Origin: Vibrio alfacsensis
Lineage (GTDB): Bacteria; Pseudomonadota; Gammaproteobacteria; Enterobacterales; Vibrionaceae
DNA length: 64,000 bases
Direction: 5' to 3'
Assembly (NCBI RefSeq): GCF_003544875.1
Contig: NZ_CP032093.1
Location: forward strand, 744,001-808,000
Positions within the stretch are counted from its first letter, which is position 1. Each line of letters begins with the position of its first letter. The notes beneath the pieces were generated by a model. The model saw only the letters and a program-made list of their open reading frames with translations. It did not search any database and was not told the DNA's origin. Both the position numbers and the translations under genes were made by a program. Positions 1-64,000 of the stretch are shown one piece after another.

Positions 1-1
1 C

Positions 2-2337
2 GAATTTATACAAGGTGTGTCATTTGATGGGGCCGAATTAACAAAAGGCGCTGGTCAAATCGAGTATATGTTCGATTACGATAACCGAACCCTAACTGTT
101 TTCCTATCGAGTGATATGTTCGATTACAGAACAGAAGAAGAATTCCATTCACCATATCGTGAGTCGAATGCATTGGTTAATGAAAGTGATTTATATGTGT
201 TTTCTAGTGGTGCTAACCGCAACTTTAACTGGTCAAACGACACAACACTAGGCTTGCCATATGGACATATTAACTTTGATACACAATATAGCTACCAAGA
301 TCAAACACTTGATGTTTTTACAGGGGTTTATGACCTTGATCTGGCAGGGCACCGATTAATTACGGGATATCAGCAATTAGGCAGTCGCTATAACAGTCTT
401 AATAGTACAGACTTCCTTAACTATGGGGCTGATTACAGTGGTTATATGCTAACGTTCGGCTCTAGTAATAATTTAGTCAAAGGGGGAGTACATTCGCGTA
501 ATGCATTAGGTTTTTATACCCCGCAATCAGGGCAATTAGAAATCCTCCGGGATGGAAAAATAATCTATAGTCAAGCCGTAAAGCAAGGGCAAAATTCGAT
601 TAGTTATGATGCATTACCTAAAGGAGTTTACACTATTACGTTGCTGGTAAAGCAAGGTGAAAAGCAATTAGTAAACGAAACACGCAGCATCGTCAATAAT
701 GGCGATAGCACGTTATTTGTCGGCGACTTTGACTATAACGTCAAAGTTGGAGCTTTGGATAAAGGTGAACCCTACTTAGAGGGTGCATTGTCGCATCGTT
801 TGACGGAACGAAGTCTGCTAGGTGGAAGTATTACCAGTGACATGAATTCATATATGTTACGTTTGGGGGGCAAATATCATTTCAATGATATAAGCACGGT
901 ACAATACCTCGGTGGTTTTTTTGATACAGGATCATCATATTATCAGGGACAATTATCGGTTGGGCCTGTCGGTATCAATATGCGTCGTTTTGATGCGAAA
1001 GGATCCTCTGTTGATTTAAGCCAAGCGTTATACGGTGAGCAAGATATTGTCGAGTACGGCGTGAGTTATTCTGCCCCAATTTTAGGTGGTAATGCTTATA
1101 TGAGCTATTATCATATATCGATCGATGATAAAGATTTTGAAACTAATAGTGATAACTTTTCTCTATCTTGGAGTCACTCTTTGGGAATTTAAGTCTAAAT
1201 TCCAGTTACAGTATGAGTGATGATAAAGATGACTCGCTTTCATTCGGAGTGAATTGGTCTTATGACATTACCGATTCAATCACATACGCAACATCAGTTG
1301 TAACGGATAACGGTGGTTTAGATTATGTTAGCCAAGATTTTATCTTAAATCGTTCATGGGATAACCACGATGCATCCATCACTGTTGGAGCAAAAGTACA
1401 GGATAGCTCTTTAGAAAATGAATTGTCAGCTTATGGCAGTGGCTCTAACGAAATGTTCCGTTATAACGCTTATGGGTTCTTTGGATCGGATGGCCATTAC
1501 TCTGCATCAGGGACGTTGAGAAGCACACAAATTGTCAGCAAGGATGATATTGCAATCACCAAAGAGACGGGGCGTGCCTTTGTTACAGTGAATCCTCAAT
1601 GGACATCGCAGCCAATTACTGACAATGAAATAAGCTATACGATCTATAAGAATGGAAAACGACAAAATGGTGGTGGCGTTAATCCAGAACAATCATTTAT
1701 CGTGCCCCTGCCGGTTTATTCAGATGTTCGATTTGAATTAGATACGGAATACAGTGACGTTGAGGTGGATGTTAAATCGCAAGACCGTTTTACGATGCCT
1801 GGAACGTATTATCAATTGGATAGTCAAGTTACCCCGTTGCGTAGTCAAGTGTTTTTGCTGAATGATATTGATGGAAATTCAGTCGATGAGGCATTATGTA
1901 TTGGAGAGGGATGCAAAAGCGTGAGTGATGTTACGGAAGGTGTCTATCGAGTAACATTCCGTCATGAGCAAAGTTTTCATTTGGTATCGGAAAATAGAAT
2001 TTGTATTTTTAACCCAGAACATTTTGGTAACAGCTATGTTAACTCTTATTGCTTAGAAGGTTTAGATAACTTAGATGAGGATTCTGAGTTGGTATACAAC
2101 AACATGAAGTATATCGGTGTGTATCAATCGACAGAAACCACACTGAAAATTATTCAGCGACTCGAAGAGCTGGGGCTTGCTTCTAAGTATGTCGCAGTCG
2201 GTGATCAATTGTATGTATATGTACGTTACGAAAGTGACTTTACTGTGGCTCAAGTTCAAGAGCTGCAAAAACTGGAAACACATCTTGTTTCGACTAAATT
2301 TAAACCTGAGCACTTATTTAGGGTAACAAAGCTATGA
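2..2337 (+). CDS. CS1-type (TcfC-like) fimbrial outer membrane usher, 5'-truncated, frameshifted
   Basis: The reading frame is open from base 2, so the N-terminus lies outside the window. About 778 residues remain. The protein is beta-strand rich with many alternating aromatic and polar residues, and has an E-set-like segment near QSGQLEILRDGKIIYSQ. This fits the CS1/alternate usher family (CooC, CfaC, TcfC) rather than the classical FimD type. An usher exports and orders chaperone-bound subunits through the outer membrane. A one-base shift near 1180-1186 (in a TTT/GGG stretch) splits the frame: the first part stops at 1192 and the second resumes with no loss of usher-like sequence. The stop overlaps the chaperone start by 4 bases, as in a coupled operon. 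Family call by recognition only. Confidence 0.75.
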
Positions 2338-3062
2338 AAATTGTAAAACTGACAACAATTATTGTCATGCTGAGCGCAGCAATGAATGTGCAGGCTTTGG
2401 GCGTTGACTCATTAATTAAAGTGATGGATGATTCGCGTGATGTTATTACGATCAGCAATAATGACGGTTTTCGACAGTTTGTTAACTTGAGCATCTCTGA
2501 TGTTGATGTCGTGGATGGTGACCTTGTGGCGACGGCATATAACAAAGAGAATATAGATTCGTGGTCACTTGAAGTACAGCCTAGCAAATTGATCTTAGAT
2601 AATGGTCAAAGTAAGCGAATTTCCATTCGTTACCTTGGGAATGATTCACGTGAAAAAGATAAAGTTTATGCCATTAATGTAGTGCCGACACCTTATTATG
2701 CACAAGATGAAACGCCTCCGAATACAGTGCAAATTGTTATCGGTGTCGCTCCTTATGTTGTCCTTGCTGCAAAGCAAGATAAGCCGTTAGCTTATACGGT
2801 TAAGCATGAGGGGGAATATGTTCGTGTGAAAAACTTAGGTAATACTTATTTTCGCGCGAATTTGAAAGCCTGTGATAGCATTGCTTTAAAAGTTCCTGTC
2901 AATCAATGTATTTCTAGCTCTCATGTTCTATCTGGTCGAGAGTTAAAAATACCACTGCCAGAAAAAGCGGGTAACAATGAAATAGAGGTTTCTTTTAGCA
3001 CGCACTACAACACATACAAAGAAACGTTTGATTTAACTGCGGGGCAGGTGAAAAAGAAATGA
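2334..3062 (+). CDS. CS1-type fimbrial periplasmic chaperone
   Basis: A 242-residue protein with a signal peptide (hydrophobic to about residue 21, cleavage near VQA-L). Two beta-rich domains follow. The first has the chaperone-like pattern WSLEVQPSKLILDNGQSKRI around residues 75-95, comparable to the surface-exposed strand of CooB/CfaA-type chaperones. It would hold unfolded pilus subunits in the periplasm and deliver them to the usher encoded just upstream. The start overlaps the usher stop (ATGA), and its own stop overlaps the next gene by 4 bases, so the genes are translationally coupled. The frame is intact, unlike its neighbours. Confidence 0.75.
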   Translation: MKIVKLTTIIVMLSAAMNVQALGVDSLIKVMDDSRDVITISNNDGFRQFVNLSISDVDVVDGDLVATAYNKENIDSWSLEVQPSKLILDNGQSKRISIRYLGNDSREKDKVYAINVVPTPYYAQDETPPNTVQIVIGVAPYVVLAAKQDKPLAYTVKHEGEYVRVKNLGNTYFRANLKACDSIALKVPVNQCISSSHVLSGRELKIPLPEKAGNNEIEVSFSTHYNTYKETFDLTAGQVKKK

Positions 3063-4094
3063 AGATAGCTGCGTTTCTTGCTTTTATTTTTATACTTTCC
3101 CCTGCCACGAGCTTTGCAATCGTAATGTCAGGTAAAATAAGTGCGGTTGATAACTTATGGGTATCGGCTCAGAACGAACAAGACGGGCTTGTTCCCAGTG
3201 AGTGGGAGTTACCTCTAGGACTCCCAACGGGAGAAAGTTTAATACCTGGTTCGGTAATGTCCAATGCCTCTAAAACGGTGACGTTAAGCAATGGTAATGA
3301 AAGTATTCATTTGGATGTGTCTATTTTAGGTATTCAATATATGGTAGATGCCTATGATCAATCCACCTCAGATAATCAAGGAACAGCAAAGACGAGTTTA
3401 GCGACCAATAGCATTACTGTAAAAGGGATGGGTCTTGGTGATAAAAGTTGATATTTACTCGTAACAGTTCAATGATAAAATTCTATAGACCTATTTTAAA
3501 AGATATTTCTATTCATGATCTGAAAAACAGTCTTGATGGAAAATCAAAGGGTCTTATCGAGGAACGCTGCCCGTCGTTTTCCAATATGACTATTATCGAG
3601 ATGGTATACGCATTAAAAATATTGTTAGTTCTAATCTACAAGTGATCATTGATTACAATCCAGCCATTATTTTTGATGCTGTTATTACGTCTGGTCTTGA
3701 TGGAAAGTTAACCCCTCGTTACCATGGTCACCCAGAACCGTTGGTCAGTGCGCAAGGAGTTTATGGCGTTAGGGTTCGCGGTGATTTTAGCTCAGGCTTG
3801 AGAGCAAGGGTATCAGATACGACTAAGCAGTATTCACTTAGTCGAGAGCAAGTTTCCAATAGCATTGATCATCAGAGTATTAATTACAGTGTTACTTGTA
3901 CTGTTGGTTGCTTGGGCAATAATGTTCTTATTGATGATGGCAGAGCAAGCGTAAACTTTACTCAGTTAGATAACATTAATAAGAGTGAATCCAATATTGA
4001 ATTGATGGTTCACTTTGAAAATAAATCACTTAATGATCTTGTTAACGGTAGTTACAATGGCCATTTTCAAGTGTTATTTGAAGCTCAATTATAA
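3059..4094 (+). CDS. CS1-type fimbrial tip/minor subunit, frameshifted in three segments
   Basis: A signal peptide (MKIAAFLAFIFILSPATSFA) starts a protein of about 345 residues once the three segments are joined. The segments are 3059-3451, about 3448-3555 and about 3555-4094. The shifts sit at an AAAA run near 3440 and an AAAGGG stretch near 3550. The C-terminal half is pilin-like: it has a Cys pair in SVTCTVGCLG and ends GSYNGHFQVLFEAQL, like the final donor-strand region of CS1-family subunits. The length matches two-domain tip proteins such as CooD/CfaE (about 360), so a tip adhesin or minor subunit is more likely than a major pilin of about 150 residues. Position directly after usher and chaperone supports this. 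No major pilin is seen in the window; it may lie further left. Confidence 0.55.
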
Positions 4095-4113
4095 ATAATT
4101 TTAGGTGGACACT

Positions 4114-6462
4114 ATGAAGTTTAAATCCTTAGTCCTTTCTGTTAGTGCGGCTCTATTTTTGAGTGGATGTGGCGGCCAGGAAGACAAACCAAAGGCAGAG
4201 GTGCCAAGTGACCCTAATGAATCGTATCATATGCGTACGCTTGACCGTTTATTTGCAAGTGAAATGGGTCGTGCAGTTCAATTTAATATCAACGATCTGG
4301 TTATTGGTGGCGGTGACCATGCTATAAAATGGTTGTCTGAAAGTACAGACTTATGTGGATTAAGTTATGAACCATCGGGTCAGACTAAGTTAACTATTAA
4401 CCATGTTGGCCGTTGTGACTATGATTATTCAGCTATAAGTCATGATGGTATTAAAGTACATCTAAAATTACATTGGTATCAAGTGAAGAAAGCACTACTA
4501 CGTTATCTCCGCTATCGGTCCCTTTATTGACAGGTACTTCCACCAAAATAAATTTGCGTGAATTACTTGGTGATAGCTTATTAGGCTATACTTTGAGTGA
4601 TGAGTTGATCTTAGAAAGTTCAACGGAAGAAAATCGGGGAGTGGTTAATAAAACAGCTGATCTTGAGATCAGCTATAGATGACATTGGAGATTACAGTAA
4701 AATACGAGATTATCCTAAATCCCAGATTAGATGTTGAGCAAGTGATAGAAGTTGACTTAAGTTCACTTGATGGTGTAACGGTGACAGATGATGATGGTGA
4801 ATGGCAATTATCTAAAGTCATGAGTGTTGGTGCTACCGTAGCCCCTGTCGCGCCCGATAATACTGAAAACAAAGCATTTACATTCAGTGCGGCTATTGAT
4901 GGTGTATATGATGTATCTTATGTAGTATCTGACCATCATAATGCTCACTCAATTGGAGTAATACGCTTTAACGTCGGTCATGGTGGCGTCTCTCCTGTTA
5001 AGAGTTGGGAAAAGATCACTGCGACACAGGGCGAAGTAAGCCGTACTTATTTACCGACGCCTATTCATTCAGAAGTACAAGCAATGGGTAATACGTCGTA
5101 CCAGTATGAGAAAATTGGTACACAAACCTATCAAGTTGCTACATTGTCAAAGTTTGATGCAACAAAATACTGCAACACTCAAGGTGGACGACTGCCAACC
5201 GAGGAAGAACTTACATTCCTTTGGCAGCAGCGAGATGCTGAGTCAGTGAGAGAAAAGTTTAAGAAAATTCCAAAGCAGGTGAAGTATTGGTCTAATACAT
5301 CGTTAATTTCCATGTTAGATGGCACTGTTGAACCTATTGACGAGCAAGTGGGATATGTATCTTGTATTCAAAATGATCAGTTTATTATTACCGCCTTGCC
5401 TGATTTATCAAGCGAAGATGCCGTCATTAATGATGAAGTGATTGCAGGGAAAACGATTCCAATCAACATTACTCTTTCTGGAGGGGATGTTGATGTAGGC
5501 AATATCTCAATTAGTGGTCATGTAGATCACGGAGAGTTAGATTGTCCAACCCCAACCAATGGTTCGGGGCAAACTTCGTGTGATTTTAACTCGACTAAAG
5601 CCGGCTCAAGACAAGTCAGATTGGTCGCCTCTCAATACGATGAAGGCGTTCAGCCTGAAGCCTATTTGAACATAGCGGTAACGGGAGATCCTGAACCAAC
5701 GAAACTTCAATATAATGAAGTAATAGTTAAGATGAATGCAAATCAAACAAAATATGATGAAGAATTTGCCAATACCGAAGATACGACGACTAGCCTTAAA
5801 GTTACAGTCCAAGATGAACATGGAAATGGTGTCAAAATATAAATATTGATTCTTGGGTTACTAATGTTCGCACTGCTGAAGCCCCAAGACTTCCTCCAGA
5901 GGACGTGAGAGAACAGAAGCATCCAAGTTTAACTGATAATAACGGTAATATGATGATTTATTATCAAAGTAAACTAGCTGGAATTATCTATCCGAGATTT
6001 ATCCATCGTGCTTTTGATTATAAATTTAATATGGGTTTTACATTGACTGATGGTGCCTACTTTCATAATGCTGGAACTGCTGCAATAGGTAGTCATGAAG
6101 ATGTACTTTGGGTAGAAACGAATAGAAGTAATATATATCTTGTTGACGAGAATTTGAACGTGATCGAGAAGACTCCCTGTTTTGAAGATTGTGTTGCTGT
6201 TCGGTATGATTATAGGCTTTATAGCGATACTCATGATGTTCTTCATGTGGTCGTAAGTGGTGGTGATGGAAAATTCAAATATGCAATTTACAATTCAAGA
6301 AAAGAACATGGATACAAAGCGAAAGGCTTAGGATACACCTCAAAACTAAGAGACGCCGATTTTTTCTATACAGCAGGACATTCAGTATATAATTCAACTC
6401 CATTAGAAGTTACTGAACCAACGAGTCTTGGATGCTCAGCTGAATTTGAACCTTGTAATTAA
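4114..6462 (+). CDS. Large surface lipoprotein with Big-1/Ig-like segment, frameshifted; putative adhesin
   Basis: The ATG at 4114 follows a good ribosome site (TAGGTGG, five bases upstream). It begins a lipoprotein signal with lipobox LSGC (Cys about residue 20). Joined over shifts near 4485, 4680 and 5835 it gives about 780 residues. Recognisable parts are a region with YCNTQGGRLPTEEEL (about 5170-5215), like the lectin- or FGE-like segments found in large Vibrio Ig-domain adhesins, and a Big-1-like stretch with SLKVTVQDEHGNGVK near 5790-5840. The C-terminal part (5850-6462) is Cys-containing and has no family I recognise. It is the last gene before a strong terminator, so it is probably co-transcribed with the fimbrial genes. 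Function as an adhesin or pilus-associated lipoprotein is inference. Confidence 0.5.
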
Positions 6463-6477
6463 CGTATTCATACAATA

Positions 6478-6506
6478 AATAAAGCGAATCAATGATTCGC
6501 TTTATT
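6478..6506. terminator. Rho-independent terminator after fimbrial/lipoprotein cluster
   Basis: A perfect 13-bp stem (AATAAAGCGAATC / GATTCGCTTTATT) closes on a 3-base AAT loop, 15 bases past the lipoprotein stop. It separates the fimbrial operon from the sensor kinase gene. Confidence 0.8.
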
Positions 6507-6635
6507 GCTAATAACGTCTTACAGCATAGGATTAGAGAAATAGACCGAAACGAGAGGCGTATGATATTGAATGAGTTTAATGTAGTATGAAATGCGCTGA
6601 TGTTAGAGACTAACCAGGGAATAAAAATCAAGCAA

Positions 6636-9600
6636 ATGAATAAACTGTTGATATTGTTATTGCCTATCATGATGACATTTAGTGCCTTAGCTAAGGAAGC
6701 TGAACAATCTAAGTTAATAAAGATAGGTGTTCCTGCCGATACTCACAACCCATTTTGGGAGTACTTATCCATCGGGTCTATTTAACGACTTAGCGACACT
6801 CATTATGGACCACTTACATCTTAATTTTGAGTATGTAGCGATGGAATCAAGTGTTGCCGCAAGACAAGCTCTTAAGCAAGGTCATATCGATATGATGTTT
6901 ACTTATCGTAATGAGAAGACAAAAAGTACCGATTTTGTCTTTTCTGACCCTCTATTTGAAGACGCGGTAGTCGGCTGGGTTACTCCTAAGCAAGAGCGCA
7001 TCCCTCTTAATAAAAATCGTTGGGTATGTTGGAAAGGTACTGTCTTCTGTGACATTGCTAAAAGCTTAGGTTACCCTATTGTTGAGGTTGACAACAATGA
7101 GGGTTTTTACAAAAAAATTAACGCAGGTGAAGCTGAGGCTGCTATTGGGCTTTATCAATCATATTTATATTATTTTAAAATAATGATATTGAAACAGAGA
7201 ATATTACATTCAATGAGCAGTTTGGTAATATACAAGCGGTTTTGCATTAGATATAAAAAATATAGCGTTACAAAGAAAATAAACGCCATTATTTTGCATC
7301 TTAATGAAAGTCATAAGAATTTTCTGAGAAGCATGGATAGCAAATATAATATCCATGATAGTCCGTATGATAAGTGGCTTAGCACGGAAAATATTATTAG
7401 TATAGCCTCGGAAATGACATATTTCCTTATTCTTATTTTGATAATGAATCCAATAGCGAGCAAGGGTTTGTTCATGATGTGTTTGATAAAATCAGCGCAA
7501 TTACGCCTTTAAATTTTCAATATATTCCTTTAAATGGACAATCTGCTGAAGCTCTCCTTCAACAAGGTGTTATTGATGTTGTTCCCATCGTAAAAAACAT
7601 CATCCCTTGCAGATGGATTAAGATACTCTTCTGATTTAATTGATGTGGAATTTGTTTTTCTTGAAAGTAAAGAAAAGTAATATTAATAAGGTCGGAATTT
7701 TGGATAGGTTTGGTTTTACAATTACCGAAGGTTTATTGATAATACGTTACTCTATTCACAAGTTGAGCTTTGCTTCAAGATCTTGCTAAAGGCAAAATAT
7801 CACATGCTTATATTAATAAGCAGTTGTTAGAAAGCATTTATGCGAAGGTTATGGTGAAAATATGGGGTTTACTATTATTCCAAGTGGTAATCATGTCAAT
7901 ATTGATATCAAAGCCCCATGCTTTTCGAATTGAAGATAAAAATTTAGTCACGTTAATAGAAGAAGCATTCCATATTTTTACTCAGAAAGAATTAGATTCT
8001 ATGCTAAGAAAATACAGCAAAGTTGAATATAATATTGGTTATCAAAAGAGTCATGTGGAATACTTTGCCGTTTTAGGTTTTATATTATCTTTTGTTTTTG
8101 TTTTTGTCTATCTTTCCATGTCAAAATTAAAAGAAAGAGCTATTGGAGCCAATAAAAACAGAATTATCGGAAGCTCAAAGGCTTTGGTTAGTAGATATAC
8201 TTGACAATATTCCAAATGCCGTATGTATTAGTGATGATGTAGGGGTTATATTAAGTAATCGTGACTTTAAAACATATTGTTAGAGTTGAATTTTAGCTCT
8301 GATATAAACTTTGTTAACTATATTATTAGGCAAGTTGGCGTCGAATTCGTAGATGAGTTTTCAAAAGAAATATATATAAAAAATCAGCTTAATGCGAATG
8401 ATAAAAGGAATTTTAACGTAGTTAATAGTGCGATTCCCATTATGCTAAAATATAAATTTGCAAATGATGGTCTTATGGGATATCACTGTTCAGAAAGAAA
8501 AAGAGCAGGTTCTTATTAGTTCGCATCTTGAAACAAAGAAAGCACTCAATTTGAAAAGCAGTTTTGGCGATTATTAGCCATGAACTTAGGACTCCTATTT
8601 CCGGGATTATTGGAAACCTGGAGCTCTTGGAGCATAGAATCAAAGATGAACTGAGTAAAAGCATGTTACAGAATGCTATCTTGTCAGCTGGAAAATTGAA
8701 GTTATTGGTTGATGATATTCTAGACTTTTCCAAACTTGATGCAAGTCAATTGAAAATAAGTCATGAAAAAGTAAACGTAGCGAAAGAGCTCAGTCCGGTT
8801 TTAGGAATTATGAAGCATTAGCGTTGCAAAAGGTTTGAATTTTCACATTAATTGGGAACCAAGCCGATACTTAATTTATAATCTTGATATGTTACGCCTT
8901 AATCAAGTGATTTCGAATGTGCTTTCTAATGCGTTAAAGTTTACTAATCAAGGACTCATATCGGTTAATGTCATCTTATCATCAAACCAATTGCAAATTA
9001 TTGTTAAAGATAGCGGGATCGGAATGACAAATGAAGAGTTAGATCATATCTTTGACCCATTTGTTCAAGCTCAAGATAATATAGCTCGAAAGTATGGGGG
9101 GACTGGGTTAGGCATGGCTATTGTTCAAAGTCTTGTCAACCTTATGGGAGGTAAGGTGACTGTTAGCAGTTTGCAAGGCGTTGGGACGACCGTTAAAATT
9201 CAAATTGAAGCTCAAGGTGAGAATGTCGACTTACTCCGAGATACTTCCCCTATGCTTATTGTGAATGATCTAAGGCTCGCTCGTTGGCTAGATGAATTGA
9301 CGGTTTGCTATCAAGCGACTGAGGATTGTAGTATCGATCTATCGCAATATAACTTTTATCCAGATGAAGTCTTCGATTTTTTATCGCATCACCATTTGAC
9401 GTTAAACGAAATCGATAAGGTTAATACCTCTACCTCTACCTCTACCTCTACCTCTACCTCTATTGCTTTGAGTGGACGTATTCTGGTGGTTGAAGATGAC
9501 CCTCTCAACTGTAAGCTGATAAAAATGCAATTGGACTCTTTAAATCTCGAAAGCGTTGTCGTCAATACTGGATATGATGCTCTTGATACTCTTAAGATGT

Positions 9601-10158
9601 CGACGTTTGATGTTCTTATAACCGATTATCATATGCCCAAAATGAATGGTTTAGAATTGACAAACTACATCAGAGAATCTTCACAACATTTTTCCGATAT
9701 TCCGGTTGTCATCTGTACAGCAGACAACGCTGAAAGTGTAAAAAGAGAGCGCAAAAAGTGGGTGTGAATTCAATTTTATATAAACCTTATTCTTTAATCG
9801 ATTCATTTACCCAATTAGAATCTTTTTGAGCATAAAGTCATCTGCATCATCAAGAACCAACGTGATAAAGTGGTTAAGTGTTTTATCAAAAGAAAATCAA
9901 ACTTTGATGTCTCAAGCGGTTATCGATTCAATGACACTTTCGATGCATGATCTCACTGATGATAGCAAAGAAGTCAAAGAGGTTGCGCATCGACTAAAAG
10001 GGGCAACGGGTGCGCTAGAGTTAACTGAAGTCTCGAATTTGTGTCAGCAGTTAGAATCTAACCCTGAAGATGAGCAATTAAAGCAAGTGTTATTAGCTGA
10101 TATAAAGGAAATTATCAAAGATGCCAGCTTATACCTAAAACAGCTAGGAAATAATTAA
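6636..10158 (+). pseudogene. VieS/BvgS-like hybrid sensor histidine kinase, many frameshifts
   Basis: Joined over at least eight one-base shifts this is about 1170 residues. Domains in order: signal peptide (MNKLLILLLPIMM); a periplasmic solute-binding (SBP_bac_3) domain at about 6720-7400; a second one at about 7410-8030; a membrane helix (FAVLGFILSFVFVFVYL, 8060-8130); and a PAS-like segment (8190-8510). Next come HisKA with SHELRTP (phospho-His codon at 8579), HATPase with SNALKF, DSGIGM and GGTGLG (8840-9210), and a Thr-Ser repeat linker. A receiver follows (LVVEDD and LITDYHMP, 9475-9800), then an Hpt domain (VAHRLKGATGA, about 9985-10020). This is the layout of unorthodox kinases such as BvgS, EvgS, RocS1 and VieS. 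The shifts lie mostly at A/T runs; all motifs remain, so sequencing error is likely, but decay is possible. The VieA-like regulator starts 4 bases downstream. Confidence 0.7.
9426..9461 (+). repeat. Hexanucleotide microsatellite (ACCTCT)x6 in the sensor kinase linker
   Basis: Six perfect tandem copies of ACCTCT encode six Thr-Ser pairs between the HATPase and receiver domains. The unit is six bases, so copy-number change would alter linker length without changing frame. Confidence 0.95.
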
Positions 10159-10162
10159 TATT

Positions 10163-11898
10163 ATGAAAATGCTAATAATAGAAGATGATATCTTACAATC
10201 ACTAAATTTAAAATTACACCTGAATGATTTGGGTTATAACAATGTGGTTATTGCGAATAGTCTTATTTCGGTACAGGAGATGACCGAATCAGAACGATAT
10301 GATGTTATTTTTTGTGATATTAGAATGCCTGATGCCGATGGCGTAGCATTATTATCTACTTACTTAACCAGTCAATTGAACAGTGCGGTTATTATTGCTA
10401 GCGGTGTTGATGACAATGTACAAAAGCTCACAAAAGGAATGTGTAATCAATTAGGTTATTCTTATGTAGGAATATTAAAAAAACCGTTTAGTCGTCAAGA
10501 TTTAGATATGGAATTAAAGAGGTTTTTAGAGCATAAATATAAAGAAAAATGCACAGCTCCGATCATGTCCTAACGATTGATGATGTAAAAAGCACTACAT
10601 GATGACCTATTCTTTAGTGTCTATCAGCCTCAATTTAGCTTTAGTAGCGGAGAGTTGGTTGGTGTTGAGGCTCTTGCTCGTTTGGAACACCCAGAATATG
10701 GTGTATTGAGTCCATCTTGTTTTTTGTCTCAAGTGGCGAAATTAGGATTAATGAGTGAGTTTTATCGCTCTATGTTAGCAAAAGCGACGACAGCGATGTC
10801 GCTGTTAAATGGCACAATCCAACTATCAATGAACATAAACAAAACATTGCTAGATGGACCGCTATATGAACATACGGTTGAAATATGTCGTGTTACTAAT
10901 TTCCCTTTTGAGGCGCTTACGCTTGAGTTAACAGAAGAGCAAGCTTACCATCTTACTCCCGTCGCCTTAAGGAATTTAGCTAGGCTTAGTCTACTTGGTG
11001 TGTCTTTTGCTATTGATGATTTCGGAACAGGTTATGCCTCATTGGAGCAATTAATAGATCTGCCTATTTCTGAGTTAAAATAGACCGTTTATTTATTACA
11101 GACATTGTTCATGATTATAAACATCAGCAACTTACTATAGTTGCCGTCCGTTTAGCGCAAGCTCTAGGATTAAAATGTACAGCAGAGGGGATTGAGGATC
11201 AGGAAACATGGGAGTTTCTTAAAGAGTTAGGGGTTGATTCCTGCCAAGGCTACTATACAGGCCACCCAATGGGCATCCATGATTTAGCAATTTTACATCG
11301 TGCAGCAAAAAAAATAGATGTAGCGACAAGTCGCAAAAAGGAACTTACTCCGATTCTGTTTTTTGATACACAAACGGTTAGGGCCAATGCAATGGTCAAG
11401 TTGATAGGTAAAGAATTACCTGAGCATGAGATACATGCTGTTACTCATGTAGAAAACTTGTTGCACCTTTTACGCGATCTTCCTGTGAACGTTATTGTTA
11501 TTGATGCTGAATGTCTTTCGACGATGATTGCAGAGGATCGAGAAGCGCTTGAGGAAGAGGTAAAAAAAAGAACCGTAATATTACTGTCAAACGATGCAGT
11601 TATTGGAACCAGCAGCTTTATAGCGTCAATTATTACAAAGTCAGAGAGCATTACGAACACCGTAAAAGATTTAACTAATCATATATTGACGATCAGTATC
11701 GGGACGGTAAGACAAAATCGGATCAGATTATCAAAACGAGAGCAGGATGTTGCTCAACTCCTATTAGGGGGGTTTTCTAATAAATACATCGCTTATGAAT
11801 TGGGGATAAGTCAAAAACAGTTAGTACATTTAAAACCCGAATTCTACAAAATGAATGTTAAGTCGGTATTAGAATTGGCTAAAGAACTCAGTTTATAG
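10163..11898 (+). CDS. VieA-like response regulator: REC-EAL-(REC-like)-HTH_LuxR, frameshifted
   Basis: About 578 residues when joined over shifts near 10560, 10592 (AAAAA) and 11080 (AAAA). The N-terminal receiver has IIEDD and the acceptor Asp in FCDIRMPDADG. The EAL domain (about 10620-11270) keeps the c-di-GMP phosphodiesterase signatures VEALAR, MNIN, LELTEE, DDFGTGYASL, LKIDR (across the shift), AEGIE and CQGYYTG, so it is predicted active. A receiver-like segment (PILFFDTQ ... IVIDAE, 11350-11680) follows. Last is a LuxR-type HTH (LSKREQDVAQLLLGGFSNKYIA, 11725-11885). V. cholerae VieA combines receiver, EAL and HTH in one protein of similar size. It starts 4 bases after the sensor kinase stop, forming one operon. 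It would hydrolyse c-di-GMP and bind DNA under control of the partner kinase. Confidence 0.75.
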
Positions 11899-12030
11899 TA
11901 GAGCGTGCAGAGGTCTATTTTTGGTTTTGTTAATTCTTATGTTGTATTTTTATTAAATGTATTTATCCCAAATCTGGTGTTTTAAAGCAAAGCGATATTG
12001 AAATTTGTTATACAGGTTGTAAGTTGATTT

Positions 12031-12233
12031 ATGCCATATGAAAACTACTATTCATTAATAGAAGAGAGAATCAAATCAGCGAATAGTTTAGAGAACTTAA
12101 TTATAAGAAAAAGCGGATTAACATTGGGCATGGTGGTTTGCCAGTGAAAATACTTGACGGAAAAATTTCCTATTATACATATAACCAGTCTTCACCTCGC
12201 TTTAAAAGTAAAAGAAAATTAAATGGAGTTTAA
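12031..12233 (+). pseudogene. Small hypothetical protein, frameshifted
   Basis: The ATG at 12031 opens 38 codons (MPYENYYSLIEERIK...) that stop at 12147. A +1 shifted frame around 12115-12135 continues with GGLPVKILDGKISYYTYN and stops at 12233, giving about 67 residues overall. The two parts read smoothly as one protein and the break is close to short A/G runs, as elsewhere here. I recognise no family. No clear ribosome site. It could be a degraded gene fragment. Confidence 0.3.
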
Positions 12234-12300
12234 GTTTGGCAGTGCTTTGATTTTTATTAAATTCATCATACACTCACATGAGTAAAATTTATACAATAAA

Positions 12301-12366
12301 AATTCTAATGTGAGAATTTTCTGATATTGCCAAAATTCAAATGTGAGAATTTTCTGATATTGCCAA
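12301..12366. repeat. 33-bp direct tandem duplication with internal palindrome (operator candidate)
   Basis: Two adjacent 33-bp copies differ at one position. The first copy contains AATTCTaatgtgAGAATT, an inverted repeat of 6-bp arms with a 6-bp spacer; the second has AATTCA in the left arm. They lie about 90-150 bases upstream of the acfD-like start, a position suited to a regulator-binding site. Binding by any protein is inference. Confidence 0.6.
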
Positions 12367-12454
12367 GATTTATAATTTGTGTAATTTTTATCGATTGCTG
12401 TAATGGGGATAATCTCATTATAGTAAAATAAAAGTAATTTATTTTGGTAATTTT

Positions 12455-15400
12455 ATGCATAAAAATTGTTCTTAGCCTCTATGGTTTCTATGGCCATTAC
12501 GGGCTGTAATGAGACAACCATCAGTGAAACAAATTTAGCACCAGTCGTTGATAACATCCCGCCACTGACGGTAGGGAAAGACCAAGATTTTTCTTTTGCT
12601 ATTAAGGCCGAAGATTCTGAAAACCTTAGTTATAGGCTAGATGAACGCGCGCCTGATTGGATAAATATTGATTCAAACACAGGTGTATTATCTGTAGATT
12701 CAAGCCAATCAGTCGAGGGATTATATTTTTAATGTTCTTGTTTCTGATGGCATCAACGTGGTCGCTCGAACAATAAAACTGACCGTTCTTGGCGCTACAG
12801 ACACAGATAACACTTTGCCAGTCATTGCACCAATCCAAATGCTGACTGCACGTACTCACTACCCACTCAATTATTTAGTATCCGCAGCTGATGCAGATGG
12901 TGACATTATCACATTTGCATTACTTGATAGCCCTGAATGGGTGAACATTAACCCAGAAACTGGCATGTTAACAGTTGTGGCTAAGCCAGGGCATGAGCGT
13001 GAAGATGCTTACCTATTTAAAGTGCAAGTGAGCGACGGTAAAGGGTACTCTGAAAGTTCAATTTCACTGAAAGTGGTCTATGCAGAAGCACCAGAAGTAC
13101 CTGAATTTAGTAACAGTTTACCGAATGTAACAAATATCCCAGCCCTGCGCATCGAATCTAATAAAACAATAAGTCATCGTGTTATTGCAACCGATGCGGA
13201 TGAGCACACTCTTACATTTAGCATTCAAGATAAACCGCATTGGGTCTCAATTAATGCTTTGTCTGGATTAATAAAAGTAGAACCTGAAGACGTCCATATT
13301 GGAACGCATAATTTTAGTGTCATTGTTACGGACGGCTATAATGATATTGTAAAACCATTGCAAATCGAAGTAACGGAAGAAGAAGAAGCTCCAAAGCCTC
13401 AGAATGCTCCGCTTGTTCAGGATATCCCTCAATTAACAGTAAAAATTGGCCAAGAAAAGACTTATCGAGTTCGTGCGTATGATAAAGATGGAGATATCCT
13501 TTCGTATGAAATTTTGAATAAACCAAGTTGGCTTTTTATTGACCATAATATTGGGCTTATTATTGCGTCTCCTGACAATAAAAATTATATCGGCTCTCAC
13601 GAATTTGTATTAGTAGTGAGTGACGGTTATACAAAGGTGACAAAATCAATCAATATCTCTGTTGAAGAGGCTGATGCCCCTGTATTGCCTGAAAACAAGC
13701 CTCCCGTCATAGAAGTGATCCCAGATATTCTAATGAAAGCCGAGCATTCAGCATCACATCGTGTAACAGCAAGTGACGAAGATGGTGATACGCTCATTTA
13801 TTCAATGGGAACCCCAAAAAGTTGGATTGCTATTCACCCACGATCTGGAATGATGTCATTTAATCCTACATTAATTGATGTAGGTGCACACGATCTCACT
13901 GTACAGGTTAATGATGGCAAAGATACCGTAAGTAAAGCATTCTCATTGACTGTAGAGCGCCCTTCATTAGTACCTGATGATAATGAAGCTCCTGTTGTTG
14001 CACCAATTGCCAAGATTGATGCGATTGCAGGGCAAATCTTTGCGTATCGTGTACAAGCGAGCGACATTGATGGCGACGCCATATCGTATGCTCTTATTGA
14101 AGCACCAAGCTGGGTAACTATTGATGCGGAAGGTATCATGGATATTACTCCAGAGACCTCTATAAGTGGAAACTTTACATTTAAAGTGGTAGTTTCTGAT
14201 GGCGATCTTACAACAGAAACTGGCGTGACAATCACCGTACGAGAAGCGTCAGCACCTGTGCCTGTAAAATACCACGCTAACTTGTTGATCTCAGGCAAGC
14301 GAGTGAGTGGTGATGTGGAATGTAATAATGATGATTTATCTGATGGCAAGTTCATTGTCGATGAAACTGAATTCGTCAGTTGCCATTTTGGCGCAGTCCA
14401 TCTTGGTGATTTAGAACCTAAAAAATACACAGGTACAGGTGAGCGTCCAGATATAACAACCGTAAACTTCAACCTTGATGAATATCATGGAATAAACACG
14501 GAAAATGCAACGAAAGTACTGCAATCGATTAGTACATGCTCGAGTCTTGAAAATATTTGTTTAAGTTCATTTGATAGCATTGATATAGAAACAGTTTTTA
14601 CTAATTTAGAAAATAACTCTCTTGTTGATGAGTTTGTTGCAGCCAAATCTGAAGAAGCCACTGATTCAATTGATAAAGCGCCTAGCTCACATGTGGATAC
14701 TGCTATTGTGCCAGTTATTTCTCCAGGTGGTTCGAGCGATCTTAACGCTGGCTTTGTTTCATCAAGCGCAGAAGAAAGCTTGACATACAAGCCGAGTTTA
14801 GAATCACAAGTCCTAACAACAAGCGTACTGACTGACCATCGCGGTATTCCCCTTAGTGGTGTGAGCTATTTTTCAAACAGTGCTCGTGGCATCACTAATG
14901 ATAGTGGTGAACTGGAGTATCGTTGGGGTGAAACGATTACATTTGGCATTGAAACTTTCACCTTTGGCTCTGTCAAAGGTAATCAAGTTAAATATAAGCT
15001 AACTGATGTCACGAACAATGACGTTAAGAAAGACAACATACAAGCACTTATTGAGCGCTATGCCACGGTAGGCGATGGGATTATCCTTGTTGGTCAAGAT
15101 GTCCATGATACGTTTTCATTGTACCCAAATGTGATTAACGAGATCATCAACCTAAGCCTTCCAAATGGTGGCTTACTTGAAGGTACGGATTTCTCATTAC
15201 CGAGAGAGTTTGATTTACAATTTGAACAAGGTCTAGCTCAAACGATAGATCAAGCACTTAATAAAAACACTTTCTCGCTCAATCGTATCCATACATATTC
15301 ATCTCCAAATGATGAGACTTACGTTTCAGATTCACTCAATGAAATTTTTGAACGTGTACGTTCTTTTCACGTGTTTAACGATAACTATGGTTACTACGGT

Positions 15401-18400
15401 GCGACGGGTCATACACGAGGTATGCGTACCTTAAATATGTCTAACCGAGCATTTCCAGTTATGATGCCTCGTAATGACATTAACCGCTTGATTCCATTTG
15501 GGGAGCAGCAAGCATGGACGCGAGATGGCAAACCTTACATTGCTGAACATGCTTCGATTGAAATGCCACCTATTCCGGTTGTATCAAGTGATAACGCTAC
15601 CTACGGTTTTCCATTTGTCACGGCAGGAGAAATTGGTGCAGGTAAAGTGGTCTTCATGGGCAATAGTATGTACCCGTCCATTTTATCCTGTCCTGATAAT
15701 TACTGGGCAAATGGTTATGGGGAACTGACACCGAATAGTCAATCAAAAGTGTGCGTATCTTCAGTTACAACTGAAGATGGTCGTTACGATAATGGTGACA
15801 TGAAGCAATTTTTATCAATTTATTTGATTGGTTTTCAACACAACCAAACAAGAATATTGGTACAAATATTAGCCATGGAATGATTGAAGTAGCGAATGTT
15901 CACCATGGTTACCGCTACCCATTTTCATTAGTGATGCGTATGGTTTTCATCGGTAACCAAATTAGAATCTGGCGGTTACGACAATATCGAACCAGATAGC
16001 ATGCCCATTTTGATCATGCAAGGTTATGAAATTAATGAATTAGCTGAAAATAATACAGCAAATATTAATAAGCCGACACTTACCCCTGAAGACATTACTG
16101 CATTAATTAAGTACATCGATGCTGGCGGGAATGTTCTTTTTATGGACGCTATTTCTGAGGTTAATCCAGAACCCATTGGTCGCCTTGCGGACTCTGCGGG
16201 GGTTTCACTAGGGGGACAGAATGTCACTCCTACCGACGATAGTCATTGTGATCCAGGTAGTAAGTACTGTAACCGAAACCCTAGCACAAACACTAAACAA
16301 GCTCTATCAGTAGTAACACTGCATCGTTTTGATGATTTGCCAGGTGGAAAACCACCATTCACAGTAATGCCTGATGGCTCCGTAGAATGGGCGCCACCTG
16401 CAGATATGCCACCTCTACATATTCCTATGTATGAAGTGCTCAATTCTGATGGGACTAAAGTAAAACGCCCGGCCCTCATTCGAGTGAACAATGAAGCAGA
16501 GCGTCAAGCTGCAATAGAAGAACTTCAAACGGCATTTGAGGGGACACCGGTATGTTCGAACGAATATGAGTACGAGTTTAACTGTATTGAAACTCGTTCC
16601 GGAACAGGGATTTTCGAACGTGGGTATGGCCGTCCAGACTTTGCTCGCTATAATGTTGATGTTAAGAGCATGATTAAAGCTGCGAATATTGGTGGAAATG
16701 TTCAAAAGCTACTTGATCATGAACTCTACTACCGAACAAAGGGTTCAAAAGGTTTCCGTTTACCGACTGTAGAGTTAAATCAAACTTACGATAACTTATC
16801 AGTATGGCTATGGAACGATAACCAGTATGCCTTTGATGCGGAAGTACAAGATGAACTGGGATTCGAAACATTAGTAACTTACCTGAACTGTTATACTAAC
16901 GATGCTCACGGTAGTGGGGCCTCATGTCCGGATGAGTACCGAACGATGCTGGTCTCGAATGGAATGCTTCATGAGAATGGCGAGTTAAACCCTAGTTACC
17001 CATTAAACTATATGGAGAAGCCATTAACCCGTATTATGTTGGGCCGTTCATTCTGGGATTACGACATTAAAGTTGACACTATACAATACCCAACGCGTCC
17101 GAACGCAGCCGGTACTAGTGCCAGCGTAGAGATCGAAACTCAAGGCAACGCCGTTCACTACTCAGCAGGTAATATGCAATCAACGGGGCTGTGGGCTAAG
17201 CAGCTAGAAGAAGTAACTATTACTGATGGTGTACCTGCAACGGTTACAGTAATGTTGGCTGACGATTTAACGGGCCGTCCTCAACATGAAACAAACTTAA
17301 ATCGTCCACCTCGAATGCAAATGTCATTTGATCATGACGGCATCCGAACGGTCATAAAAGTACCTTATGGTGGTTTGATTTATATCCAGCCCCTCTCAAC
17401 CACGGATGAAAGAGCAGTCTTTAATTTTGATAACGTTGTTAAAGCGGCTTATTACAAGGATGGAGCTTGGGTCACAACTCCGAGCGAAGCGGGGGCTCAG
17501 ATTGCGGAGATTGATACTGGCTCATTCGTTTATACAACACCAGTAAACAATGTTAAGTCTATCGATATTGTTAAATTTAATGTAGATATGAATCGATTTG
17601 CTGACGCTGCAAGTGACTTTTATGGTCGTGACGAAGTAACAGATACAGGTTCACATCGCCGCTTTACTTACGATACGCTTGATGGTTTTAGACATCGTTT
17701 CGTAAATGATGTGCAAATATCAATTGGTGCTGCTCATAGCGGTTACCCTATTATGGCCTCAGGATTTAATGTGAACGGAAGTAATGTACCGACAAATGCA
17801 GTAGATGATTGGTTATTGTGGCATGAAGTGGGTCATAACCTTGCAACTGCACCATTTACAGTTAATGGTTCTACCGAAGTCACTAACAATATCCTAGCGC
17901 TATACATGCAGGAGCTTGACGGGCGTAACGCAAATCCGCAAATGGACCGTATTAGTTATGACATTCAGAAAGCCCCGGCTTGGCTAGCAGCAAATGAAGG
18001 TCATGGGTGGGCGCACGGAGACGCTGGTATTCGTCTCGTCATGTTTGGACAGTTGAAAATTTGGGCTGAAAGCCACTTTGATATCAACAACTGGTATGCA
18101 GAGGGTGATGAGAAACCAACCGTTTATGGTAATGACCAAGGCTGGAACCTGTTTAAACTGATGCATCGAAAGGCTCGTGGTGATGTGCAAGGCGATTCAG
18201 GTGTTAATCACTGTAATACTGCAGAAAGTGGATTCTCAGATGCAGATCAATTGATGATTTGTGCATCGTATGCCTCTGGCTATGACTTAACGGATTTCTT
18301 TACTAAGTGGAACGTAGGCGAATCGTCATCGACTACACCTGAAGGTGAGAAAGTTTACAGTGGTGGTATTTCAGCCGCAGCAAAATCTTATGTTGCAAGA

Positions 18401-18469
18401 CTCGATCTACCAATGCCTAAACAGAGCCCGCTGTTAGTTAATGCTCTGCCTAAACAAGAAGAAAACTAA
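12455..18469 (+). CDS. acfD: AcfD/SslE-family lipoprotein, M60-type metallopeptidase (putative mucinase), frameshifted
   Basis: Joined over one-base shifts near 12462 (A run), 12727 (GGG), 15815 (T run) and 15935, it gives about 2005 residues, longer than V. cholerae AcfD and E. coli SslE/YghJ (about 1500). The N-terminus is a lipoprotein signal (LFLASMVSMAITGC). Six Ig/cadherin-like repeats follow (12540-14260), each with a D-x-DGD-like loop, a P-x-W-x-x-I motif and a closing VxDG. Then come the AcfD core (VKYHANLLISGKRVSGDVEC onward) and a C-terminal M60 domain with HEVGH at 17822-17836 and a Glu 14 residues after the second His, matching HEXXH-X(8-28)-E. Relatives are secreted by type II secretion and degrade mucins. 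In V. cholerae acfD belongs to the ToxT-controlled colonization genes. A strong terminator follows. Confidence 0.8.
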
Positions 18470-18502
18470 GATAGAACGTTAGTTTAATTTTATAATAAAC
18501 CT

Positions 18503-18538
18503 AAGCCACTAAGTCTATACCCATAGGCGTAGTGGCTT
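18503..18538 (+). terminator. Rho-independent terminator after acfD-like gene
   Basis: A 9-bp stem AAGCCACTA / TAGTGGCTT is followed by TTATTATT, 33 bases after the stop codon at 18469. Confidence 0.75.
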
Positions 18539-18559
18539 TTATTATTTGTATAAGTAATC

Positions 18560-19170
18560 AATATAAGTGGCCCAGATTTTCTGGCATCTGGCGTGAATTT
18601 AAAGCTAAAGTGGCACTTGCTGCCGTTAAAATGACAAAACTATCGCTGAGTTAGCACAGAAGTGAAACTTGTACGCTAACCAAATCTCAACTTAGGAAAA
18701 GAGCGACTGTCACCTACAAGGCGTATCAGGTTTATATCTACCTGTTACGTGATTGAAGTTAGTTACCTGAACTAAGCTTGAGCAATTGCTATCACTTACG
18801 TTCCGATGGCTAAAGGACTTCTGTGCTTGATTCCCACTATTGCCTGGTATGCCAGTAAGGTATTGGGCGCCTATCAAACACCATGGATACAAGTTTTTGT
18901 ATCGAGGCTTTTGAAGAACTACGGTTCACCCGATATCTTTAACTCCGCTCAGGCAAGACAGTCGGAAGTTTAGCGGTACTGAGTTCGTACAGAAGTTGCT
19001 AGACCAGAATATACGGTTCAGCATTGACGGAAAAGGTCGTTGGGTCGATAATATTTTATCGAACGATTGTGGTGAGGTCTGAAATATGAGGAAGTTTACT
19101 TAAAATCTTATACCACGCCCCGTGAAGCAGAGCTTGAAATCGGTCAGCACTATATGGCGTTATCAAATAG
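18560..19170 (+). mobile_element. Degraded IS3-family element (orfA/orfB remnants)
   Basis: Broken frames translate to IS3 pieces: EFKAKVALAAVK, IAELAQK and ANQIST from orfA (18585-18690), then orfB catalytic-core pieces: SPDIFNS (about 18926-18948), KGRWVDNIFIERLW (19033-19075), SLKYEEVYLKSYTTPREA and ELEIGQ (19077-19150). Several indels and internal deletions separate them, so it cannot encode transposase. No convincing terminal repeats were found. It lies just past the acfD terminator, at the border of the surface-factor module. Confidence 0.75.
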
Positions 19171-19280
19171 GTTAACTTTACACTGACAATACATGTTAGA
19201 TAGGTTCTTAGTCACTATATTTTCGCTTTAGTGAACATATATTAAGTTAATTACCTAATGCCTTAGGGTAGTATTGAATC

Positions 19281-19301
19281 AAGGAGGGATATACCCTCCT
19301 T
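19281..19301. terminator. Hairpin terminator downstream of pnuC
   Basis: An 8-bp perfect stem AAGGAGGG / CCCTCCTT with a 5-base loop lies 40 bases beyond the pnuC stop on the minus strand. The T-tract is weak. Confidence 0.5.
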
Positions 19302-19339
19302 ATCTTGTTACTATTTTGATGTTAGGCAGTCACGATACA

Positions 19340-19994
19340 TTACTGCATTATTAATTTTTTCTCACAATTGTGTTTCGCACTACGTGCCCAAGCTTTTGCT
19401 CCATTTGCTGCTATGAACATTAGAATCGTATATTGAACCGACATAACATACACACCTTGAGCTGTGTAAATACCAACACTGACAATGTTAATAGCAAGCC
19501 ATAGTATCCAGTTTTCAACATATTTACGTGTCATCAAGATTTGAGCAATCACTGAAAGGACAGTTATGGTTGCATCCCAAAAAGGGAACGCAGCAGGCTC
19601 TAACACAGGATCCGCTAGATTTACTCCAAATAAATTCAGTGTATCTACAGAGATTTTTGCCAACGCGAAGAAGAATGGCTCTATATAAATAGTCAACATC
19701 GCGATCGCTACCGTACACCCTAAGCCAATCTTAATAATTTTCTGTTTGCTCAACCAACGAACTTCAAGGGGTTCTCCTTGTGAATTCGGTTTACTCCATG
19801 CATACCAACCATAAATGTTAGCGCCAAAAAAGAACAGTTGTAGTAATAACAATCCGTACAATTGAATTTGAAAAATATAATAGCAAAAGTGTCACATTCA
19901 GGAGACCAAAGAGGTAATTGATAGTCTTCTCTTGACTCGCAAACAAAATACAGAGTAATCCGAAAATCGTACCAAAGAATTCAATCCAACTCAT
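19340..19994 (-). CDS. pnuC: PnuC-type nicotinamide riboside/mononucleotide transporter, frameshifted
   Basis: The ATG at 19994 (MSWIEFFGTIF) follows a strong GGAGGG site at 8-base spacing, better than the ATG five codons upstream. One T is missing from a T run near 19868-19872. Joined, the protein is about 218 residues with around seven hydrophobic helices, the aromatic NIYGWYAW motif and the C-terminal EN-x-x-W-x-x-x-x-I segment typical of PnuC. It takes up NAD+ precursors across the inner membrane. It stands alone between two mobile-element relics. No riboswitch was recognised upstream. Confidence 0.8.
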
Positions 19995-20009
19995 TGCATA
20001 TCCCTCCAA

Positions 20010-20384
20010 TTGGAATATTAATTAGGTATTATTTATGTCTAACAGGGTATATAGATCCATGATGATTTCCTTTATTACTTTTGTCTAGGATATAAATTAT
20101 ATTAACGTGTCAGATATGGTTAAGAGCGGACATTTGTCCCACAATTAGAGATCGAAGTCATAAATCAGAACAATACTTGCCTTAAGTAAAACTACTAAAA
20201 ATATAAATTTGAATAAGGCGATAGATCATTACGGGTTGTAAGGCTCTATTTTCTAAATCAGGGGTAATCCAAGATCTTAGTAACTAAGTTTATTTTAAGT
20301 TTATTTAAATGCTTAGACAAAACTGATGAATGTTGTAGTCATGACTGAATTGATGAGCTCCATCACGCTTGTCTTGGTCTTTCT
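20010..20384. other. Non-coding AT-rich stretch
   Basis: The 375 bases between pnuC and the next small gene show no plausible coding frame in any reading direction. They presumably carry the pnuC promoter near 20020-20100, but no confident -35/-10 pair was chosen. Confidence 0.5.
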
Positions 20385-20654
20385 TTAATCGATTTTGTGA
20401 TTTAACGGTTCAAAAGTCAAAGTTTCAGAAAAATCACCTGACATAATTATATTTAACAAGTGTGGAATTCCTTTGTATTTAATCTTTAATTGTGATGTTT
20501 TATTTTTATTCTTTGTTAGAAAGAATAGTAATGTAGGAGTGCTTTTTATCCATATTTTGCTTATCGGACTAATCCGTTCTAGCATCTCTACTTCATGAAC
20601 ATCTACCTCAAGAGTGTGGCCACATCGAAAGGTAATTTTAGCTCTAGCTGTCAA
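20385..20654 (-). CDS. Hypothetical protein, 89 aa
   Basis: It starts at a TTG preceded by GAGGT at suitable spacing (minus strand). The sequence (RAKITFRCGHTLEVDVHEVE...) has a charged, mixed alpha/beta composition that looks coding. No membrane helix or signal peptide is evident. I recognise no family. It is very AT-rich like its neighbours and lies between mobile-element relics, so it is probably acquired. Confidence 0.45.
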   Translation of the reverse strand: MTARAKITFRCGHTLEVDVHEVEMLERISPISKIWIKSTPTLLFFLTKNKNKTSQLKIKYKGIPHLLNIIMSGDFSETLTFEPLNHKID

Positions 20655-20741
20655 AACTCTACCTCTGTATAAAGAAACTTTACAATTATTTATTATTCCA
20701 CTGAATGTTATATTATAAAGTGTTAATGCGAAATTAGATGC

Positions 20742-20774
20742 ATAATATATTTTAGTAAAGATAAAATATATTAT
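20742..20774. repeat. Perfect 13-bp AT-only inverted repeat
   Basis: ATAATATATTTTA and TAAAATATATTAT flank the 7-base spacer GTAAAGA. It lies about 90 bases past the end of the small lipoprotein gene on the minus strand and upstream of the 89-aa gene. It could be a terminator-like structure or a protein-binding site. Confidence 0.5.
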
Positions 20775-20859
20775 CTTGCTGATTCACTCATAACCATCGA
20801 AAGTGTCAGGTGCCAATATGTAAACATTTTTCTTCCATAACAAATGTATCATGTATTGT

Positions 20860-21102
20860 TTACACACTGTATAACAAAAGCTCCCTACCATTATTATGGG
20901 GTTTTCTCATAATCAATATCGGTATATCTCCATCAAAGCATTCAATATTTTCTAGAGAAAATTCGTCATTGTTAGAGTTGATAAATATGGTTTTATAAAT
21001 AATTTTATTATCAACATCAATACTTTTTGATGGTTTTGATGCTGACGAACATCCAAACAAATAAATTATGGTACATCCCAAAGTTATAATTATTTTCTGC
21101 AT
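20860..21102 (-). CDS. Small putative lipoprotein, 80 aa
   Basis: Starting at the internal Met (minus strand, 21102), the product has a lipoprotein signal MQKIIITLGCTIIYLFGC with lipobox LFGC, followed by Ser/Lys-rich and then acidic sequence. The frame extends 16 codons further upstream, but the internal start places the signal peptide at the N-terminus. No family recognised. It is probably exported and lipid-anchored. Confidence 0.5.
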   Translation of the reverse strand: MQKIIITLGCTIIYLFGCSSASKPSKSIDVDNKIIYKTIFINSNNDEFSLENIECFDGDIPILIMRKPHNNGRELLLYSV

Positions 21103-21501
21103 TTTTCTAGGTAAATTAAAACAACTAAACCATCCGATTGCTATGATCAAGCTTAGGCGAGACGCACTTTTCTCAAATAATTGAAAAATTACACCTTAAT
21201 TAAATTGAATGACTTATGCATGTCGCTATGAACTTGATAAATGCTTATGTGAAATTTTAGCTCTCTAGTATGTATCCAACTACTCCTCCAAGTATAACCG
21301 ATATAATGACTACACATAGCAATACTTGTTACTGTGTTCATTAATAAAACTAATAAACAGGCGATAGAAATTCATTTACTACCCCATTATGACTAACAAT
21401 AGCATCATCCTATAACAACTGTTGAAATAAATAAGGATAATTAAAATTGATAATAAATTTTAACCTAAAAATAGTATAAATTGAAAACACCAAATTCAGC
21501 A
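21103..21501. other. Non-coding AT-rich stretch
   Basis: About 400 bases between the small lipoprotein and the receiver-like fragment. No convincing frame, hairpin or repeat was seen. Confidence 0.5.
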
Positions 21502-21849
21502 TTATGCATAGATAGAGTAGTTCAAGCTATATCCAAGTTTAGAAGTGTTCCCATCGATGTTTTTATTATTCATCCCCGACTCTAATGATATCCTATTTCG
21601 TTCGCAGTAACTAATAGGAAGATTAAAACATAGGAATTCATTTAGCTGCTTACCATTAAATGGCTTTGGTAAAATCTGATGAGAGTTTACATTTTGATTT
21701 AGAATAAACCACCTATTAGTCATCAAGGCATCATCGCTACCAATGACTAGCATTGTTATACTTAGCATTCTGTCAATAGAGTTGATTACATCTAGAATTC
21801 CAGACAAAGAATTCGAACTATTTATTGATAAATCAACCCTAGCATCCAA
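21502..21849 (-). pseudogene. Receiver-like (REC) response-regulator fragment
   Basis: The frame contains MLVIGSDDALMTNRW and then QILPKPFNGKQLNEFL, resembling the beta4 strand and the conserved Lys-Pro-Phe region of a receiver domain. Just upstream in the same frame is GHIAIIDLDARVDLS, which could be the phospho-acceptor strand, but that part has no start codon and ends at an in-frame stop near 21970. The fragment is therefore probably the remains of a longer regulator. It faces the IS5 relic. It may be related to the divergent receiver-like segment of the VieA-like protein; this is untested. Confidence 0.35.
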
Positions 21850-21969
21850 ATCAATAATAGCTATATGTCCATATTCTCTAACAAAGTTTCCAACTTTAAC
21901 AGGATATATATCACTTCTATTATTGCATTGAATTACCGACTTTATTTCACTATACGGTTCATGGTGCTT

Positions 21970-22299
21970 TTAATGAAGCTCCTGATAGGTTCAAATTGGC
22001 TAATTACCATTGCTAACATAAATTAAACAAGATTGAGTTGAAAGTAATAAATTAGACATTAAAGATTAAAAATTATCAATATCAGATAATTCCTACAGAT
22101 TGTGGGCAAGTAAGATACATTTACTTAAACAATCAGAGGTTATGTAATATTAGGTCATAACTCCCACGTAGTGATATCCAAGTCTTTTCCTAATTCGAGT
22201 GCATAGCTAGGAATTTCAATAATAGTTGTTACTTCGTTTTACAAGAATTGTTGTTCACTAAAACACTAACTCGATGATTACGATATGTATGGATTGCCT
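21970..22299. other. Non-coding AT-rich stretch
   Basis: No credible coding frame, hairpin or repeat was seen between the receiver-like fragment and the IS5 relic. Confidence 0.45.
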
Positions 22300-22790
22300 A
22301 AGAGCCGATCCCCAAAGGGATTTATTCTAAGCAATGAGGCCACAAGCAAAATGCAGCATGGCCTCGTTCTTTTCCCAACGAACAAGCAATCTACGATAAC
22401 GGTTTGCCAGCTGTGGGTTCTTACTTATTTTTTGAACCAGCTAAAGGCGCTTTAGTTGGGCAGTTATCCATTGATATCGAACGCCAATCAACACCCTCGT
22501 AAATCAGGCCATTTCACCAAAGTCGCTCAAAGATACCTGCATCTCGTCACTCTAGAAAACGACGATGTGCAGAGCTAGATGTACAAATACCGGTCGCATT
22601 TAGCGCATTCTACGGACAACCTGTTGTGAGAACAAAAAGAATGCTGTTCATGGCATGACGATTATCGACTCTCTTTCGATGTGTACCGAGTGGATGGTTA
22701 GTCTTGTGGATAGGCTGAAGAGGCTCAATTTTTACTTAAAGAGTATCAGAGATTAGGTATTGTGTTGAACTCATTTACAGTATTTTCAAT
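22300..22790 (-). mobile_element. IS5-family transposase relic, internally deleted
   Basis: On the minus strand the N-terminal part of an IS5-type transposase is readable (MNSILFVLTTGC, then WNALNATGICTSSSAHRRF and SMDNCPTKAPLAG; about 22450-22640). This is joined directly to the C-terminus (KNPQLANRYRRLLVRWEKNEA, MLHFACGLIA, stop at 22327). The catalytic middle is missing, and at least one shift and one premature stop are present. Exact element ends were not found. Confidence 0.7.
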
Positions 22791-22809
22791 AGGGGGTTGA
22801 TTTAACTCA

Positions 22810-22812
22810 GAC
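22810..22812. repeat. IS3 target-site duplication, left copy (GAC)
   Basis: GAC directly abuts the left inverted repeat and recurs at 24040-24042 after the right inverted repeat. Confidence 0.75.
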
Positions 22813-22820
22813 TGTAGTGG

Positions 22821-23660
<840 letters not shown>

Positions 23661-23668
23661 TTGGTCAA

Positions 23669-23975
23669 TCAGCGTGTACGTTCGAGTTCGTCCGACATTA
23701 AGAGAGCTGTGGCCTTTTTTAGAATAGACTTCTCTCGCTCCAAACGGCTAATGCGGGCTTCAAGCTCTTGAATTTTTTGCTGCTCAGGCGTCAATGCTTT
23801 AGAAGTAGGAGTTATCCCGTTACGCTCAGATTTTAACTGCTCAACCCAACGGCGTAAGACAGTTTGTCCCACATCAACAGCTCTACTCGCTTCTAAAACA
23901 GTAATTCTGGTCAAGCACTAAGCTTGCAGCTTCTTGCTTGAACTCTGGACTAAATGTACGACGAACTCTGGTCAT
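23669..23975 (-). pseudogene. IS3-family OrfA (HTH protein), frameshifted
   Basis: The ATG at 23975 begins MTRVRRTFSPEFKQEAASLV; a shift near 23915-23930 (in GTTTTAG) moves to the frame EASRAVDVGQTVLRRWVEQL. A leucine-zipper-like stretch (QELEARISRLEREKSILKKA) follows. This is the usual IS3 OrfA layout of HTH followed by zipper. About 100 residues when joined. Confidence 0.8.
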
Positions 23976-24147
23976 AAACACTCTCTTGGGTGGTAACTGT
24001 ACCACCTAAAATGGTGTCCGGCTTTATTAGACCACTACAGACAACACCTATTGAGATAGATTCTAAGTATCTTTTATTAGCTAAGCATGTTTAACGAGCT
24101 AAGCATCATGAAAATTCAGTCACTATAAATTTAAGCGTTATACAAAA

Positions 24148-24170
24148 AGACCGAGCACTGTGCTCGGTCT
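24148..24170 (-). terminator. Rho-independent terminator for the 66-aa gene
   Basis: A 10-bp perfect stem AGACCGAGCA / TGCTCGGTCT with a 3-base loop is followed by TTTTT on the minus strand, immediately after the stop of the gene at 24175. Confidence 0.85.
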
Positions 24171-24174
24171 CTGT

Positions 24175-24375
24175 TCATTCAAGTCTAGAAAATGCATTAG
24201 TAAAGGAGACGCTTTTTATCTTGTACTGCTGTTGATAAGCCAGAATAAAGTCTTTGATAGCGTCATTGACTGGAAAAACACAGTGTACATCTAACCCCTC
24301 AAGAAAGTGGTTATCGGCCATATCCCAGAAGCTTTGTAGCGAGTTACAAATGATGGTTCTCATAACAGTGCTCAT
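24175..24375 (-). CDS. Hypothetical protein, 66 aa
   Basis: A short minus-strand frame (MSTVMRTIICNSLQSFWDMA...) with plausible composition, directly followed by a strong terminator, which supports a real transcribed gene. There are two candidate starts, Met1 and Met5. No signal peptide or membrane helix. It sits between argA and the IS3 element and is the first gene on the core side of the accessory segment. Function unknown. Confidence 0.55.
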   Translation of the reverse strand: MSTVMRTIICNSLQSFWDMADNHFLEGLDVHCVFPVNDAIKDFILAYQQQYKIKSVSFTNAFSRLE

Positions 24376-24604
24376 CTTATTTGTTTAAGAATAACAGCTG
24401 TCCTTGATGTGTCATGCAGGTGGTAATCACAATGCAGTTTAGGGTGCGAAGAATTTGCACCTAGATCCATGGTTGATTGAGTAATGTACAATCAACGCGT
24501 GGATTATAAACAACGACATGCACATTGAAAAGGGAAAATTGGTCATCAATTATATGTAATGCATTGCATTATATTTTAAATAAAAGCGACTATAGCGAGT
24601 GATG

Positions 24605-25943
24605 CTAGACATCTAACGCAAGAATTTTGGATTTTCTTTGAAAGTTATATAAGCCTTGTTTTGCTCCGGGTAGATAATCCACACTCACTTCATAAAACCC
24701 CTTGCTCTCTAAACCAATGTAAGCTGCGCGTAGTCAGTACGAATATTTGGCTTATGTTGTCGAGTTTGGTGCGGTGCTTCATGTAATTGAGTAACATTTG
24801 TCCTCGGTTGCCATCCCGATAGTCAGGATGAATCGCCACACATGCCATTTCCGCTTTTCGTTCTTCAACATATGGGTATAACGCCGCACAACCGATGATT
24901 AAGCCATCCTTTTCGATAATGGTGAATTTTCCAATTTCTTGTTCAAGTTGTTCACGAGATCGGCGAACTAATACACCTTGCTCTTCAAGTGGGCGGATCA
25001 AATCTAAAATGCCCCCAATATCATCGATGTTTGCTTGGCGTACTTGTTCGGCACTCGCCATCACGACTTGTGTACCGATACCATCAAGAGAGAAGAGCTC
25101 CTGTATCAAAGCGCCATCCATTTTGTAACTAATTAGGTGGCTACGAGGTACTCCAGCGCGGCAGGCGGTCACTGACCCTTTTAAGAAACGAAGCGTGCCA
25201 GAGTGGTAATCAGAATCGGGATCGTTGATTTCTGTGAGTGTGCTGATGACTTGTTCTGCTTCTGTAGGGAATAGCTCTGCAATTGCATTGCCCTCGTCGT
25301 TAATAACACCTTGCTCTGAACAAAAGCCGATTAATTTGTCGGCTTTGAGTTTGATAGCAACTTGAGTTGCGACCTCTTCTGATAATAAGTTGAAACACTC
25401 ACCTGTGACCGAGCTTGCGATGGGGCCGAGCAAGACAATTGAACCTTGATTGAGCGTGCGATGAATGGCATCAACATCAATACGACGTGTACGGCCGCTA
25501 TGGCAATAGTCGACACCATCATCAACTCCGAGAGGCTGTGCTATGACAAAGTTTCCGCTGACCACGTTGAGTTGCGTACCAGCCATCGGAGTGTTACTGA
25601 GACTCATAGAAAGCCGCGCGGTAATGGCTAATTGAAGTTGTCCAGCAGCTTGCATAACTACCGAAAGTGCGGCTTCATCAGTGATTCGTATGTTTTTATG
25701 ATATGGAGTAGTAAGGTTTTGTTTTTCAAGAAGTTGGTTTATTTGAGGGCGAACACCGTAGACTAAAACGATTTTTATACCTAGGCTATGCATTAAAGCA
25801 ATGTCATTGATAATATTGCCAAAATTTTTATCAGCGATCGCTTCTCCACCAAGCATAAGCACCATCGTTTTTCCACGGTGAGCGTTAACATATGGGGTTG
25901 ATTGACGAAATCCTTTTACAAGGGCAGTACTACGAATCTTCAC
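24605..25943 (-). CDS. argA: N-acetylglutamate synthase ArgA, one C-terminal frameshift
   Basis: This catalyses the first step of arginine synthesis (acetyl-CoA plus glutamate to N-acetylglutamate) in the cytoplasm. The N-terminal amino-acid-kinase-like domain ([16 protein letters not shown], about residues 30-290) and the C-terminal GNAT domain ([20 protein letters not shown]) are in the standard order. I place the start at the second GTG (25943), eight bases after AAGGAG; the ORF also opens two codons earlier. The frame breaks at GGGG near 24693-24696: with one G removed it continues [20 protein letters not shown] and stops at 24605, giving 445 residues, the family length. An error in a required biosynthetic gene at a G run points to sequencing error. 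Confidence 0.93.
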
Positions 25944-26105
25944 TACCACAACTCCTTTGCTTATTTATGTTGATATTTTGTCTTTTTATTCAAATGTGCG
26001 CAAGGTAAATTTTGGAATGAATAACAAACATCAATAGGATGGCACTTTTTTATTTGATGAATGAGGAACTATAATCGGCCCTCTTATAAAATTCTGTAAA
26101 AGACC

Positions 26106-26549
26106 ATGACGACTGCTGTAAAACCTCGCCTTGAAAAAGCTCAAGAGAGCTCAGACAAATCAATGATCCGTAAGTGGATAGAACGCTCACTAATGCTCAG
26201 TGCGATTGTTGGGAGTATTGTTGCGTTTATGCTTTATGGTGATTTGATTGCTCGCTATATCAACCCACCAATTGACGAGTCGATTGTTTATGGTAAGTGG
26301 ATTGAGCAGGATGTGGCGCCGTATGTAAGAGAAGAGTTTGTTTTAAGCTCAGGAGGAGTGGCGGTTAATGGGGCTATTGTCGCAACCGAGTTTGAATTTG
26401 ATGGTGATTCTTTGTCTTACAAAGTGGGTTCAACGGTTCGTAAGTTTGAATTTATCAACCAACAGCATTCAGAAATGAAACTCGATTCCAATGCTCACTA
26501 TTTGCCGGTGTTTCGTATTGAAGGCCACACACAACGTTCCGTTCGCTGA
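26106..26549 (+). CDS. DUF2850 family inner-membrane protein
   Basis: A 147-residue protein with one membrane helix (about residues 29-47, LMLSAIVGSIVAFMLYG) and a periplasmic C-terminal part including YGKWIEQDVAPYVREEF. This matches the Vibrio DUF2850 family, of unknown function. It is divergent from argA across about 160 bases and precedes mltA on the same strand. Confidence 0.8.
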   Translation: MTTAVKPRLEKAQESSDKSMIRKWIERSLMLSAIVGSIVAFMLYGDLIARYINPPIDESIVYGKWIEQDVAPYVREEFVLSSGGVAVNGAIVATEFEFDGDSLSYKVGSTVRKFEFINQQHSEMKLDSNAHYLPVFRIEGHTQRSVR

Positions 26550-26863
26550 CGATATTTAGTTAGTCAGTCGCCTTTGTTTGCATTATCGTTCTTTTTGAAA
26601 GTCGATTCGTTTTTATGGGCCATTGTTTCTTCGAACCAATGTCTTTTGAGAACCAGTATTTCTTAGAGCTAATGTTTTCTAAGATCTAGGCGTTCTCATC
26701 ACCCAAGTGAATTGAGACAACTTTGGTCGATGGGGTTAAGTGAATGAATTGACAGCAACCAACACTTTTCCTTATTACTGATACACTTTGTCGTAGCTTT
26801 TCAATTGCGTCTGTCGCATTTGTTTGCCATCCTTTGCTATCTTCTATTACGGAAAAGACACGT
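26550..26863. other. Intergenic region upstream of mltA with degenerate repeats
   Basis: About 310 bases without a gene. It carries four imperfect 16-17-bp tandem units at 26622-26688 and T-rich sequence. The mltA promoter should lie in the right half; no clear consensus was chosen. Confidence 0.5.
26622..26688. repeat. Four degenerate 16-17-bp tandem units
   Basis: Units begin at 26622, 26639, 26656 and 26672 and approximate ATGTTTCTTAGAACCA. Identity between units is partial, so this may be an old tandem duplication. Confidence 0.4.
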
Positions 26864-27963
26864 GTTAAAAAAACTCATTCCTATTATTTCATTAAGCCTA
26901 TTATTTGGCTGTGCCCACAAAATGATTTGGCCCAGCAATATTTGATGGCGAATTTCCTCAAGTTTTAAATAAAGTGGATGTGGTTGAGTCGAACAAACCC
27001 CGCGACTTTACAGAGTTTAATAAGCAAGCTGAACAGGTTGTTACTAAGTCACCAAGAATGGCAAAAATGTATCAGCCTTTGTATGAGAAGTTGAGTGAAT
27101 GGGCATTGCAAAGCGGTGATACCAGTGCGTTAAGTGCATACGGCATTCAAGCTGCCCAACTCGGTGGCGGTGATAAAAAAGGTAATGTTCTATTTACTGG
27201 CTATTTTTCACCAGTGATGGAGTTGCGTCATGAAGCCAATGAGACGTACAAGTATCCTGTTTATGGTATGCCGAATTGCAGTGCAGATTGCCCAACCCGT
27301 GCAGAAATTTATAACGGAGCGTTAGACGGTCAAGGATTAGTACTTGGTTATGCTCCAAATCGAATTGATCCTTTCATGATGGAAGTTCAAGGTAGCGGTT
27401 TTGTTCACTTTGAAGATGACGATACTTTGGAGTACTTTGCTTACGCAGGTAAAAACAATAAAGCTTACGTCAGCATTGGTCGAATTCTGATTGAACGCGG
27501 TGAAGTACCACGTGAAAAAATGTCGTTAAAAGCGATTAAAGAATGGGTAATGGCTAACGATGAAGCAACGGTACGTGAACTATTAGAGCAAAATCCATCT
27601 TATGTTTTCTTTGCCCCGCAAGCGGATGCGCCGGTAACCGGTTCAGCAGGTATTCCACTATTGCCAATGGCATCGGTCGCGGGCGATCGCTCAATTCTAC
27701 CGATGGGTACGCCAATTCTTGCAGAAGTTCCGTTATTGAATGTTGATGGGACATGGAGTGGGGCGCACCAACTCCGTCTTCTTATTGTGTTAGACACGGG
27801 CGGAGCGGTAAAGCAAAACCATTTAGACCTTTACCATGGTATGGGGCCACGTGCGGGCACAGAAGCGGGACATTACAAGCACTTTGGCCGTGTGTGGAAG
27901 CTAGGCTTAGAAAACACCCCAACGCAAGCTCCTTGGGCTTTGCCGCCAGAAAAGTTACAATAA
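26864..27963 (+). CDS. mltA: Membrane-bound lytic murein transglycosylase A (MltA), frameshifted near the N-terminus
   Basis: This lipoprotein cleaves peptidoglycan glycan strands to 1,6-anhydro ends at the outer membrane. The likely GTG start at 26864 gives the lipoprotein signal (VLKKLIPIISLSLLFGC). Two missing bases (an A in AAAA near 26920 and a T in TTT near 26948) restore the joined sequence HKNDLAQQYFDGEFPQVL and give about 366 residues, the family size. The MltA core (VLFTGYFSPVMELR, MEVQGSGFV) and the C-terminal 3D domain (VLDTGGAV ... HLDLYHGMG) are intact from 26974. Confidence 0.9.
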
Positions 27964-28064
27964 ATTCCTAGTGAGAGAATCCACTCTCCTTATCTAGACA
28001 TTTCCTCAAAGAGTGCGTATAAATCGCACTCTTTGTTTTTCTATCGATCATCTGGAACTTCAAT

Positions 28065-28874
28065 ATGCGTGAACTCGATACTCCGGCCTCTGACAGCTAT
28101 AACCAACGTTTTGGTGGCACTCGTCGTCTCTACGGTAACAGCGAAGTAGACATTCTTCGCGCTGCACACGTGTGTGTGATTGGTATTGGTGGTGTGGGTT
28201 CATGGGCGGTAGAAGCGCTGGCACGCACTGGTATTGGTGAGTTGACGCTTATCGATATGGATGACGTGTGTGTGACGAATATTAACCGTCAAATCCATGC
28301 GATGACAGGTACGGTTGGTCAAAGCAAAATTGAAGTGATGGCAGAGCGCGTTAAGCTGATTAACCCAGAATGTAAGGTGAATCTAATTGACGATTTTATT
28401 ACGCCAGATAACCAACATGAATATTTGAGCAAAGAGTTCGATTACGTGTTGGATGCGATTGACAGTGTGAAAGCAAAAGCGTCGTTATTGGCTTACTGCC
28501 GTAGCAACAAGATTAAAGTGATTACAACCGGCGGTGCTGGTGGCCAAATCGATCCAACCCAAATCATGGTGGCGGATCTGACCAAGACAATCCAAGATCC
28601 ACTGGCTAAGAAGATCAAAGATACCTTGCGTCGTCATCATAACTTCCCGAAAAACCCTGCACGTAAGTTTGGCATCGATTGTGTCTTTTCTACAGAGCAA
28701 TTGAAGTACCCACAAGCCGATGGTTCAGTGTGTGGTGTGAAATCGACAGCAGAGGGGCCTAAACGTATGGACTGTGCGAGCGGTTTTGGCGCGGCGACGG
28801 TTGTAACAGCAACGTTCGGTTTTGTTGCGGTATCACGCATCGTTGAAAAGCTGATTCAAAAGCACAAGAAGTAA
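28065..28874 (+). CDS. tcdA: tRNA threonylcarbamoyladenosine dehydratase TcdA (CsdL)
   Basis: A 269-residue E1-like protein that cyclises t6A37 of tRNA to ct6A using ATP. The Rossmann motif GIGGVGSWAVEALARTGIG (about residues 38-56) and the R-Q-I-H motif around NINRQIHAMTGTVG are typical of the ThiF/MoeB superfamily. It lies 20 bases before csdE on the same strand, with csdA nearby, matching the known functional link between CsdA-CsdE and TcdA. Confidence 0.93.
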   Translation: MRELDTPASDSYNQRFGGTRRLYGNSEVDILRAAHVCVIGIGGVGSWAVEALARTGIGELTLIDMDDVCVTNINRQIHAMTGTVGQSKIEVMAERVKLINPECKVNLIDDFITPDNQHEYLSKEFDYVLDAIDSVKAKASLLAYCRSNKIKVITTGGAGGQIDPTQIMVADLTKTIQDPLAKKIKDTLRRHHNFPKNPARKFGIDCVFSTEQLKYPQADGSVCGVKSTAEGPKRMDCASGFGAATVVTATFGFVAVSRIVEKLIQKHKK

Positions 28875-28894
28875 TTCAGACAAGAGAGCGCATC

Positions 28895-29323
28895 ATGACG
28901 GATTTTCCTGCATCGCCATTTGGCATTGATATCACCAGTGAAGACATTGTTGCAACTATGCAGCGATTTAAAGGTTGGGAAGACCGTTATCGCCAAGTGA
29001 TTCAGTGGGGTAAAAAGCTGCCACCAATGCCAGAAGAACTTAAATCAGAGCAAGTCACCGTGTCTGGTTGTGAAAGCTTAGTGTGGCTAGTCAGCAAAGA
29101 ACAAGATGGTGTATGGCACTTCTGCGCTGATTCTGATGCGCGAATCGTTCGTGGTTTAATTGCATTAGTGATGGCGGCTTACGATGGTAAAACTGCAGCG
29201 CAAATTCAAGCGTTTGATATTGATGCTTACTTTGAAAAGCTCGGTTTAATCGCTCACCTTAGTCCATCGCGCGGTAACGGTTTAAAAGCGATTGTTGAGC
29301 AGATCAAAACACAAGCTCAATAA
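28895..29323 (+). CDS. csdE: Cysteine desulfurase sulfur acceptor CsdE
   Basis: A 142-residue SufE-family protein. The acceptor Cys is in VSGCESLVWLV (about residue 59). It takes persulfide sulfur from CsdA. It is co-directional with tcdA and convergent with csdA. Confidence 0.92.
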   Translation: MTDFPASPFGIDITSEDIVATMQRFKGWEDRYRQVIQWGKKLPPMPEELKSEQVTVSGCESLVWLVSKEQDGVWHFCADSDARIVRGLIALVMAAYDGKTAAQIQAFDIDAYFEKLGLIAHLSPSRGNGLKAIVEQIKTQAQ

Positions 29324-29352
29324 GAAAAGGGGCTAGTTAAAGATCCTAGGTT

Positions 29353-29380
29353 GATAGGCCCTAGGAGCCTAGGACCTATC
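29353..29380. terminator. Bidirectional hairpin between csdE and csdA
   Basis: GATAGGCCCTAGG pairs with CCTAGGACCTATC (one mismatch, wobble on one strand) with a 2-base loop. It sits between convergent stops at 29323 and 29394. Confidence 0.55.
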
Positions 29381-29393
29381 TTTAAACCGTTTC

Positions 29394-30605
29394 CTAAAGC
29401 ATATCGACCGCTTTCTCGACCGCAGCAATCAGCTTCTCAACGTCTTCTAGCGTATTGTAGATACCAAAAGAAACGCGCACCGTGCCTTTGACGTTAAGTG
29501 CATCCATCAGAGGGTGAGCACAGTGGTGCCCGGCGCGAACGGCGATACCTTGTTGATCGAGCAGCGTCGCAATGTCTTGGTGGTGAACACCATCCATTAC
29601 AAACGTCAGCACTGAAGCGTTAGGCTGGTAACCAAGAATTTGGATATCATCGAACTGGCGCAGCGCTTGGTAAGCTTTGTCTTGCAGAGTATGCAAATGC
29701 GCCTCAACTGCACCTTGGTCGAAGCCTTGATACCAGTTGATGGCTTTCGCTAGGGCAATCGCACCAGCCACGTTCGGTGTACCCGCTTCAAACTTACCCG
29801 GCAAGGCAGAGAATGTCGTTTTCTCAAATGAGACTCTCTCAACCATTTTACCGCCGCCGTGCCATGGTGGCATCGCTTCTAAAAGTTCAAGTCTGCCATA
29901 CAGCACGCCGATACCAGCGGGAGCGTAAAGTTTGTGGCCAGAGAATACGTAAAAATCGACATCTAATTCAGCCAAATTAAGTGGCTCGTGTACGATGCCT
30001 TGCGCACCATCGACAACCACAACAGCACCTACTTTATGGGCTAAAGCAATGATTTTCTCGACAGGTTGACGAGTGCCGGTCACATTTGTAATTTGCGCAC
30101 AAGCGACGATCTTACAACGCTCCGATAATAGAGCCTCAAATGCATCGATATCAAATTGGCAACTCGATGTCATCGGAACCTTAATGATCTTTGCCCCCGT
30201 CTGTTCTGCAACAATCTGCCAAGGTACGATGTTTGCGTGGTGTTCCATCTCACTAATCAGGATTTCATCACCCGCTTGGAGTGTGCTTCGGGCGTAAGTT
30301 TGCGCGATTAAGTTCAGCGCTTCTGTTGCCCCACGAGTCCAAATGATTTCTTTTGAGTTGGTTGCCCCAATAAACGCAGCTACGGTCTCACGAGCGGCCT
30401 CAAATTGGCTGGTAGCATTAGCGGTTAGGCTATGGCTGCCGCGATGTACATTGGCGTTTTGTGCGCTGTAATAACGGCTGATTACATCAATCACGCATTG
30501 TGGCTTTTGAGTCGTCGCTGCGCTATCGAGATACACCAAAGGAACGTGGTTTACTTCTTGATTAAGAGCTGGGAATTGCGCGCGTACGGCATTGATATCA
30601 AACAT
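29394..30605 (-). CDS. csdA: Cysteine desulfurase CsdA (SufS-like class V aminotransferase)
   Basis: A 403-residue PLP enzyme that releases sulfur from cysteine as a protein persulfide. The PLP lysine is in FSGHKLYAPAGIG and the catalytic Cys in RAGHHCAHPLMD near the C-terminus. Group II desulfurases (CsdA/SufS) have this short Cys loop. The start is adjacent to the yajL stop (one base shared), so the two are co-transcribed. Confidence 0.93.
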   Translation of the reverse strand: MFDINAVRAQFPALNQEVNHVPLVYLDSAATTQKPQCVIDVISRYYSAQNANVHRGSHSLTANATSQFEAARETVAAFIGATNSKEIIWTRGATEALNLIAQTYARSTLQAGDEILISEMEHHANIVPWQIVAEQTGAKIIKVPMTSSCQFDIDAFEALLSERCKIVACAQITNVTGTRQPVEKIIALAHKVGAVVVVDGAQGIVHEPLNLAELDVDFYVFSGHKLYAPAGIGVLYGRLELLEAMPPWHGGGKMVERVSFEKTTFSALPGKFEAGTPNVAGAIALAKAINWYQGFDQGAVEAHLHTLQDKAYQALRQFDDIQILGYQPNASVLTFVMDGVHHQDIATLLDQQGIAVRAGHHCAHPLMDALNVKGTVRVSFGIYNTLEDVEKLIAAVEKAVDML

Positions 30606-31204
30606 TATTCATCACCGAATTCGTGATAATGAAGAGTAGGAAGAGTGACCATAGGTTCAGCCACTGTCCATGCATGTTCTTTACCAGAAAGCTTGATGAT
30701 GATCTCCATTGCAAATTCGAGCGCCGTACCTGGGCCCTGACTGGTGAGCAAGTTGTGGTTTATATCCATAGTGACGCGTTTTGCACGCCATTTGTCTGTA
30801 GGGATATGGGATTGAAAGTTAGGGTGGCAAGTCATTAATGCTTCTGGATAAAGATCATGATGTTGCAGTACTAAAGCCGGCGCTGCGCAAATCGCTGCGA
30901 CAAGCTTACCCTCGTACATGTGCTGCCTAATGATTTCGATCATGATGGTGCTATCACGGAATGTCTCAGCGCCACCGACACCGCCAGAGAGAACAATGGC
31001 ATCAAACTCGTCATCAGCAATATCAACCAATTTACAATCGGCCGTTAAGGTGACACCACGCGACGCTTTCATTGTCAGCGCGCCATCGAAATCGGCACTT
31101 GCGACCGTTACGTCATAGCCAGCACGAACCATAATATCGATAACGGTCACGGCTTCCATTTCTTCCGTGCCTGGTGCAATAGGAACTAAGATTTTTTTGT
31201 TCAT
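30605..31204 (-). CDS. yajL: DJ-1/PfpI family protein YajL (ThiJ-like)
   Basis: A 199-residue DJ-1 superfamily protein with the nucleophile elbow AAICAAPALVL (Cys about 105) and an early Glu in PGTEEMEAV. E. coli YajL is a cytoplasmic chaperone / deglycase linked to oxidative stress. It overlaps the upstream panE by 4 bases and adjoins csdA. Confidence 0.9.
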   Translation of the reverse strand: MNKKILVPIAPGTEEMEAVTVIDIMVRAGYDVTVASADFDGALTMKASRGVTLTADCKLVDIADDEFDAIVLSGGVGGAETFRDSTIMIEIIRQHMYEGKLVAAICAAPALVLQHHDLYPEALMTCHPNFQSHIPTDKWRAKRVTMDINHNLLTSQGPGTALEFAMEIIIKLSGKEHAWTVAEPMVTLPTLHYHEFGDE

Positions 31205-32094
31205 TGTTCTGTCCAGCTTTGTTCAATTTGTTTGAGGCATTGATAGAGTTTGGCATTCTCTGGTGTATTTATTTGATGCTTTTTGGCCGCTTGCAATAAA
31301 TAGCCGGTAATAAAGTCGATCTCGGTACGACGCTTATGAAAAACGTCTTGCCTCATAGAAGAGTAGTTTGCAGCTGTCGCGTTAACCACTTGCATAATGG
31401 TGCGATGCAACGTGTCAAAATCCGTGACGATCGCTTCTTTATTCATCACCTCAACCAGCTCGTGAGTGATGGCTTCTAATAAAGATGAATATTGTTCTGC
31501 GGCAAGGTCACCATTTTTACATTGATGAATGGCGGTCAGCGGGTTGATAGCACAATTGATCGCAAGTTTCGTCCACAAGGCGGAATGGATATTTGGATTC
31601 CAATTCACGCTTGGTAGGGCGTGATTCATGACATCTTGCAAGAACTCACACTTTGCTCCCTTAGCATTAAATCCACCGACTTGTGTGTATCCATGACCAG
31701 TGTGCAACACATGCTGCTTGGTTGGCTTGTAGGCGCCATGCGTTGTCGTCGCAATCACAATCGGATTGTCGCTTAACTTCGACTCTAACCATTCTGCGGT
31801 ACCCATACCATTATGCATTAGCATTACGATAGTATCCGCGTTGATGTGTGGTAAAAGAGGTTCAATTGCAGATTCAACTTGCCAAGCTTTTACCGTAATT
31901 AAAATCAAATCAGCCTCTTGTAAAGAGGAAATGCTTTGATTGGAATAAGTGGTCAGCGGAGCATCATCCAGTTGAAGCGACAACTCGCTCTCTGAGGTGC
32001 GTCCCCACAATGACACGTGGTGTCCAGCTAGCTGAAATTTTGTTGCCCAAAGAGAGCCAACTGCTCCAGGGCCAAGGATGAGAATATTCACCAA
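31201..32094 (-). CDS. panE: 2-dehydropantoate 2-reductase PanE
   Basis: A 297-residue NADPH-dependent reductase of pantothenate synthesis (ketopantoate to pantoate). The N-terminal Rossmann motif is LILGPGAVGSLWA; the catalytic Lys is in TKLAINCAINPLTAI. First gene of the panE-yajL-csdA run on the minus strand. Confidence 0.92.
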   Translation of the reverse strand: MVNILILGPGAVGSLWATKFQLAGHHVSLWGRTSESELSLQLDDAPLTTYSNQSISSLQEADLILITVKAWQVESAIEPLLPHINADTIVMLMHNGMGTAEWLESKLSDNPIVIATTTHGAYKPTKQHVLHTGHGYTQVGGFNAKGAKCEFLQDVMNHALPSVNWNPNIHSALWTKLAINCAINPLTAIHQCKNGDLAAEQYSSLLEAITHELVEVMNKEAIVTDFDTLHRTIMQVVNATAANYSSMRQDVFHKRRTEIDFITGYLLQAAKKHQINTPENAKLYQCLKQIEQSWTEQ

Positions 32095-32152
32095 ACGCTC
32101 TCAATAAAAAGGTTTGCTGCAAGGATAATGAGGGAAAAAAGGAAAGCAAATA

Positions 32153-32178
32153 AAAATGGCGCCAAGAGGCGCCATTTT
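32153..32178 (-). terminator. Rho-independent terminator of ompK
   Basis: An 11-bp perfect stem AAAATGGCGCC / GGCGCCATTTT with an AAGA loop (as read on the plus strand); a T-rich run follows on the minus strand, 23 bases after the ompK stop. Confidence 0.9.
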
Positions 32179-32201
32179 CGGAGAACTTATCGATTGTTCG
32201 A

Positions 32202-32984
32202 TTAGAACTTGTAAGTTGCAGCAAAGTAATGTGCAGCACCTGATGATGGGAATTTAGATGAATCTTTGATGCCGTATACGTCGTTGTATAGTTTCAAGCC
32301 GTAACCTAGCGCAAAGTGGTCAACGTGCCAGTAGATACCGTTGAACATTGCACCACCATGGCTTGAGTTAGCACCATTGTTATCATCCATACCGAATTCG
32401 TAATCTAGGTAACCTTGGTAAGAAATGAATGAACCATTTTCGAAGTGAATAAATGGTTTAAACCAGTTAGTCGAAATTTGGTAGCCGTTCCACTCGTGAG
32501 ATTGTAGGTCATGACGAGCGTATAGGTTAAATTGCATTTTGCCAAACCAAGGCACCATTACATCAGAACCTAGACCCCATTTAGTTTTGTAACCAGCATC
32601 ACCACCATCTACGATGTTTTCACTTGCAATGTATAGCTCTTGAACAGGACCAAAAGATAGGTCAACACCAGTTGCCGCATCAATAGACATGCGAGGGTTG
32701 AATTTTAGGAATAGACGGTCCGCGCCATCTTTTTCGCTGCTTGAACTGTTGCTTGGATTGAATAGGTCAAGGTAACCATATAGGTCAAAGATACCAGAGC
32801 GACCGCCGAACTCCATTTCAAGGTAAGTATGGTTCACATCACCTGGCTTCTCATCAATAGTGTGCATTACATTGAATTGCATCCATGAAAAATCGTTCTT
32901 ACGAACGCCGTCAGAGTAATCTGCCGCCATAACTGGAGCTGATGTAGCCGCTAGTAGGCTAAGAGCTAAAAGTGATTTACGCAT
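32202..32984 (-). CDS. ompK: OmpK, Tsx-type nucleoside-specific outer membrane channel
   Basis: A 260-residue outer membrane protein with a signal peptide ending APVMA-ADYSDG and a beta-barrel that ends in Phe (AATYKF). The Vibrio OmpK/Tsx family forms a nucleoside channel and serves as phage KVP40 receptor in some Vibrio. Monocistronic: terminator downstream and a 320-base regulatory region upstream. Confidence 0.93.
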   Translation of the reverse strand: MRKSLLALSLLAATSAPVMAADYSDGVRKNDFSWMQFNVMHTIDEKPGDVNHTYLEMEFGGRSGIFDLYGYLDLFNPSNSSSSEKDGADRLFLKFNPRMSIDAATGVDLSFGPVQELYIASENIVDGGDAGYKTKWGLGSDVMVPWFGKMQFNLYARHDLQSHEWNGYQISTNWFKPFIHFENGSFISYQGYLDYEFGMDDNNGANSSHGGAMFNGIYWHVDHFALGYGLKLYNDVYGIKDSSKFPSSGAAHYFAATYKF

Positions 32985-33110
32985 AAGGGGACTCTCTATG
33001 TTTGTAATGATTCAGAACACGCAATCTTCGCTGCGCTTTCCAATTGGCGGGAATAATAGCGATAAAAATCTCAAATGAAAGTGATAAAAGGTGCAAAAAT
33101 AAAGTTTTTT

Positions 33111-33126
33111 GGTGATGCATGTCACG
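33111..33126. promoter_or_regulatory. CRP-like binding site upstream of ompK
   Basis: GGTGA-TGCATG-TCACG differs from TGTGA-N6-TCACA at one base per half. A weaker second candidate TGTGA-CTTGTG-TCGTT lies at 33181-33196. tsx-type genes are cAMP-CRP controlled in enterics, which fits, but binding is inferred. Confidence 0.45.
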
Positions 33127-33253
33127 AATCTAATTAATCCCATGGAACTTTCCGGTTGTTGCATTGATTTGCACTAATTATGTGACTTGTGTCGTTTGCG
33201 CAAGCGTTTTTATGATTTTTTAAGCCACTCGATTAACCAACAGAAACAGTTAG

Positions 33254-33280
33254 TGATCTGATTTGTGTCCTCTCCGTAAC
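33254..33280 (+). promoter_or_regulatory. Candidate ECF (RpoE/ChrR-type) promoter
   Basis: TGATCT and CGTAAC are separated by 15 bases, 27 bases before the ATG at 33308. This resembles the TGATC / CGTA elements used by ChrR-regulated ECF sigma factors; such a sigma and ChrR are encoded downstream in the same direction. Confidence 0.4.
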
Positions 33281-33307
33281 ACTCTATGAATCAAAGAGGA
33301 CGTTTGA

Positions 33308-33904
33308 ATGAATGAAGTCATGTTATTTCCACTCACTTCGGTTGTGTTGCCTGAGGGCAAGATGAACTTACGCATTTTTGAGCCGAGATATAAAAGAATG
33401 GTGAAAGAATGCAGCATCCAAAATAAGGGCTTTGGAGTTTGTCTTGTTGGAAACTCAGAAAACTCGAAAGCAGTGGGAAATGTTTCTTCAATCGGTACTT
33501 TGGTCACTATCGTAGATTTTGAAATACTTAGTGATGGTCTTCTTGGCATTACAGTCGTTGGAGAAAAACGTTTTTCTGTAAAACGTGTAAGAGCCGATTC
33601 GGATGGTTTGCGCCATGCCGATGTGGAGTGGTTAGAAAATTGGGAGGGACCTATTTCTGCTCCTCCATTTACCGATCTCAGTCAGCAACTTGCACGTATT
33701 TACACACGTTTTCCTCAACTTGGTGGCCTCTACCAGCATCGATTTTTTGATGATGTGTCATGGGTTACGCAGCGTTGGTTAGAAATTTTACCACTCGACA
33801 GCGCGCTGTTTGAAAAGTTAGTTGGTGCGCATGATTGTTTGCCTGCACTGCAATTCCTGAACGATGCCATAGAAACCCCACACCAAAGAGAGACTTGGAT
33901 ATGA
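33308..33904 (+). CDS. LON N-terminal (substrate-binding) domain protein
   Basis: A 198-residue protein resembling the N-terminal domain of Lon protease alone (MNEVMLFPLTSVVLPEGKM, RIFEPRYKRMVKEC), with no ATPase or protease part. Stand-alone members are of unknown role. It is translationally coupled (ATGA) to the next lipoprotein gene and preceded by an ECF-type promoter candidate. Confidence 0.85.
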   Translation: MNEVMLFPLTSVVLPEGKMNLRIFEPRYKRMVKECSIQNKGFGVCLVGNSENSKAVGNVSSIGTLVTIVDFEILSDGLLGITVVGEKRFSVKRVRADSDGLRHADVEWLENWEGPISAPPFTDLSQQLARIYTRFPQLGGLYQHRFFDDVSWVTQRWLEILPLDSALFEKLVGAHDCLPALQFLNDAIETPHQRETWI

Positions 33905-35277
33905 ATGGATTGACAAAACTCACTGTGACGCTATTAGCCGCACTGGGCCTAACGGCTTGTAACTCAGATAGCGACACAGACACTATAGACTTTACGAGCT
34001 TGCAAGCTGTGCACGCCTCTTCGGATGCCCCTTTAGCGAATGTATGGATTAATGATGAGGCCGCATTAGAGGGCGTTGATTATGGCGTTGGGTCAGGGTA
34101 CGTCTCTCTTCGAGAGGGCATGAATTCGGTACAAGTTGACGTGCAATTACCGGGTGGTGAAACAACCACTGTTATTCCAAAAACGACACTTGAGCTAGAC
34201 TCAGATCTTAAATACACCGCGTTTGTTGTTGGCTCTGCGGTTGCTGGTTCTGCAACGCCAGTGGAACCATTGATTGTCACTCGAAGCGATGATGCGATGG
34301 CCGATCCAAATAGTCTAGACGTTCAAGTCGTACATGCGGCTGCGGGCGTTCCTGAGGTGAATGTGTTCGTTACTGAGCCAGGGGCTGATTTAATGACAGC
34401 GTCTCCTGTCGCTACTCTTGATTACAAAGGCTTTACCGATGTCATCAATATTCCTAATGGCGACTACCAGATTAGATTGGCATTATCGACAGACACAACT
34501 AATACTCCAGTGTTTGATTCCGGTCCGGTGAGCTTAACGGCCAATAGTGAGTTAACCGTTGCCGCAATAAATAAAGGTGGCTCGGTGTCTGAATCTCCAG
34601 TGAAGCTACTCGTACTTGATGGAACAGGATCTTCAACCATTTTAAGCGTAGGCGATAGCTTTGGGGCGAGAGATGGTGTTGGTTTATCTGAGTTGAGAGT
34701 TGGGCATTTAGTGGATGGCGCACCAAACGTTGATGTATTGCTCGACGGCAATACCGTGTTGTCTGATGTGATGTTTAAGGATATCTCTGATTATCTTCCC
34801 GTCGCCGCTATGTCATACAACGCAAGTGTGATTGCTGACGGCGTTGCAGACCCAATTATTAATGCTGATATTTCCTTAGAATCCGGTAAAACTTACAGTG
34901 TCTATGCAGTTGGTATGGTTTCGCCGTCTATTGCTATAGAGCCTCTCGTCGTAACCGATGTACGACGCGCTGTTGCAACGAGTGCTATCTTAAATGTAAC
35001 GCATGCTGCATCGAATCCGGCAGCGGCGAGTGTTGATGTGTATCTCACTACGACGCAAGATATTTCTGAAAGTGATCCAGCGATAGCCGACTTTGCGTAT
35101 AAACAAAGTGTGCAGAATATTTACGTTGCGGCAGGTGACTACTATGTCACGGTGACAGCGCCTGGTGATAAAACGCCTGTTATTGGGCCAGCGATGCTTC
35201 TTCCACTAGAAGATGGCATCATTTATCAAGCGATTGCGATAGATGAAAACGGTGGCTTTGGTTTGTTGGTGAAATGA
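33901..35277 (+). CDS. DUF4397 repeat lipoprotein
   Basis: The ATG at 33901 overlaps the previous stop and gives a lipoprotein signal (LLAALGLTAC). The 458-residue product has about four DUF4397-type repeats, each starting like LQAVHASSDAPLANVWI, VQVVHAAAGVPEVNVFV, LRVGHLVDGAPNVDVLL and LNVTHAASNPAAASVDVYL. The role is unknown; it is surface or periplasmic by its signal. It lies between the LON-domain gene and the sigma/anti-sigma pair, so it may belong to their regulon. Confidence 0.85.
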   Translation: MNGLTKLTVTLLAALGLTACNSDSDTDTIDFTSLQAVHASSDAPLANVWINDEAALEGVDYGVGSGYVSLREGMNSVQVDVQLPGGETTTVIPKTTLELDSDLKYTAFVVGSAVAGSATPVEPLIVTRSDDAMADPNSLDVQVVHAAAGVPEVNVFVTEPGADLMTASPVATLDYKGFTDVINIPNGDYQIRLALSTDTTNTPVFDSGPVSLTANSELTVAAINKGGSVSESPVKLLVLDGTGSSTILSVGDSFGARDGVGLSELRVGHLVDGAPNVDVLLDGNTVLSDVMFKDISDYLPVAAMSYNASVIADGVADPIINADISLESGKTYSVYAVGMVSPSIAIEPLVVTDVRRAVATSAILNVTHAASNPAAASVDVYLTTTQDISESDPAIADFAYKQSVQNIYVAAGDYYVTVTAPGDKTPVIGPAMLLPLEDGIIYQAIAIDENGGFGLLVK

Positions 35278-35332
35278 ACCTGCTCAGAAAAATGAGCGTG
35301 GTCCGATGAAAGTAACTGGACTTGGATGAAAA

Positions 35333-35350
35333 GGAGGAGGACTCTCCTCC
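35333..35350. promoter_or_regulatory. GC-rich hairpin before the ECF sigma gene
   Basis: GGAGGAG pairs perfectly with CTCCTCC around a GACT loop, 21 bases before the ATG at 35372. It lacks a T-tract; it may attenuate or stabilise the message between the lipoprotein and sigma genes. Confidence 0.35.
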
Positions 35351-35371
35351 CAAACTTTAAGGCTGAAGAAT

Positions 35372-35953
35372 ATGAATGAAAGCCCACAAAAATTAGGGCG
35401 AAGCGACTGGAATGCTTATATGAACAAAGTAAAAGCACGTGACAAAGACGCTTTTGCTTTCGTATTCCGTTTTTATGCGCCTAAATTGAAGCAATTTGCC
35501 TATAAACACGTTGGGAATGAACAAGTTGCCTTAGAGATGGTTCAAGAGACAATGGCAACCGTTTGGCAAAAGGCCCATCTTTATGATGGAGAGAAAAGCG
35601 CACTATCGACATGGATATACACCATCATTCGTAATCAGTGCTTTGATTTGCTAAGAAAGCAGAAAGGAAAAGATTTACATATCCACTCTGATGATATTTG
35701 GCCATCAGAATACTACCCGCCGGATCTGGTGGATCATTATTCTCCTGAGCAAGACATGCTAAAAGAGCAAGTGGTCAAGTTTTTGGATATCTTGCCTAAA
35801 AACCAGAGAGATGTACTGCGGGCAGTGTATCTAGAGGAAATGCCCCATCAGCAAGTCGCGGAGCTGTTCGATATTCCTCTTGGCACCGTTAAATCGCGCT
35901 TGAGATTAGCGGTAGAAAAACTAAGGCATTCGATGCATACGGAGCAACTATGA
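35372..35953 (+). CDS. ECF RNA polymerase sigma factor (RpoE, ChrR-type)
   Basis: A 193-residue ECF sigma factor with region 2 (FRFYAPKLKQFAYKHVGNEQ ... VWQKAHLYD) and region 4 (LPKNQRDVLRAVYLEEMPHQ ... GTVKSRLRLAVEKLR). Its stop overlaps the start of the chrR-like anti-sigma gene by 4 bases. Such pairs mediate the singlet-oxygen response in Rhodobacter and relatives. No separate promoter of the TGATC type was seen immediately upstream, so it may depend on the promoter at 33254. Confidence 0.88.
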   Translation: MNESPQKLGRSDWNAYMNKVKARDKDAFAFVFRFYAPKLKQFAYKHVGNEQVALEMVQETMATVWQKAHLYDGEKSALSTWIYTIIRNQCFDLLRKQKGKDLHIHSDDIWPSEYYPPDLVDHYSPEQDMLKEQVVKFLDILPKNQRDVLRAVYLEEMPHQQVAELFDIPLGTVKSRLRLAVEKLRHSMHTEQL

Positions 35954-36612
35954 ACAAACACCCAGATAACAATTTGTTAGAGGCCTATGCTTCAGGAAGT
36001 ATTGATGCAGTTTCTGGTTTAGTGGTCGCAACCCATTTGGAAACCTGTCCCCACTGTCGTGCACGTGTCAATCAAATAGAAGCATCACAAGGCCGTGATG
36101 TCGCCAATGATATTCCGGCTGACTATGACCCTACTTTTGACCATATGCTTAGCGATATCATCAATTCAAAGCCAACCCGTGATGATATTATTATCAGAGA
36201 AGTCGCTTCGGTAAGCGTTGCAGGTAAAACTTTTCAACTTCCTAAAACGTTGAGTCGGTATACTGACTTAGTCGGAGATTGGAAGAGTTACGGAGGGAAA
36301 GTATTCAGTTCCCAATTGGATTTCGGAGAAGAGGCAAGGGTAAACTTGATGTACATTAATCATGATGTGCAGATACCTCAACATACACACAAAGGTCTCG
36401 AATCTACGCTAGTGTTGCACGGTGGTTTCAGCGATGAAGATGGCCATTATGAAAAAGGTGATCTTTTAGTAAGAGACGCTTCTGTCAAGCACAGCCCATT
36501 CACGAAATCGGGTGAAGATTGTTTGTGCCTGACCGTGCTGACTGAGCCGATGATATTCACGCAAGGTGTCGCGAGAATCTTCAATTTGTTCGGTAAAGGT
36601 ATGTACCCATAA
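35950..36612 (+). CDS. chrR: ChrR-family zinc anti-sigma factor
   Basis: A 220-residue protein. The N-terminal zinc anti-sigma domain has His4, His29, Cys33 and Cys36 (HLETCPHC). The C-terminal cupin domain has the metal motif QHTHKGLESTLVLHG and a CLC pair near residue 195, as in R. sphaeroides ChrR where the cupin is needed for the singlet-oxygen response. It would hold the adjacent sigma inactive until stress. Confidence 0.88.
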   Translation: MNKHPDNNLLEAYASGSIDAVSGLVVATHLETCPHCRARVNQIEASQGRDVANDIPADYDPTFDHMLSDIINSKPTRDDIIIREVASVSVAGKTFQLPKTLSRYTDLVGDWKSYGGKVFSSQLDFGEEARVNLMYINHDVQIPQHTHKGLESTLVLHGGFSDEDGHYEKGDLLVRDASVKHSPFTKSGEDCLCLTVLTEPMIFTQGVARIFNLFGKGMYP

Positions 36613-36657
36613 GTATGAAGCTAGTGTTTGAAGTAAGAGCTTTGTGCCTCTATGTTA

Positions 36658-36685
36658 AAAAACCACCGTATAGCTGGTGGTTTTT
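36658..36685 (+). terminator. Rho-independent terminator after chrR
   Basis: A 10-bp stem AAAAACCACC / GGTGGTTTTT with an 8-base loop. Confidence 0.85.
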
Positions 36686-36716
36686 GATGGTGGTGAAATG
36701 GTTCTTATTAAACGAT

Positions 36717-36805
36717 TAGCTCTTTAATGAACAGCTAGCTCTTCATGAACTGACCGTTTTTTATAAACAGACAGTTCTTTATGAATAGATAGCTGTTTTT
36801 GATCA
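36717..36805. repeat. Degenerate AGCTCTTTATGAA-type repeats
   Basis: Imperfect copies of TTAGCTCTTTAATGAACAGC recur: TAGCTCTTCATGAACTGACC, CAGTTCTTTATGAATAGATA and a weaker last one. They lie between the chrR terminator and the end of ampG. Confidence 0.35.
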
Positions 36806-36820
36806 AATAGCAACTTATGC

Positions 36821-38172
36821 TCAGTGCTTGTGTCTCGCTTTCTCTAGTAAGTCAGTGAAGTAATGCCTTAATGAATACAGCATGACAAGGCTTGGTATAA
36901 CCATTAACGCGGTCAAAATAAAGAAAGCCGTCCAGTTGTCTAAATAGTCCACCAATTCGCCACTAAATGAAGCAAGGGTAGTACGCCCGAAGTTACCTAA
37001 CGATGCAAGCAAAGCATACTGTGTTGCCGAAAAAGCTTGCCCGGTTAATATGGTTAGGAACGAAACAAATGCGACGGTAGAGAATGCCGTTGTAAAGTTA
37101 TCGACAATAATCGTTGCTAAGAACAGGTGTTCATTTGGGCCGACTTTGGCGATCCAAGCAAACATCAGGTTGCTAGCTGCCATGGCAATGCCACCGATCA
37201 TTAAACCGCGAACGATGCCAAATTTAACATTAAACATGCTGCCAACCAGCGTGAAGAGCATTGTTGCGCCCCAACCGATCAATTTGGAGTAGTGGCCAAT
37301 CTGCTCATTGCTAAAGCCAATATCTTTATAGAATGCAATCGACATTCTTCCCAAAAGGCCTCGCCAATCTTAAATAGAAACACGAATAGCAGTAGGGTGA
37401 TGGCAACCCGAACGCCGTTTCGGTTAAAGAAATCTAGGAAAGGTTCAACAACCGTTACGGTAAACCAGGCAGCGATTTTAGAACCTACTACTTCTTCATG
37501 GCGTTGTTCGGCTTGATGCTGAAGTTGCTCTCGTTGGGTTTTTGGCTCGCCAACCAACAGCGTAAAAATCATAAGCAATACAACGACCATTGCCATGCCA
37601 TAGTAAACGCCATTCCAACCAATGTTATCGGCGTTAATGAATGCCAAATAGCCAGGAAGAGAATAGCCTGTCCACCAACCAATAACGGCCATGGCCGATG
37701 CTTGGGGCAGCTTTGATTCTTCAGTTTTTGGGAAAGTGTCAATACGGAAAGCATCAATAGCAATATCTTGAGTGGCTGACGCGGTAGCGATACAAAGCGC
37801 AAGAAGTGATGCAAAGACCAAGTTTTCTGCTGGATTCACGCCTGCAATAAATATGGTCGCAATAAGAACGATGCTCTGGCAAAGAAAAATCCAGCTGCGG
37901 CGTTGGCCCAATAAGCGGTATAGCAAGGGCAATTTTACGCGGTCAACTAAAGGTGCCCACATAAAGTTAATGGCATAGACAGCAAATACGCTACCAAAGT
38001 AACCAATCGCAGAGAGAGTTAGGCCCGAATCTTTTAACCAACCGGACATATTCGAGCCAATCAATACCCACGGGAAACCGCTTGAACAGCCCAGCATGAA
38101 AACCCAAAGTAGGCGTTTATCAAGGTAACTTTTTACCGTTTCCAACCAAGTGATGGAGGGCAGAGAAGACAT
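36821..38172 (-). CDS. ampG: AmpG-family muropeptide permease (MFS), frameshifted
   Basis: A major facilitator protein with about 12-14 helices. The N-terminal part (37350-38172) has SGFPWVLIGSNMSGWLKDSG and ATASATQDIAIDAFRID, which are AmpG hallmarks. One T is missing in TTTT near 37350; the joined GEAFLGRMSIAFYKD restores 450 residues. AmpG imports anhydromuropeptides for cell-wall recycling and beta-lactamase signalling. It follows the yajG-ppiA genes on the same strand. Confidence 0.88.
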
Positions 38173-38207
38173 AAATCAATCCGTTAACATAGAGCGGCTA
38201 AAAAGAG

Positions 38208-38235
38208 AAAGCCCCTCGAATCTTCAAAGGGCTTT
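38208..38235 (-). terminator. Terminator after ppiA
   Basis: AAAGCCC / GGGCTTT stem with an imperfect inner part; on the minus strand it runs into CTTTCTCTTTTT. It lies 11 bases after the ppiA stop. Confidence 0.65.
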
Positions 38236-38245
38236 TGGGGTATGT

Positions 38246-38791
38246 TTACTTCAGCAATGTTGCCTTGGTAATCACAATTTGTTTTTCTGGGACATCTTGC
38301 ATACGACCAAAAGACGTCGTTGGTTGTTTCGCCATTTTTTCAATGACATCAAACCCTTCAACAACATTACCAAATACGGCGTAACCTGGTGGGCGAGCAC
38401 CGTAGTTTAAGAAGTCATTATCGGTTAAGTTAACAAAAAATTGTCGCGTAGCGGAATCAGGTGCATTGGTACGCGCCATTGCAATGGTTGCGCGGTCGTT
38501 ACTTAAACCGTTATTGCCTTCATTTTTGATAGGTGCGTAGGTTTTAACCATTTGCATGTCTTGATTAAAGCCACCGCCTTGAGCCATAAAGCCAGGGATA
38601 ACACGATGAAAAATAGTCCCTTCATAGCTACCATCTTCTACATATTTTAGGAAGTTAGAGACCGTGATCGGTGCTTTTTCTTGGTTTAGCTCAACGGTAA
38701 AATTGCCCAGTGTCGTTTCAAATGCGACTTTTGGCCCAGCAAATACGCTACAGCTAAGTAGTGCTAAAGATAGAATCGCTTTACGTAACAT
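38246..38791 (-). CDS. ppiA: Periplasmic peptidyl-prolyl cis-trans isomerase (cyclophilin, PpiA)
   Basis: A 181-residue cyclophilin with a signal peptide (MLRKAILSLALLSCSVFA-GPK). Motifs FHRVIPGFMAQGGGF and FFVNLTDNDFLNY mark the catalytic core. It speeds proline isomerisation in the periplasm. Directly downstream of yajG (shared base at the junction). Confidence 0.92.
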   Translation of the reverse strand: MLRKAILSLALLSCSVFAGPKVAFETTLGNFTVELNQEKAPITVSNFLKYVEDGSYEGTIFHRVIPGFMAQGGGFNQDMQMVKTYAPIKNEGNNGLSNDRATIAMARTNAPDSATRQFFVNLTDNDFLNYGARPPGYAVFGNVVEGFDVIEKMAKQPTTSFGRMQDVPEKQIVITKATLLK

Positions 38792-39360
38792 TAGAATCGC
38801 TCCTGCATGTACTGACGTAACTCGGCGTCGTTTGCTATCTCTTTAAGCGTAAGCGCAACGACATCATTTAGCGTTTGTTCTATATCCGCATCAGAAGCGC
38901 TCAGCGTGCCAGAACGTTTTGCCGTACCAGTGAAAGTTTTTACGAGTTTCCCTTGAGGTGTCTCTGCTGTAATTTCCAGCACGACCTTGGCATCCATTTC
39001 ATTCTCCATAACAGAGTGTTTAACGTTTACCAATGCTTCTTGTACTTCAAGTTCGATACTGTTGTTGCTGTTTAAGTCAGAATGAAAGCCTTGTGAAGAC
39101 AATTGTTTTTCAAGTGCTTCTTCTAATGAGATTCGCAAGTTCTGCTTCGCATGGAGAGGCAGAATGTTTGAACGGCCGTTATCCACGAGCGCAACGTATT
39201 GTGCTGCACGAACATCTTTACTCGTTAGGCTGTAAGTTTTGCCTTGAACAATAGGATTTGTACTAAGTGTTGTTTCTGGCATTAGGTTCAGTTGTGGCTG
39301 CTGAGGCGCTGAACATGCAGCAAGCAGAGCAACCGAAGCGGCGAGTACCAGTTTTTTCAT
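38791..39360 (-). CDS. yajG: YajG family lipoprotein
   Basis: A 189-residue lipoprotein (MKKLVLAASVALLAAC-SAP). The body matches the YajG family (DUF3313-like fold; ALEKQLSSQGFHSD, IELEVQEALVNVKHSV). Role unknown; often next to ampG, as here. Confidence 0.88.
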   Translation of the reverse strand: MKKLVLAASVALLAACSAPQQPQLNLMPETTLSTNPIVQGKTYSLTSKDVRAAQYVALVDNGRSNILPLHAKQNLRISLEEALEKQLSSQGFHSDLNSNNSIELEVQEALVNVKHSVMENEMDAKVVLEITAETPQGKLVKTFTGTAKRSGTLSASDADIEQTLNDVVALTLKEIANDAELRQYMQERF

Positions 39361-39473
39361 TTTGTTATTTCCTTTTCAACATGTTGCTAGGGCAAGTTGG
39401 TTCAACTAGTGACCATCATGACATTGATGCTGATGGCTTCACTAAAAATATGTTCATACCCTGAAATCAAGGG

Positions 39474-40631
39474 TTATAGTTCTGCGCTTAATTTATCAGG
39501 ATTTTTTACAGCCTGTAAAATGACAAACTTATTGTTTGAAGCGATTAATTTCACGTTTTTATCGCCGAACAGACGCTTCAATTTTGCATCATAGCCGAGG
39601 TGGCGATTACCGATGACCAGTAATTTACCTTGACGGTTTAGGGTTTGTTTAGCATCACAAAACATTTGCCATGCAATGTGGTCAGTAATGGCTTGTTGCT
39701 GATGAAATGGTGGGTTGCACATAATTAGGTCAGCACTATCGGCTTTGAAATCATCCAAACAGTTATTAGCAATACACTGAAAATCAATATCACTGCCTAA
39801 GTTATCCGTCAGGTTTTGTTTTGCTGATTCTACCGCCATGAAACTTTCATCAATACAAGTAAGACGTGCATTTGGATTGAGCTGGCCCACTTTTACCGAT
39901 AGAACGCCATTCCCACAACCTAGATCAATGATGTGCTTGATGCTTGGATCTTTTGGTAAGTGTTGCAGCATAAAGCGTGCTCCTAAATCCAAGCTTTCAC
40001 CAGAATAAACATTTGGCAGGTTCTTGAGTTGAATGTTTTCGCCATCCACATCCCAGACTGTCATCGGGTCGACATCAATGATTGGTTTGCTATTGGCATT
40101 GGAAAAAACTAAACGATGTTTTTTCCACGCAAGCGATGTCTTGGTTTCACCTAGGTACTTCTCAAACAGTTTGAGTGTTGAGGTGTGAATCTCTTTCGCT
40201 TTATTGACTGCGATAATTGGGCAAGACGCTGGTAGTGACTTACGTAATTGGCTCAACAACCAAACGAGGTGACGATTGCTTTTCGGTAATTGCAGCAAAA
40301 CAATATCGGTATTGGCAGGAATGTCGTCCATGGTGGTGAGAAAGCCGACACGGTTGCAGTGATTTAACTCTAAATTCTTTTGTGCGCCTTTATGTGAGAT
40401 AAACGAATCACTCACAAACGTGACGTTATGTCTTTGGGAAAACCAGCAAGCAAGCGTGCCAAAGTTATCATTAATAACAACGATGTTTTGATTGTCAGGC
40501 AGTGCAAGCTCTTCGACATGATTGATGAGATATTCATCACCCGCGTCCCACGCTTGAAGAGTTTCGTTTGAGCGTTTTGGAAAGCGGTGAAGCTCTAAGC
40601 TTCTATCGTGAAGATTCAGTTCGGTTTTCAT
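39474..40631 (-). CDS. rlmG: 23S rRNA (guanine1835-N2)-methyltransferase RlmG
   Basis: A 385-residue SAM-dependent methyltransferase with a degenerate N-terminal domain and a C-terminal catalytic one (IIDLGCGNGVLSVK, then IMCNPPFHQQQAIT with the NPPF motif). It methylates G1835 of 23S rRNA. Divergent from bolA. Confidence 0.92.
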   Translation of the reverse strand: MKTELNLHDRSLELHRFPKRSNETLQAWDAGDEYLINHVEELALPDNQNIVVINDNFGTLACWFSQRHNVTFVSDSFISHKGAQKNLELNHCNRVGFLTTMDDIPANTDIVLLQLPKSNRHLVWLLSQLRKSLPASCPIIAVNKAKEIHTSTLKLFEKYLGETKTSLAWKKHRLVFSNANSKPIIDVDPMTVWDVDGENIQLKNLPNVYSGESLDLGARFMLQHLPKDPSIKHIIDLGCGNGVLSVKVGQLNPNARLTCIDESFMAVESAKQNLTDNLGSDIDFQCIANNCLDDFKADSADLIMCNPPFHQQQAITDHIAWQMFCDAKQTLNRQGKLLVIGNRHLGYDAKLKRLFGDKNVKLIASNNKFVILQAVKNPDKLSAEL

Positions 40632-40826
40632 AGATAAACGTTGGTTAAGTTAAAAACGAGAGATGATTGTCGCAAATGATGCGTCCTCAAGATACAAAAA
40701 GCTGTCAAAATTCCTGATTTTGGCTTGCTTTTTGTTTGTATGAACGGTGACAGGTGTAAAGTAATGCCAGTTCGAAGATTTAATTTGCCAAACTAGAGTA
40801 TATACTTACCGGATTGGCATTGATGA

Positions 40827-41144
<318 letters not shown>

Positions 41145-41166
41145 GTTCGATTAAAACAACGACTTG

Positions 41167-41190
41167 AAAAGATGGCCTCGGTCATCTTTT
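41167..41190 (+). terminator. Rho-independent terminator of bolA
   Basis: AAAAGATG / CATCTTTT stem extended by GC/GT pairs around CTCG, followed by TTTG. Confidence 0.8.
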
Positions 41191-41603
41191 TTGCTTTGTA
41201 ATGTTCGAAACGTATAACGAGAACTTTATAAAATCGTTAACAGCGTTTCAACAAATGAATAGAAATTAATGCATGTTTCAAACCATGAATAAGTGATTCT
41301 GGATGGTACAAAAGAGGGGCTGACATTTGTGCGATGGCTCAAACTTATGACTATTCTTTAACCTTTTAACGCGGTTTGGAGCGAAATAAAAGCACTATTA
41401 CTGTTATTGGTCATGGCATCAAGTTCCGAAAAAATGCTAGACTACGGCACCTGATAGATCTGTCCAAATTACTGTGACAAGATTTTTAATAGGATGTTGC
41501 GATTTTGGCGTTTAAAACATCGCCAGAACCGGACACTGATGTCGTGTCTAAAAGTTACGCAATCAAAAGAATCTTTTTCCCGATAAAAGTAGTGCAAGTG
41601 CGT
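41191..41603. other. nqr operon upstream region
   Basis: About 410 bases before the nqrA start. It is AT-rich with no gene; TGCTAGACT near 41433 could be an extended -10 element, but no good -35 was chosen. The open frame leading into nqrA from 41505 is not supported as coding, because NqrA proteins start at [11 protein letters not shown]. Confidence 0.5.
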
Positions 41604-42944
41604 ATGATTACAATAAAGAAGGGCTTGGATCTTCCTATCGCAGGAACTCCATCCCAGGTGATTAATGATGGTAAGACCATCAAAAAAGTCGCCTTGCTTG
41701 GCGAAGAGTACGTTGGCATGCGTCCTACCATGCATGTCCGCGTTGGTGATGAAGTGAAAAAAGCGCAAGTTCTTTTTGAAGACAAAAAGAACCCTGGCGT
41801 GAAGTTCACTGCACCAGCAGCCGGTAAAGTGATCGAAGTTAACCGTGGCGCTAAGCGTGTACTTCAATCTGTAGTGATTGAAGTGGCAGGCGAAGAGCAG
41901 GTGACATTTGATAAGTTCGAAGCAAGTCAACTAGCAGGTCTAGATCGCGAAGTGATCAAGACTCAACTGGTTGAATCTGGCCTTTGGACCGCTTTCCGTA
42001 CTCGTCCGTTCAGCAAGGTTCCAGCAATCGATTCTGCTACAAAGGCTATCTTTGTAACTGCTATGGATACCAATCCACTCGCAGCTCAGCCAGAGTTGAT
42101 CATTAATGAACAACAAGAAGCATTCGTTGCAGGTCTAGACATTCTTTCAGCCCTGACAGAAGACAAGGTTTACGTATGTAAATCTGGCACGAGCTTGCCA
42201 CGTTCTTCTCAGTCTAACGTAGAAGAACACGTCTTCGATGGCCCTCACCCAGCAGGTCTTGCTGGCACACACATGCATTTCCTATACCCAGTAAATGCAC
42301 AAAACGTGGCTTGGAGCATCAATTACCAAGACGTTATCGCGTTAGGTAAGCTATTCCTAACTGGCGAGCTATGTACAGACCGTGTTGTCTCTCTAGCTGG
42401 TCCAGTTGTCAACAACCCACGTTTAGTTCGCACTGTTGTAGGTGCTTCGTTAGAAGACCTAACTGACAGCGAATTGATGCCTGGTGAAGTTCGTGTGATC
42501 TCTGGCTCGGTACTGTCTGGTACTCAAGCGTCTGGTCCACATGCTTACCTTGGTCGTTACCATCAACAAGTTTCTGTGTTGCGCGAGGGGCGTGACAAAG
42601 AGCTGTTTGGTTGGGCTGTACCTGGTAAAAACAAATTCTCGATTACAAAATCTTTCCTTGGTCACGTTTTCAAAGGTCAGTTGTTCAATATGACAACCTC
42701 GACTAACGGTAGTGACCGTGCAATGGTTCCAATTGGCAACTACGAGCGTGTAATGCCATTAGATATGGAACCAACATTGCTACTTCGTGATCTATGTGCA
42801 GGTGATACTGACAGTGCGCAAGCACTTGGTGCACTTGAACTGGATGAAGAAGATCTAGCATTGTGTACCTTTGTATGTCCTGGTAAATACGAGTACGGTC
42901 TGCTACTTCGTGAATGCCTAGATACCATTGTGAAGGAAGGGTAA
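41604..42944 (+). CDS. nqrA: Na+-translocating NADH:quinone reductase subunit A
   Basis: A 446-residue NqrA. The start at 41604 ([16 protein letters not shown]) is the family start; the longer frame upstream is rejected. NqrA is the cytoplasmic subunit of the six-subunit sodium pump that transfers electrons from NADH to ubiquinone, and contributes to quinone interaction. First gene of nqrABCDEF; nqrB follows within 3 bases. Confidence 0.96.
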
Positions 42945-42947
42945 TCC

Positions 42948-44189
42948 ATGCTTAAAAAATTCATAGAGGATATCGAGCATCATTTTGAACCAGGCGGCAA
43001 ACACGAAAGATGGTTTGCACTGTACGAAGCAGCGGCGACGCTTTTCTACACACCAGGTCTAGTAACAAAACGTAGCTCGCACGTCCGTGATAGCGTTGAC
43101 TTAAAACGTATCATGATCATGGTTTGGTTCGCGGTATTCCCAGCAATGTTCTGGGGTATGTACAACGCGGGTGGCCAAGCGATTGCAGCACTTAACCACA
43201 TGTACGCTGGTGAGCAACTAGCGACAGTTATCTCTGGTAACTGGCACTACTGGCTAACAGAAATGCTTGGCGGCACCATCGGTGCTGAGTCGGGCGTTGG
43301 CAGTAAGATGCTACTAGGTGCGACTTACTTCCTACCTATCTACGCAACGGTATTTATCGTTGGTGGTTTCTGGGAAGTGCTTTTCTGTATGGTGCGTAAG
43401 CACGAAGTTAACGAAGGTTTCTTTGTTACTTCTATTCTATTCGCGCTTATCGTTCCACCAACGCTACCTCTATGGCAAGCGGCACTAGGTATCACATTTG
43501 GTGTTGTTGTTGCTAAAGAGATCTTCGGTGGTACAGGTCGTAACTTCTTGAACCCTGCACTTGCAGGTCGTGCGTTCCTATTCTTTGCTTACCCAGCTCA
43601 AATCTCGGGTGACTTAGTATGGACTGCGGCTGATGGCTTCTCTGGTGCTACAGCACTTAGCCAATGGGCTCAGGGTGGTAATGGTGCGCTGATCAATAAC
43701 ATCACTGGCGCGCATATCACTTGGATGGATGCTTTCATCGGTAACATCCCTGGTTCAATTGGTGAAGTATCGACTCTGGCTCTAATGATCGGTGCGGCGA
43801 TGATCGTTTACATGCGAATCGCTTCATGGCGCATTATTGCGGGTGTAATGATCGGTATGATTGCAGTGTCGACGTTGTTCAACGTAATCGGCTCTGACAC
43901 CAACCCAATGTTCAACATGCCATGGCACTGGCACCTAGTACTAGGTGGTTTTGCATTCGGTATGTTCTTCATGGCAACGGACCCTGTATCAGCTTCATTC
44001 ACCAACGGTGGTAAGTGGTGGTACGGTATCCTAATCGGTGCAATGTGTGTGATGATCCGCGTAGTTAACCCAGCTTACCCTGAGGGTATGATGCTGGCGA
44101 TTCTATTCGCGAACCTATTCGCACCTCTGTTCGACCATGTGGTTATCGAGAAGAACATCAAGCGGAGACTAGCACGCTATGGCAAGTAA
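42948..44189 (+). CDS. nqrB: Na+-NQR subunit B
   Basis: A 413-residue membrane protein of the RnfD/NqrB family. The covalent FMN attachment site is Thr235 in [12 protein letters not shown] (T236 in V. cholerae numbering). It carries FMN and riboflavin and helps form the sodium channel with NqrD/E. It overlaps nqrC by 11 bases. Confidence 0.96.
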
Positions 44190-44964
44190 TAACGACAGCA
44201 TTAAAAAGACGCTGGGTGTTGTTATCGGGTTGAGCCTTGTTTGTTCAATCATCGTATCAACAGCAGCAGTAGGTCTGCGTGATAAGCAAAAAGCTAACGC
44301 TGTCCTAGATAAACAATCAAAGATTGTAGAAGTTGCTGGCATTGACACAGACGGTAAAAAAGTACCTGCGCTATTTGCTGAGTACATTGAACCTCGTCTA
44401 GTTGATTTCAAAACAGGTGACTTTGTAGAGAAAGCGGAAGATGGTTCTACGGCAGCGAACTACGACCAACGTAAAGCAGCAAAAGACCCAGCTGAATCTA
44501 TCAAGCTAACGGCTGAAGAAGACAAAGCTAAGATCCTACGTCGTGCTAACACGGGTATCGTTTACCTAGTGAAAAGCGGTGATGAAGTATCTAAAGTTAT
44601 CATCCCTGTTCACGGAACAGGTCTTTGGTCAATGATGTACGCATTCGTTGCGGTTGAAACTGACGGTAACACTATTTCTGGTATTACTTACTACGAGCAA
44701 GGTGAAACTCCTGGACTTGGTGGTGAAGTAGAGAACCCAGCATGGCGTGCTCAATTCGTTGGTAAGAAACTGTTTGATGAGAACCACAAACCAGCAATCA
44801 AGATTGTTAAAGGTGGCGCTCCAGCAGGCTCTGAACATGGCGTTGATGGCCTATCTGGTGCGACACTAACTGGTAATGGTGTTCAAGGTACATTCGACTT
44901 CTGGTTAGGTGACATGGGCTACGGTCCTTTCCTAGCAAAAGTTCGTGATGGAGGTCTGAACTAA
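44179..44964 (+). CDS. nqrC: Na+-NQR subunit C
   Basis: A 261-residue subunit with one N-terminal helix and a periplasmic domain. The second covalent FMN is expected on Thr229 in [15 protein letters not shown]. Its FMN, like that of NqrB, is attached by ApbE, encoded downstream. Stop and nqrD start share one base. Confidence 0.96.
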
Positions 44965-45596
44965 TGTCTAGCGCACAAAACATTAAAAAGAGCATCATGG
45001 CGCCGGTGTTGGATAACAACCCAATCGCGCTACAGGTTCTTGGTGTATGTTCTGCTCTTGCAGTAACAACTAAACTAGAGACTGCGTTTGTTATGACGCT
45101 AGCGGTTATTTTCGTAACGGCTTTGTCTAACTTCTGTGTATCTCTTATTCGTAACCACATTCCTAACAGCGTGCGTATCATCGTTCAGATGGCGATCATT
45201 GCATCTCTAGTAATCGTGGTAGACCAAGTGCTTAAAGCATACTTATACGATATCTCTAAACAGCTATCAGTATTCGTAGGTCTGATCATTACGAACTGTA
45301 TCGTAATGGGTCGTGCTGAAGCATTCGCAATGAAGTCTGCGCCAATCCCATCTCTAATTGATGGTATCGGTAACGGCCTTGGTTACGGTTTCGTTCTTAT
45401 CACTGTTGGTTTCTTCCGTGAGCTATTTGGCTCAGGAAAACTGTTCGGTATGGAAGTGCTTCCTCTAGTGAGCAATGGTGGTTGGTACCAGCCAAACGGT
45501 TTGATGCTACTAGCACCATCTGCATTCTTCCTAATCGGCTTCATGATCTGGGCAATCCGTATTCTGAAACCAGAACAAGTAGAAGCGAAGGAGTAA
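44964..45596 (+). CDS. nqrD: Na+-NQR subunit D
   Basis: A 210-residue integral membrane subunit with six helices; typical segments [17 protein letters not shown] and [14 protein letters not shown] (the Cys-containing half of the intramembrane iron centre shared with NqrE). Confidence 0.96.
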
Positions 45597-45603
45597 GGGC
45601 GTC

Positions 45604-46200
45604 ATGGAACATTACATCAGTCTGCTAGTTAAATCGATTTTCATCGAAAACATGGCACTGGCTTTCTTCCTAGGTATGTGTACTTTCCTTGCCGTATCTA
45701 AGAAAGTTAAAACCTCTTTCGGTCTAGGTGTTGCCGTTGTGGTAGTACTCACTATCGCGGTTCCTGTGAACAACCTAGTTTACAACCTAGTTTTGAAAGA
45801 GAACGCGTTAGTTGAGGGCGTAGACCTTAGCTTCCTAAACTTCATCACCTTCATCGGTGTAATTGCAGCACTTGTACAGATCCTAGAGATGGTTCTTGAC
45901 CGTTTCTTCCCACCTTTGTACAACGCGCTGGGCATCTTCCTACCGCTGATCACAGTAAACTGTGCGATCTTCGGTGGTGTATCTTTCATGGTACAACGTG
46001 ACTACAACTTTGCTGAATCTGTTGTTTACGGCTTCGGTTCTGGTGTGGGTTGGATGCTAGCGATCGTCGCTCTTGCAGGCATCCGTGAGAAGATGAAGTA
46101 CTCAGACGTGCCTCCTGGTCTACGTGGTCTCGGTATCACGTTCATCACTGTAGGTCTAATGGCGTTGGGCTTTATGTCTTTCTCTGGTGTTCAACTGTAA
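45604..46200 (+). CDS. nqrE: Na+-NQR subunit E
   Basis: A 198-residue inverted-topology partner of NqrD with six helices. [19 protein letters not shown] carries the second Cys of the intramembrane iron centre. 7 bases after nqrD. Confidence 0.96.
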
Positions 46201-46233
46201 GTCGGGTAAACCGCAACAATTAAGGAATAGTCA

Positions 46234-47457
46234 ATGGACATTATTCTTGGTGTAGTGATGTTTACTCTGATCGTACTTGCGCTAGTACTAGTGATTCTAT
46301 TCGCTAAGTCAAAGCTTGTACCAACAGGTGACATTACAATTTCTGTGAACGATAACCCTGAATTGGCGATCGTTACACAACCAGGTGGTAAGCTACTAAC
46401 TGCGCTAGCGGGTGCTGGCGTATTCGTATCTTCTGCTTGTGGTGGCGGTGGCTCTTGTGGCCAGTGTCGCGTAAAAGTTAAATCAGGTGGTGGTGACATC
46501 CTACCTACCGAGCTTGACCATATCACTAAAGGTGAAGCGCGTGAAGGTGAGCGTCTAGCGTGTCAGGTTGCAATGAAAACTGACATGGACATCGAGCTTC
46601 CTGAAGAAATCTTCGGCGTTAAGAAGTGGGAATGTACGGTTATCTCTAACGATAACAAAGCAACATTCATCAAAGAGCTTAAGCTACAAATCCCAGATGG
46701 CGAATCAGTACCTTTCCGTGCTGGTGGCTACATCCAGATTGAAGCGCCAGCTCACCACGTTAAATACGCTGACTTCGATGTACCTGAAGAATACCGTGAA
46801 GATTGGGACAAATTTAACCTGTTCCGCTACGAGTCTAAGGTAAACGAAGAAACGATCCGCGCGTACTCTATGGCTAACTACCCAGAAGAGCACGGTATCA
46901 TCATGCTTAACGTGCGTATCGCTACACCGCCGCCGAACAACCCAGACGTACCACCTGGCATCATGTCATCGTTCATCTGGTCTCTAAAAGAAGGCGACAA
47001 GTGTACGATTTCTGGTCCATTTGGTGAGTTCTTCGCGAAAGACACTGACGCTGAAATGGTATTCGTTGGTGGTGGTGCAGGTATGGCTCCGATGCGTTCT
47101 CATATCTTCGACCAGCTAAAACGTCTGCACTCTACGCGTAAGATGTCATTCTGGTACGGTGCACGTTCTCGACGTGAAATGTTCTACGTAGAAGATTTCG
47201 ACGGCCTAGCAGCTGAGAATGATAACTTCGTTTGGCACTGTGCACTGTCTGATCCTATGCCAGAAGATAACTGGGATGGTTACACAGGCTTCATTCACAA
47301 CGTTCTTTACGAGAACTACCTGCGTGATCACGATGCGCCAGAAGACTGTGAATACTACATGTGTGGTCCACCTATGATGAACGCGGCTGTAATCGGCATG
47401 CTAAAAGATCTAGGTGTAGAGGATGAGAACATCCTTCTAGATGACTTCGGTGGTTAA
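46234..47457 (+). CDS. nqrF: Na+-NQR subunit F, NADH dehydrogenase
   Basis: The 407-residue electron-input subunit. One N-terminal helix; 2Fe-2S ligands Cys69, Cys75, Cys78 ([11 protein letters not shown]) and Cys110; FAD-binding [12 protein letters not shown]-binding [14 protein letters not shown]. It oxidises NADH on the cytoplasmic side. The operon terminates 24 bases later. Confidence 0.96.
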
Positions 47458-47480
47458 TTCCCCCAAGTGATTGAACCTAT

Positions 47481-47503
47481 GGCTAGCTCTCTAAGAGCTA
47501 GCC
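47481..47503 (+). terminator. Rho-independent terminator after nqrF
   Basis: A 10-bp perfect stem GGCTAGCTCT / AGAGCTAGCC with a CTA loop, then ATTCTTTTTT. Confidence 0.92.
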
Positions 47504-47643
47504 ATTCTTTTTTGTAAATTACAAAATGATATTCAACAGTTGATATAGGAAATCGGTTTATCTTAAGAGAACCCATTTTCCATATCAATTCATGCCAATA
47601 TCGCTGTTAGGACATTGGTATTAACAACAATTGGAGTAAACAA

Positions 47644-48648
47644 GTGAAAAAGTGGCTTGTTGCATTCGCTTCTCTATTGGTTTTAGCTGGTTGTGAACAA
47701 TCTGCGGATCAAATTCATTTAAGTGGCCCAACAATGGGAACCACTTACAACATCAAATACATCGAGCAAGATGGTCTTCCATCACCTGAAGTACTTCAAA
47801 CAGAAATCGATCGCCTACTTGAAGAAGTGAACGATCAAATGTCGACTTACCGTGAAGATTCAGAGCTTAGCCGCTTTAATCAACATGAAACGAGTGAACC
47901 ATTTGAAGTATCACCGCAAACGGCAACGGTCGTGAAAGAGGCAATTCGCCTAAATGGTCTTACGTTAGGCGCTCTTGATGTTACCGTTGGTCCTTTGGTT
48001 AACCTTTGGGGGTTTGGCCCTGAAGCTCGCCCAGATGTTGTACCATCAGACGAAGAACTTGAAGCTCGCAAAGCGAACACCGGTATTCACCACCTTTCGG
48101 TTGAGGGTAACAAGATGTCGAAAGATATCCCGAACCTTTATGTCGATCTCTCAACGATAGCAAAAGGCTGGGGCGTGGATGTTGTTGCAGATTACCTACA
48201 ATCAGAGGGCATTCATAACTACATGGTTGAAGTCGGGGGTGAAATGCGCCTAAAAGGCATTAACCGTGAGGGAGTACCGTGGCGTATTGCGATTGAAAAA
48301 CCAACCGTAGATGAGCGCTCAATTCAGGAAATTATTGAGCCAGGTGATATGGCAATTGCAACAAGTGGTGACTATCGTAATTACTTTGAGAGCAATGGTG
48401 TGCGATACTCTCACATTATTAATCCGCAGACGGGTAAACCAATCCACCACAAAGTGGTATCGGTTACGGTATTGGATAAATCGTCGATGACGGCTGATGG
48501 CCTTGCAACTGGCATTATGGTGTTGGGTGAAGACAAAGGCATGAAAATCGCGAATGACAACAACATTCCAGTTTTCATGATTGTGAAAACGGATGATGGC
48601 TTTAAAGAGTTGGCTTCTGAAGCATACAAGCCGTTCATGAAGAAATAA
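47644..48648 (+). CDS. apbE: FAD:protein FMN transferase ApbE
   Basis: A 334-residue lipoprotein (lipobox LVLAGC) of the periplasmic flavin-transferase family. Motifs SGPTMGTTYNIKYI, DLSTIAKGWGVDVV, EVGGEMRLKG and ITSGDY-type ATSGDYRNYF match. It transfers FMN from FAD to threonines of NqrB and NqrC. The GTG start at 47644 follows GGAG. The nqrF terminator lies upstream, so expression may be partly separate. Confidence 0.94.
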   Translation: MKKWLVAFASLLVLAGCEQSADQIHLSGPTMGTTYNIKYIEQDGLPSPEVLQTEIDRLLEEVNDQMSTYREDSELSRFNQHETSEPFEVSPQTATVVKEAIRLNGLTLGALDVTVGPLVNLWGFGPEARPDVVPSDEELEARKANTGIHHLSVEGNKMSKDIPNLYVDLSTIAKGWGVDVVADYLQSEGIHNYMVEVGGEMRLKGINREGVPWRIAIEKPTVDERSIQEIIEPGDMAIATSGDYRNYFESNGVRYSHIINPQTGKPIHHKVVSVTVLDKSSMTADGLATGIMVLGEDKGMKIANDNNIPVFMIVKTDDGFKELASEAYKPFMKK

Positions 48649-48670
48649 TAACTGAAGTGAGTATGTTCTT

Positions 48671-48904
48671 ATGAGTACATTTCTAATTACTTTTGCTGTT
48701 TTTGTTGCGGTGATTGCAGCGATGGCGGTGGGTTACATCTTCCAAAAGAAGGTGGTAAAAGGCAGTTGTGGTGGTCTTGGTGCGGTAGGTATTGAAAAAG
48801 TATGTAACTGTCCAGAACCATGTGATGCACGTAAGAAACGTGAAGCTCGTGAAGCAGCACGCGCTGAAAAGCTCGCTGCATGGGAAAAAGACCGCATTGC
48901 TTAA
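48671..48904 (+). CDS. nqrM: Na+-NQR maturation protein NqrM
   Basis: A 77-residue protein (former DUF539) with an N-terminal helix and four cysteines in KGSCGGLG and KVCNCPEPCDARKK. NqrM is needed to insert the iron centre of Na+-NQR. It lies 22 bases after apbE, its usual place in Vibrio. Confidence 0.94.
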   Translation: MSTFLITFAVFVAVIAAMAVGYIFQKKVVKGSCGGLGAVGIEKVCNCPEPCDARKKREAREAARAEKLAAWEKDRIA

Positions 48905-48923
48905 TCTGTGATGATTAAAATAG

Positions 48924-48948
48924 AAAACCCAGCTTTTGGCTGGGTTTT
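48924..48948 (+). terminator. Rho-independent terminator after nqrM
   Basis: AAAACCCAGC / GCTGGGTTTT stem followed by GTTTTTT. Confidence 0.92.
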
Positions 48949-48978
48949 GTTTTTTGGGCAAGCTGGTAGAAAAAGCGT

Positions 48979-50190
48979 CTACTGGTAAATAGTCTGATTT
49001 CGGCCATTTTCTTTTGCTTGATACAAGCGATCATCTGCGACTTTAATTTGTTGGTCGAGGTTGTCGAGTGCTGTTGATACACCAATACTGATCGTTATCT
49101 TAATTTCTTCGTCTTGGTATGGTATCGGCGTTTTCTCTACTCGTTGCCTCATTTGCTCTAGGCGTGTGACAAATTCCTCATAGTGACCGCAAGCTTGAAT
49201 ACAAAACTCTTCTCCACCGAATCGAGCTACAACATCATCTGGAAAATAAATTTTAAGATGTTGGCGACCATGACGAGTGCAGCGTCTCCACCATCATGGC
49301 CATAGTTGTCGTTCACTTTCTTAAAAAAATCGATATCAAGCATAGCAATATTGCGTTTTTCGCATCCACCACACGCTTGACCAAACAAGAAACGTCGATT
49401 CCACAAACCGGTGAGGGAATCTTGGTTTGCCATCCGGTACAACTCAGAAGTCGCTTCTTTCATATCTAAGATTTGATGAATTCGGCAAAAGAACTCTTCT
49501 TGGTAAAAGGCTTGTATAAAAGTCATTTGCACCAGCTTTTAGAAAACGGGCCGTCATTGTGTGGTCATCGCTACCAGAAATACCAAGAATAGCCAGTTGG
49601 TTCTTATCAAAATTCTGGCGTAGTTCTCTGATCATTGTAATGCCATCTTTGGTTGGCATGTCGTGGTCGGTGAGGACTAAAGTGATATCAGGGTTCTGTT
49701 CGATTAATTCGATCGCTTGCTGACCATTCTCAGCTTGAAGTGTTTGCAGATATTGATGCTCTAGCAGTTGCACCACGTGATGACGCACCACCATGGAGTC
49801 ATCCACGACCAAGCACTTATGGTTGTGGTTGTTTGTCAGTCGCCTAATTAATGGAAGAAGGTAGGAGACAGAAGCCATGCTGTCTTTTAATAAATAGTCT
49901 AGTACGCCCTTAGCTAGCATTTGTTCACGGATCTCTTCTTGAAACATCGCAGTCAGTACAATGACTTTATGTTGATGAGAAAGTAAAAGATCGATGATTT
50001 CACCGTCTTGGGCATCAGGTAAACAATAGTCTAATACGGCGCACAGCAGGTCTTGCTGAGAGTTTAAAATGGCTTGTGCTTCTGCAAAGTTCTCTGCAGC
50101 AATGATTTCATACCCTGCTTGCCCTAAGATTTGTTGCAGATAATTTCGAAAGGCGCGACTGTCTTCGACAATCAGAATTTTGTTACTCAA
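48979..50190 (-). CDS. Response regulator with two receivers and a GGDEF domain (diguanylate cyclase), frameshifted
   Basis: Joined over shifts near 49510 and 49235 (AAAATTT) it is about 404 residues. REC1 has LIVEDS and AVLDYCLPDAQDG; REC2 has LVVDDS and VLTDHDMPTKDG. The GGDEF domain follows (ANQDSLTGLWNRRF, LDIDFFKKVNDNYGHDGGD). The signature GGEEF is at 49204-49218 (minus strand) and the frame ends RLYQAKENGRNQTIYQ, stop at 48979. The active-site GGEEF predicts c-di-GMP synthesis, controlled by phosphorylation. No kinase gene is adjacent. Confidence 0.82.
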
Positions 50191-50343
50191 AAAGTGTCCT
50201 TACTTATCTTATAGCTGAGTGTTTGAATTTGTATGGCTCTAAATCGCAGTTAATAATAATTAAATAGTTTGCTATTGCTACGAAAAGATTTTAACTACTG
50301 ACTCCAGATAACACTATTTTCAATAAGTGTAATAGTCGCTATA

Positions 50344-50357
50344 CTGTTTTTAAACAG
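50344..50357. promoter_or_regulatory. Short LexA-box-like palindrome before dinB
   Basis: CTGTTTTTAAACAG has CTGT/ACAG ends but is 14 bases instead of the 16 of the usual CTG-N10-CAG box. dinB is commonly SOS-regulated. The shortfall sits in a T/A run, the sequence type where bases are lost elsewhere in this window. Confidence 0.4.
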
Positions 50358-50370
50358 TGTATTTTATGTT

Positions 50371-51441
50371 TTGAGCGTGCAAGAACGAGTAAGAAAAATC
50401 ATTCACGTTGATATGGATTGTTTTTATGCCGCGGTGGAAATGCGCGACAACCCGAGCTATCGGGGGGTACCACTTGCTGTGGGCGGTCATGAAAAGCAAC
50501 GCGGCGTGATCAGTACCTGTAACTATGAAGCGCGCAAGTTTGGCATTCGAAGTGCGATGCCAACCGCGCGTGCACTCCAACTTTGCCCGAATTTGCTCGT
50601 TGTTCCGGGACGAATGCATGTTTATAAACAAGTCTCACAACAAATCCGCGCCATTTTCGAACGTTACACACAAATCATCGAACCTCTTTCTCTCGATGAA
50701 GCATACCTTGATGTTACAGACTCCACTGCTTGTCGAGGGTCTGCCACACTGATCGCAGAGTCCATTCGTAAAGACATACACACGGAGTTGGGGTTAACTG
50801 CCTCTGCTGGGATTGCACCAATAAAGTTTTTAGCTAAAGTCGCGTCTGACATGAATAAGCCGAATGGTCAGTTTGTGATTACGCCAAGTCAAGTTCAGGA
50901 AGTCGTTGATAAGCTACCTCTGGAGAAGATTCCAGGGGTTGGCAAAGTGAGCTTGGAGAAACTGCACCAAGCGGGGTTCTATTTATGCGAAGACATCAAA
51001 CACAGTGACTATCGTGAGTTATTACGTCGGTTTGGGCGGCAAGGTGCATCACTATGGAAGCGCAGCCATGGCATTGATGATCGAGAAGTGGTTGTCGAGC
51101 GAGAGCGCAAATCGGTTGGCGTAGAGCGTACGTTTAGCGAAAACATTTCGACCTATGACCAATGTTGGCAAGTGATAGAAGAAAAGCTTTATCCTGAACT
51201 AGAGAAGCGCTTGGAAAGAGCCAGCCCAGATAAATCAATCATCAAGCAGGGGATAAAGGTAAAGTTCGCAGATTTCCAACTGACAACCATTGAACATATA
51301 CATCCACAACTGGAATTGGACGACTTTAAGGCTTTGTTAAGGGATATTCTAAAACGCCAAAATGGCAGAGAGATCCGCTTGTTGGGCTTGAGTGTGATGC
51401 TCAAGCCCGAAGAACAAGCTCGTCAATTGAGTTTCTTCTAG
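50371..51441 (+). CDS. dinB: DNA polymerase IV (DinB), translesion polymerase
   Basis: A Y-family polymerase of about 355 residues. IIHVDMDCFYAAVEMRDNP holds the first catalytic Asp; SLDEAYLDVT the Asp/Glu pair; HhH KIPGVGKVSLEKL; and the C-terminal beta-clamp motif QLSFF. Start uncertain: TTG 50371, GTG 50377, or ATG 50366 if one T is missing from TTTT. It copies past damaged bases under SOS. Confidence 0.93.
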   Translation: MSVQERVRKIIHVDMDCFYAAVEMRDNPSYRGVPLAVGGHEKQRGVISTCNYEARKFGIRSAMPTARALQLCPNLLVVPGRMHVYKQVSQQIRAIFERYTQIIEPLSLDEAYLDVTDSTACRGSATLIAESIRKDIHTELGLTASAGIAPIKFLAKVASDMNKPNGQFVITPSQVQEVVDKLPLEKIPGVGKVSLEKLHQAGFYLCEDIKHSDYRELLRRFGRQGASLWKRSHGIDDREVVVERERKSVGVERTFSENISTYDQCWQVIEEKLYPELEKRLERASPDKSIIKQGIKVKFADFQLTTIEHIHPQLELDDFKALLRDILKRQNGREIRLLGLSVMLKPEEQARQLSFF

Positions 51442-51454
51442 GCTTGATCTTCTT

Positions 51455-53380
51455 CTAGGATCGTGCCACTTCAACGTGTTGCAACACTTGAGAGAAAGAG
51501 GTATTTGCCATAGCGCCATAACCTTGAAGCTTGCTTGCTTTAAGTCGAGCAATGATAGGCGTGCTGATCCCACATAGAAAGCGAGCCACGGCTTCATTGC
51601 TGATGGCACTAGGTGAGAGTTGAACAAACTCATTTACCCATGCTTTCAGATGGAGCGTTTCTGGTTGCTCATGTTGCGTTTGAGGGAATGTCGCCACTTC
51701 TCCACGACATACAGAGCAATGACCACATCGTGTAGGCGCATCATAGTCGGCAAAGTAGTGAGCCAACTGATGGCTTAGGCAATCAGACGATTGGAACAGG
51801 TTCAGCATCGTGTGAATACGTTCGATATCTTTACGTTCTTTTGATTGAAATAGCTCAACTAATTGTTCGGTGAGTGCGTCTTGGCTCTGAGTTGCAGGCA
51901 ATACGGAATAAACATCCGTGAGTTGTTTACTTTCTAATTCAATCCAACCGTTTTGATGGAAGTAGTCTAAAGCAGCGACCACTCGGCTGCGTTCAGATTG
52001 ATAGTGCATCCATAGGGCTTCTAAATCTACCTGGCACCAGATTTTTGCTTTGGTCGAACACGTGAAAATGGCCTCGACAAACTGACGACGCTCACCTTGG
52101 AACTGGTTGAGGATAAACTGTTGATCTTGCAAAAACTTAAATCGGTATTCAGCAAAGTAACTGTACTTAGCTTTAATAACGTCCGCTAATTCAAGATAAA
52201 CGAGCAAGGTCTTAAGTGGTAATTGGCGAATATTGCTGTCACGAGAAAGGCGCAGTGCGATCATTTCCCATTGAGGCGCATTTTCTCGAATTTGCTCTAA
52301 GACATACTGGATGGCGCTTGGCTCTGGGGTATCGCCGTACACAAAATTCTCAAGTACGGTTAAGCCTGACGTATTTCCTAACAAGATGCATTCAGATCGT
52401 TGACCATCACGCCCTGCGCGTCCGATTTCTTGCGCGTAGTTTTCGATGGATTTTGGCAAATCAAAATGAATCACGCGGCGAATGTCGGATTTATCGACAC
52501 CCATACCAAACGCGATGGTTGCAACAATGCAGTCGATTTGAGAGTCCATAAACTGCTGTTGGATTTTCTCACGAATGTCGCTCTTCATACCTGCGTGGTA
52601 AGCGTGAGCATTGATGCCCAAACGAATCAGTGAGTTGGCAACTTGCTCTGCGGTTTGCTGTTGAGTTACGTACACGATACTCGGCAGTTTAGGCTCCGCA
52701 GCAATAATGTCATTCAATTGAGTTTGTTTGTTTTCTTCATCGCAAGGCACCACAGAAATATCGAGGTTAGGGCGATAGAAACCGGTGACGGTGATATGCT
52801 CATTGTCGATGCTAAACTTCTTCTGCATATCTTCAATCACCGCTGGTGTTGCGGTGGCGGTTAGCAGGAGTGATTGAGAGATGTTGAGCTCACGTTGATA
52901 CTGAGGCAATTTAAGATAATCGGGACGGAAATTATGCCCCCACTCAGAGATACAGTGTGCTTCATCCACCACCATCAAAGAAATAGGAATTTGACGAATG
53001 AATTCACGAAAGCGTTCGTTCTTGAGTCGCTCTACAGAAATCATCAACACTTTTATATGACCACTCTTAACTCCAGCCATGACTTGCTGTGCTTCTTCTC
53101 TGTTTTGACTGCTGTCGATAGAGGCGGCTGCAATCCCTTTACTTTGTAAAAAGCTGAGTTGGTCTTTCATCAATGCCAATAGAGGTGAAATGACCAAAGT
53201 GAGATACGGTAACTGTGTCGCTGGGAGTTGGTAGCAAAGTGACTTCCCGGAACCTGTTGGGAAGATAGCAGCAGCAGAGTGTCCGTTCATTACGGCGTCA
53301 ATAACAGGTTGCTGGCCTGGTCGTAAGGCATCAAAACCAAACACGGATTGAAGTGTTTGCATAAGCGAGCCACTTTGCAT
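51455..53380 (-). CDS. RecQ-family ATP-dependent DNA helicase
   Basis: A 641-residue SF2 helicase: Walker A FPTGSGKSLCYQLPA, DEAHCISEWGHNFRPDYL, motif VI YAQEIGRAGRDGQ, a zinc motif ending CGHCSVCRG. The C-terminal 150 residues end with a divergent segment (LHLKAWVNEFVQLSPSAISN ... ARFLCG) rather than a clear HRDC domain. It may be a RecQ paralogue distinct from classical RecQ, so no symbol is given. The start at Met1 has an AAAGG site. Confidence 0.85.
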   Translation of the reverse strand: MQSGSLMQTLQSVFGFDALRPGQQPVIDAVMNGHSAAAIFPTGSGKSLCYQLPATQLPYLTLVISPLLALMKDQLSFLQSKGIAAASIDSSQNREEAQQVMAGVKSGHIKVLMISVERLKNERFREFIRQIPISLMVVDEAHCISEWGHNFRPDYLKLPQYQRELNISQSLLLTATATPAVIEDMQKKFSIDNEHITVTGFYRPNLDISVVPCDEENKQTQLNDIIAAEPKLPSIVYVTQQQTAEQVANSLIRLGINAHAYHAGMKSDIREKIQQQFMDSQIDCIVATIAFGMGVDKSDIRRVIHFDLPKSIENYAQEIGRAGRDGQRSECILLGNTSGLTVLENFVYGDTPEPSAIQYVLEQIRENAPQWEMIALRLSRDSNIRQLPLKTLLVYLELADVIKAKYSYFAEYRFKFLQDQQFILNQFQGERRQFVEAIFTCSTKAKIWCQVDLEALWMHYQSERSRVVAALDYFHQNGWIELESKQLTDVYSVLPATQSQDALTEQLVELFQSKERKDIERIHTMLNLFQSSDCLSHQLAHYFADYDAPTRCGHCSVCRGEVATFPQTQHEQPETLHLKAWVNEFVQLSPSAISNEAVARFLCGISTPIIARLKASKLQGYGAMANTSFSQVLQHVEVARS

Positions 53381-53456
53381 AATAAGGAAACCTTTCTTTG
53401 ATGGTAAACTGGGTTACATTAACACACCATGAGTGCGAAACGCGCGTCCTAAAAGT

Positions 53457-53936
53457 ATGAACAAACCTGAGTTAGTCCAAATAATCATTAAACACTTAGA
53501 AGACAAACTTCAAATTGCTTATGCCTCGACCCAACGAGCCATTGATGCTGCCACAGATGAAGAAACTGTACCGGAGCATAAATACGATACGTTAGCGCTT
53601 GAAGCGTCTTATCTTGCGCATGGGCAAGCGATGCGTGTTCAAGAGAGTGAAGAAGAGCTTCGTCAGTACCGTTCGTTAGTCATTCGTGATTTTTCTGATT
53701 CTGCGATTGCTGTGGGTGCTTATGTCGAGCTTATTGATGAGCATGATAATGAAAAGGTCTTTTTCGTTGGCCCATGTTCTGGCGGGTTAACGGTTCAGTG
53801 GCAAGATAAAGAAGTCTTTGTTCTTACTGTTCAATCGCCTCTCGGGCGTGCTTTAATGCGTAAAGAGGTTGGCGAAGAAATTACCGTGGCCATTGGTGAT
53901 AAAACAACCTGTTATGAAGTTGTGACGATTTTCTGA
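53457..53936 (+). CDS. GreA/GreB-like transcription factor
   Basis: A 159-residue protein from the Met at 53457. The N-terminal coiled-coil region (IKHLEDKLQIAYASTQRAID, then EHKYDTLALEASYLAHGQAM) and the C-terminal GreAB FKBP-like domain (GAYVELIDEH, SPLGRALMRKEVGEEITV) are visible. Shorter upstream frame rejected. Divergent from the helicase gene. Confidence 0.82.
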   Translation: MNKPELVQIIIKHLEDKLQIAYASTQRAIDAATDEETVPEHKYDTLALEASYLAHGQAMRVQESEEELRQYRSLVIRDFSDSAIAVGAYVELIDEHDNEKVFFVGPCSGGLTVQWQDKEVFVLTVQSPLGRALMRKEVGEEITVAIGDKTTCYEVVTIF

Positions 53937-53995
53937 CATCGTATTTGCTGCTGGTTGTTATAGTTGTAAAGAATATTGTGATAGAAGAGAACATA

Positions 53996-54739
53996 ATGAA
54001 GAAACTGCTCACATTCTCATTGTTGATGGTTAGTGCAAGTAGCTACGCGGCCCAGTGTCGTATTGATATAAATAATGAAGTTCGTATGGATGGTCAAAAT
54101 CTCGAAATTGTCCATGCTAACGGCGAAAAAGCAGTGGTTGATGAAGAGAATAACTTATTCATCAAAGGTGAATTGATTGAGCTTGATGCCGATCAGAAAG
54201 CCGCCATCGAAGACTATCGTGAGAAAATGAATGCCTATATCCCACAAGCTAAGCAATTGGCCAGTGATGGTCTGGCTTTAGCGAACGATATTATTGACGA
54301 TATTGCGGTTAGTTTAGATGCCCCAGATGCTTTTGATAATGTGAAAGCCGCAGCCAAAACGTTCTTTGAGGATGTCGAGTCTCGTTATTACAAAAATGGT
54401 GATTTTATTTTACCAGCGGACAGTTTTGACTCGATGACAGAATCATGGACGGCTGATTTTGAAAAAGCACAAGAGATTTTCAACAAAGAATTCTTAACGA
54501 GTGCTTTTGATGCATTGTCTGCCAAGATGAAAGAAGAGGGTGGTTTGAATTTAACGGCGCTCTCTGAAAGCATGACAGAGTTGCAAGCGAAAGTAGCTCA
54601 ACGTTTGGCTGAACACTCTAAAGAAGTCGAGCAGCAGGCCGAGGGGCTATGTGATTCGTTGGATGAAATGGCGGATCAAGAGCAAGATTTGCTCAAGAAG
54701 ATTCCAGAATTAAAAGATTATCAAGTCTTTACCATCTGA
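53996..54739 (+). CDS. yggN: YggN family protein (DUF2884), periplasmic
   Basis: A 247-residue protein with a signal peptide (MKKLLTFSLLMVSASSYA-AQC), from the Met at 53996; the frame further upstream lacks a signal. It is mostly alpha-helical and acidic. Matches YggN/DUF2884, role unknown. Followed by a strong terminator. Confidence 0.85.
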   Translation: MKKLLTFSLLMVSASSYAAQCRIDINNEVRMDGQNLEIVHANGEKAVVDEENNLFIKGELIELDADQKAAIEDYREKMNAYIPQAKQLASDGLALANDIIDDIAVSLDAPDAFDNVKAAAKTFFEDVESRYYKNGDFILPADSFDSMTESWTADFEKAQEIFNKEFLTSAFDALSAKMKEEGGLNLTALSESMTELQAKVAQRLAEHSKEVEQQAEGLCDSLDEMADQEQDLLKKIPELKDYQVFTI

Positions 54740-54770
54740 TGGTTTGATCGTTTACAGGTCACATATAGAT

Positions 54771-54796
54771 AAACCGCTGATTATGTTCAGCGGTTT
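54771..54796 (+). terminator. Rho-independent terminator after yggN
   Basis: AAACCGCTGA / TCAGCGGTTT stem, followed by TTTTTG. Confidence 0.92.
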
Positions 54797-54884
54797 TTTT
54801 GTTTTAGTTTGAGGGGTTTATAGCAGTTTACAAATATTGTTGAGGACAAGCGTGCTGATTGTCGAGTAATTAACCTAAATTTTC

Positions 54885-54911
54885 TTGTCGAATGGGGGAT
54901 ATTGCTATAAT
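54885..54911 (+). promoter_or_regulatory. Promoter of the SNF transporter gene (extended -10)
   Basis: TTGTCG, 15-base spacer, TGCTATAAT: a perfect TATAAT with the TGN extension, 40 bases before the ATG at 54951. Confidence 0.6.
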
Positions 54912-54950
54912 GTACTAGCTCACTAGTTCATTGATGTGTGTGTAAGTAGT

Positions 54951-56315
54951 ATGACACAACAAACCTCTTCTCAACCTCGTGAGCATTTTGGCTCACGTCT
55001 TGGATTTATCTTAGCCGCTGCGGGAGCTGCCGTTGGTCTAGGAAATATTTGGGGGTTTCCAACCCAAGCTGCGAGTAATGGCGGTGGTGCTTTCTTACTT
55101 GTTTATTTGGTGATGATTCTTATTGTTGCTTTTCCAATGCTTGTGGTTGAAATGGCGATTGGTCGCTATGGCCAAGCAAACCCGGTTGATAGCATGCGCT
55201 CTCTTACTGACAACCCTACCGGTAAAAAGCTTGGTGGTATTGTTGGTTGGATTGGCCTGAGTGTACCAAGCGCAGTGTTGGCGTTTTATTCGATTGTTGG
55301 TGGTTGGTTGATCTGCTTTATGCTAGGTGCCGTTACCGACATCATGGGAATGGAAGCCGCAACCCAGTGGTTGAAAGGCTTTAGTGTGGAACGCAACCTT
55401 TTTGGTACGATCATCTTTTATGTTCTCACTATTTTGATTGTACAAGGCGGTGTGAAACAGGGTATTGAGAAGTGGTCAACACGTTTGATGCCAGCACTGT
55501 TCATTCTCTTCGGTCTGCTATTTATCTACATCATGACGCAAAACGGTGCGATGGAGGGGTTGAAGCATTACTTAGTGCCAGACTTTGAAAAAGTATTGGA
55601 TCGAAAACTTATCCTTGCTGCAATGGGTCAAGGCTTCTTCTCGCTGACCATTGGTGGTTGTTCAATGCTGATCTACGGCTCTTACTTAAGTAAGAAAGAG
55701 AACCTACCTAAGATGGCCATGAACGTGACGATGGTGGATACTGCGGTTGCTTTCATTGCCGGTCTTGTTGTCATGCCTGCTATGTTTGTCGCGATGCAAA
55801 AAGGCGTACAAATTTACGCGGAAGATGGGTCATTACTCAGTTCAGATACTCTGGTATTTACGGTTTTACCATTGATGTTTGATAGCTTAGGCTTACTTGG
55901 TCAACTGTTCTCAATCGTATTTTTCTTGCTACTGACGATTGCGGCACTCACATCGTCAATTTCGATGCTTGAATGCCCAGTTGCACTGGTGGGCGAGCGC
56001 TTTAATACCAAACGCAGTACAACAAGCTGGGTGTTAGGTGGATTGATTGCACTGTTCAGTGTGGTTATCGTGTTTAACTTCGGCGCACTGTTTGGCATGG
56101 TTGCGACTATCGCGACGCAATACTTACAACCGATGGCGGCACTGTTGTTCTGTCTGTTTGGTGGTTGGGTATGGAATCGTCACTCGAAAATCAAAGAGCT
56201 TGAGCAAGGCTTTCCTGAGTTCACACAAGGCTGGTTTGGTAAGCTGTGGCCGGCCTACGTGAAGTTCGTGTGTCCGGTACTTGTGGCTACTGTGATCTGG
56301 GCTTCATTCGGCTAA
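54951..56315 (+). CDS. Sodium-dependent (SNF/NSS family) amino-acid transporter
   Basis: A 454-residue LeuT-fold protein with 11-12 helices. The N-terminal signature GSRLGFILAAAGAAVGLGN and NGGGAFLLVYLVMI identify the family (tryptophan, tyrosine or other neutral amino acids). The substrate cannot be set by sequence. Starts at Met 54951. Confidence 0.9.
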   Translation: MTQQTSSQPREHFGSRLGFILAAAGAAVGLGNIWGFPTQAASNGGGAFLLVYLVMILIVAFPMLVVEMAIGRYGQANPVDSMRSLTDNPTGKKLGGIVGWIGLSVPSAVLAFYSIVGGWLICFMLGAVTDIMGMEAATQWLKGFSVERNLFGTIIFYVLTILIVQGGVKQGIEKWSTRLMPALFILFGLLFIYIMTQNGAMEGLKHYLVPDFEKVLDRKLILAAMGQGFFSLTIGGCSMLIYGSYLSKKENLPKMAMNVTMVDTAVAFIAGLVVMPAMFVAMQKGVQIYAEDGSLLSSDTLVFTVLPLMFDSLGLLGQLFSIVFFLLLTIAALTSSISMLECPVALVGERFNTKRSTTSWVLGGLIALFSVVIVFNFGALFGMVATIATQYLQPMAALLFCLFGGWVWNRHSKIKELEQGFPEFTQGWFGKLWPAYVKFVCPVLVATVIWASFG

Positions 56316-56340
56316 CTACCGTAGGTCATTGACAAAAGAA

Positions 56341-56370
56341 AAGGGCTTGATGGTGATTCATCAAGCCCTT
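56341..56370. terminator. Bidirectional terminator, SNF transporter / DUF4250
   Basis: A 12-bp perfect stem AAGGGCTTGATG / CATCAAGCCCTT, T-rich on both sides, between convergent genes. Confidence 0.88.
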
Positions 56371-56402
56371 ATTTTATTTGCTATTTCGACGGTTCGTTAA
56401 GA

Positions 56403-56594
56403 TTAACGGAACTGGCCAGCATCAGGTAAAAAATCAAAACCCGCAGATGCCAATTTTGCTTCAAGTGCTGCGCGATCGATTTCATAGAACGTAGCCAACT
56501 TATCTAGATCGCCACCAAAATCATCACGAAGTTTCATGTTGACGATGCTCATCAGCATGATCGGATCCATCGATTCAAAGTTTGCTAAGTTCAT
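56403..56594 (-). CDS. DUF4250 family protein, 63 aa
   Basis: Small cytoplasmic protein (NFESMDPIMLMSIVNMKLRD, ASAGFDFLP) matching the DUF4250 family of Vibrio and enterics; function unknown. It follows the yaeP-like gene by 2 bases. Confidence 0.85.
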   Translation of the reverse strand: MNLANFESMDPIMLMSIVNMKLRDDFGGDLDKLATFYEIDRAALEAKLASAGFDFLPDAGQFR

Positions 56595-56596
56595 CG

Positions 56597-56800
56597 CTAG
56601 TCCTCAAAATCTGAAATGAGCAGGTTGGCCGCCGCAAATGCAGCTTTTTCACGAACATCTTTCGGTAGTGATTCATCCGCTGCCACATCGTTCAGTGCTT
56701 TCACTGCACATGAAATTGCTTGAGGAATGTAGCCTTGATCGCCACTACCGATTTGAGCGTAAAGCTCACGAACCAAATCACAACAGCCGTATACTTGCAT
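56597..56800 (-). CDS. yaeP: YaeP family protein (UPF0253)
   Basis: A 67-residue protein with [18 protein letters not shown] and [17 protein letters not shown], typical of YaeP. Role unknown. GGAAAG ribosome site. Co-directional with the DUF4250 gene. Confidence 0.9.
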
Positions 56801-56911
56801 GTTTTCTTTCCACTAAATGATAACTTATCTCAATATACACATAGCCGTTTTGAAACTCAAAGCAGAGCGTTGTTTTGGCTCAAATTCACAGGCAATTTGA
56901 GTGAAAATGTA

Positions 56912-57580
56912 TCACTGTAATTGCGCTTCTAGTTGATAAGTTACTTCGGGAGACAGATTCAACTGCTTCGCAAGCTCTTGTAAATAAGCTTTTTCCATGA
57001 AGTTTTGTTCATCAGCGACTATCAAAGAGGCAAGATAAATCTCTGATGCCTGTTGTGGAGACGTTGCTAAACGCGCAATTTCCGCAGGATCGAGAGGTTT
57101 GTGTAGCTCTTGATGAACGAGCTGTCTTACGTGATCGTCTGCGCCCATTTCCGTCAGTGCTTGTTCGATGCGAGCCATTTCTTCTTGGTCAACATGGCCA
57201 TCGGCTTTTGCTGCACCAATCATGGCTTTGAGAATCAGTTTGGCGTGTTTATTATCCTCTGGGTCAAAGGCTTCGCTGACGCCTTGTGTATCTTGTTTGG
57301 CTTGCCAATCGTTGTAGACTTTGTAAGCCAGTGCGCCAAGGGCCGCTGCACCGCCAACTTTAAGCGCGCCAGTGCCCATTTTCTTCGCCATTTTTTTGCT
57401 CTTTTTTGAGCCCATCAGCATACCAATAAGACCACCGCCAATCGCGCCTGCCCCAAGGGTTTTCAGTTGGCTAGAACTTGAGGACGATTTGATATTGTTG
57501 GTCTGCTTGCTGAGCGCATCGGCACCTTGCTTGAGCAAGTCTGATTTGAGAGCTTGATTAAGAAGATTTTTTAGATCCAT
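56912..57580 (-). CDS. DUF533 (YebE-like) inner membrane protein
   Basis: Start at the Met at 57580 (MDLKNLLNQALKSDLLK); 222 residues. A glycine-rich segment (GAGAIGGGLIGMLMG) is followed by a TerB-like helical domain (AMIGAAKADGHVDQEEMARI). Family YebE/DUF533, a Cpx-regulated protein in E. coli. The 23 extra upstream codons lack a ribosome site. Confidence 0.88.
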   Translation of the reverse strand: MDLKNLLNQALKSDLLKQGADALSKQTNNIKSSSSSSQLKTLGAGAIGGGLIGMLMGSKKSKKMAKKMGTGALKVGGAAALGALAYKVYNDWQAKQDTQGVSEAFDPEDNKHAKLILKAMIGAAKADGHVDQEEMARIEQALTEMGADDHVRQLVHQELHKPLDPAEIARLATSPQQASEIYLASLIVADEQNFMEKAYLQELAKQLNLSPEVTYQLEAQLQ

Positions 57581-57673
57581 AGCTGAACTCCTTACTAGAT
57601 TGAATCCAGTGTAAGGTGATGAATCTGAATAAAAGATTAACAGAGGCAATCAATTCTACCTTTGCCGCAATAA

Positions 57674-57701
57674 AAAAGGGCTGACCGAAGCCAACCCTTT
57701 T
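57674..57701 (-). terminator. Rho-independent terminator of proS
   Basis: On the minus strand GGGTTGGC-TTCG-GTCAGCCC with flanking A/T pairs and a stable TTCG loop, followed by TTTTTT. Confidence 0.85.
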
Positions 57702-57743
57702 GAGTGTTATTAAATAACGTTGAATATCAGAGAATAACGTGGA

Positions 57744-59459
57744 TTATTTTAGTTGAGCTTTAACGTGCTCAACGATATCAGCCATCGCTACCGCTGTTTT
57801 CTCACCGCTACGACGGTTCTTGTATTCGAAGTTACCTTCGTCCATGCTGCGGTCACCAATCACGATAGTGTGAGGGATACCGATCAGTTCCATATCAGAG
57901 AACATTACACCTGGGCGTTCTTTACGGTCATCGAATAGCACTTCGATACCCATAGCTGTCAGCTCAGCGTATAGCTTCTCTGCTGCTTCTTGAACTCGCT
58001 CAGATTTGTGCATGTTCATTGGAACGATAGCAACTTGGAAAGGCGCTAGTGCGTCTGGCCAGATGATGCCGTACTTGTCGTGGTTCTGTTCAATCGCAGA
58101 AGCAACAACACGTGATACACCGATACCGTAACAACCCATCTCTAGGATCACGTTCTTACCGTTAGAATCTAGAACACCACAGTTCATCGCTTCAGAGTAA
58201 ACATTACCTAGTTGGAAGATGTGGCCAACCTCGATACCACGCTTAAGCATGATAGTACCTTGACCACATGGGCTTGGGTCACCTTCTACGACATTACGTA
58301 GGTCAGCAACTTGACCAAGCTCTACATCGCGACCCCAGTTGATACCGAAGTAGTGTTTGCCATCAATGTTCGCGCCAGCGCCAAAATCGCTCATTACTGC
58401 AACAGAGCGGTCAACGATGAATGGTAGCTCAAGACCAACAGGACCTAGTGAACCTGCGCCCGCACCGATTAGCTCGCGCATTTCTTCTTCTGTTGCCATC
58501 TCTAGAGGAGAAGCAACTTCAGCTAGGTTTTCTGCTTTGATTTCATTCAGCTCGTGGTCGCCACGGATGATCAGTGCAACAATCGGTGCTTCGATTTCAT
58601 CTGAAGCTTTAACGAACAGAGTTTTAACCGTTTTCTCGATTGCTAGGCCATGTTGTTCAACCAATTCCGCGATTGTTTTTGCGTTTGGCGTGTCAACAAG
58701 CGTCATCTCTTGAGTTGGCTGTGCACGTTCAGTTGCAGGTGCAACCGCTTCTGCTTTTTCAATGTTTGCCGCGTAATCAGATTCTGTCGAGAATGCGATT
58801 AAGTCTTCGCCGCTTTCAGCTAGAACGTGGAACTCTTGAGAGCCGTTACCACCGATAGCGCCAGAATCAGCCAGTACTGGACGGTACTCAAGGCCCATAC
58901 GGTCAAATGCTTTGCAGTAAGCATCGTGCATCGCTTGGTAAGATTTCTCTAGGCCAGCTTTGTCGATATCAAAGCTGTATGCATCCATCATGCAGAATTC
59001 GCGCGCGCGCATCACGCCAAAACGTGGGCGGCGTTCATCACGGAATTTCGTTTGGATCTGGTAAAGGTTAATTGGAAGCTGCTTGTAAGAGCTTACTTCG
59101 TTACGAACCAATGCAGTGATCACTTCTTCTGCTGTTGGGCTAAGTACAAACGGACGAACATGGCGGTCAGTAAAGCGAAGCAGTTCAGGACCCATCTTCT
59201 CAGAGCGGCCTGTTTCTTCCCATAGTTCAAACGGCTGAACAACGGGCATCAAAGTTTCGATTGCACCTGCATTGTCGATTTCTTGACGAACGATGTTTTC
59301 GACTTTACGCAGTACACGTAGACCAGTAGGCAGCCAGGTGTATAGACCTGAAGCCAGCTTACGGATCATACCCGCACGTAGCATGAGCTGGTGGCTCACT
59401 ACTTCTGCGTCGTTTGGAGTCTCCTTCAGAGTAGAAAGAAGATAATTACTGGTACGCAT
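57744..59459 (-). CDS. proS: Prolyl-tRNA synthetase
   Basis: A 571-residue class II aminoacyl-tRNA synthetase charging tRNA-Pro. The bacterial type is shown by the inserted YbaK-like editing domain (about residues 230-390) between motifs 2 and 3. Motif 2 is [17 protein letters not shown]; the C-terminal anticodon domain begins around [12 protein letters not shown]. Confidence 0.96.
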
Positions 59460-59569
59460 TAAATTTATCCGTTTATTAAAGTTAAATACTCAAGTCGCTA
59501 TGAACAAGAGCATGAGGATCCCAATAGGGAAAATTGTTAGCCGCTTATAATATCAGCCAAATGGCTTTG

Positions 59570-60265
59570 TCAAAAGCTTTCGATCGCAGTAACTGATATT
59601 AAGTTTTCGTTGACGGTAAACTTCACGTTTAGATTGAACAAATTTACCGCATATTCTTTACTGTCTGGTTTGTTTTTCTTATACGCAGGACGAGGATCTT
59701 GGGCGAGAACTTGTTCAATCACCGTTTTTACATACTCGGTGTCGCTATGCTTGTTTAGTACGGCTAGTGCAGGAAATGAAAAGCTCACGGAGCAAGTTTC
59801 AGGTTCGTTATCCGCATAGCCACCTTGTGCTGTAGGAATGGAATCTGAATAGGGAATGTAAGGTTTAATGTCGATGACCGGCGTGCCATCAACTAAGTCT
59901 ACGCTACCAAGATCTAAATATATCTGGTCGCCCTTTTTGGATATGCCTTGTACTTCGACTGCCGACATTCCAATTCCGTTAGGTCTGAATGTAGAACGTG
60001 ACGCAAATACACCAATGCGTTCATTTCCTCCTAAACGAGGAGGTCGAACGGTTGGTTTCCAACCAGCTTCCAAGTTTTGGTCAAACAAAAATAGTAACCA
60101 CACGTGAGAAAATAACTCTAGGCCACGCACGGCTTGTGGGCTATTCGCACTTCCGGTAAGTCTCACGCGCGATTTTGCCGCAGGGACCAACCGTGGTTGA
60201 CGAGGAACAGCAAACTTCTCTTTATAAGGGCTTTCAATAACGCCAATAGGTTCGATGGAATACAT
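59570..60265 (-). CDS. trmO: tRNA (adenine37-N6)-methyltransferase TrmO
   Basis: A 231-residue TsaA/TrmO beta-barrel methyltransferase; start at MYSIEPIGVIESPYKEKF (60265). It methylates t6A37 in tRNA-Thr. PRLGGNERIGVFASRSTFRPN is the SAM-site segment. The preceding 13 codons in the frame are not part of the family. Confidence 0.92.
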   Translation of the reverse strand: MYSIEPIGVIESPYKEKFAVPRQPRLVPAAKSRVRLTGSANSPQAVRGLELFSHVWLLFLFDQNLEAGWKPTVRPPRLGGNERIGVFASRSTFRPNGIGMSAVEVQGISKKGDQIYLDLGSVDLVDGTPVIDIKPYIPYSDSIPTAQGGYADNEPETCSVSFSFPALAVLNKHSDTEYVKTVIEQVLAQDPRPAYKKNKPDSKEYAVNLFNLNVKFTVNENLISVTAIESF

Positions 60266-60604
60266 GATTCGTGTTTTCAATAAAGGTTGTTTGGAAAATA
60301 GCACACATTTTACTTGGATTACTGGTTAAGGGTGAAGAATGTACTGAGGCCTTTGTTGTTTGCTGATAGTCGAATGAGCTTTACCATCGCGCCAACTTAT
60401 TAATGTTAGTAATTTATAATTCCAGGTTATATTTATTATCTAGGTGATATAACTATATTTATGTCAAAACTGGCTATAAATTCGACGTTTGCTTACATTT
60501 TGTAACCTTTTGAACTTTAACTTAACCCTTTGTGTCGAGTACCCTGCGCAAGCTTTGTGACATTTTGTCACAATTGCGCAGGAATAAATACAAGGAGGGA
60601 ACAG
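60266..60604. other. Divergent region between trmO and the AbgT-family gene
   Basis: About 340 bases, AT-rich, with the long inverted repeat at 60544-60581 just before a strong ribosome site (AAGGAGGG) of the transporter gene. Confidence 0.6.
60544..60581 (+). promoter_or_regulatory. Long inverted repeat / leader hairpin before the AbgT-family gene
   Basis: Inner arms TTGTGACA / TGTCACAA (3-base spacer) continue, after a small asymmetric bulge, into CTGCGCA / TGCGCAG. It ends about 24 bases before the ATG. It could be an operator or an RNA hairpin near the ribosome site; the inner palindrome resembles TGTGA-N-TCACA sites but with a 7-base centre. Confidence 0.6.
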
Positions 60605-62191
60605 ATGAGTTCATCTGCTTCAATGAAACAAAATTCACCAAAGAAGCCGCTATTTACGCGTTTTCTAGATACTGTCGAATATTTGGGGAACCTTTTACCC
60701 CACCCAATCACGCTTTTTGCCATTTTCTGCCTTGCGATCCTAGTTATGTCGGGTGTCGCGGGTTATTTTGAGGTTTCTGTTGTTGATCCTCGCCCAGAAG
60801 GTGCTCCTGGTCGTGCGGCAGACGGTATGATCCAAGTGGTCAGTCTGTTGAACGCCGACGGCCTACAGTTGATCGTTACAAACCTAGTTAAGAATTTTGT
60901 AGGCTTCGCACCATTAGGTACCGTACTGGTTGCGATGCTTGGTGTTGCCATTGCAGAACATTCTGGACTACTTTCTGCTGCAATGCGTGGCCTAGTAATG
61001 GGCGCTTCTCAGCGCATGGTGACGGTCACCGTCGTTTTCGCTGGTATCATTTCAAACACGGCTTCTGAGCTTGGTTATGTGGTATTGATCCCACTCGCGG
61101 CAATGCTGTTCCATTCTCTAGGTCGTCACCCACTTGCTGGTCTAGCTGCCGCGTTTGCTGGTGTATCTGGTGGTTACTCCGCAAACCTACTGATTGGTAC
61201 GGTTGACCCATTGCTTTCAGGTATTACTGAAACCGCAGCACAGATGATTGACCCAACTTACACCGTTGGTCCTGAAGTAAACTGGTACTTCATGTTTGTT
61301 TCGACGTTCTTCATCGCGATTACCGGTGCATTTGTTACTGAGAAAATCGTTGAGCCAAAACTTGGCAAATACAATGATGAAGAGGCGGCTGAAGACTTAT
61401 CTCAAGATAAAATGGGTGGTCTGACTGACGTAGAGAAGAAAGGTCTTAAACTGGCGGGTATTGCAGTATTGGCTGTTTCTGCACTACTAGCATGGACGAT
61501 TGTTCCTGCTGATGGTGTTCTACGTTCTGACGCTGGCACAGTAGCGGGTTCTCCATTCTTGAAGAGTATCGTCGCGTTTATCTTTGTTTTCTTCGCAGTA
61601 CCGGGCTTTGTTTACGGTCGCGTTGTTGGCACTATGAAAAATGATCGCGATGTGATTGATGCCATGTCGAAGTCAATGTCGTCAATGGGTATGTACATCG
61701 TACTGGTATTCTTTGCTGCGCAATTTGTTGCTTTCTTTAAGTGGACGAACTTTGGTCAAGTGTTTGCAGTAGCAGGTGCAAGCTTCTTACAAGAAATTGG
61801 TCTAACTGGCCCAATGCTGTTCTTTGCCTTCATCTTAATGTGTGGGTTCATTAACTTGATGATTGGTTCAGCATCAGCGCAGTGGGCAGTAACTGCACCA
61901 ATCTTTGTACCAATGCTAATGCTAGTCGGTTACGCGCCTGAAACGATTCAAGCGGCTTACCGTATCGGTGACTCAACGACGAACATCATCACACCAATGA
62001 TGAGTTACTTCGGCCTTATCCTTGCTGTGGCGACTCGCTATATGAAGAACCTAGGTATCGGTACGCTGATCGCGACCATGTTGCCTTACTCGATTGTCTT
62101 CCTTGTTGGTTGGAGTGTGCTGTTCTACCTGTGGGTATTCGTATTCGGTCTGCCTGTAGGTCCTGGTGCGGCAACGTACTACACGCCTTAA
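60605..62191 (+). CDS. AbgT-family transporter (p-aminobenzoyl-glutamate type)
   Basis: A 528-residue membrane protein with about 12 hydrophobic segments. NLLPHPITLFAIF, NTASELGYVVLIPLAAMLFH and RIGDSTTNIITPMMSYFGL are AbgT hallmarks. Family members import p-aminobenzoyl-glutamate or export antimetabolites such as sulfonamides (MtrF); the substrate here is unknown. ATG 60605 follows AAGGAGGG. Confidence 0.9.
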   Translation: MSSSASMKQNSPKKPLFTRFLDTVEYLGNLLPHPITLFAIFCLAILVMSGVAGYFEVSVVDPRPEGAPGRAADGMIQVVSLLNADGLQLIVTNLVKNFVGFAPLGTVLVAMLGVAIAEHSGLLSAAMRGLVMGASQRMVTVTVVFAGIISNTASELGYVVLIPLAAMLFHSLGRHPLAGLAAAFAGVSGGYSANLLIGTVDPLLSGITETAAQMIDPTYTVGPEVNWYFMFVSTFFIAITGAFVTEKIVEPKLGKYNDEEAAEDLSQDKMGGLTDVEKKGLKLAGIAVLAVSALLAWTIVPADGVLRSDAGTVAGSPFLKSIVAFIFVFFAVPGFVYGRVVGTMKNDRDVIDAMSKSMSSMGMYIVLVFFAAQFVAFFKWTNFGQVFAVAGASFLQEIGLTGPMLFFAFILMCGFINLMIGSASAQWAVTAPIFVPMLMLVGYAPETIQAAYRIGDSTTNIITPMMSYFGLILAVATRYMKNLGIGTLIATMLPYSIVFLVGWSVLFYLWVFVFGLPVGPGAATYYTP

Positions 62192-62215
62192 TGAGCAATC
62201 TCATTTTGCTAAAAC

Positions 62216-62240
62216 AAAGCCTGCATTCGTTGCAGGCTTT
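62216..62240 (+). terminator. Rho-independent terminator of the AbgT-family gene
   Basis: AAAGCCTGCA / TGCAGGCTTT stem, loop TTCGT, then TTG T-rich. Confidence 0.88.
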
Positions 62241-62263
62241 TTGTTGTTTAGAGCGCTTGGGCG

Positions 62264-62707
62264 CTAGCGTTTTGCAAGAATTCGGTCGAGGTGATTGGCA
62301 AATTCACGGCGCTCTGTTTGAGATAAAGCCGCCGGACCACCCGTTTGTATGCCACTAGAACGCATGGTATCCATAAAGTCACGAATGTTTAAACGTGCTT
62401 TGATGGTATCTTTCGTGTATAGCTCGCCCCGAGAACTTAGTGCGAGCGCACCTTTGCTGATCACTTCATCCGCAAGGGGGATATCAGAAGTGATCACCAG
62501 GTCGTTGGCCTCAACACGACGTACAATTTCATTATCAGCGATGTCAAAGCCTGCGGGTACTTGAAGAGTGTGAATGTTCGCTCGCTTAGGCACAGGAACA
62601 AGGTGGTTAGCCACAAAAGTGCAATCAACACCTGTGCGCTCAGCAGCACGAACGATAGTTTCGCGGATGACTTTCGGACACGAATCCGCATCTACCCATA
62701 ATTTCAT
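62264..62707 (-). CDS. yaiI: YaiI/YqxD family protein (DUF188)
   Basis: A 147-residue protein with [15 protein letters not shown] and [20 protein letters not shown], typical of the DUF188 (PIN-like) family; possible nuclease-like fold, role unknown. It overlaps the next upstream gene by 4 bases (ATGA). Confidence 0.9.
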
Positions 62708-62997
62708 GATGTTTTCTCACTCATTTGTGCTTCTAGTCGTTCAATACGATCGAGTAGTTTTGCGACGGTATTTTCTAGAACAGTAATACGATCATCTTCT
62801 TTTGGTGTTTGCAACGCCACTTCGATTTTAGGAACGCCATTTGCGTTCTTCCAGCTCTTGATTGTCGCAATCAGTGCAGGCATTGGTACTGGTGTTTTCA
62901 TTCGAGCTTTAACCAGTGCTACGGTTGGCTCTTTACCTTGCTGCTGTAGCTGTTCCATCACGGCTTCCAGCTCTTTAGTGATGTCTTGAGTTAACAT
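62704..62997 (-). CDS. Hypothetical protein with C-terminal coiled coil, 97 aa
   Basis: The N-terminal half ([29 protein letters not shown]) resembles small KfrA-like helical DNA-binding N-termini; the C-terminal half is a coiled coil ([20 protein letters not shown]). Coupled to yaiI. Conserved-looking, function unknown. Confidence 0.75.
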
Positions 62998-63077
62998 AAT
63001 TTGTCCCTACTAAAATGACTTTTATCATCATACTTCGCACGACTTATTTTGGCGAATGGCAATTTCGGTAGAGCCTT

Positions 63078-63097
63078 GTGCGAGATCTCTTACACAG
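63078..63097 (+). promoter_or_regulatory. VarA/GacA-type upstream activating site
   Basis: TGTGCGAGATCTCTTACACA closely matches the palindrome TGTAAGAGATCTCTTACA bound by GacA/VarA/UvrY regulators. It lies about 165-175 bases before the predicted RNA start, the usual distance for csr/rsm RNA genes. Confidence 0.75.
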
Positions 63098-63217
63098 GTT
63101 GTGAGAGAAAACGATTTCGTCATCAACCAAATAGAAAATAAAGAATCTAAATGCATGAAATATAAGAATTTAACATCTTTTAACTAAAATTTTCGACAAA
63201 AGATTCTCTAAGGTAGA

Positions 63218-63245
63218 TTGAGATTTAAAGGGAAAAGCGTAAATT
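63218..63245 (+). promoter_or_regulatory. Promoter of the Csr sRNA
   Basis: TTGAGA, 16-base spacer, TAAATT, placing the RNA start near 63252. Confidence 0.5.
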
Positions 63246-63251
63246 AAACCT

Positions 63252-63658
63252 TGTCGGCAGGAAGCAGACACGGAACAGGAAAGCACCAAGGATTTGGTTA
63301 TCGTCAGGAAGACGATTTGGTTATTCAGGATGAGTGATCAAGCAAGGAGCGTAGGACATTGTAAGGATACAATCATCAATAGGATGTTGATGACTAAGGA
63401 TAGACAATGGACCCCTCATAGGATTGAGGTAAGGACAGCATCAGGAAGATGCAAGGGACACCGCTCAAGGAACAAGTGATGCGTGCTAACGAGGATTGTT
63501 AGCTATCAGGATGATAAGGACACCGCTAGGACGGCGACGTAAGGACCAAGCTGACGGATTCAGCCACTATTATGGATGATGCATGGAGCACTAATTAGTA
63601 GCCGGACTGCTGCGAGTAAGACTATGGCCCCGATACGTTTGTGTCGGGGCCTTTCTTA
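63252..63658 (+). ncRNA. csrB: CsrB-family small RNA (CsrA-sequestering)
   Basis: About 26 GGA motifs, most as AGGA or AAGGA, spread over 63260-63610 at short intervals with small inverted repeats that put GGA in loops (for example around GTCAGGAAGAC and TTGTAAGGATACAA). No coding frame fits. It ends with a strong terminator. Csr RNAs of Vibrio (CsrB, CsrC, CsrD) titrate CsrA; which of the three this is cannot be told by sequence inspection, so the symbol is provisional. The VarA-like site upstream supports the call. Confidence 0.85.
63626..63651 (+). terminator. Terminator of the Csr sRNA
   Basis: GGCCCCGA / TCGGGGCC stem (with inner ACGTTTGTG region), then TTTCTTATT. Confidence 0.92.
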
Positions 63659-63748
63659 TTATTGACGCTTTTATAAATCTAACCAATTGAAAGTCGTCAT
63701 GTCACATTATTTATAAAATCCTCATAACACTGAATAAAACAATCCAGA

Positions 63749-63982
63749 TCAAGTTTCTTTCCAACCAGTTGGTTTAACTTTCGGCTTCTCAAAGGCGTTA
63801 TGTGCTGCAGTTAAGGCGTATTGCTTATCTACTGCAGATAAATGAAGTTTGCTGTAATCAAGGAATAGATGTGACCATAGTAACCAGAAGAATGCTTCTT
63901 CTACCCTACAATGAGTCGTTGCAACTAGAGTTCGTGATGTTGAATTGCTGTGCTAAAAACCGCGCAGAATTGAACGGACCTC
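63749..63982 (-). CDS. Hypothetical protein, probably frameshifted
   Basis: On the minus strand a frame ends RVEEAFFWLLWSHLFLDYSK, then LHLSAVDKQYALTAAHNAFE and ...KPTGWKET, stop at 63749. A candidate start MRSVQFCAVFSTAIQHH at 63982 is in another frame, with the shift near 63920. About 77 residues joined. The composition looks coding; no family recognised. The gene may extend beyond the window if the start is not the true one. Confidence 0.4.
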
Positions 63983-64000
63983 ATACTGTGTCTTCTGCAA

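Follow-up and report, generated by a model that had tools for sequence, protein, structure and literature searches.

Published passages link the unorthodox or hybrid kinases and EAL outputs of the Roc1 and Pvr/Rcs systems in Pseudomonas aeruginosa with the cupB, cupC and cupD fimbriae (PMC3842833; PMC3083521), and describe the control of cable pili in Burkholderia by the CblRST phosphorelay (PMC3842833). The Vibrio island described here resembles the Roc and Pvr loci in that a chaperone-usher operon shares a locus with a kinase and an EAL output, whereas the separate and opposed DNA-binding (RocA1, RcsB) and EAL (RocR, PvrR) proteins of Pseudomonas correspond to one fused protein in the island. 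Cable pili are CS1-like, and the likeness to CblRST is that a phosphorelay accompanies pili; the difference is that CblRST has two kinases and a regulator without an EAL domain. In domain architecture the pair resembles VieSAB: an SBP-HK-REC-Hpt kinase adjoins a REC-EAL-HTH regulator, both in the pieces recovered from the window (the whole stretch of 64,000 nucleotides analysed) and in Vibrio sp. AND4. No VieSA-like pair beside fimbriae in Vibrio was found in the titles and abstract openings of the papers that literature searches listed.

The island, of about 26 kb, occupies the gap between a recD-like and an argA-like gene. These genes adjoin in all six relatives checked, and we read the island as an insertion. 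Inverted repeats of about 500 bp terminate it on both sides. The right-hand repeat (22324..22812, unstranded), by eye a transposase remnant, is a 90% copy of the left-hand one at about -2255..-1754 (negative positions lie left of the window). It is followed by the remnant of an IS3-family transposase (22813..24039, minus strand; 71% identity to annotated IS3 transposases on two V. nigripulchritudo plasmids) and by the right flank (24145..25949, minus strand), which holds a remnant of the recD-argA spacer and the argA-like gene, which is itself frame-shifted once close to the 3' end. As part of the explanation favoured below, it seems probable that the fimbrial locus was gained horizontally and carried its own phosphorelay along.

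To the left of the window are a pilin-like gene (about -1336..-821) and the gene for a minor subunit (-723..-274, without frame changes). They precede the gene for an alternate (CS1-like) usher, which starts at about -274 and covers 1..2337 of the window (plus strand) as pieces 2-1192 and 1168-2337 in different frames. The usher pieces match the Pfam families TcfC (E=3.6e-15) and CooC_C (E=4.5e-7), both over the cut-off, are 51% and 64% identical to the AND4 usher in the two frames, and contain three frame changes, counted here and below by frame-aware alignment to intact relatives. The periplasmic chaperone gene (2334..3062, plus strand) is whole, without frame changes, and 63% identical to the G148/AND4 chaperone. 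It is followed on the same strand by a tip-type subunit gene (3059..4094; pieces 3059-3451 and 3642-4094; two frame changes), 57% identical to an AND4 protein of 345 amino acids, and by the gene for a large lipoprotein, a possible adhesin (4105..6462; pieces 4105-4530, 4679-5842 and 5905-6462), 30% identical to residues 11-526 of an AND4 protein of 929 amino acids, with two frame changes across its alignable part. No Pfam family, PapD_N included, matched the chaperone over the cut-off, and none matched the tip gene; the chaperone family profile matched EcpB weakly (E=0.019), and the lipoprotein matched FGE-sulfatase and Lcl_C weakly, each below the cut-off. These three proteins are therefore named by their AND4 counterparts. 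Of 26 other alpha-fimbria loci, 20 gave BLAST matches to the AND4 lipoprotein, for which repeats may account.

The sequence-only reading had called these fimbriae CS1-type. The usher agrees with this, but neither the pilin and minor-subunit frames nor 14 tip proteins matched a CS1-type major pilin or a CblD/CfaE-type tip in Pfam or among PDB sequences, although a distant relationship may escape such searches; the PDB matches that single-sequence and profile searches gave for the tip were dismissed as chance-level. A terminator had also been proposed after the lipoprotein gene. A hairpin of 13 pairs does lie between this gene and the kinase (6478..6506, unstranded), but it passes the scan for the minus strand alone, and the scan recovered 17 sites in positions 1-19500 against 11.7 +/- 3.0 in shuffled sequences, so that a plus-strand terminator is weakly supported.

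The VieS-like kinase gene (6645..10158, plus strand) is spread over many frames and encodes periplasmic SBP, HisKA, HATPase, REC and Hpt domains, its pieces matching the Pfam families SBP_bac_3, HisKA, HATPase_c, Response_reg and Hpt. The VieA-like regulator gene (10163..11898, plus strand) is likewise in pieces, which match Response_reg, EAL and GerE; it is 51-52% identical to the AND4 regulator and contains three frame changes and two stops, or eight changes under the laxest penalty. Thus the six genes from usher to regulator are all present and co-directional, as had been noted, but nearly all are frame-interrupted. Further downstream are a gene in three pieces (12466..18469, plus strand) with Ig-like repeats and the Pfam families He_PIG, DUF4092, M60-like_N and Peptidase_M60, which we take to be AcfD/SslE-like, and an interrupted homologue (21565..22044, minus strand; 36-38% identity, internal stops, one frame change) of a small gene, orf187.

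A restriction of this adjacency of fimbriae and phosphorelay to the window had been set beforehand as refuting, and it does not hold: in Vibrio sp. AND4 the counterpart fimbrial set adjoins the counterpart kinase and REC-EAL-HTH regulator, both intact. The AND4 usher matches TcfC only, and its kinase has one SBP match and an Hpt domain slightly under the cut-off. The order usher-chaperone-subunit-lipoprotein-vieS-vieA, which had been expected to be conserved, did not hold; the AND4 pair is divergent from the fimbrial genes and lies on the pilin side. The two loci may descend from one event. Around 26 further alpha-usher loci, the stretches examined contained no VieS-like kinase, and the association is thus no general rule for CS1-type fimbriae. 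EAL-type matches near these loci (5/26) were not significant, about 2.5 being expected by chance at some 25 EAL genes per genome; LuxR-type matches occurred in 2/26.

The comparison with VieSAB was qualified by the phylogenies. The island-type regulators form a clade with 100/100 support, separate from VieSA; in the kinase and regulator trees alike, which are without V. cholerae VieA itself as a row, the island type is separate (100/100) from the clade that holds P0009 (3890 members), which we take to be VieS, and its relatives. The AND4 kinase is 30% identical to kinases named Vibrio cholerae. The earlier designation as a VieS/VieA-like pair therefore stands for the domain architecture, but not for VieSA itself. 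Furthermore, a whole VieB-like gene is located beside the regulator in 11 of 19 other VieA-family loci, whereas none was found near the pair in the window, AND4, G131, G049 or G308; in two further clade loci (G121 and G340) a VieB-like gene is nearby, beside another kinase.

The clade is also distinguished by its neighbours. Chaperone-usher fimbriae of three types (alpha, PapC/OmpA and K88-like) lie within 9 kb in four of the seven clade loci and in none of the 19 other VieA-family loci, in the stretches seen (p=0.0028 in a hypergeometric test over the 25 rows of the tree, i.e., the seven clade loci and 18 of the 19 others). Thus, the link to fimbriae extends to related genomes, as anticipated, since two more genomes have members of the clade close to different chaperone-usher types. 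Of 36 full-length REC-EAL-HTH places, 26 were examined; nine of the other ten belong to the genus of the window, with no usher listed for the contig in question, and the tenth is in G269. The base rate of ushers in the genus is low (PapC-type in 54 of 227 genomes, alpha in 40 of 227). On the tree, the fimbrial label requires three changes, a value equalled by 67 of 500 shuffles. In G131 an SBP-HD-GYP gene and orf187 separate the pair from the fimbrial operon. The clade loci without nearby fimbriae are G121, G340 and G049; the pair region of the last is 94% identical to G131 DNA, with no operon as far as the contig reaches. Among the matches listed in a scan of genome contigs with generic EAL motifs, there was no AND4-like locus, and the closest over most of the regulator was 32% identical; the scan loci (at least 80) supplied six outgroups for the kinase tree and three for the regulator tree.

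The suggestion of a Vibrio counterpart to Roc/Cup holds as a probable similarity of working but not as orthology: the AND4 regulator scored 168.5 bits on the PvrR model against a cut-off of 580, and the Pseudomonas REC-EAL rows fall outside the island-type clade. A Roc-like arrangement occurs at locus L260 of G033, a genome of the same genus, where a chaperone-usher operon is followed by a Roc/Pvr-like trio with an SBP kinase and an EAL regulator. This trio differs from the island in that its regulators, one EvgA/FimZ-like and one PvrR-like, are two proteins, each scoring no higher than the cut-off of its model, and in its PapC-type usher. The latter is 41% identical to that of G131, and one fimbrial type is thus accompanied by either kind of regulator.

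Judging by the genes present, the order of their domains, the proximity of fimbriae and pair in two genomes, and the clade, the best explanation is that the island phosphorelay probably controls its neighbouring fimbriae; we infer the signal, phosphotransfer, enzyme activity, promoter binding and direction of control within it. In AND4, where the pair is intact, the kinase would sit in the membrane and sense a small molecule through its two periplasmic ligand-binding domains; phosphate would be relayed from His to Asp to His inside the kinase and then onto the receiver domain of its partner. This regulator would have both of its outputs in one protein: the EAL phosphodiesterase would lower c-di-GMP, and the LuxR-type helix-turn-helix would act at the neighbouring fimbrial promoter, so that control of the fimbriae and a lowering of c-di-GMP would go together.

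Of the genes tested, two are free of frame changes, those for the chaperone and the minor subunit; five intact relatives put through the identical procedure gave none. The window copy itself could be a dead remnant, its frame changes real and the locus decaying, so that it would control nothing in its strain. Such a reading applies to this copy alone and is compatible with other explanations for the intact ones; we give it a sizeable minority chance. In its favour, frame changes occur in the kinase at 4.3-5.5 per kb, whereas the rate across 19 flanking core genes is 0.36 events per kb. However, the 15-19 frame changes of the kinase against P0003 (residues 6-1158) come with no in-frame stops, and its 43-44% identity to P0003 is not below that of intact relatives (33-41%). 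Moreover, 26 of 27 frame changes are losses by the bookkeeping of the aligner, and 20 of the 27 lie at most eight bases from runs of four or more, where 9.7 are expected. Nearby conserved core genes, the argA-like gene among them, are also affected, if less often, and by our own reading five of the 12 RND genes on the chromosome are split; both observations suggest that the assembly is unpolished. Three long genes for aminoacyl-tRNA synthetases are uninterrupted, which fits decay and assembly error alike. The self-contained module of fimbriae and phosphorelay that had been proposed is therefore present as a gene set, but is not intact in this assembly. Since the pair is interrupted, the window fimbriae have lost phosphorelay control if the assembly is right.

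It is also conceivable, although unlikely, that the regulator mainly sets c-di-GMP, its helix-turn-helix acting only on its own operon, and that the fimbriae respond indirectly through c-di-GMP. The EAL positions that we take to be catalytic are invariant in seven aligned intact regulators, four of them from the clade, which fits this reading and the favoured one alike, but a GerE domain occurs in each of the window, AND4 and G308 regulators, and in both AND4 and G308 the regulator or pair runs divergently to the fimbrial genes. Slightly less likely still, the fimbriae, phosphorelay and AcfD-like gene could be independent cargo, with a regulator that acts on unlinked genes, much as V. cholerae VieA acts on c-di-GMP, biofilm and virulence genes: the repeats and IS3 remnant at the island ends, the insertion between the recD- and argA-like genes, the other cargo, such as effector-like genes, that borders the AND4 locus, and the absence of fimbriae from most VieA-family loci examined would fit, but three fimbrial types beside one regulator clade and the different orientation in AND4 are hard to obtain from one hitch-hiking event.

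The orf187 gene (about 155 amino acids) was identified in four of 329 family genomes (the window, AND4, G131 and G049), each time near the kinase/regulator pair. A protein-database search with it recovered AND4 and Y29_XK_CS5 only, missing G131 and G049, and thus has low sensitivity. A few residues suggested by eye a degenerate receiver, which was rejected (hhalign probability 1.3 against A1), and a structural model matched nothing in the PDB at E<=0.001, a weak fold test at a pLDDT of 55.6.

That relatives of the regulator are found beside three unrelated fimbrial kinds suggests a reusable control unit. Returning to phosphorelay control of the adjacent fimbriae, we tentatively propose, at somewhat less than even confidence, that one VieSA-type clade with fused outputs is a plug-in cassette, which on three or more separate occasions was joined to unrelated chaperone-usher fimbriae within the Vibrionaceae, and that in four genomes a small protein replaces VieB as the third component. 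To our knowledge, the target genes of VieA-type regulators, and the reason for fusing c-di-GMP degradation to DNA binding, are poorly understood. A regulator beside a fimbrial operon, intact in AND4, provides an obvious candidate promoter and makes the question of VieA targets testable. Likewise, a comparison with the Roc-like trio of G033, beside an operon like that of G131, would reveal if fused outputs and split ones are functionally equivalent.

The fimbrial genes and the regulatory pair, on contig 1 (window at bases 744001-808000) of a 4.91-Mb genome in three contigs, are present, as the sequence-only reading had it, but they are not intact as read. The species is probably Vibrio alfacsensis, since two plasmids of that species match the initial 12 kb of the 176-kb contig at 98.1% identity. 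Pieces of the usher (1-2337) matched the Pfam models TcfC and CooC_C, which we take to be models of alternate (CS1-like) ushers; pieces of the VieS-like kinase (6645-10158) matched SBP_bac_3, HisKA, HATPase_c, Response_reg and Hpt, and those of the regulator (10163-11898) Response_reg, EAL and GerE, with all usher, kinase and regulator pieces on the + strand within 1-12 kb. To the left of the window, recC-, recB- and recD-like genes (named by eye) are followed by a pilin-like ORF, the start of which is 58% identical to the pilin of Vibrio sp. AND4, a minor subunit gene (43% identical to its AND4 counterpart) and the 5' portion of the usher gene. Right of the regulator, the same island carries an AcfD/SslE-like gene in three pieces (12466-18469) with He_PIG repeats, DUF4092 and M60. 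A six-base unit encoding Ser-Thr is present in several copies at about 9425-9462, immediately before the REC domain of the kinase, and is possibly a linker of variable length. The sole Rfam match above gathering score in the window was a CsrB/RsmB RNA (63357-63663, + strand, 92.2 bits).

The island interrupts a conserved junction. In all six relatives with the stretch fetched, an argA-like gene lies on the opposite strand less than 1 kb after recD, whereas the distance in the window genome is about 27 kb. In G095, the relative with the most similar recD (85% identity), the junction aligns to the recD end and then picks up at 24145-24411 and the end of argA. A stretch of about 500 bp at about -2255 to -1754 (negative positions lie left of the window), by eye a transposase remnant, has an inverted, 90% identical copy at 22324-22812, directly followed by an IS3 remnant. 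The G+C content per 2-kb bin is 0.30-0.43 over 1-24000 and 0.42-0.47 beyond; the lowest value, 0.30, falls at 20001-22000, where long ORFs are scarce.

Frame-aware comparison with intact relatives (frame-shift penalty 20, also 26 and 15) gave 19 frame changes in 3.48 kb of the kinase at penalty 20 and 15 at penalty 26. The regulator was read with three changes and two stops at penalty 20, and with eight changes and no stops at penalty 15. Three changes were found in the usher and two in the tip gene (3059-4094) at penalty 20; at penalty 15 there were two across the alignable 1.42 kb of the lipoprotein gene (4105-6462) and none in the chaperone (2334-3062) and minor subunit genes, counts that leave out the pilin and AcfD-like genes. 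Intact kinases from G121, G131, G211 and AND4 and the intact G121 regulator, used as controls, showed no changes at penalties 20 and 26. The 19 flanking core genes (16.6 kb) had five changes and one stop, spread over 5/19 genes, with some changes at gene starts, where they may reflect start choice. The argA-like (24608-25949) and AmpG-like (36824-38169) genes, named by eye, have one frame change each relative to the relatives compared, a sign that assembly error may extend outside the island. Of the chromosomal RND genes, 5/12 are broken across frames (a reading of coordinates, one plasmid match excluded); three long aminoacyl-tRNA synthetase genes are uninterrupted, and 13 of the 15 EAL matches that lie beyond the window are stop-free, the others being one with internal stops and one short partial match. 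With core and RND genes hit too, errors, or else widespread decay, affect the assembly at many points. The kinase shows a clear excess of frame changes. Assembly error is favoured by the absence of stops in the kinase, by its undiminished identity (43-44% vs 33-41% for intact relatives), by the share of losses among the changes (26/27 by the aligner's bookkeeping) and by the 20/27 that lie close to short homopolymers, against 9.7 expected. The local excess, on the other hand, favours real decay.

The closest counterpart of the locus is in AND4. A chaperone search of 227 genomes of the genus gave any match at E<=1e-8 in 41, the window genome counted, and a single close match, to AND4 (63%). Its fimbrial genes lie on one strand in the order lipoprotein, tip, chaperone, usher, minor subunit and pilin; orf187 (a gene of about 155 aa), the kinase (1171 aa) and the regulator (584 aa) adjoin the pilin on the opposite strand, all open. 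Effector-like genes flank this locus (L050 8858-11495, L051 7706-9283), resembling injected effectors with Rac1-binding and kinase domains (an M91 match was below cut-off) and a CesT-type chaperone. With up to five REC-EAL-HTH candidates scored per genome and usher distances taken from coordinates, an alpha usher lies within 30 kb of such a regulator in 2/227 genomes (window and AND4); G078 has a shorter REC-EAL match 28 kb from an alpha usher. No kinase match was found near the other alpha-usher loci (0/26 in the stretch examined, two contigs being visible for 5.9 and 11.5 kb only), and therefore CS1-type fimbriae in the genus usually do without it.

The small gene orf187 was found in 4/227 genomes of the genus and 4/329 of the family, always in the vicinity of the pair. 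AND4, G131 and G049 carry it no more than 1 kb from the pair; the window copy (21565-22044, - strand; one frame change at penalty 15) is interrupted and lies at a distance of about 10 kb. In Vibrio sp. Y29_XK_CS5, the kinase is 82% and orf187 79% identical to those of AND4. A relationship of orf187 to receivers was tested and found no support. VieB, from the third gene of the V. cholerae system, is described in a passage of PMC4352251 as an inhibitor of VieS, and our guess, by analogy, is that orf187 might inhibit the kinase likewise.

In trees of the regulator (25 rows, later 28) and the kinase (19 rows), the window, AND4, G131, G049 and G121a formed one clade with 100/100 support, the window rows being single pieces (regulator 274 aa, 46% of columns; kinase 25%). 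This clade is apart from that of P0009, which we take to be VieS, and its same-locus regulators, and REC-EAL proteins from Pseudomonas, Shewanella and Aeromonas also fell outside. With G340 and G308 of the family added, the regulator clade comprised seven rows (100/100), G308 as a long branch.

Fimbriae of three types occur near 4/7 clade loci, with none nearby in the other three, vs 0/19 other VieA-family loci, some of these on short contigs (L110 6.9, L252 10.9, L102 14.2 and L249 15.0 kb). These 26 loci are part of 36 full-length places, window included; nine of the ten remaining share their contig with none of the ushers listed. The hypergeometric p was 0.0028 (25 tree rows), with G131/G049 and window/AND4 not fully independent; the fimbrial label required three changes on the tree, a number equalled in 67/500 shuffles. 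Next to the pair in G131 come orf187 and an SBP-HD-GYP protein, and beyond these a PapC/PapD operon that includes an OmpA-like protein, the usher lying about 8.5 kb from the regulator. In the SBP-HD-GYP protein (L095 7735-10875), the SBP domain is fused to HD-GYP-type HD domains, so that the locus has a second protein that is probably c-di-GMP-related. G049 DNA is 94% identical to that of G131 across the 10 kb in common; the PapC/PapD operon is absent from the 4.6 kb that remain before the G049 contig ends. The G308 regulator, with EAL and GerE and no receiver at E<=0.01 (Pfam), is transcribed divergently from a PapC/PapD operon that encodes Fimbrial_K88 and DUF5462 proteins; IS genes adjoin, and no kinase match was found within its 20 kb.

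PapC-type ushers were found in 54/227 genomes of the genus. Matching their coordinates to those of the REC-EAL candidates gave one further case, G033 (L260 7032-19711). Its fimbrial operon is of the G131 kind, with an OmpA-like protein and an usher 41% identical to that of G131, and a Roc/Pvr-like trio comes directly after it. The trio consists of a REC-EAL protein, best matched by the PvrR model (258 of 580 bits), a REC-HTH regulator, for which EvgA and FimZ are the best models, and a kinase that combines SBP, PAS, HisKA, REC and Hpt domains and is best matched by EvgS; all three score below the cut-offs of these models. The trio has the same split of EAL and HTH outputs as described in passages on Pseudomonas (PMC3842833; PMC3083521), whereas the outputs are fused in the window regulator. 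The suggestion of a Roc/Cup counterpart holds in spirit, in that the module would work like Roc/Cup, but its filing was wrong, the pair being neither VieSA nor Roc. The Roc/Cup-like interpretation gains from the clade-wide fimbrial pattern and, since the split trio occurs in the same genus, the window with its fused outputs represents a second solution there.
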